From Geosiphon pyriformis (lineage: Eukaryota; Glomeromycota; Glomeromycetes; Archaeosporales; Geosiphonaceae): DNA of 41,219 nucleotides. The position numbers and the translations under genes were made by a program. Below, piece by piece: positions 1 through 41,219 of this stretch. Position 1 is the first letter of the stretch, and each line of letters opens with the position of its first letter. Under the pieces are notes generated by a model. That model had not been told where the DNA came from, did no database searches, and saw nothing but the letters and a program-made list of their open reading frames with translations. Location: positions 790,745 through 831,963 of the forward strand of contig JAAOMT010000352.1 of the NCBI GenBank assembly GCA_016748015.1, in the 5' to 3' direction.

Positions 1-1
1 C

Positions 2-1270
2 AAACCAAGAAGACAACAAGCATATCGAGTTGTTCTAAAAAGCCACCAATTCATCCAAGAAGAAGTACAACGAATGCTTAACAATGGGCTCATCCAACCC
101 TTCATGAGTCCTTGGGCTTCATCTGTAGTGCTAGTTAAAAAGAAAAATAGAAAGATCCGATTTTGTGTTGACTATCGACAACTCAACAGTGTTACAATTG
201 GAGACGCCTACCCCCTTCCCTGGATTGATGACATGTTAGATGCCCTTGGAAAATCCAAATACTTTTCAACACTAGATTTAGAAAGTGGTTACTGACAAGT
301 TGCTATGGATCCCAAAGATTGCCCCAAAACAGCATTCACCACCCAAGGCGGAAATTACGAGTTCAATGTAATGCCTTTTGGATTATGCAATGCACCAGCA
401 ACGTTTCAGAGATTAATGGATGTTGTGTACCAAGGACTTTTTTGGAAATCAGTAGTCATTTATCTTGACAATACTGATGTTTATTCTCCATCATTTGAAT
501 TACACTTAAAACACCTGCGAGAAGTTTTTTAATGATTACAAAAAGCAGGACTAAAACTCAATATCAAAAAATGCTACTTTGAAAAAACAAGCCTGGCCTT
601 CTTTGGTCATATCGTTAGTAAAGATAGAATTAAACCAGATCCTGGAAAAATCAGCGTTGTCAAAAACTTCAAAACTCCTCGAAACACTACAGAATTAAGA
701 GGATTCATAGGATTAGCATCCTACTATCAGAAGTTTATCAAAGGATTTTCAGAAATTGCAAAACCCCTCAACCAGCTTACCACCAAAAACATTGAATACA
801 AATGGACTACCGAACACCAAAAAGCTTTTAAAATTCTCAAGAAAAAACTGACAACAGCTCCAATTCTCACCTACCTGGATTTCAGCAACCGATTTCAACT
901 AGCTACAGATGCTTTATATACTGCCTTTGGTGCTATCTTATCACAACTAGACAACAACGGAAATGAGCAAGTAATTGCTTATGCTAGCAGAACATTAAAA
1001 CCAGCTGAGAAAAACTACTCTGCCACAGAACTAGAAACAGCAGCCGTAATTTGGGCTCTATACTACTTCAACCTTTATCTTAGGCCTAAAGAATTTGATA
1101 TTATCACTGATAATATTAGACTCAAATGGCTTCAGAACAAAAATACTCAGCTAAATGCAAAACAAATCTGATGGACAGAATTTCTAGCAAACTATCAATA
1201 CATAGTACATCACAAACCAGGAAAACTCCACACCAATGTTAACTGTCTCTCCAGAATGAGACAAGATTAG
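2..1270 (+). pseudogene. gypsy-1 reverse transcriptase and RNase H
   Basis: One frame runs from the window edge to TAG 1268-1270. It reads through the RT (VVLVKKKN..IRFCVDYRQLN, FSTLDLESGY, FNVMPFGLCNAPATFQ), the connection domain, and a Ty3-type RNase H (LATDA, ATELETAAVIW, IITDN). In-frame stops lie at 293-295 (TGA where gypsy-2 has Trp), 530-535 (two) and 1169-1171. The RT active site at 461-472 reads Y-L-D-N instead of Y-L-D-D. The last RNase H acidic position reads N (NVNCLSRM) where gypsy-2 has D. The protein would therefore be inactive even without the stops. No frameshift is seen over 1.27 kb. Confidence 0.93.
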
Positions 1271-1322
1271 AAAAACACAAAAACCAACACTCAACTTAAC
1301 CAACCAAAAGAGCCAACAAACA

Positions 1323-2657
1323 ATGAATTCGAAAAACTACAATGATCTCAAACAATATTTGGAAACATTAACAATCCCAACAGATTGGTCTCCAGATGAA
1401 AAACATTGACTACAATAACAAGCCAAATAATATTTTCTATACAACAATATTATTTATTACCAAAATTTCAAAAACCCAGACAAACCACTTAGATTAATAC
1501 AAGAACAGAAAAAAGAGACTATATTATACAACATGCACTCAGATTTTTCATCAGTCTACTTCGGAAAAGACAGCACCACCCAAAGAACACTAGAATACTA
1601 CTTTTGGCCTCGAATGAGAAAAGACATTCATGAATATATCAAATTTTGTGATAGTTGTCAAAGAAGAGGAGGAACTTGCCCTACAGAACTTTTAAACCCA
1701 ATCAAAGTTGGACAGCCTTTTGACAGAGTTGGTATTGATTTAGTCGGACCACTACCTATCACAAACCAAGGAAACCGCTATATTGCAGTAGCCATAGACT
1801 ATCTCACCAAATGGCCTGAAGCCAGAGCCATTTAACGGGCAGATGTAAAATCAGTAGCAAACTTCATCTACGAAGACATTATTTGTAGACATGGATGCCC
1901 AATAGAACTTTTATCTGATCAAGGAACATATTTCGTGAACAATTTAATCCAGGAAATTTGTGAACAATTTAATGTCAAGAGACCATTATCTTCACCCTAC
2001 CATCTACAAACAAATGGACTGGTAGAATGGTTCAACAGAACATTGTGTGAATCATTAGCCAAAGTTTCAACCAATTTTGAGCAAGAATGGGATCTCTTTA
2101 TTCCATCAGTGTTACTAACATATAGGATACTAAAACAAGATACCACAAAACACACACCATTTGATTTAACTTACGGAAGGATGGCAACGTTACCAATTAG
2201 TTTCACAGTGGAAACATACCCAGCACAACCAATCGATGAAAACAATTTTCAAGAAATGCTTCAACGAAGAACCTACACTTTGCTTAGCACATTGGAAGGA
2301 AAACAACGAATAGCAGCCACCCATATTGAACACTCCCAAGCTCAACAAAAAGAACGGCATGATGACAAATTGCCTCCAGTCACCAATGAATTTAAAATTA
2401 GAAACAAAGTTCTCTTACACAGAACTAAAGCCGAAAAACAATGGAGTGGAAAATTTGAAAATAAATGGGATGGACCATTCTTTATCCATGAAGTTTTAGG
2501 CAATAGATCATACAAGCTAAGACTTGATGACAAAATTCTAGCAAAAGTTGCACATGGAGATCGTTTAAAACACTATAATTCCAGAAACAATCCTGAACCA
2601 TTAATTCCACAAATTGGTACACATTTCCCTTTAATCAATCCTGAAGACATTCCCTGA
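1323..2657 (+). pseudogene. gypsy-1 integrase as a separate ORF
   Basis: The integrase is in a different frame from RNase H and begins at its own ATG (1323), 52 nt after the RNase H stop. The N-terminal stretch around DLKQYLETLTI aligns with the start of the gypsy-2 integrase ORF. Domains in order: H2C2 zinc finger (MHSD..F to FCDSCQ, about 1533-1665); DDE core with D in GIDLVGPL, D in LSDQGTYF and E in GLVEWFNRTL; and a C-terminal GPF module (KWDGPFFIHEV). Stops interrupt it near 1408-1428 and at 1833-1835. The final TGA at 2655-2657 is at the same position as a TGA in gypsy-2, and similarity continues beyond it (LEPIVVIE). Strand transfer of cDNA ends into the genome is the family role. Confidence 0.9.
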
Positions 2658-2830
2658 AATTTAGAACCAATAGTTGTCATTGAACAGCCTTACAACTTGA
2701 ACACTTAATTTAAATTTATTATTATAGTTATCTTCTTATAATTTAGAAACAATCTCACAAAAACAAAACAAAAAATAACATAAAAACCCATGCACCAAAA
2801 ATAATTTTCTTTTATTTCAAATCGCTTATA
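2658..2830 (+). other. spacer between integrase and ORF3 of gypsy-1
   Basis: AT-rich stretch. The first 50 nt still read LEPIVVIEQPYNLNT in the integrase frame and end in TAA, matching the gypsy-2 sequence at the same place. I see no other coding signal or regulatory site here. Confidence 0.5.
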
Positions 2831-3550
2831 ATGACTATTCCTTAAAACATTTAACAATTATCCCAAAAACTAATATTAGCTTTAAAAACAATATCCGAAT
2901 TATCCATTACTGTTACTGGAAACCACATTAATTATACCCAAACAGAAGTAGTTACAAATTTAGCCCCAAATTCATAAAAATATCACCCGTATAAGAAGAA
3001 CACAAGAAGTTATACTGGAATTCACCTGCCAGAACTTTTAAAACTTGCTTTAAGAGAAAATTTAATGCTCATTCCGATTAGTATTTTACCAAATACTACA
3101 ATTCAACAAAGACTTCAACTGTGTTTCAATGAGGAAAACACTGAATATCCTCCAATCTATAGATATTTTCACATTGGAAAAACACTCTACAAATGAAAAC
3201 TGGAACTTATAACAGCAAACCTCGCAAAAGAAGCTATTCAGAAACAACTCCACAATGAATTCAAGACAACAGCTGAATCAACAAACAGTCGCTACAGGCT
3301 CAGAGCTGCTCTTAGACTTTATGACCTATTCCACACCTGTGAAAATGTACTACAAAACCCAATTTTTCAACCTTTAAAGATACAATACATTGGAAAGCTC
3401 ACAGAACTGAAATTTCAACAATTTTCAGACCAAATTTCTTCAATAATTTTGGATTATTATCTGGAAATAACAAACAGTACTTGGACTTCAATGGAGCTCA
3501 GTCTTAAGGAGGAGGTTATGTTACCAGACAAAATTAGAGATATTATTTAG
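2831..3550 (+). pseudogene. gypsy-1 ORF3, conserved protein in the env position
   Basis: Frame from ATG 2831 to TAG 3548-3550, about 239 codons, with four in-frame stops (for example after MTIP and after GKTLYK). The product has no recognised domain, no signal peptide and no membrane segment that I can see; it looks mainly helical. It aligns with the 22355-23022 ORF of gypsy-2 in the same place: YRYFHIGKTL against YCYYQLGKHL, RLRAALRLYDLFHTCENVL against HLKTVYRIFKTFENCHKLL, and IILDYY against TVLNYY. Its end runs across the PPT into the LTR. Conservation between two diverged elements argues that it was a real protein. An envelope role cannot be claimed. Confidence 0.75.
3505..3518 (+). other. 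polypurine tract of gypsy-1
   Basis: AAGGAGGAGG followed by TTA directly precedes the LTR start TGTTAC at 3519. The surrounding sequence (GAGCTCAGTCTTAAGGAGG) matches the same place in gypsy-2 (GAGCTCAATCTTGAAAGGAGG). This is the expected plus-strand primer site. Confidence 0.85.
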
Positions 3551-3729
3551 CATAAAATTATCTTATAATTCTTATCATTAATTAGCATTGTTTCAAATTA
3601 TCACTTATTACATTAGCAAAAATGTTCAAAATTATCATTTAATTAATAATCCAAATTGTACACAACACAAATATAACCTAATTGCGATGATCAATCATGC
3701 AATATCCCGAACTATGTAACATTCAAAAG

Positions 3730-3841
3730 TTCACCGAAATTTATAGAAATTCACCGAAATAATTGATAGTTCACCGAAATATCTAATAGTTCACAGAAAT
3801 AACTTGTAGTTCGCCGAAATGTATCTTTAGTTCAGCGAAAT
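3730..3841 (+). promoter_or_regulatory. six-copy 20-bp dyad repeat in LTR U3
   Basis: TTC-NNN-GAAAT occurs at 3730, 3750, 3770, 3790, 3810 and 3831, i.e. every 20 bp (last step 21). The TTC and GAAAT arms are unchanged in all six copies while the centre varies (ACC, ACC, ACC, ACA, GCC, AGC). Position about 50-160 bp upstream of the TATA box fits an enhancer that binds a dimeric factor. The factor is unknown; the site is close to, but not the same as, a heat-shock element. Confidence 0.8.
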
Positions 3842-3889
3842 TGTAGAAAATAGTAAAGTTAAAGTTCATAGAATAGTGTTACAACAAGT

Positions 3890-3915
3890 TATATAAAAGA
3901 AGAGCTTTTCTCTTC
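3890..3915 (+). promoter_or_regulatory. LTR TATA box and downstream hairpin
   Basis: TATATAAAA at 3890-3898 is followed at once by GAAGAG-CTTTT-CTCTTC (3899-3915), a perfect 6-bp stem with a 5-nt loop. This fits a core promoter near the U3/R boundary. The transcription start is not visible in sequence. Confidence 0.65.
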
Positions 3916-4493
3916 GAGAAAATGTATCTTACTTTAGATTTTAACAATTAGAATTATCTTTTACACACAAAAACGAAATAAATATCAAATAATTTGAAAA
4001 ATCAAATCCTAAATTATTTCACTTTTGAAATTAACTAATTCCTACAAAACAGTTTGAAATTGATTAGCTACCAATTTCAGTAAACTGTTAGTGACTCCAG
4101 GCCTGGATAAAAAATGTTTCCCTTGACAGAAATTTTATTTCTTTTACATTTCTTTTATTTTTCTTTTATTTTCTTATTACAATTATTAGAGTAGCCTACA
4201 GATGAGATTCCTGTAGAAGAGTTGACTTTCACAGCAAAGTAACTACACATTTTTAGTGAGCTTCCAGACAAGCAATTCTTGGGAAAGAGTTGATATTTAC
4301 TACAATGTAACTACATAAAAACAACTGGCAAAGAATTGGCCATTCCATTCATAAGTCCAGCAGCTCAAATTATAGGAGATAATTTGAGGATAAATTCAGT
4401 TATCGGAGGTTTAAACACTTCCCATAATCATAAATTAACAGCATTACAACAAACATACAAGAGCTAAAAAGAGACCAAAAACCTCCAGTAACA

Positions 4494-7400
4494 CTGACTA
4501 GTAAAGCCAGCAAGCATATAAGAGTCAGGATGCCATACTTTAACCATAGCATTTCAGTCCACACATCCAATCAGATCACTCAAAACAACATCTTGGCCAG
4601 GACCAGCCTTCCAATAAGCATGACAAATAAACCAAAACATGTTCCTAACAAAATGATGGGCATTGCCAAAAATAGTCATATTCTCAGCTATCAAAAAATT
4701 TTTACACACTCTCACAGGCAAAGAAAACTTAAAACACGTAGTATAACCAGCAGCAGCATCAGCCTCCATATTATCCATAACTTCAGAATGGCTCTTGATC
4801 TTCACCTATCTTACATTAAGATTTTTATTTCTAATTAAATTAAAAATGTGACATCTCTCTATCCAGCATGGAACACAAAAGTCCAACATAGCCAAAGACA
4901 TTTTGGATATACACATATCAATAACAGTCTGGCTGTTAAGATACAATACTACTATACAAGAGGATGGGATGCACTCCAATACCAGAGTGACCACCTGCAA
5001 CTCAGATAAAGTAGAAAACAATAGACCTCAAACTTTAACACCAACACTCATATTTACAGAAAGAAAATATGCAGTCATGCTGTCAGCAATATTAGCAGTT
5101 CTAGCATCTCTTAACAAACCATTTGTGTAGACATCAAACAAACCAGACCATATTTCATGCAAACCACTTTGAATATCAGAGAACTCCATAGAATTCAGAA
5201 CATCCAGCTCAGGTGGAAGACCACTCTTAGCAGGAACAACCAAAAAAGAGTCTATATCCAACAAAAACTTTGTAACAGTCACAAACCAGAAAGGAACAAG
5301 GCCTTTTAGATCCAATTTTTTCCAATAATAAAAGGTCTTCCAATCCATTACTCTACTCTTTTTATCAAACAGTCTATTACCAAAAGTAATACCAAAATGC
5401 TTCAATGAACAAACCGAGCCAAAGTAAAGAGTATTTCCCAATACAGAAGATATAGGAAATACACCAGAACTGTAAAAAGCACTTGACAAGTTGTTAGCTA
5501 AAGACAGCCCATTATCCAAGAAAATCTTAACCACACCAGCCAGAAAATTGTTTACAGAACTAACACATAACTTAACAAAGAACTGTAAGAGGTTCAGTGG
5601 AGTCCAACCCAGAATCTGCAAATCCAAAAATCTATGATTGAATAAACACCCAAAAATGCCAGAAGCATTGGAAAATAAAACCACAGCAGCCGATTTACAT
5701 TCTGACTGCAATTGTTCAAAAAACTTCAATCCATATAACAAGGAGTAATATAATACATTGACTAAAAAATCATGTGGCAAATGTGCTTTAGACCTAAGAC
5801 CTTTCCAAACCAAAGCATCCCACTTGCAACAAACCCCCAATAAAACAAAACCAAACTGGGTCCTGTAGCTAACAATGGACTGCAGAACAGCCAAAACCAA
5901 ATAAGAGAACTGCTTGTCAGCAATAATCTTCTTTAGTACCACATTAACAAAAAAGTGCATATTAGAATGAGCTTTGGTTACACTTAGCTTAAACAACTCT
6001 TTAATAGACAGAAAAATACTCAAGTATCTATAAATCTCACTCTTTCTAGCTATTGAAATTGGCTGACCACTTATGCTCAAAGAAGCCATTTTAACATCTT
6101 GATTAATAGAAATGGCCACAGTTTTTTTATTGTTAATAGAAATGTTATTAATTGTGAAAAACTCACTAGCAATATTCAGAGCATACTGCATTGATGCTTA
6201 ACAATTACTAATTCAAATTGTATTATCTACAAATGCACTTGCAGCAAAAAAGGAAGATAACCTGCCACCAGCTTCAATTCTACCAGTTCTTGCAACAAAC
6301 TTAATGTCAATTCAATAACCACACAAATGCTTATGTCTCTTGACTTTACATAGAAGAGAATCATAGAAGATTCTTCAGAGAAAAGGTGAAAAGACCTCAT
6401 CCTGATCTAAGCCGTCACAAATCCTGTATCCATTAGTAAGACCAAAATTGGTCATAACTCTATTAATCCTGTTACCATGTATGCCACTAAAGAATCTGAT
6501 GAACCTATCACACATTTTGATCTGATATAAACTAGTCTTCAAGTAATGCCAACTTACAGAATTATAGGTCTTGCGTATATTCTAAAGAACCAACCAAAGT
6601 TCACAATCTTTTTCAAGAGCATTTTTAACAACTAAACCAACTGCAAACACAGGGGATTGGATAGATGTATTCTTCAAAATGAAAAAGTTATCACCACAAA
6701 GAACACCAAACTTGCTATATGCAAAAGAGATCCTATCAGAAAGAATCTTAGAGAGAATCTTTCTGGCAGTCTTGATCAAAGCTATAGGCTATGTATTTGT
6801 AAGAACTCCATCCTAATTGTAAGGTTTAAGAATCATTGAAACCCAAGCCCTTCTCCATAAAACAAGAACACTACTAATCAACAAACATGCATTCAACAAT
6901 CTCAAAAGATATTCCAACACTCCTTTGCTACCATGTTTTCAAAGTTCATTAGGTATACTGGACAAGCCAGCAGCTTTACCATCAGACAGACCATTGACAA
7001 CCAAGATTAACTCACTTAAACTGATAGCACTCATCATATTAGAAAAGACACAATCTTGCACATAATTCAATAGAGCATATTGATGAGCCCAGAGGTCAGG
7101 CACTACCAAAGGCACTGTTTGTTTCCTAGTCCAATCCTCTATAATCCTATCCACATTGAGCTTCACTTCCTCAGGTTCCAAAATTAAATCATCATTCACC
7201 ATTAAGTAATCCAGAACTACTTTGCAAAAAAGCTAATCCAAAATGCTTCTGATTATGCTACCTTTGTCAGAACAGAAATTTTCCATGTGCTTTGAGATTG
7301 CCAATCTAATAAAAGTCTCCTTAGCCAATTTTGACTCATACATCTTAGATCTTCTGTATTCTTTATGAACCAACAACAAATATCCAAGAACCACTTCAGA

Positions 7401-8536
7401 CTTCTCACCCAAGCCAACCAAATCAGCAAAAGCATGAGCCCTAATGCTATCCAATGTCGACCATGTCCTCACAAGACAATTAACTTTAAGCAAGTCACCT
7501 GAACCAAACTTTTTAACAATTTTGGCAATTAACAATTCCAAACCAAAGAACTTAGAAAAAAATTTATCTTTAGAACAATAAAATTCACTAAACCAATGAC
7601 TCGAAAATGTCTCATCAGCTGATTCCACTATTATCCTCTTCAAAACTGCCCACATAGCATCCACATCACTATGAGTTTCAGCACCAAAAAATTCATCAAC
7701 AACTGCCAAAAGTTTGGCAGAAAGGCAATCCCTAAATTCAGTCCACTTGGGACTATTAGCATCTTTGATTTTGAACTTCCACTGATCCTTGTTAGCCTGT
7801 TTGCACAAGCTATTCAACTGAACCTCTAGGAGTCCATCCAAGCCAATTGAAACCAAAACAGCATTATGATCAGTATCAAAAAAACCAGACACAAAGCAGA
7901 CCTAATGACCAGCAATGGCAGAAAAAAGATTACTGCTGATAAAAATAAAATTAATTGTCTTTTCAACTCCCTGAGAATTGTTCCATGTGGGAGCTTTTAC
8001 TATATAATGACTAGTAAATGAATTGACCAAACCCAGATTTAAACAGAACTTGAACGTCACACTCCTTTTAGATCTATTCTTATTAAAATTCCCATCCAAA
8101 ACCACAAAAGTACTAGAGTTAACAGCTTCTGCAATTACAGAGTTTACTTCTAAAGCTTGACGAATCTGATCTCAGAAAAGACATCAGCATACAAACCCAG
8201 AACCATGACTGAAAGCTTGCCCTTAAACAAAAGCCAAATTGAAATAATTTGGCCAGGAACCTCCTTAATCTTAGACATGTGGCAAGCCAAAAAATTGTTC
8301 ATAATCACAACAACCCCAATACCAAAAAAACTTTTATCCAAACCAGATGTAAAGACATGCACACTTTCAAACTTATCAGCAATTCAAGGCTTGAAACTGG
8401 ATCTCAATTTTGTTTCTATAATAATAGAAACCATATTTTCGGACTTTTTGTGCCAATGAACAATGTCTTCTTGCTTAGCAGAGACATTGAGACTTCGAAC
8501 ATTACATGTAGCAAACTTTCACACTAACTCCATCAT
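4494..8536 (-). pseudogene. LINE-A ORF2: endonuclease, RT, RNase H
   Basis: ORF2 starts at ATG 8536-8534, overlapping the ORF1 TGA. Domains: AP endonuclease (FATCNVRSLN, ETKLRS, DGNFNKN, FFDTDH), RT (about 7000-5900), and RNase H (YTNG, SELQVVTLV, NMEADAAAG). A 1-bp deletion near 8157 shifts the frame. Otherwise the frame is constant but carries many stops, mostly at Trp or Gln positions of the other copies. Catalytic residues are lost: GGDFN to DGNFN in the endonuclease, both Asp of RT motif A to Asn (NIRKTYNSV, 6555-6581), and FVDD to FVDN (6219-6233). The reading ends at gypsy-1 after AGFTSQ. Confidence 0.9.
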
Positions 8537-10461
8537 TGAGAAGAAAGTGCAGCAGAAACCAAACCAGCATTGTTTATTTTGGCTGAAAGGCCCATAACCA
8601 TAATTACAAAATTCTTCAAAGTGTTTTCTATTTTCCCAATAACAGAAGAATTAAAAATCACTGCTCTTGTAACAGTCTCACCACCAGTGACCACATCTGA
8701 ACTTTCACTCATTACTATATTCACCCCTTGATTCTGCAATAAAGGGGTTACCAACAGTTAACATCTAGGATTAAGCTGAGAAACTATTGGTTCAGGTGTT
8801 TTCAACCTTTTAGCCAGCATATCAACATGCTCTGCAAGACTGGCAAGACTGTTCTTAAGAGCAGCAAACCTATCATTGATTTCATTTGCAACTGGTAGGA
8901 ATGACTTTATCTCCAAAGAGAAGCCAATATTTGATGAAACAACTCAGCCAAAGAGAGGAAAAGAAGATGACCCATTTGCAACTTTTGTTCAAAAAAGGCC
9001 ACTAAAAGAAATGGGATGAGCAACTGGAGCAGAATGTTTGGCATATATTACAGCCAGTCTGTTTTTATCTGTATCTGAAAGCACCTTATGCAATGAACTA
9101 CCAGAAGAAATCTTTCCACCCTTAGCACAGTCTAATGACATATGACCTGACTTCTTATACTTGGCACATCTGGCAGAAACAAGACTAGACCAACGTAAAT
9201 TAGTGCTTTTGAGCACTGGTATAGTCCTCATGGCAGCATCTAATAATTCAGCAGAATCGAAACAAACAACAGTACATCTGACTCAAGCATATATAACTGG
9301 ATAACAATTGATAACACAAGTTTTCCCACTCACAGATCTAACAAAGTCCCAAATGTCATGAACATTAGTTTCCATTGGCAATGTATAAAGCAGTGCCCTA
9401 TGATGATCTCTCACATTCCATGTTTTTTTGTCTAAATTAGCTCTGGCAACATACATGGCATTCTTTCCAATTAGGATAGACCACTTAGCTGCAACCAAGT
9501 CAGCATGATCTGATTGCTCAAATTCAACTATTGCTTTCTGTCACAGTCCCATCAATTGCATTTTGATCGACTTAATTATTTCAAACTTGATTAGTGCAGC
9601 ACGCACAGCCTCTGCTGATGTTTCAACTGGAATTTTTTTAACTACCATAGTCCAATCTGAGCGAGTATTTAATTTTTTGAGATTAGTGTTTACCAAAATG
9701 TCTGCTGCTCTTGTTTTTTTTATAGCCTGCACCAAGCTAGCTTTAGAAGTGAAGGAAGCATAGATAATCCCAGAAAATTTTGAGAGAGTAGAGGCCTCCC
9801 CAAAACCATTGACTTTTAAAAACAATCTTTTAACTATCATCAGCTTCTCTTAAGAGGATTTTCCAACCACTTTATTCAAGCTGATATTCAAAGCAAAAGA
9901 CTTTCTAACAGAAATAGGAACCAAATTTTTCAAGGAAGAGGGAAGTTCTAAGAGAGCATTCGAGAGAATATTATTATCAATATCAAGATTTAAGAAATTT
10001 ATCTTTCCTAATAACTTGTCCAAAGTTTTCTTAATTTTGACACCTGGCTTTTTAGGTGTTTGATCATGATTCTTATCAGTGATAATGCCACTTTTACTAT
10101 AGTCAAAACTAGTTTTTTCTATTAGACATTTCTCCTCCATATTAATACTCTCAGACTCAGTAGTGTCACCAGTTTCAGAACTCCAAGAACAACCACCAGA
10201 TGCCTTAGTTAAAATTCTTCTGCCACCAATACCCTCTTCCAAAGTGACACTTTTTCTTTTTTTCCTAGACAAAACAGGCTTGAAACCACCACCAGAATCA
10301 GACTTTTTAGCAATCTTCTTTATGACGGCAATACTAGGGTCAATGGTAGTTTCGAAATCAAAAAACAGTTTGGTTTTATCATACTGAATATTGAAAAAAC
10401 TTCTTTCAAAAAACTTTTGACTTTTTCTGGAAATTTGAAATGAATGAAAAAAAAAAGTTTC
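4494..10461 (-). mobile_element. LINE-A, non-LTR retrotransposon, 3' end cut by gypsy-1
   Basis: Minus-strand LINE with ORF1 (RRM-like region plus CCHC) and ORF2 (AP endonuclease, RT, RNase H). The 5' end lies near 10461, where a leader shared with LINE-B and LINE-C begins (AAACTTTTTT, then an AAATTTCC-like motif). The 3' end is interrupted at 4494 by gypsy-1; the coding sequence stops at LAGFTSQ, before the C-terminal zinc motif seen in B and C. ORF1 is of a different subfamily from B and C. This is the most decayed of the three copies. Confidence 0.9.
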
Positions 10462-10464
10462 CAA
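8533..10464 (-). pseudogene. LINE-A ORF1: nucleic-acid-binding protein
   Basis: A single minus-strand frame from about 10464 to TGA 8535-8533, broken by several stops but no frameshift. Central region about 9840-9290 is RRM-like (VVKKIPVETSAEAVRAAL, then a second strand and AAKWSILIGKNA). A CCHC knuckle near 9165 reads C-A-K-Y-x5-H-x4-C: the second zinc ligand is Tyr. The N-terminal third is Lys/Ser-rich and unlike LINE-B. The first Met of the frame lies in what is leader sequence in the other copies, so the true start is probably lower and not identifiable. The family role is binding the element RNA. Confidence 0.82.
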
Positions 10465-11409
10465 TTTTTATTATTATTTACTTTTAAATAAATTTTTAAT
10501 TAATTAAAATAAATAAAAAATAATATTAAAACTAAAGTATTATAATAAAATTATTAACAAATTTATTTGTATTTATTTATTAAATAATATTGTTATTTAT
10601 TAACTAAATTTTTTAAAAGAATAATTTTTGATCAAATTTATTTATATTATTATTAATTAAATTAAAATTTTACTATAAAATAAAAAAAATGCTTAATATT
10701 TTGTATTTTTAAATTAAAAAAACATTTTAGATAATTGTAAAAATAGTTTTTAAAAAAAATTTTAACAGAAGCAAATAAATTTTTAAAAAAAAAATATAAA
10801 TATAAAATAATAATTAAAACTTAAAAAAAAACTTATATTATAATATTAATAAAAAAATTTTATTAATAGTTATAATCAAAAACTATTGTTTTAATGCTCT
10901 TAGAATTTTTAAATAAATATTTTTAGTAAGATAAATATTAATTTATAAAATTTATATAATAAATAATTTATTGTGATTTTTATTAAAAAAAACTTTACTA
11001 TATAATAAATATTAAATTTTTAATTATTAAAGTTATTTAAATTTTTTTTAAATAAAATAATTGTTATTTTTTTTGTTTTTATTGCTATTATTATATATAT
11101 ATATATTTTTATAATACGAAATTTTAGTAATTTTTACATTTTTCTAATTTATTATTGGAATTTTTGGTATTTTTAAAATTTTTAAAATTTTTAATATTAT
11201 ATTATTTATTAATTTCGAATATATAATTGGCTAAATTATATTATATTTAACTATTAATTATTTTTTAATTATTTTATAAATAACAATATATTGCTTTTAT
11301 TAAAATTATTAATATTAATTTTTTATAATACTTGTCTAATAAAGAAATTTTTTTTAATATTATGTTAAATTTTTAAACTTTTAAATAATTATTTTTATTT
11401 ATAATATAA
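10462..11409. other. AT-rich spacer between the 5' ends of LINE-A and LINE-B
   Basis: About 950 bp of almost pure A/T with homopolymer runs, an (AT)n run near 11094-11105 and no open frame of note. No gene, RNA or repeat element could be recognised. The two LINEs point away from it. Confidence 0.8.
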
Positions 11410-11543
11410 AAACTTTTTTCTCTCTTTCGTCCCAAATTCCTGAAAAAGAGTCAAATTTTGAAAGTAGTTTTTTCTGTTTTTGCATACTGTCTTCCAATAT
11501 TTCACAAGAATCAAACTCTTTTGTTGTTGGTCCGGCTGCCACT

Positions 11544-13385
11544 ATGAGTGGTCCTAGTGCTAAGAAAAAGTCTGCCAGAGTCTTGACTGCTGGTTCAGTT
11601 GGTAGTGATTCAACTCAAAAAGTCAAAAAGCCTCTCAGTGGTGTTAAACTTTTAAGTACGGATAAGAATCTCAAAGATGGTAGACCTGTTAGTATAGACG
11701 GGCAACCTATTAGCATGGATACAAATGGAGAAGTCTTTGATAGTAAAGTCACCTCTGACTCCCAAATGAATACACCCAATGCGAAGCATTTTAATACTGG
11801 TACGGCTATCAGTTCCCTTCTTGGCTCTATTAATTATGACATGAATGATAAAGAGGAAGTTTTTCTTCCTCTCTGTTTGTCTTTCTCTTTGGAAAAGGTA
11901 TGGGTGGACCCCAAAATTGTTAAAACTCAGGTGGAAGTAGCTGTAAAAAAATCTTTTGCTTTGAACATCAATCTTTTGGCTGTGGAAGAGAAATCGGCAA
12001 CGGCTAAAACTCAAGTTGTAAGGATATTATTTTCAAGAATCAATGGTTTTGGGAGGACCACTACCCCCTCAAAATTTGAAGAGATTATTAGATCGACGTT
12101 TACTTTATCAGAAAGCATGGAGAAGGCTGCCTCATTGGCCAAGAAAAATGACATTATAGTAAACAGTGATCTTAAGAGACAAGGAGTTTGTTCAGATCGG
12201 GCAGTGGTCATTAAGGAAATTCCTATGGATATGCCAAAAAAAATGATTGTCACCGCCATGTCTGAATTTGGTCAAGTGGTGTCAATCTGATTGCAACTCA
12301 TTGGGCTGTGGCAAAAGACTATGGTGGAGTTTACCGAATTAAGTCAAGCAGATCAGTTGGCAGCTAAGTGGTCATTCTTAATTGGAAAAAATTCAGTGCA
12401 TGTGGCCAAGACTGTGCAGGATCGTAAGATGTGGACATCTAGAAATCAGTATAGAGCACTTTTGTTTACTTTGCCAATGAGAACAATGGCTCATGATCTT
12501 GGCAATCTTTTGGTGAGGGCTGGTGGGAAAACTTGTGTCATAAATTGTTCTTTAGACACTGACAATAGGATTTGTTGTGCTGTGATTTGTTTTGAGAATG
12601 ATAAGGATTTGGAGTCTGCGTTTTGTATGGAACCTGTTTTTGGTGGGATGAAACTTTCTTGGGCTAGATTGGACCTGGTTCGGTGTGAACGGTGTAGGAA
12701 ACTTGGTCATTCAGTTCTGAAGTGTGATGCTAAGGTCTCACATTCTCCTAAACTTTCCAAGTCATTTAAAAAGATTGTCTCTAATGAGAACTGCCTCCAG
12801 TTGGCCAAGCTATATGCAAAAAAAAGTGTGCCTATTTCCAGACTGGCTGCATTCAGTGGCAAATCATGGGCCCAGGTTGTCTCTCTAGCATCTTCATTTA
12901 ATGGTTCTCACTTTGGTTTTGGTCCTGATTTTGACTCTTTTCCTGGCACCTCAGGTTTGGTTGGTAACTTGTCTCTTGCAGGTCCTGTTAGTTCGATTTT
13001 GGAAACTTGTCTCACTTCTCTGGAGCACTCTTTGGAACTTCTCATAGATAAGGTGTCCAGTATTGTTGGCAAACTTGATAGTTTAAGCCTGGTGCCCTTG
13101 GCTCTCGCCTTCTCTTCTCAGCCCTTGGTTGCCCCTGGTTCAGTTGATACAAAATTCAGTTCGGATATGGTTTTAGATGAACCTGATTTTGTGGTTGATC
13201 CTCCTTTTTTGATTTCCTTTGGTGCCTTAAGGTTGGATTTGAGTAGTTCAAAAATTCTGACTTCGAAAGTGGGCTGCTTGGAGTCAAAGATGGTGGCTCT
13301 TGAAGCTTTGGTTAGTTTGGTATTGGAGAAGTTAGATTAGATGTGTGCTGGCTCAGATTCTGAAGTCTCTTTTGTACCTCAATGA
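11544..13385 (+). pseudogene. LINE-B ORF1: RRM-like and CCHC protein
   Basis: ATG 11544 to TGA 13383-13385, about 613 codons in one frame, interrupted by TGA 12288-12290 and TAG 13338-13340. N-terminus is Lys/Ser/Thr-rich. An RRM-like fold is suggested at about 12195-12420 (AVVIKEIPMDM, then IVTAMSEFGQVVSI, MVEFTELSQADQLAA, SVHVAK). A CCHC knuckle C-x2-C-x4-H-x4-C (CERCRKLGHSVLKC) lies near 12683-12724 with all ligands present. The C-terminus is Leu/Ser-rich with possible coiled-coil. The 13338 stop is probably not the natural end, since LINE-C continues with a related tail to the ATGA junction. Confidence 0.87.
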
Positions 13386-16300
13386 ATGATTTAGTATGGA
13401 AAATAGCCACATGTAATGTCAAGGGAATGAACAATTTAGTGAAGCAAGAGGACATTATACATTGGCACAGAGATTTGAACAATTTAGTTTCGATTGTTAC
13501 TGAGACAAAGTTGAAAGATAAGGTTTGGCCTTGGATTACTACCAAATTCGATGGTGTTCGGGTCTTCACTTCTGGTTTGGATTCTGGTTATCTTGGTTCT
13601 GGTGTGGTGATTGTCATGAACAATTCTTTGGCAAGGCACGTTTTCAAGGTTTCTAAGGTGCCTGGTCGGCTCCTCTCCGTCAGACTTCTCTTCAAAAATA
13701 AACTTTTGGTTTCTGTTTTGGGTCTCTATGCTGGTGCATCTTCAGGTGTCCAATTCTTACAGGCTGGCAACATTAATTCTTTGATTGCTAAGACAGTAAA
13801 TGAATCATCTTTTGTGGTCTTGGGAGGTGACTTCAATGAGGATGGCATTCGTAAGAGTGCCAGTTTCAAAAAGTGCTTTGATTTGGGTCTGGTTAATGTT
13901 TTGGGTAGAAGTGTGCTTGCAAAGACACTGACATGGGGTAACTCTCATGGTGTTGTCAAGACCATTGACTATATGTTTGTCTTTTCGAGCTTGATCAATG
14001 CTGTGGCAGATCGTGGTGTGACTGGTGTCGAGGACTTTTTCGATACTGATCATAAGGCTGTTTCTGTTTCTGTGGGCTTGGATGGCTTACTTGACTCTCA
14101 GCTGAATTTGATGTGCAAGCAGGCTAATAAAGATTGTTAGAAGTTTGATTTCAGAAATGCTGGTGAGAAAGGGTGGAACAATTTTAAGAATGCTACATTG
14201 GCTAATGGCCTAACGTTCTCGAGTGATTTTGCTGCTTCTGCGGAATCTTCAGATTTGGATGCTATGTGGGACATTGTATGTAAAGTAATGGTTCTCTCAG
14301 CAGTTGGAACATTCAAAAAAAAATGGTTTAAGGATTATGATAAGGTTTTTACCAAGAGTTCTTCTAGGTTTCACAAGCTTGAGTTGTTGGTATCCAAGCT
14401 GGTCAAGGCGTCTTGTTTGTTGTCTAGTGTAGAATTTGCGTCATTGTTGAATATGTGGGAGAAGCTCAATGTTAATGGTGCTTCGGTAGTGAAGTCTTTA
14501 TTTCTTTCAAGTTCCAGTTTTGACAGGATTCGCTCGGCTTTGGCTAAGATGAGGAAGTCTTACCACTTTGCTAAGTTGTTGGAATCCAAATGCGCTGAAG
14601 AATCCCGTATTAGGGCGGCTATTGATAGAAGGATGGAAAGTTTTGAATCAGACAAGGGTTACACTATCAGGAGTGTTTTGGAGCGTTCCTTTCACAAAAT
14701 GGTACTGGATCATCTGGTTGTGAGTGACAAGTTGATTTTGGAGCCCAGCTTGGTCAAGGCTAGGGTGGATGGAATCATGGAAGGCTGGACCAGGAAGTGC
14801 AAGATGGTGCCAGATATCTCTGATATTTGGTCTTACCAGTACATGTCTTTAAAGCATGTTTTCGATGGTGCATTTTCTGGTGTGATGAGTCCTGTTGGTT
14901 TTAATGAGTTGTTCAGTGTGGTTTCTGGTCTGCCTGAGGGCAAGGCTGCTGGTCTCTCTGAGATTTCAAATGAGCTTTGGAAGCACTGTGACAGATCAAT
15001 TTTGGACATGCTTTTGGTACTTTTAAATTCTTGTTTGATTCGTGAGTCAATACCTAGTGCTTGGAAGGAAGCCTGGGTCTCAATGATCTCCAAGCCATAT
15101 GAGTGGGAAGGAGTTCTTATGAACATCTGACCTATTGCCTTGATTGAGACTGCCTGCAAGATCCTTTCCAAGATTCTTTCAGATAGGATCTCATTGGCTT
15201 GTAGTACTTTTGACGTTCTGCGTGGGGACAATTTCTCGGTTTTAAAGGGTACGACAACCCAGTCTCCCATTTTTGCCATTGGTTCAATTATTGAGGATGC
15301 TTTGGAGAAGAATCGTGAGCTCTGGTTGGTCTTGCAAGACATGCGGAAGGCTTATGACTCTGTTGGGTGGGAACACCTTCAGGACAGTTTGGTTAGGATA
15401 AAAATATGTCGCAGGTTCATTAGGTTCTTTGGCAGCATCCACAATGGTCACGTTAACAGAGTTATGACGGATTTTGGTTTGACAGATGGGTACGAGGTGC
15501 ATAATGGCTTGGACCAGGGGGAGGTGTTTTTACCACTCCTCTGGTGTATATTTTATGATCCTCTTTTGTGTGAAGTTAAGAGACAGGCAGATGAGTGTGG
15601 TTATAGATTGAATTCTCATTTTATTTCTGAATGTGGTCATGCTGAGTCTTGGGCTAGTGTATTCTCATTTTTCACAGCGGGTGCTTTTGTTGATGATACT
15701 ATCTGGGTTGGCAGCAGTCAAAGTGCTACACAACACATTCTCAACATTGCTAGTGAATTTTTCAGTATCAATGACATCTCAATTAATAATGATAAGACTG
15801 TTACCATTCTCATTAATTGTGATGGTACGGCTTCCTCTTTGCTGATTAGCAGGTCACCCATTTCTATTGCCAAGAAGGGGGAATCGCATCACTATTTGAG
15901 GATCTATTTGTCAACTGAGGGTCTTTCGAAGCCTAGCTTGGCTAAGGTGCATTCTGATATCCGGTTTTTTTCTAATTTAGTCCTGAAAAAGACAGTATCT
16001 GATAAGCAATTTTCATATTTGGTTTTGGCGGTCCTCTTTCCTATCATTGGATATAGGACACAGTTCAGTTACATTCCTATTAGTGCTTGTGGAAAGTGGG
16101 ACACTTTGATTTGTAAGGGCTTGAGATCTAAGTCTGGTTTGCCACGTGATTTCTCCAATGATGTGATTCATCATCCCTCTCTGTATGGTTTGAAGACTTT
16201 TGAATAGGTTCAAGCTGAGAGCAAGATGGCTTCGGTCGTTTCCTTCACGAACTCTGTTGGGATTTTGGGGCATCTATTTTCTCACTGGTCACATGATCTT

Positions 16301-18070
16301 CAGGTCTTCTGCTGGCACCCACTACATTCTTTGCAGTGTCCGGTTCGTGTCAAGGTCAATCCTCTAAACAATTTTTTGGCAGGTGTGGTACATATTTTCT
16401 CTGGATGTGATTTGTCATTGAATGGCTTTCTGCCTAGCGCTTTTCGTTGTTAGAGTAGAACCCCTATGTTTCTTGTTCTTGGTGAATCGAATTATGTCAA
16501 AAGTGTCTTGTCACTTCGGCGTTATGGGATTGCTTTTGTAGACCAGCTACGAGACCAAAATGGGGCTGTTTTTAAGTGGAAGACCTTCAAACAGTGGAAA
16601 TGGTTAGACCCACGTGGTCTGGTTCCTGTCTGGTTTGAGCTGTTGGTTCGTTTTCTTGGTGGTGTGTCTTTTCTTCCTGTCTGCTCCACACTTTCGGCTG
16701 ATCGTGGCTCTTTGGATGTTCTTCGGTCTCATGAGTTTGGCATTATTGGCACCAGTTTATTCAATTCTAATGTTGGTCATCTTTCTGTCTACACAGATGA
16801 ATCTCTAAGTGATTTAAGGACTGTTGATATGAAAGCTGGGGCTGCTGTTTTCTTTGAGAACATTGGTATGGGTTTGGGTGTGGGGGTATCTGGTTTGATG
16901 TCTTCTACCTTGATGGAATTGCAGGCTATTGCTCTGGCACTTGAGTGCGTCCCTCCTTCTTGCTCGATCAACTTGTTCTCAGACAGTCAGGCTGCTTTGA
17001 ATGCTTGCAAGTTGGAAATGGAATTGGTTTGCCCAGATTTTAGGAATCGGTGTTGAATTGAATACTGCCATATTGTTAATGTCATTCATCATAAGAATTT
17101 AAAAGTTAATTGGTGTAAAGTAAAAGGACACTCAAGGGTTTTAGGCAATGAACAAGCTGATAAGTTGGCCAGGGCTGCAGCTTTCTCTGGTTAGCATCTG
17201 CCTTATTCTGTCAATGAACGCTATCTTAGGGGTGAGGAAGCAGCTATTTCTGGTAATTCTAGACATTTTGTTCGGGATATTTTTCAGTCAGTTCATCGTG
17301 CACATTGGGAAATCAGTTGTGGTATGAGAGTGGTGGCGGATAGTTTACGCACAGATATTGATTGGTTTAGATCATTGCTGGTTTGGCATCTGAATTCTCA
17401 CATGGCTGCTGGCTTCACTAGCAAGCGGACTGCTGGCTTCCAGACTTACTTTATGAAGGCATTGCACTATTGGCTTCCTGTCGCCGTGCATAAGCAGCTT
17501 TATGATAAGCAATACCCTAATGTGATATGTTTGTTTTGTGGTAATGTCGAGGTTTCAGACCATGTGTTTTCTTGTTCATTTGATGCCAATGGTCGTGCTC
17601 AGTTGTTGGATGCTCATGCAGCTATTTGGGGTGTGCACTCCGGTTTGGCTCATTCTTCCTCAGGTGTCTCACAGCTGATGTCTACTTGTGTATCTGACAT
17701 TTTAGTTAGTACTGCTCTATGCAAAGATTTTGTTTTCAAGGATTGGTTTCGTGAGTTTGTTTCTGTCTTCAAGGACTTCAGGATAGCAGGTCAAACCATT
17801 GTGGCCTTTGTGCGTGAGTTTAGCTTGGCTTTTTGGGAAGACATTTGGTTGGTTCATGCCAAGCACCATGCTTTTATGGAAAAGAATGGGCTTATTCCGT
17901 GCAATGAGTTGGTTCTTGTCTCAATTTCTGGGCTTTCTTTAGGGCTGTCATCTGGTGTGACTTGGCTGCTGGGTGTTGCTGAGGCGATTGGTGTTGGTTT
18001 TGAATTCTATAAGTCTTGTTTGTTTTTTTCTGGCATAGGGGGTGAGGTTTTTGTTCATATAGGTGTTTAG
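13382..18070 (+). pseudogene. LINE-B ORF2: endonuclease, RT, RNase H, zinc motif
   Basis: ATG 13382 to TAG 18068-18070, 1563 codons in one unbroken frame with six internal stops (14138, 15128, 16205, 16451, 17054, 17192). AP endonuclease: IATCNVKG, TETKL, VLGGDFNEDG, TIDYMF, FDTDH. RT: LQDMRKAYDSVGW, GLDQGEVFLPLLW, AFVDDTIWVG, INNDKT. RNase H: VYTDES, MELQAIALALE, FSDSQAAL, GNEQADKLA, so all four acidic residues are present. A C-terminal C-x2-C-x7-H-x3-C motif (CLFCGNVEVSDHVFSC) lies near 17527-17574. Stops at 14138, 15128, 16205 and 17054 replace Trp, Arg, Gln and Trp of the sister copies, each explicable by one C-to-T or G-to-A change. Confidence 0.93.
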
Positions 18071-18205
18071 TGTTGTCTTGATTGGTCCAAATAGCTGATC
18101 ACGTGTGGATAATGCATGATTCACACCTAGTTTAGATCATTTATATGATGTATTGCACTAGGCAGTGTTTGGACTTCGCTCATTAAATGTTAATAAAAAA
18201 AAAAA
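18071..18205 (+). other. LINE-B 3' UTR with conserved structure and A tail
   Basis: Conserved with LINE-C (19238-19370): CTTGATTGGTCCAAATA near the start and TTGGACT plus TTAA..GTTAATAAAAAA at the end. GTCCAAA (18085-18091) can pair with TTTGGAC (18168-18174). An inner hairpin around 18103-18118 is perfect in C and held by wobble pairs here. An 11-nt A run ends the element. Such 3' structures are recognised by RT in some LINEs; that role is inferred here. Confidence 0.72.
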
Positions 18206-19237
18206 TAATATAAGTAATAAATTTTTTGGTATAATAAAAAAACTTTTTTTAATTTGCTTGGTTTTTTTATTATTAAATAAATAAATAAGTAAAACATATT
18301 TTTACAAATTAAAATTATTATATATATTTTTAAATACTAATTATAACTAAATTATTAAATTATTAAACTATTTATTTATTAATAAATGTTTTTAAACTAA
18401 TTTTTATGTTATGTTTTTGATTATTATTTATAAATTTATATTATTTATATTATATTAAATATTATAATTACTAATTAATTAATTTATAATAATAATTTTA
18501 ATAATAATATATTTTAAATTTTATTAAATAATACTGAAATATATTAATTTGTTAAAGAAAAATGGTAAAATTCGAAATAATATTATAACTTTTCTTTTTA
18601 AAAAAATATATTAAGTTTTAAATTAATTTATTAAATAATAATATAATTTATTAAATAATAATATAATTTATTATTATTAAAAGTTTTATAAATATACAAA
18701 AACAAACTAAATGTTTTTAATTAAATATGATTTATGTTTTTACTATATATAATTAGTTATTTAAATTAATATAAACATTAATACTATTATTAAAACCAAA
18801 AAATAAATAAATATTTATTATATAAACCAAAATTTACTATAAAAACTTTAGTAATATTAAACATATAAATTATTTTATTAGAAAAAAAACTTATAAATTA
18901 TGTAAAATAATATTCTATTAAATAATAGTTAGATTACATATTAAATAATAATAATAATAATATAATTATTAAAATAAAATAAATATTTGTATTTTAAAAA
19001 CCAAATTTTTTTTGTAATTAACTGCTTTTAATATTTACAATTTTAAATTAATTAACTACTTATTTTAATAAATAATCTTGTTATTTTAAACTTAAATAAA
19101 AATTGATTTTTTTTTTAATAAAACTATTTTTTTTATTTTTTTATTAAGAAGTTTACAATTAAAATATTTTATAAAAAAGTTGACTTTTATATTAAAATAA
19201 TTACACAAAATAATTAGCATAAAATTAATTATTATTA
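18206..19237. other. AT-rich spacer between the 3' ends of LINE-B and LINE-C
   Basis: About 1.03 kb of nearly pure A/T, with short repeated blocks such as AATAATATAATTTATTA near 18640-18675. No gene or element is recognised. The two LINEs lie tail to tail across it. Confidence 0.8.
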
Positions 19238-19370
19238 TTTTTTTTTATTACAGTTTAACAAGTGCAGTCCAACCACTATCTAAAATGATAGAATTAAATA
19301 AGATTCTAAATTAAGTATGGCTCATGTATTTTCTACATGTGACCAGTTATTTGGACCAATCAAGATGGCA
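19238..19370 (-). other. LINE-C 3' UTR
   Basis: Matches the LINE-B 3' UTR. In plus-strand view TTGGAC (19351-19356) and GTCCAA (19267-19272) form the outer inverted repeat. CATGTATTTTCTACATG (19323-19339) is a perfect 6-bp hairpin. The element ends in a run of nine T (A on its own strand) at 19238-19246. Confidence 0.72.
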
Positions 19371-21465
19371 CTATACACCTAAACTACCAAATGAAGGAAT
19401 GTCATGCAAAAAACTGAAGCCTAATTTGGACAGATAACCACTTAAGCTGAAGCAAATATGGATACCTAATCTAACACCAAGCTCGCAAATCATAACAAAA
19501 GTCTACGGAAATGAGAGACTAGAGACTGAAAGGATAGCCACACCATCACATGGCAAAAGATTATTCTTTTCATAAAAAGATCTTAATTTAGCCAATGGCA
19601 GCCAGATAGCAGACCTGTAATTCACAACAATGTTTCTGATCAAGTTAACAATCAGTGCACCACTATTTAGTCTAGTGGTCAGACAGTCTACCACATCAAC
19701 CACTCAACTTTTCAATACAAAACTCTTTGCTAATGTGATATACAAACTGTTAGAGAATTTGGTCTCACATAGAGACCAAACTACCATGTCACCATTAGCA
19801 GAGACACCACTTGATACAACCCACTTATAAACAATGTCAGATAGTAGATTTTTCTTGGCATCACTATCTAGTGCACACAAAAAAACATGGTCTGAATTTT
19901 CCACTTCTCCACAATGAATACAAGCCACACTAGGATAATTAGGATTATATATTCTCTTCCTTTTAGCAGTAATGTAACACCTTCATAATATAAGATTGGA
20001 GCACTGCTGACGAAATGCTAGTATAGTTAGAGTGAATATTACTATTAGAATACTATATCTTAAGAGTCCTGGCCATGTCTAAACCACTACCAATGTCTGT
20101 ATTCATGATGCTGTCAATGCATTTGGATTCCCATTTAACAAAGCTGATTGCACTAAACAATGACTTGACAAAGCAATAAGCATTTCCAAAAACTATCCTG
20201 TCCTCAACAGTTAAAAACCAATACGGAATTTTGAGAGGCAGCAAAAAACTGGTAACAGTAGCAGTGTCAGTAAAAAAATCAGCTTGTTTATTTTTAATAA
20301 CATCTGAATGACCTTTGACCTTTTGCCAATTAACTGATAAATGTTTTCTAAAAATGACTTGACAAATATGTTCTTTTTTAATCCAACAATTTCTGCAAAA
20401 GTTGGAAACAGGCACACTACTGTCGAATTTACATATGTTTAATAAAGCCTGACTGTCTGTGAACAAAGTAACAGAAAAAAAATTGGGAATACACTCTAAG
20501 ACGAGAGCAATAGCCTGCATTTCTACTAAAGTCAAGGACAGTAAACCATTTATCTTGACTCCAATACCAAGATTGACATCTGGAAAGTAAGCAGCAGTAC
20601 CATTACAAATGTTCACCAATCCAAAATCTTTGACAGAGCCATCTATGTAAATTTCTACAGAACTCAACAAATGTTTCTCAACAGAGCCACAGTCACAATA
20701 ATGTCCAGAAGAAAGGAGTTGAAAACTTACCACCCTATTATGCAATAAACCACCCCCTTCTATAAAACTGACCAATAAGGTAAACCAAGCAGGAACCAGA
20801 CTTCTAGGATCCAGTTTCTTCTACCTGCGAAAAGTGAGCCATATAAAACATATACCACTACGGTCCAAAAGTTAGTTGATAAAAGCAATGTTATATTTCT
20901 TGAGAGATTTAACCATACTTAAATAACTGTCCAATCCCAACACTTCCACTACCATAACACCTCTCCCTGCCTGAAACACATTCGGCAGCACATCTCCAAG
21001 AGAAAGATTGCAAAAGGCAAGAGTGCATATAGCACCCACCAGAAAACAATTCAAGGGATCAATTGACAATTTTACTGGAAACCAGAGGGGATGCCGGGAC
21101 ATCCAGCAAGCAACTTGTAAGTCCATAGCCCTATGCTTGAATAGATCACCAAGGATTTTAGCACTATTAGAAAATTTGATTAGGTTAGCCACCAGATTTT
21201 CAGCCAGTACTTGTTCAAAAGTCTTCAAACCATATAATTCAAGGTGGTATAAAGCCTCATTCAAAAAGTTTTTAGGCAGATTAGCCTTGAGCTTCAAACC
21301 TTTTTTCAACAATCTGTCCCATTTTTTACAAACACTACTTGATGTGCAACTAAATTGCAGTCTGTAACTAATGATGGGTTGTAAAACTGCAGAGATCAAG
21401 TACAAAAACTGCTTCTTAGTAATGGCCTTCCTTAAGACTATATTAGAAAAAAACTTGACATCCGA
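19371..21465 (-). pseudogene. LINE-C ORF2, 3' part: RT thumb, RNase H, zinc motif
   Basis: Continues the RT from SDVKFFSNIVL after the gypsy-2 insertion. RNase H shows IYIDGS, LVEMQAIALVLE, LFTDSQALL and KNKQADFF, so the acidic residues are kept. The C-terminal zinc motif CIHCGEVENSDHVFLC (C-x2-C-x7-H-x3-C) is near 19880-19930. A small indel around 19965 changes the frame just before the zinc motif. Stops include one after RTLKI (about 20050) and one near 19503. The natural end is TAG 19373-19371, aligned with the LINE-B end. Confidence 0.88.
21462..21465. other. target-site duplication of gypsy-2, left copy
   Basis: CCGA before the LTR at 21466; CCAA follows the other LTR at 31171-31174. 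The single difference is a transition. A 4-bp duplication also gives the correct frame for LINE-C after excision, while 5 bp would not. Confidence 0.75.
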
Positions 21466-22341
21466 TGTTACGGGATGGTTTTCTTGGTATATTTAATTAC
21501 TGATATCCCGTTTTAATTGCAATCAGTCTCTTGTGAGTTTCTCAATTCTATTTGTGTGATAATATCACTTGTTATACTGAAGGCTTTCTCTTTAATGTTG
21601 CAATTTAAGTTATTTCTCAATTCCTGATTATTGTGTGTGTTTATGTACTCCTTCCCAAAGGCTGAACTAAAATCTACCCACTGTCTGGAGTTTTCTCTAA
21701 GACTATTTTTGCAATTGCCTAATGTGTTTCTCTAATTTAGAAACATGAAATGTTAATGGCCTTTAGCGCTTTTCCTAATTCTTACAATAAAGCTTTTATC
21801 AATTAGTAACAACATGAATAATTTTGATCAGGGATTATTCTTCCAAGAGATTCAACTAATGAATGATAATTTCATTTAATAATTAACACAAGTGAGTTTT
21901 TTACTACTTTGGGGTTGTGATAATTCAGTTTTAAATATTTTTTTTTATTTTTTTTTGATTTAAAAGTTTTTTGGGATATTTAATTTTAAAGGTATGATTT
22001 AAAGTGAAGTTTGTTGAATAAATTGGATTTATTGCTTAATAAGTTATGATTTTTATTACTTGATTGGCTTTTTTCAATATTAAAGCTACTGTATATATAT
22101 ATGTTTGTAGTTCTACAAGAAAACACATTGTAATACTTTCTTTTTGATATTTCAATCTGGTGTTTGCTGCTATCACCAGTTGGTGTTGGCTGCTATTGTG
22201 AACTGGTGCTTGCCACTATTGCGAGATGGTGTTTACTACTATGTTAATCATTACTTTTCTAAGATTATTACTGTGCTATATTATGATTGAATAGTTTATA
22301 TTATTTTTATGATTCTTTTGCTAAATTCTTAAACCATAATA
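21466..22341 (-). repeat. 3' LTR of gypsy-2 (876 bp)
   Basis: Pairs with 30294-31170. In plus view it starts TGTTAC and ends CATAATA (inferred ancestor GTAACA). It carries four units of a 20-24-bp repeat at 22157-22246 and an AT-rich TATA-like tract at 22091-22104. The PPT adjoins at 22342. Confidence 0.95.
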
Positions 22342-22355
22342 TTATCCCCTCCTTT
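22342..22355 (-). other. polypurine tract of gypsy-2
   Basis: On the minus strand AAAGGAGGGGATAA directly precedes the 3' LTR. Flanking sequence matches the gypsy-1 PPT region. Confidence 0.85.
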
Positions 22356-23022
22356 CAAGATTGAGCTCTGTTGAAATCAAAATTAATTTCTTCATTAAAT
22401 TCTAAGTTACTATAATAGTTCAATACTGTGTTATTAATTTGTTGTTGTAATTCTTAAAATTGCGAGTTGATAAGTCGTCCAATACTGTTGGTTGTTATTA
22501 TGTTCATGGTTGAGTCTAACAATAGTTTGTGACAGTTTTCAAATGTTTTGAAAATTCTGTAAACTGTTTTTAAATGGAATATAGTGTTGGTTTTACCAAT
22601 AAAAAGTTCTAATAGTTGGATAGTTGTTTTGTCAAACACTCTAGTTGAGTTTTTTGAGTATAATGTTTGTATGTTCAAGTGCTTTCCTAGTTGATAATAA
22701 CAGTAGTTAATTGGAAATTTCGTTTTCAAGTTGCTAAATGTGTTTGGTGTTAATTCACTTATTTCTATTTCTTCTATTATTAATGTATTGCCCAATGCTA
22801 TTTCTAATTTTTCAATAACTTTGTTAATAAATTTGTTGTTATGTTTGGTAATATTATATGGTTCAAAATTATGTTTTTTTCTTGTTTTTGGATTTTCTAT
22901 TGTTTTTTTATGTATGTTATTTTGGAGCTATTAACTGTGATTTCCAGATCGGATTTTAATTATTGTAAGCTTTCAACTAATTGTTGAGTTATATTGTTGA
23001 TGTTTTCTGGAATAAGTATCAT
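22355..23022 (-). pseudogene. gypsy-2 ORF3, conserved protein in the env position
   Basis: Starts at ATG 23022-23020 (MILIPENI), aligned with the gypsy-1 ORF3 Met (MTIP), and ends at TGA 22357-22355 next to the PPT, about 223 codons. A 1-bp shift near 22870 and a few stops break it. The C-terminal half (from GNTLIIEEIEISEL) is the best preserved part and aligns with gypsy-1 through the YCYYQLGKHL, VYRIFKTFENCHKLL and NNTVLNYY blocks. No known domain, membrane segment or signal peptide is evident. In its N-terminal part it shares the integrase frame, so it could also have been an integrase extension. Confidence 0.72.
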
Positions 23023-23151
23023 TGTTTGAATTTTGACTGCTATTTTGGAATCTTTTGCATGTGTTTTTATGATTGTTAAATCATTTTTGCTGTGATCTAA
23101 GATTAATTATCTTTTTGAATAATGTTCAATTAAAACTATTGGTTCTAAATC

Positions 23152-24485
23152 TCATAGAATTTGTTCTGGTAGAATTAAAGGTAATTGTGTTCCAATTCTG
23201 GGTGTTTTTGTTGTTATTACTGGTTTACTGTAATAGAATTTCAGCCAGTTATCATGTGCTGCTTTTTTTAATATTTTATCATTTAGTCTTAGCTTGTATG
23301 CTCCATTTTCAAGTATTTCATGAATATAAAATGGTCCATCTCACTTGTGATCAAATTTTCCACTCCATTGTTTTTCTATTTTTGTACAATGCAACAATAC
23401 TTTATCTCCAATTTTGTAGCTAATTATATTATTTGGTAACTGGTTATTATGTCTCATTTTTTGTTGTTTTTGTGATTGTTCAATATTTTGTGCTGTTTTT
23501 CTTCTTTTGTTTTCTAAAGTTTTCATTAATTCGTATGTTCTTCTAAGTAGTGTTTTCTGGAATGTTGCTTCAGTAATAGTGTCACTTGGATAAATTAGGA
23601 TAGTAAGTTCAACTGGTAATGTGGCTTTTTTTCCATAAACTAGTTTAAATAGTGTGAATTGTGTAGTATCTTGTTTTACTGTTCTATATACTAGTAGTAC
23701 TGCTGGTATGAACAAATCCCATTTTTTTCATGTTTATTACTAATTTTCACTAGTAATTTGCATAATGTGTGATTAAATCTTTCAACTAATCTATTTGTTT
23801 GTGGATGGTATGATGATGACAGTGGTTGCTTGATTCCAAATTTTTGGCTAAGTTCTTTTAAGGTGTTGTTTACAAAGTATGTGTCTTGATCTGATAGCAA
23901 TTCTTGTGGATATTCATGCTGACAAATTAAGTCTTTATGTACAAATTGAGCTATGGAAATAGCATCAGCTGTTTTAATAGCTCTAGCTTCTGGCTATTTG
24001 ATAAGATAGTCTACAGCTACTGCAATATAACAGTTGTTTCTTGTTATTATTGGTAAGAGTCCAACTAAATCAATTCCAATTCTGTTAAATGGCTGTCCAA
24101 CTTTTATTGGTCTTAATAATTCTGTTGTTTTTGCTCTTCCTCTTCATTGGCATGGGTCACAATTTTTTATGTATTGGATTATGTCTAAACTCATTTTTGG
24201 CCAATAGTAACGGCTAGTTACATGTTGGATAGTTGCTGTTTTTCTAAAGTGGTTTGAATGAATATCTGAGTGCATGTTAAATAAGATAGTTTCTTTTTTA
24301 TTTGTGATTATAACTCTTAATGGATTATCTGGATTTTGTCGATTCCAGTAATAAAGTATGTAATTTTGGATGAAATAGTGTTTTGTTAATTTTTGGAGCT
24401 TAATTAGCTCTTTTACTGGTATTTCTTTATCTATTTGTAGTGTTTCCAAGTATTGGCTGAGGTTTTTGTAAAGATGGTTGTTCAT
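23152..24485 (-). pseudogene. gypsy-2 integrase as a separate ORF
   Basis: Begins at ATG 24485 in a different frame from RNase H, 29 nt after the RNase H stop. The start (NLSQYLETLQIDKE) matches the gypsy-1 integrase start. H2C2 finger MHSDIHSNHF to NCDPCQ; DDE core with D in GIDLVGLL, D in LLSDQDTYF, E in NRLVERFNHTL; GPF module DGPFYIHEI. Stops include TAG in IK*PEA and TGA in HK*DGPF, both Trp in gypsy-1. A 1-bp loss in an A run near 23720 shifts the frame. The terminal TGA 23154-23152 is at the same place as in gypsy-1. Confidence 0.9.
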
Positions 24486-26349
24486 TGTTGTTGTGGCAGG
24501 TGGGTTGGTGATTTTTATGTGTGTTTCATTTTTAACAAACAGTCAACATTAGCATTTTTGGTACCTTTTTTGTATTTGATAATATAATTATATAGTGCTA
24601 ATGTTTGTGAGCATCTGGCGTATTTTCCTTTTAGCACTTTTTTGTTATTTAACCAGATCAAACCTCTATAATCTGTGGTAATCTCAAAGAGTTGGTACCA
24701 TAAATATGTGTCAAAGTGAACACAACTCCAGACTACTGCTAAGCATTCAAGTTCGTGTGCTGTATAGTTTTGTTCTGCTGTACTGAGACTTCTGCTGGCA
24801 TAAACAATTACACGTTCTCTTCCATTATTATCTTTTTGTAACAGAATGGCTCCAAGTCCAGTTCTAGAGGCATCTGTGGCCAAAATAAATTTCTTGTTGA
24901 AATTCGGATAGATCATTATTGGTAATTCAATAAGCTTTTGTCTAAAGTACTCAAAAGCTTTTTGTTGTGCTTCAGTCCATTCAAATTTCACATTTTTGGA
25001 TAGTAGGTAATTAAGGGGTTTAATGATGTTTGAAAAGTTTTCTACAAAGTGGCAGTAGTAAGATGTGAGTTCTAAAAAGCTTTTAACTTCTAAAACGTTT
25101 TGAAGTACTGGAAAATTTTTTACTTTGTCTATTTTTGATAGATCTGGTTTTATTCCATCTTTTCCAATTACATGTCCTAAAAATGCTAGCTCATTTTTTC
25201 CAAAGAAACATTTTTCTAGATTTAGTTTAAGTCCAGCGTGTCTTAATCTCTCAAAAACTTGTTGTAAATATTGGAGATGATCCATGAATTTTGACGAAAA
25301 AACATTTGTATCATCCAAGTAGACAACAATGGATTGTTACAAGATTTCAGAGTAAATTATGTCCATTAGTTTTTGGAATGTTGCAGGAGTGTTTATCAAT
25401 CCAAATGGCATTACATTGAACTTATAATTGCCATTTTGTGTTGTGAATGCTGTTTTATGCCTGTCCTTTGGGTCTATTTCCACTTGCCAGTATCCACTGG
25501 TCAAGTCTAGTGTAGAAAACCATTTTGCTCCTCCAAAAACATTGAAGATTTTGTTGATTAATGGTATTGGGTATGAATTTTTGGTTGTTTTGCTGTTTAG
25601 TTTGCAATAGTTGATGCAAAATCTAATTTTTCCATTCTTTTTCCTTACTAAAACAACTGGTGAGAACCATAGGCTCATTGATGGTTGGATTATTTCTTTT
25701 TTCAACATGTTTTGGACTTCTTTTCTGATAAAATTATGTTCTATTGGTGGGACACAGTAAGTGCATTGTTTTTTAGGTCTAGTATCTCCAGTGGGGATTT
25801 GGTGTTGAACCAAGTTGATTCTTCCAAATTCGCCATTTTGTGAAAATATATCAGAGTATTTTAAAATTAGTGCTTTTAATTATCACTGTTGGTCAGGATC
25901 CATTGTTCTAATGTTTAATTTGGCCAATTCTTCTGGCATAAATTGATAGCATTCCAATGGTTGTTGCTAATTTATTGAAGTGAGTTCACAGTAAAGGGCA
26001 ATTTCTGGAAAATTTAAAATTTCTTGTGGTGTTGACATGTTTTCTAGCTCTGTTCTGAGGTATCCAATGATGGTATCTTCTGGAATGTAGATGGGTTCTT
26101 CTGTAGTGTTTGTGATAGGAATTTTTATCTATTGAGCTTTATCAGCTGGAATAAAAAAGTTAGTAAGTCCTATGAGAAACTGTTGGCAAGTTTTTGAATA
26201 AGGCTCAAATATTAGGTCTTTTTCTTTAATTGTTCTTTTTATTCTTATTTCTGATTTTCCATATGATAGAAGTGTGATGAACTGCTCAGTTTTAATTACT
26301 TTGCCTTTTTCCTCTATTGTTTCAGCAAAATTTGCTTCAATTCTTTTTC

Positions 26350-26790
26350 CTGTTGATCCGAAACCAAAAGTTCCTCTCGTTGTTTGTAACAATTCCTCAC
26401 AATTTTCTACTGGCACAAATTTCCCAATTTTTGCCAATGGTAAGAAAATTGCTTGTGTAATCTTTTCCTTAGATTCAATGGTATAAGGCTTTTCTGAATT
26501 GTTCTGTAGCAAAACCATCAAATTTCCAGTGTATCTGAAGTCAATTACTCCTCTTTGAATGCTTATTTCTTTTTTCACAAGACTTGATTATGATGCTATT
26601 TGAATCATTATTCCTGGCAGAATTTCAACCACTATTTTTAGGTCGATTTTGGTGATGCTCCTGGGTGGTAATGTTGTGGATTTGTCTTCCAGATAATATA
26701 GATCAAATCCAGCATCAGTTGAATGGGCTCTTTCGGGTATTATTCCTAAGTGCCCATTGTCAAAGTATTGGATGTTGATTACCTGTTTTA
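26350..26790 (-). other. trimeric-type dUTPase domain in gypsy-2 Pol
   Basis: dUTPase hydrolyses dUTP to dUMP and pyrophosphate, keeping uracil out of DNA. All five family motifs occur in order: motif 1 STDAGFDLYY; motif 2 AS-stop-SSL (normally R-S-S/G-L); motif 3 RGVIDFRYTGNL; motif 4 KITQAIFLPL; motif 5 TTRGTFGFGSTG. Length of about 145 residues fits one subunit. The catalytic Asp of motif 3 and the Arg/Gly-rich fifth motif are intact; the stop falls exactly on the motif-2 Arg. The domain is in frame with protease upstream and RT downstream, so it was part of Pol. Confidence 0.93.
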
Positions 26791-26904
26791 GGTTAGTATA
26801 GGCTATAAATTTTTCTGACTCAGGACCTTTAAGTGAGTCTTGTTGATTTATTGATTGATTTTAAGACTGCTGATTCTCAATTTCTATTTTTCTTTCTAAG
26901 TCCC

Positions 26905-27530
26905 ATTTGTCTTGACACTCTTCACAGCACTGATTTTGGCATGGGATAAGACAGTTTTCACAGAGGTAAGTGTTGATTTGGGCGAGATATTGTTCTTACT
27001 TTTGTTAAGTAGGGCATAGTTGTTGGTAGTAGTTCTGGAATTTGTTCACTGAATCAAACATGTTGTAACTGGTGACTTTGTCGGCTACTTCGGCTGACTC
27101 TTTCCAACATTGTATTTCTTTGGTGGTTTTTTCTCTTACTTTGGTCTGTGCAGTGTTGTACAACTTGTCCTCATTGTGTGGGTAATGCTGTAGTCTTTTT
27201 AACGCTCTGTTGAATGCTGCTTTGAATGGCATTCCTCCACTTACCCAATCACAGATGAGAATTGTGTATTGGCAAGTTGCATTATATGTTCCTCTTCTGC
27301 CTAGTATGTCATTTTAGTTACACCCTCTTGGTAATGGTTCTCCACAAGCAAGGCATGGTTCCTCATCCCATTTTTTGTGTCTTTCTGGGTAATCATATTT
27401 TTCTTTGTTACAACGGTTACAATAGTAGTGGATGGGGTTTCTTGGGTCTTCGTCTGGTGCACTGCACACAGTCATAGACAAGAGTTTTTTCTTACAAACT
27501 GAGCATTCTAGCTTTGGTCTGCATTGCTGG
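26905..27530 (-). other. double cysteine-cluster region between protease and dUTPase
   Basis: About 200 residues lie between protease and dUTPase. Cluster 1 (about 27510-27320) has spacing C-x2-C-x9-C-x14-C-x2-C-x18-C-x2-C-x7-C, eight Cys in CxxC pairs, which suggests two zinc sites. A helical part follows (FNRALKRLQHYPHNEDKLYN). Cluster 2 (about 26970-26915) reads C-x2-C-x3-C-x3-C-C-x2-C. I do not recognise the domain. Zinc binding is inferred from spacing only. Confidence 0.7.
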
Positions 27531-27699
27531 TGGTTTCTTTGTGAACTTATCTGGTTTTATTCAGATTTTTTTTTGCTGGTCCACATTGGTACAGCTGGTA
27601 GTTCTGTTCTTTGGTCATTAGCCCAAGAAAGCTGATAGATTTCGATGACTGATAGTACTGAATTTTTCTTAAATTTGAAGATAGGTCTTTGGTTGGTGC

Positions 27700-28200
27700 T
27701 GGGTTTTTGGAAGTGGCCACAGGTGGCTAGAATTCTGGCCTGGTGGCTATTATAATTGATCAGAAGCTCTTGGGTGGTCCAGTCTAGAGTGGCGTTGGCT
27801 TTTGTTAGCCAATCATTCCTTATTAATACTTGATATTGTGTAGCATCTATTACTAATACTTTTGTAGGTATTACTATGCCGTTAATTTCGAAAGGAAATA
27901 AGTTGATTTTGCTATGAGGCAGCTTTGTACTTCTATTGGCTGTTATAATTTGGAACATCACAGCATGATTAACTTTGAAACCCAGTTGGTTTATTAGTTG
28001 AAGCATTATGATGCTTTTAGTGAATCCACTATCTAAGATAAGTTTAATTGGGGTATTGTTTACAGTGGCTTCCATATACATAGCAGTAATTGGGCATTTT
28101 TTGTCCAATGCTGCTTCACTGAACATAGTCTTGTTTTTTTTTAATTCAAAAGGAAAAATAGCTGCGAGGCTGCTATCTTTGGTAACAACTGCTAGTGGTA
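27700..28200 (-). other. retropepsin-like protease domain of gypsy-2
   Basis: IKLILDSGFTKSIIMLQLIN carries the D-S-G active site (about 28020-28034). A later hydrophobic strand with VLVIDATQYQVLIRNDWL and NATLDWTTQELLI matches the flap and C-terminal part of gypsy proteases. The active-site Asp is intact. The role is maturation of the Gag-Pol polyprotein. Confidence 0.88.
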
Positions 28201-28569
28201 TTGTTTGGCTCAATTTGTTGAAGGAATTTTTGGTTTTGTTTATGTTTCTATCATCATTGTTTCCGATAATCAGATTTTCTGGTATATTAAGATAAGTTTG
28301 TTGATAATTTTGGTAGTTTGGATTGGTTTGCTGACTGGTTCCAGCATGATTTGGATTCCTTTGGACCAACACGTTCTGGTTCCACATGAGCTGATTTCAG
28401 AGCTTGGAACACCAATTCGGGTTGGCTATCATGGGCTGTTGCTGGTAAGTTCTTTGATTTTGATACATAGTGGAATATTGGTGTGATATTGGCGTGTACT
28501 GGTTTCTGGACATTTGGGGTGGCACATAATAATTATTTTTGCATGCTTCCTGCATCATTCGCATTTGAC

Positions 28570-28611
28570 ATTGACTAATCAAATGTCCTACACATTTACA
28601 AAAATGGCAGG
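28570..28611 (-). other. Gag CCHC zinc knuckle of gypsy-2
   Basis: CHFCKCVGHLISQC fits C-x2-C-x4-H-x4-C with all ligands present. Upstream is a Glu/Lys-rich helical stretch (about 28870-28655); downstream is a Gln/Asn/Tyr-rich linker leading to the protease. Family role: RNA packaging. Confidence 0.88.
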
Positions 28612-30274
28612 CACATGTTTCTGTTCTGAATTCCTGGTGCGATAAGCAAATATTTCAACTGTCACTGACTTTCTGGCTGTGTCTTTGGGGTGGTTGGTAT
28701 GTATTTCTTCTTGGATCCAGGATGAGATAACTTTCTATTTTCTTAGAGAGTTCCTCCCCTAATTGTGTTATTTTTTTCTCTAATGTTTCTGTCTTATTTT
28801 CTTCCATTACCATGTTAACCATTTGACTATGGTTAGCTTCTTTCTCAGCCAATTCAAGGGCTTTGGTGAGCATAACGGCTTCTGGTAAGGAATTAGGGTG
28901 GGCAGGGCATATTCTTCCTAAAATGCTGCTTTTTAATCCTCTAATAAACTGATTTAAAACCTAAGAATCAGTGTAGTATCCTTGTTTAATCGCTTCAATC
29001 TGATGGTAAATTTGATTGAATCAAGCAAGATATTGGGTAACAGTTTCATTGGTACTTTGCTTGATAGTATTGAATTCATTCTGTAGTTGGATTATGGCGT
29101 TTGGATCGCTAAAATACTCTAGAAGTGCATTTTTAAATTCGGCAAAGCTCGTGGGTTTTGTTTCCAGGCTTTAATACCATGAGTTAACTGTGCTTTTCAG
29201 GAAGAAAGATAATGTTTGAATTGCTCTTTGGTTATTCCAATTATTTGCTTGGATGGTTTTTTGCGCTTCTTTGAATCATGTGTACATGTCTGTTTCTTCT
29301 TCTTTTCCTGAGAAATCTGTTAGTCTTGCGATGTATAGTGTGGCTATTTTATTGCTGTTTTCTGCTGGTGGGCTTATTGGTCTAAGAAGAGGTGGGATGA
29401 TATTTCCTTGAGTGTTCCTAAAGGTGGCTTCTCTTATATTCAGTTCTTTCTCTTGATTATGAGTTTCTTGGTTTTTGGACTGGCTGCTTGTTTCAGTGAC
29501 TGGTCTTGTGCTTGTTTTTTCACTGGTTTCTTCAGATTCCGATTCAGACTCCTCTTAACAGTTTTCAAACTCCACTCTGAATTTTGGTTGAAAAAAGGGT
29601 TTTTGGAATAGCAATGAATATCTTTTTGTAATTGGTATATCTTCCTAATTGTGTTGTTTGAACTTCTCAATATAATTAGAAGTTCTCGGTGTTTGTGAGA
29701 TTAATATGGATGATGATGCAGCTTCTAATGGAAGTTGGATTTTATTATCTGGGGAAAAATGATAAAATCTTTCTTCTGGTGAATGAATGTGTTGTTTTTT
29801 TACTGATTGCGTGATGTTTTTCTTAGGTGTTTGGACAGGTGTTTCTAATTTTTACTGATTTTCTTTATGATTAATTTCTGGATTGTAGATGTGTTCTCTG
29901 GTGTTCTTTGTGGATATTGGAAAATTTTTGTTGGTGTATTGTTCTATTTCGCAATGAATTTTGACAATAGTCATGGTTATTACTGCTATTTCTTTGGTAG
30001 TGTATTGTGATAATTCTCTATACAATCCAAGTTTTGTGTTATGTAATTCTTCTTTCTTTTCTATATGATAATTTATTCTGGCATTGATATAATAAGTGAG
30101 GGCAGATTTTGCTAGACAATATTCTTTTGGTAATTCAAGATTACTTTGATGTTATGTGTAAATAGCATGGCAGAATTCAAGAACAATAAGGTTAAGAGTT
30201 TTTGTTGCCACTTTTTGTTTCTTTTTTTTTAACAATAAATTAATGCTAATTATTATTTTTTTTTGATTTTCTTT

Positions 30275-30291
30275 CCTCATAGGATTCACCA
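30275..30291 (-). other. candidate tRNA primer-binding site of gypsy-2
   Basis: On the minus strand, two nt after the 5' LTR, TGGTGAATCCTATGAGG begins with TGG as expected for the complement of a tRNA CCA end. The matching tRNA was not identified. Confidence 0.6.
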
Positions 30292-30293
30292 AA

Positions 30294-31170
30294 TGTTACA
30301 GGATAGTTTTCTTGATATATTTAATTGCCGATATCTCATTTTAATTGCAATTAGTCTCTCGTGAGTTTCTCAATTCTATTTGTGTGATAATATCACTTGT
30401 TATACTAAAGGCTTTCTCTTTAATGTTGCAATCTAAGTTATTTCTCAATTCCTGATTGTTGTGTGTGTTTATGTACTCCTTTTCAAAGGCTGAACTGAAA
30501 TCTATCCACTGTCTGAGGTTTTTTCTGAGGCTATCTTTGCAATTGCCTGATGTGTTTTTCTAATCTAGAAACACAGAATGTTAATGGCCTTTAGTGCTTT
30601 TTCTAATTCTTACAATAAAGCTTTTATTAATTAGTAACAACATGAATAATCTTGATCAAGGATTATTCTTCCAAGAGATTTAACTAATGAATGATAGTTT
30701 CATTCAATAATTAACACAAATAAGTTTCTTACTACTTTGGAGTTGTGATAATTCAGTTTTAAATATTCTTTTTCATTTCTTTTTGATTTAAAGGTTTCTT
30801 GGAATATTTAATTTTTAAAGGTATGATTTAAAGTAGAGTTTGTTGAATAAATTGGATCTATTGCTTGATAAGTTATGATTTTTATTATTTGATTGGCTTT
30901 TCTCAATATTAAAGCTACTGTATATATATATGTTTGTAATTCTATGAGAAAACACATTGTAATACTTTCTTTTTGATATTTCAACCTAGTGTTTGCTGCT
31001 ATCACCAGTTGGTGTTGGCTGCTATTGTGAACTGGTGCTTGCCACTATTACAAGATAGTATTTGCTACTATGTTAATCATTACTTTTCTAAGATTATTAC
31101 TGCACTATATTATGATTGAATAGTTTATATTATTTTTATGATTCTTTTGCTAAATTCTTAAATTGTAATA
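30294..31170 (-). repeat. 5' LTR of gypsy-2 (877 bp)
   Basis: Near-identical partner of 21466-22341. In plus view it starts TGTTAC and ends GTAATA. On the element strand the four-unit repeat (30986-31075) lies upstream of a TATATATATA tract (30920-30932), the expected U3 order. CCAA follows at 31171. Confidence 0.95.
30986..31075 (-). promoter_or_regulatory. four-unit tandem repeat in gypsy-2 U3
   Basis: Units of 20-24 bp with plus-strand core TGGTG(T/C)T(T/G)GC..CTAT, also present at 22157-22246 in the other LTR. Different sequence from the gypsy-1 repeats but the same place relative to the TATA tract, so probably enhancer units. Confidence 0.7.
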
Positions 31171-33744
31171 CCAAATGAGCCTTGGCCAAACTTGGTTTAG
31201 ATAGGCCATCAATCAAAAGAAAAATACCCAGATATCTATAAAATTCACTCTTCTTGGCAATTGAAATCTTAGAGCCACTAATAGACAGTGAAATATTCTT
31301 GACATCCTGGTTAATAGAAATGGCAACCATCTTATTCATGTTTATAGAAATATCATTAATAAAAAAAAATTTACTGGCAATATTTAGAATCTGCTGAGTA
31401 GCAGTCATGCAATTCCCAATCGAGATAGTATCATCAACAAAGGCTTCTACAGCAAAGAAAGATGTTTTGCCACTTTTAGGGTCAACTCTACCAGTTTTTG
31501 TAAAAAAATTTGTATGTACTCTATAACCAATTAATTGCTTATGCCTTTTAACCTCACAAAGCAGAGAATCATAAAAAATCTTCCACAATAGAGGTAAGAA
31601 CACCTCCTCTTGATCCAATCTATTATAGACAGTATACCCATCAGTGAGCCCAAAGTTGGTCATCACCCTGTTAAATCTATTATTGTGTATGCCACCAAAA
31701 AACTCCACAAAATGGGGACACATTTTGATCCTCTTGAGACAATTAAGCAAATAAAACCAACTGACAGAATCATATGCCTTTTGCATATCTTGGAGAACCA
31801 ACTACAGCTTCCTGTTCTTTTTCAATACATTCTCAATTAAAGAACCAACAGCAAAAATTGGGGATTGGGTGGATGTGTCCTTCAAGATTGAGAAGTTGTC
31901 ACCATGTAAGATATCAAGCTTGCTACAGACCAAGGAGATTTGGTCTGAAAAGATCTTTGACAAAATCTTCTGGGCCATTTCAATCAAAGCAATTGGTCTG
32001 GTATTAGTAAGAGTTCCTTCCCAGTCATAAGACTTCGGTATCATAGAAACCCAAGCATGCTGTCACTGTGTTGGAACCTGACCTGATGCCAAACATATAT
32101 TGAATATGTCCAACAGACCACTCAAAACTTGCCTATTATCATGTTTCCAGAGTTTATTGAGAATACCTGACAGGCCAGCAGCTTTGCTATCAGGCAGACC
32201 ACCAACAACTTAGAAAAATTCATCAAAACTGATATTAAACATAATTTTTGCAAAGGCATTATCATTAACATAACTTAAGGGAACATATTGGCTAGACCAA
32301 CATTTAGGCCATACTTTAGGCACCATGCAGACTTTAGTCCATTCTTCTATAACCTTGTCAACTATAGGCTTAACCTCATGAGGTTCTAAGACCAATTCAT
32401 TATTGACTACTAGATGGTCTAAGACAACTTTCTGGAATGGCCGATCCAAAACACTCTTGATCATTCTATTTTTATCAGAACAAAAGTTCTCCATACACTT
32501 GTTTATGGCCTTTCTGATCATCTTATTTCTGGCAATCCTGAATTCAAAGTATTTAGACCTACAATATCTCTTCTTAACCATAGACAAATGACCCAAAATC
32601 TTATCTAAAGCCTCACAATTATCAATTATAATATGTACTTCAGAAGCATCTTTCATATTAATGACAAACCAGACATCAAGAAAGCATGCAGTTTCTAACT
32701 CTTGGAAGGAGCTCACACTTTTTACAAGTTTGGCTACCAAACACTCCAGCTTGTAGAACTTAAATGATTGCTTATTCCTAGAACAATCAAACTTATTAAA
32801 CCACTGCCTAGAAAACACCTTATTAGTGGAATCAATTACTACACATTTCAAAATTTCTCACATAGTGTCTAAATTACTATTGTCTTTTGCACGAATAAAG
32901 TTACCCACCAAATTTGCAAATTTGTCTGCTGAATACTCTCTGAACTGCAACTACTTGGTGACATTAGCATTATTGATTTTAAACTTCTATTTGTCCTTAT
33001 TGGCCTGTTTACGTTTGGAATTAAGACTGACATCTAACAGACCACCCAAATCAACTGAAACTGAAACAGATCTATGGTCAGTGTTAAAAAATTCCGAAAC
33101 AAATTCTACCTTATAGCCAGCAATCGCAGACATTAAACTCTGGGTCACAAAAATAAAGTCAATGACTTGCTCAACACTCTTAGAGTTGCTCCAAGTAGGA
33201 GACTTGGCCAATAAATGTTCACACAATAAATTGAATAAACCCAAGTTCACACAGAATTTAAAAGTCACACTCTTCTTTGAATTACTCTTATTGAAATTCC
33301 CACCCAAAACCACAAAAGTACTGGAGTTGACTGCTCTGGCAATAAAGGCATTAACATTAGCTGCCTGACCAAATTTTGTCTCAGCAGAGGCACTAGCATA
33401 CAAACCCAGAACTGTGACAGACAACTTCCCTTTAAACAAAAGTCTAATTGAGATAACATGACCAGAAATCTCCTCGACCTTAGACACATGATGAATCAGA
33501 GAGTTATTAACAATGATAGCTACCTCAGCACCAAGAAAACCTTTATTCAAACCAGAAGTGAAAATCCAGATATCATCGAACTTGTTCATAATCCACAGCC
33601 TAATGTTAGATCTCAACTTTGTCTCCATAATTACTGAAATCATATTCCCTAATTTTTTGTGCAGCACACAACATCTTCTTGTTTAACAAGCATGTTGATG
33701 CCATAAACATTGCATGTAGCAATTTTCCAAACTAAATTAGTCAT
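31171..33744 (-). pseudogene. LINE-C ORF2, 5' part: endonuclease and RT
   Basis: Starts at ATG 33744-33742 (MTNLVWKIATCNV), overlapping the ORF1 terminal TGA. A 1-bp deletion near 33676 (between QEDVV and HKKLGN) shifts the frame. AP endonuclease: METKLRS, VVLGGNFNKSN (catalytic Asp changed to Asn at 33295-33307), VIDFIF, FFNTDH. RT: LQDMQKAYDSVSW, LDQEEVFLPLLW, AFVDDTISIG, so motif A and motif C are intact. Stops include TAG in RKL*LVLQD, a Trp in LINE-B. The frame is cut by gypsy-2 after LSKPSLAKAH. Confidence 0.9.
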
Positions 33745-35619
33745 TAATAAGAGGAAGATACTGAAAAATCCAAGCCAACACACAACAGACCCAACTTTGT
33801 CAAAACTGAACCAATAGAGATCTCAAGAGCCACCAACTTTAACTCCAAACTGCCCACCTTGATGGTTAAAACTTTTGAACTGCTTGGATCCAAAGATGAG
33901 ACATTAGAGACAATAGGAGCAAAAGATGGAAGCATTAATTCTGGCCCATCCAGAACCATATCTGAACTTAAACCCAAACCATCATCCATAGAGGTGTTCA
34001 ACTCATGAAGTGAAAGAGGAGGAGCCTGAGCTGTCAATACTATGTCATTGAGCTTTTGCATCATACCAGAAACTTGATCTGCCAAAAGTTCCAAAAAATG
34101 TTCTACAGTGGCCAACCGAGCACCCAAAAAAGAGTTATTAGCAAAAACAGACAGAATACTGTCATTTATGCCCAAAGCATTAGAAAAAGAAGAACCAGGA
34201 CTAGAATCAGAATGAAAACCACCAGGAGAATAGACAAGCAAGACCACCTGTGCCCAAGATTTGCCACCAAAAGTGGCAGGATGAAAAATAAAAACACATT
34301 TCTTTGCATACAACTTTGCCAGCTAAAGGTGGCAGTCATCTGAAACAGTTCTTTTAAATAATTTCAAAGATCCAAAACTAAAAGCAACTGATGCAACACA
34401 CTCCAAAACAGAATGTTCTAAGCACCCATATTTCTCACAATGAACCAAATCCATCCTAGTCCAAGAAAGTCTCATATTCCCAAATATTAGTTCAGTGTGA
34501 AATGCAGATTTAAGTCCATCTTCCGATTCAAAACCAATAACAGCACAGTGAATCCGATTGCCAATTTCTAGTGAGCAATTGATTACACAAGTTTTCCCAC
34601 CAGCCTCTTCTAAAAGAACACCAAAATCATGTGCAGTTGTTCCCACAGGCAAAGTAAATAGAAGTGCTCTAAAGCAATCCCTAGACATCCAAGTATTCCA
34701 ATCTCTCATGGCCATGACCATATGTACTGAGTCTTTACCAATGAGGAAAGACCATCTGAATGCCAGTTGCTTAGTCTGTTCCAATTCAGCGAATTCCACC
34801 ACAGCCTTTTGCCACATTCTAATCAGCTAAACTTTGATTGACTTAATATTATTAAACTTAGAAACTACGGCAATGATCATCTTCTTTGATGTATCTATGA
34901 GAATTTCTTTGATCATCACAGCCCAATCTGATCTCATTTTTTGTTTCTTAAGATTGCTGTTTATGTTAATCCCTTTTTCTCTGGCCAATGATATGGTTAC
35001 TTCTATGCTTTCTTCAGAAGTAAACATTAATCGGATGATCCCTTCAAATTTTGAGGGGGTAATGGCTCCCCCAAAACCATTGACTGTTAAAAAAATTTTT
35101 CTAATTAACTGAGTCTTTGCTGTTGCCAATTTACTATCCATAGCTGAAAGATTAATATCCAAAGCAAATGACTTTTTAATTAACACTTTCACAAAAGTTT
35201 TGATAATTTTAGGGTCAATCCACTTTTTATCTAGAGAGATAGGCAAGCGAAAAGGAAGCATCACTTTATCATCATCCATATGAAAGTTGGGAAAGCTGAG
35301 TGGAAAACCAAAGCCAGCACCAGTGTTGACTTGCTTTGTCTTGGGTGTAGTAGTAGTTAAGCCCACAAGAGACCCACCATTTACTCCAGACATGTTAACA
35401 TCCTTGTTCTTGCCAAATAGACTTTTTACATTAGAATAAACACTGCCACTAGATCCAGATTTGTTTAAGGATATATCTTTTTTGTCCTCAGAGTGTTTCA
35501 CATTACCAAAAACCATCTTTTTCTTTTGAGAAAAGAAGCCACCAGTAGGACCATGAAAAGCACTTTTAGGAGCCTTCTTCTTAGGTGTAGTGCTACTAGT
35601 AGTAGCTTTTATATCTATG
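33741..35619 (-). pseudogene. LINE-C ORF1: RRM-like and CCHC protein
   Basis: Minus-strand frame. The protein reads back beyond Met 35516 to about 35619 (ATTSSTTPKKKAPKSAF), where the LINE-B ATG position appears as ATA; the start is probably lost. RRM-like part about 34920-34700 (WAVMIKEILIDTSKKM, VEFAELEQTKQLAF). Knuckle near 34430 reads C-E-K-Y-x5-H-x4-C, with the second Cys changed to Tyr. The tail ends with a premature TAA (33746-33744) directly before the shared TGA (33743-33741). Close in sequence to LINE-B ORF1 over most of its length. Confidence 0.85.
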
Positions 35620-35737
35620 AAAAATAAGTTATTATTAGGTAAAAAAATATTGATATAGACTAAAAAAACAAAAAACTTCTTTTTCAGAAAAATGCACTTT
35701 TTGGGGATTTGTGGAAATAAGAGAAAGAAAAGTTTTT

Positions 35738-36780
35738 ATTATTTTATTATAAAAAATAATAACACAAATAATTTAAAATATAAAAAATAGTTTAAAAATA
35801 AATAATTTATTAAAAATTTAATAATTTAATAATAATAATATTTTTTTGGTAATAATATTTAATTTTTTAATATTTATTTTTTAATTCTAAAATTCAAAAA
35901 AGCTTTATTTTTATTATTAGCATTAAATTTAATATTAATTATTATAAATTTTTTTAAATTAGTATTTATTTTATTAAATATATTAGAAACATATATTATA
36001 TTATTTAAAAATAAAGATTTAACCAGAAAAAAAACTGTTTTATTTTTAAAATTTTTAATATTACTATTTATTTTTTTAAAATTTTTAAATAAAAATATTG
36101 TTAATAAAATTATATATAGTATTTTTTACAAATTTTTTTTGATTATATTATTATTATTAATAGTTATTATTTTTTGTATAAAAAAATAAATATTTACAAA
36201 ATATTAAAATTTTATAAAACAACAAAAAATAAAACAAAATAAAAAACTTTATTTTTTTAAAAAAATTTTTGATATAAAAAAAAAGTTAAAGTAATAATAA
36301 TATTATTATTATATAAAATATAGTAAAATTAAAAACAGAATTAAAAATTAAACAAAATTTTTTATTAAGATTAAAATTAAAATTAAAATAAAATACTTAA
36401 TATAATAAAAATATTTAAATATATAATTTTTATAATATTTAAACTTAATTATTTTTAAAAAAACTAATAATTGTTTTAATAAAATATTTATAAATTATAT
36501 AATTAGAATTATTATAATACAAATAAAAATTATTAATTTAATAACAAAATTTTTTAATTTAAGTAAAAAGTTTAAATTAAAATTGTATTAATTAATATTT
36601 AAATTATTATTATATAAATATTATTTAATTAATTATAAAAGCCAAAAAAAAAAAAATTTAATAACATATTTTTAAAAATACTGTTTTTTATAATATTTAA
36701 AAAATCAAATATTACAATAAACTATATTATTAATAATTTTATTAGATTTTATATAGAATTTAATATACCAAGTATTAATG
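35738..36780. other. AT-rich spacer between LINE-C and the host genes
   Basis: About 1.04 kb of almost pure A/T with homopolymers and simple ATT/AAT runs. No gene, RNA or element recognised. It ends sharply at normal-composition DNA near 36780. Confidence 0.8.
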
Positions 36781-36793
36781 CTTAATATTTGGA

Positions 36794-36801
36794 GTGACGT
36801 C
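36794..36801. promoter_or_regulatory. CRE-like palindrome TGACGTCA
   Basis: A perfect 8-bp CRE/ATF-type site just outside the AT-rich spacer and about 100 bp 3' of the oxidoreductase-like gene. No gene start is near it, so it may be a chance match. Confidence 0.3.
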
Positions 36802-36898
36802 ATATGTTCACTGCTTTAGTCCCCATATTTAAAAAGTGATATCTTAAACGAGATAATTTCTTCCAAAAATAACCCTTTAAGGCCAAGTTATCACATGA

Positions 36899-37747
36899 TT
36901 ACTTTTTGACTAGTAAATTTCTTTCTAAATCCTGAAACGCCTTCATCCCGGCATCCATTGCTCGATTCTGATCATTTTTATACTCACGACTTTTACTCTC
37001 TTTCTGATCTGAAAGAATTGGTGGAATAGGCTTATTTTCTTTAATTAATCGTTTTCGTATATTATCAGTTGCCTCCCACCATTCTCGAAATTCTTCAGCA
37101 TAAATGTCTAGGACACTGGTATAAAAATTAAGAGAAGCATTAACAACAATCAAAAACATATATATATACATAGATTTCTATGATCTTACCAATGAGCACA
37201 TCCACTATATCCAATTTAGTTGTCAAGATTAGTCAATTAGCCAAAGATATAAATAATAATATAAAATTAAGATTAAAAACTAAACCTCATACAACAATTA
37301 TCCGGAAACGCCGGTTTCGGGGGTATTATCTCGTCATCAATGGTCACAACGGGACCCATAATTTTTTCATCGTCACAAACATTTTTCCTTTGGTCTGAGG
37401 ATGATACATTGATCTTAAATGTGGTAGGTTTTTCAAGATCAACTTTTTTTTTATCTGTCGCAAGTTGTATTGATGAAGGCTAAAGTTTCATTCAATAAAA
37501 TGAAATAATAAATCCTTGGAATTGAAACTTTATATTTAATTTTTTTTAATACCTGATATAATATTAACTTCCAATATCCTTTATATTGTTGTTCCTTATC
37601 TTCCTCTTTTTGTGTGGGCATTTTTGGCCCTTCAGAATTTGAATGGATACCCTCATAATTACTGCGTGAAAGATGACTATTCAAAAAACTACAATTTACA
37701 TGATTTCTAAATCTTGTTGATGCATGTTTCCTTATTAATTGAATCAT
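36899..37747 (-). CDS. oxidoreductase-like (OXLD1-type) protein, four exons
   Basis: Exons on the minus strand: 37553-37747, 37286-37479, 37190-37204, 36899-37115; total 621 nt, 206 residues plus TAA. All introns are GT-AG (73, 81 and 74 nt) and phases agree. The first 30 residues are Arg/Ser-rich without acids, a probable mitochondrial presequence. The core reads IIPPKPAFPDNCCMSGCAHC then VLDIYAEEFREWWE, which matches the oxidoreductase-like domain signature P-x-P-x2-P-x-N-C-C-x2-G-C-x2-C-V-x4-Y. The family is mitochondrial; its biochemical reaction is not established to my knowledge. Exon 3 is only 15 nt and encodes the middle of the cysteine motif. No disabling change is seen. Confidence 0.9.
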
Positions 37748-37819
37748 TATCTGGCGTTTAATGATATTTAATTGTGAGAGTAATTTGTCAAAAAAATGAA
37801 ACCGTAAAACTGATGAGTT

Positions 37820-37854
<35 letters not shown>

Positions 37855-38749
37855 TTAGAGAGATTATAAATTATTTGTATTAAAAACATGAGATAAAATG
37901 GGTTAGATTTTACTTTTATAGACTTTTAGGACCTAAATATAATTTATATAATTTCGGTTTTCAAATTATGTAATAGTTAAAAATTATATTTGGCTGTAGA
38001 TTCATTATTAGTTTACAAATTCTATGTATATTATTAATTAAAAACCTTTTAAATATTAATTATTATCTATTATTGAAGAAGAAATATAAAATCTTTATGT
38101 TTTAAATAAAATATCAATAAAAAGGAAATTTATTATAAAAATAAATTTGTATTTGATTACAACCAAATTGATATGTAATAATAAAATATTTAATTAATAA
38201 ATATTGTTATTATCAGTTATTAATTAAATATATTTTTTATTAATAAATATATATAATTTGATATCATATACAAATATTTAAAAGACTAAATAATTATAAT
38301 AATTATTATAATAATAATATTTTAATTTATTATTATTATTATTATAAATTAAAACTTATTTTTTAAATTAAATTATGATTTGGTTTTCATAATTTATCAT
38401 AATTTGTTAATAATATATATATATTTATATATATTTAATAAATATGTAAAAGAATTGTTTATAAGAGATGAATAAACATACATCATATTTATTAATTTAT
38501 CGGTAATTAGTTAAAATATATGATTATAGGTAGACCCATTGTTATCTAGGTGATAGTTAAATGTAGTACCAAATTGCCGTTACACGTGATAGTATATGTA
38601 ACATTGCATTTTACTTTTTTCCTGATTAAGCAGGTTTAATCTACAAGAGTATTTTCTAGAATGGGATACCATTAACCACTGCTTAACAATTCATTGTTTA
38701 AATTTGTAACTTTCGATCCGGTCCTTTTTCAACTTGGAATAACCAAGAA
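37748..38749. promoter_or_regulatory. shared upstream region of two divergent genes
   Basis: About 1 kb between the ATGs of the oxidoreductase-like and palmitoyltransferase genes. It holds a (TTTA)n tract at about 37818-37855, AT-rich DNA to about 38500, an E-box CACGTG near 38584 and TTCTAGAA near 38654, a possible heat-shock type site, close to the palmitoyltransferase start. No ORF is recognised. The binding sites are single short matches and weak evidence. Confidence 0.5.
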
Positions 38750-40623
38750 ATGAGCGATAACACCAAAACCTCGCGTCATGCCTCGGGGGTTTTGCCTGCG
38801 AGGCAATTTTTTTCACCCAGAAAGCCTATAAGGCCCATAAGGCAAAGCACAGGTGGTCCAAAAAAAAGACATACTAATAATTTAACTTTTAACACACCTT
38901 CCACTTCCGAATCGAAACAACATTCTTCCTCGATCCCACAGAGACTTCCAGTTACATCAGTAGTTGGATCAACGCTTTCAGCACTCTCCTCTGAAGAGGA
39001 AGAGACATCCGTGACAAGGGAATCTTCTCTTGGCCTTACAACAACACCGATTTCTCTTGACCAGTCGGTCGATTCAATATTTGCCTTAGAAATTGAAGGC
39101 GAACCAAAGAGATTACCGGAACGACCTCCAAATGCCCTTTTGATGCATCGCCAAAAGACATATTATAATGAAAATGACATTTCACAAACTGTTATAGATT
39201 CTGTTTTAGAACCAAGTTCAACAATAAATAATTCGAGAAATCAACTTAATTATAATAAGTACTCAAGAGACCTGGGGAATGTATCTAGGCATTCACTGAA
39301 CAATACTTTTAAACCAATATTAAATAAAAAATCTTCGGGAATAGAAACACAAAATTCGTTTCTTGCTATTCCATATTCCAGTATTATGCGTCCTCCATCA
39401 CATTTACTCCACCCAACACCATCTATAACGGCCACAGATAAAAAAAATAGAAAACGTGTATATCAATTGTGGCCAGGACGAAATAGATTTTTTTTAGGGG
39501 GGAGAATAATAACCAGCAGAGATTTTCCTGCTTTTGTGGTCGCCTTGTCAGCACTTATTTTGCCATGTTCTCTTTTTTTTGGATTTACGTGAGTATTTTA
39601 TTAATCCGATTTGGTAGAATCTTCATTTTTGAAGCGATTTTATTAAACATCATATATTCTTAGGGCACCATTTTTATATACTCACGTATCCCCAGCTATT
39701 GTTTTTGTTTTTTTATATTTATTTTTATTGGCTCTCAGTAGTATGCTTATTACATCGTGGACAGATCCTGGAGTAAGTTAATGTTTCTCACAATTATTTT
39801 TAAAGAAATACAACTCATTTGAAAGTTTTATTTTGTCTATTAGATTATTCCACGAAAACTTGATCCATCACCAACCATTGGGGAATATGAAGAGGGAGAA
39901 AATGTTTTAAATAACTCACAATATCCCTATTATCCTTCTCGCAATTCTACCCTTCCAAAAGATATCAGAATCAATGGACAACGTATAACATTGAAATACT
40001 GCGAAACATGTAAGATATATAGACCACCCAGATGTAGCCATTGTCGACAATGTGATAATTGTGTAGGTAAATACCACAATATCTTTTTTTTTTTCACGAT
40101 TTATGCAAAGATTTAACCAATATCAAGATTTCATTAGACTCACCAAAAAATTACTAAAATGATAAAATTTTTGAAATATAAATGCACCTTGTTCAGAAAA
40201 TGAAGACCATCATTGCATATGGCTCAATAATTGTATTGGCCGGCGAAATTATCGAAGTTTTTTCACCTTTATAATCACCGCGACCGTATTATGTATCTAC
40301 GTGTTTAGCTTTTCCCTTACCCATATATTGTTGTTGATGAAAGATCGGAATATTAACTTTCTAGAAGCCCTGAGAACTGCACCAATCAGATATCCTTTAC
40401 AAAATCAAGAAAAGAAATTGCTTGTTTTTTATTCAAAAAGATTTATATGATCCCTAACAAAATAATGATTACTTTTGTATTAGTTTTGGTAGCATTTTTA
40501 TTGGTTTGGTCAGTGGGTGGATTAACTGGATTTCATATGTACCTGATTGGTCATAATATGACAACACATGAACAGGTAATTATTATGTGATTCTTTCTAA
40601 TTCATGATGAAAATCTAATTCAA

Positions 40624-40673
<50 letters not shown>

Positions 40674-40837
40674 GCTTCGTGCCCCTCTAGCGCGAAGAAA
40701 TGGAATTTTGAATCCGTTTGATTTTGGGAGCATATATTTGAATTGTGTATGGGTACTTTGCCGTCCTTTAGTACATAGGTAAGTTTTTTAAAAAAATATC
40801 ATGGGGTTTTCCCTTAAACAACTAAATTTACAATTAC

Positions 40838-40888
<51 letters not shown>

Positions 40889-41066
40889 TTTTATTTTTAA
40901 TTAATCAAGTTCAGTAAATGTTCGTGGATTTTTCGAACCAGAATCAATAGAAGAAAGGGTTAGTGGTCCAGATGAAGAAACTCTCACTGCACCCCAAATG
41001 ACTAGTGCAACAAATTTATCATCTACTAGAGGACAACAGGATCTAATGGACACAATTATTACTTAA
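38750..41066 (+). CDS. Erf2-like DHHC protein palmitoyltransferase, seven exons
   Basis: Exons 38750-39588, 39664-39772, 39844-40066, 40197-40389, 40473-40575, 40675-40778, 40910-41066; 1728 nt, 575 residues plus TAA. Role: S-acylation of Cys on membrane proteins such as Ras, by an acyl-enzyme at the DHHC Cys. The first 230 residues are Ser/Thr/Pro-rich and probably disordered. TM1 is at the end of exon 1, TM2 in exon 2, then the Cys-rich domain (LKYCETCKIYRPPRCSHC) with DHHC at 394-397 followed by IWLNNCIGRRNY, TM3, TM4, a TTHE motif (TTxE) at 485-488, and NPFDFGSIYLNCVWVLC. DHHC-I-W in place of the usual DHHC-P-W resembles Erf2. Six introns: five GT-AG, one AT-AC. It appears intact. Confidence 0.95.
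40390..40472 (+). other. U12-type AT-AC intron in the palmitoyltransferase gene
   Basis: Starts ATATCCTTT (exact U12 5' splice consensus) after ...GCACCAATCAG and ends ...GATTAC. The branch-site candidate ATCCCTAAC (40450-40458) matches TTCCTTAAC at 7 of 9 and lies about 15 nt from the 3' end. Joining the exons gives TAPISFVLVLVAFLLVWSV, the expected fourth membrane segment. No GT-AG choice keeps the frame here. Confidence 0.92.
40627..40673 (+). repeat. (ATT)n microsatellite in intron 5
   Basis: About 16 ATT units running to the TTAG acceptor of intron 5 (40576-40674), so the repeat takes the place of the usual polypyrimidine tract. Confidence 0.9.
40838..40888 (+). repeat. (ATT)n microsatellite in intron 6
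   Basis: About 17 ATT units inside intron 6 (40779-40909), ending about 20 nt before the acceptor TCAAG. The same unit as in intron 5. Confidence 0.9.
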
Positions 41067-41219
41067 TGGCTTTTTTTTTGTATTTTTAGTTTGTATTAAA
41101 TATTTATAGTAGTATATCACAATTTTTTTTTGTAAAAATCTTTTACCCTTAATATTATAGATGATGTGTATTAATTTTTGACACGATTTCAATTTCATAG
41201 ATATTAGTATATTAGGAAT
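41067..41219 (+). other. 3' flank of the palmitoyltransferase gene
   Basis: AT-rich 3' UTR and downstream DNA up to the window edge. No clear AATAAA signal and no further gene is visible. Confidence 0.5.

Follow-up and report, generated by a model that had tools for sequence, protein, structure and literature searches.

The window, that is, the whole stretch of 41,219 nucleotides of the Geosiphon pyriformis genome analysed here, contains a decayed member of a numerous Ty3/gypsy lineage of this fungus, with a trimeric-type dUTPase built into its Pol. We consider it probable that the dUTPase works in intact members of the lineage, and that the connector leading from it to the reverse transcriptase (RT) is a second dUTPase fold devoid of catalytic motifs. 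Two LTRs of ~870 bp flank the element, which is on the minus strand and composed as follows, percentages referring to the related copy L021 unless stated otherwise.

30293..31162, minus strand: 5' LTR (right-hand LTR on the plus strand), edges approximate; 870 aligned bp, 92.5% identical to the other LTR
29240..30211, minus strand: gag piece; 70%; five in-frame stops
27794..28138, minus strand: retropepsin-type protease; tblastn against L021; Pfam RVP_2, E 6e-9, in ORF 27557-28396
26879..27538, minus strand: Cys-rich domain of ~200 aa, between protease and dUTPase; 83%
26354..26773, minus strand: canonical trimeric-type dUTPase with five motifs; tblastn with the L021 domain, 84% over 140 aa; PF00692 on the downstream half
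25799..26353, minus strand: connector from dUTPase to RT; 84%; four in-frame stops
25169..25798, minus strand: reverse transcriptase; RVT_1 in two ORFs; 85%
24539..25168, minus strand: RNase H; RT_RNaseH_2, E 9e-35; tblastn against L021
24144..24542, minus strand: integrase zinc-binding (H2C2) ORF; PF17921, E 3.6e-15; frame differs from that of RNase H
23694..23993, minus strand: integrase core piece; PF00665, E 7e-5, 23.5 bits, under the curated cut-off of 32.6
21465..22333, minus strand: 3' LTR, edges approximate

The order of gag, protease, RT, RNase H and integrase between LTRs is that of Ty3/gypsy elements (Metaviridae), with the gag profile match seen in L021 (Retrotrans_gag, E 4.6e-15), in the gag stretch following the part that matches the window's gag piece. 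In the window copy one common frame holds gag, protease, dUTPase, RT and RNase H; it is interrupted by five further stops in the gag-to-protease spacer, three in the Cys-rich domain and one each in the dUTPase and the RT; the protease and RNase H have none. L021, which occupies the same place as locus L007, has the same domain order within a single open frame (1,307 aa, end of gag through RNase H), and its LTRs are 97-98% alike in two stretches that align without gaps (245 and 127 nt). The protease of another relative, P0001, was modelled with a Ddi1-type fold. The Cys-rich stretch of L021 matched no Pfam family at E<=0.1; paired cysteines were seen in this domain, and it travels with the dUTPase cassette. 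Three pieces of the 3' end were scanned, where a chromodomain would follow the integrase: no Pfam family matched ORFs 23341-23727 and 22454-22927 at E<=0.001, the former yielded ApoC-I alone, below its cut-off, at a laxer limit, and one further piece had no match at E<=0.1.

Other repeats are present in the window as well. At 2-1246 (plus strand), truncated at the left window edge, lies another gypsy element whose RT and RNase H are 62% and 52% identical to those of L021. An RVT_1 match (15131-16207, plus strand, E 5.4e-15) falls among consecutive long ORFs at 11.4-17 kb that may belong to a non-LTR element. Two stretches with long ORFs, at 5028-10467 and 31136-35735 (both minus strand), contain repeats that are 72-78% similar and ~25.2 kb apart; five ORFs scanned from them had no Pfam match at E<=0.001.

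The original prediction of five dUTPase motifs within a gypsy Pol was confirmed: they occur in the correct order at 26354-26773, on the minus strand, which it had not given, and in the frame of protease and RT. Neither the Cys-rich domain nor the connector formed part of that prediction. The ORF covering the downstream half of the domain (26129-26587, minus strand) matches PF00692 with E 6.4e-12 and 45.8 bits against a cut-off of 22, and in L007 the match extends over positions 4-129 of 129 (E 8.7e-25). Five ordered motifs together with a profile match above the curated cut-off place the domain among the trimeric-type dUTPases. Its single stop in the window copy sits within motif 2 and prevents this copy from producing the enzyme.

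The domain is a trait of the whole family rather than a single capture in one copy. When the Geosiphon genome (124.7 Mb, 406 contigs) was searched with the dUTPase family, the best 150 of 3,181 candidates were scored and all 150 exceeded the cut-off, which excludes chance. The host is a glomeromycotan, as had been supposed from the letters. Abundance was estimated from 20 random 10 kb stretches (188,645 readable bases) containing six RT loci. In four of these (L027, L031, L039, L044) Cys-rich domain, dUTPase, connector and RT follow one another in that order, the dUTPase of L031 being split in two pieces, and the other two (L030, L032) have protease and RT without Cys-rich domain, dUTPase or connector; L041 ends after the Cys-rich domain and L036 is RNase H only. 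Extrapolation from the four loci gives ~2,640 cassette copies per genome (Poisson 95% range 720-6,770), a figure possibly biased by the choice of contigs, 19 of which the dUTPase search had turned up, the twentieth being that of the window. A short cysteine motif was observed in the protease-RT gap of the dUTPase-less gypsy elements L030 (8500-9700, plus strand) and L032 (5300-6900, minus strand), and is perhaps a forerunner of the Cys-rich domain.

Protein searches (29, 33 and 115 hits) gave 141 distinct proteins, 139 of them named Geosiphon; the exceptions are P0037 (JGI) and P0042 (ENA). The dUTPase queries matched 139 proteins, the connector queries 129 and both 128, and in 128/128 the connector was downstream of the dUTPase with a gap of <=51 residues. 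A dUTPase without connector was found in 11/141, including P0037 and P0042, and four of the 11 have <80 residues remaining after the dUTPase; P0010 has a connector without dUTPase, and one further protein has neither. Whole domains appear in other orders in a few of the 141, many of which look like gene models of decayed copies. The position of the dUTPase between protease and RT is borne out by the window, the sampled loci and the protein set.

The connector, judging from structure prediction, is most likely a second dUTPase fold that has lost its catalytic motifs; none could be recognized by eye in aligned connectors. In the model of P0009 the connector region is predicted to fold like a dUTPase, and EBV dUTPase and UL82 were among its structural matches in the fold comparison. 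This region corresponds to the first ~105 residues of the window's connector (~26021-26338, mapped by hand from the alignment). The P0009 model as a whole has a mean pLDDT of 47.6 and a pTM of 0.31; within the connector region the scores drop towards both ends (52 at 661-670, 72 at 751-760). We hold the fold, modelled once, to be likely. It is an even question whether an LTR lineage duplicated its dUTPase, or acquired it already in tandem, with one half remaining catalytic and the other becoming a motif-less pseudo-dUTPase before the RT.

A less favoured, though serious, alternative is that the canonical dUTPase alone is real, and that the connector is an ordinary pre-RT linker which AlphaFold shaped like a familiar beta fold. 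The dUTPase fold was not replicated in the model of P0001, a member of the window's own family that was modelled with 81 relatives and whose protein terminates with the connector: its connector blocks score mostly <50, up to 75, and no dUTPase was among the fold matches listed, which protease-type chains filled. The parts of both models that the lists barely probe may have other folds. The canonical dUTPase, too, was poorly modelled in both predictions. Sequence comparisons also speak for a linker. Alignment of the connector with the Geosiphon dUTPase profile by hhalign was not significant (P 0.28), nor was a repeat, in which 24/120 shuffles reached the score and the best alignment lay elsewhere; the first run followed the register obtained with the general profile and the second another. 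Against a small general dUTPase profile the later strands aligned in the same order, with 4/80 shuffles equal, and a wider profile gave 5/80 as good; the global mode failed (75/80 and 22/80 shuffles). The connector profile found no match among PDB sequences at E<=10. In a Pfam scan of 34 connectors, 33 had no dUTPase match and one matched PF00692 (E 0.12, collinear over residues 24-96), dUTPase being one of 21 weak families, most surely chance; a PHROGs search gave six weak families with one member each. The later part of the P0016 connector, with the RT lead-in, matches the Pfam model of the spumavirus protease (E 2.9e-6), which hints at a pre-RT region of a general kind. No connector relative outside Geosiphon came up among 115 hits at E<=1, in a search that required identical words and similar length and could miss distant homologues.

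It is unlikely, in our judgement, that the canonical dUTPase is enzymatically dead and has a structural or interaction role instead, by analogy with BIV, whose dUTPase-related segment is described as inactive yet needed (PMC4261571). Such a loss could be read from motifs 3 and 4, which differ from their counterparts in the host gene (GYTG in place of DYRG, KEK in place of GDR). However, the aspartate of motif 3 is kept in 19/20 and the GFG of motif 5 in 20/20 of the best-scoring loci, a selected set, and dN/dS is well under 1. The median values (NG86; 15/20 loci, the five with a stop dropped) were 0.39 for the 66 pairs of family A, 0.14 for the three pairs of D and 0.24 for the 36 A-D pairs, in which dS approaches saturation; in the other domains dS was often too high to be estimated.

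Capture of the domain from the present host's dUTPase gene was rejected, as highly improbable. The host does possess such a gene, the only match in the genome of the strict motif pattern (L022 around 1501, G000:C262:402677), but it is spliced into at least five exons, its central exon matching dUTPases of human and other eukaryotes. A 15-row tree (midpoint root, several long rows, P0033 and P0029 absent) separates the element families A-D together with P0037 from a group of the host gene, P0042 and a poxvirus dUTPase (98/96), which indicates that the element lineage has had the domain for long and did not take it from today's host gene. The A-D rows are 22-33% identical to the host gene and 44-55% to P0037, the nearest outside relative in the tree, and the domain is common to many diverged families. 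An old capture, from an ancestor, is possible. Relatives of P0037 were sought in viral contigs, and none was confirmed.

The deamination-like decay of the locus had been taken as a hint that the element protects its cDNA from uracil; this was not supported, the changes affecting both strands and being strongest at CpG. Compared with two other copies over 3,243 columns, the window copy shows 231 changes of its own, of which 209 are C>T or G>A; the other two have 80 (36) and 78 (50). The rate of these changes in the window copy is 65/161 at CpG and 10-15% in other contexts. On the coding strand, C>T and G>A amount to 28/80 and 37/81 at CpG (p 0.20); at other sites they amount to 68/598 and 76/480, G>A being slightly in excess (p 0.04). 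Between the two LTRs 64/849 sites differ, all by transitions. Changes on both strands with a CpG peak are expected of deamination of integrated DNA, and the decay fits such a process acting on integrated, probably methylated, copies. Glomeromycotina generally methylate their elements. Since a dUTPase acts on the dUTP pool, lowering dUTP before cDNA synthesis, and not on deaminated cytosine, it would not prevent this deamination. Rises in G>A are described for lentiviruses without dUTPase in the review PMC4531489; retroviral G>A editing was not favoured as the source of the decay, given the near-symmetric C>T/G>A spectrum.

Gag-pol of the lineage runs from gag through protease, Cys-rich domain, dUTPase, connector, RT and RNase H to integrase. 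We infer the activity of the dUTPase, and its role, as follows. Most likely, a dUTPase homotrimer of intact members would hydrolyse dUTP to dUMP where reverse transcription takes place. Little uracil would then enter the cDNA, and host uracil repair would spare it before integration; this could be of benefit in hyphae with a low nucleotide pool. The connector would most likely be a pseudoenzyme, or a spacer, packing with the dUTPase trimer or the RT.

A dUTPase in LTR elements is already a known trait, though its role is unclear. Its position between protease and RT, which the original prediction considered unusual, has been published for Postia PosPlaTy3-5 (PMC2864245), bdelloid Juno, Vesta and TelKA (PMC5408684) and a planarian Burro-like element (PMC6431247). 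Elements of Phanerochaete and Tuber also carry the domain (PMC2864245), its presence in Pol is reported in PMC2774666 too, and in Entomophthora muscae dUTPase domains are enriched along with retroelement domains (PMC11105155). Compared by description, not by sequence, PosPlaTy3-5 resembles the Geosiphon element in having the dUTPase in Pol at this position. A supplement title of PMC2864245 makes the fungal dUTPase Gypsy elements chromodomain elements, whereas no chromodomain was noticed in the Geosiphon pieces scanned, and the available text of that paper mentions neither a Cys-rich nor a second dUTPase-like domain. Juno has an extra zinc knuckle near the dUTPase, but there it follows the dUTPase (PMC5408684), which in Geosiphon is preceded by the Cys-rich domain (~200 aa); no second dUTPase-like domain is mentioned in the available descriptions of the bdelloid and planarian elements (PMC5408684, PMC6431247). 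P0037 (JGI metagenome, 882 aa) and P0042 (ENA, 1,937 aa) have the same order of protease, dUTPase, RT and RNase H, but, unlike the Geosiphon families, no connector match.

Among viruses, lentiviruses have their dUTPase after the RT. The retroviral dUTPases (FIV, EIAV, betaretroviruses), as reviewed in PMC4531489, likewise show trimeric-type motifs and are encoded in a polyprotein, but form a single domain, unlike the tandem proposed here. Tandem dUTPase folds, with catalysis lost in some, are described for the double-domain dUTPase of herpesviruses (EBV BLLF3) and for dUTPase-related proteins such as HCMV UL82; the herpesvirus enzyme is one monomer of two fused domains (PMC11599850), whereas in Geosiphon all five motifs are in domain 1. 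Sharing of motifs between two domains, as in herpesviruses, was not seen in the Geosiphon element, and nothing points to common descent of the two.

In the literature covered (fungal LTR elements, Rhizophagus, Glomeromycotina and Geosiphon, with most subscription journals outside its scope), neither a dUTPase element of Geosiphon nor a second dUTPase-like domain in a retrotransposon was reported, and what looks like a degraded second copy in an LTR element may be new. With a copy number estimated in the hundreds to thousands, spread over several diverged families, the Geosiphon genome offers a natural test of whether uracil exclusion drives the success of retrotransposons. If the tandem is real, it would independently parallel the doubling and redeployment of dUTPase in herpesviruses, in a cassette carried by an estimated thousands of copies in one glomeromycotan genome. 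Should the connector be a pseudo-dUTPase, it would represent dUTPase doubling with catalytic loss outside large DNA viruses, and would hint at a use of the fold for a polymerase that goes beyond catalysis.
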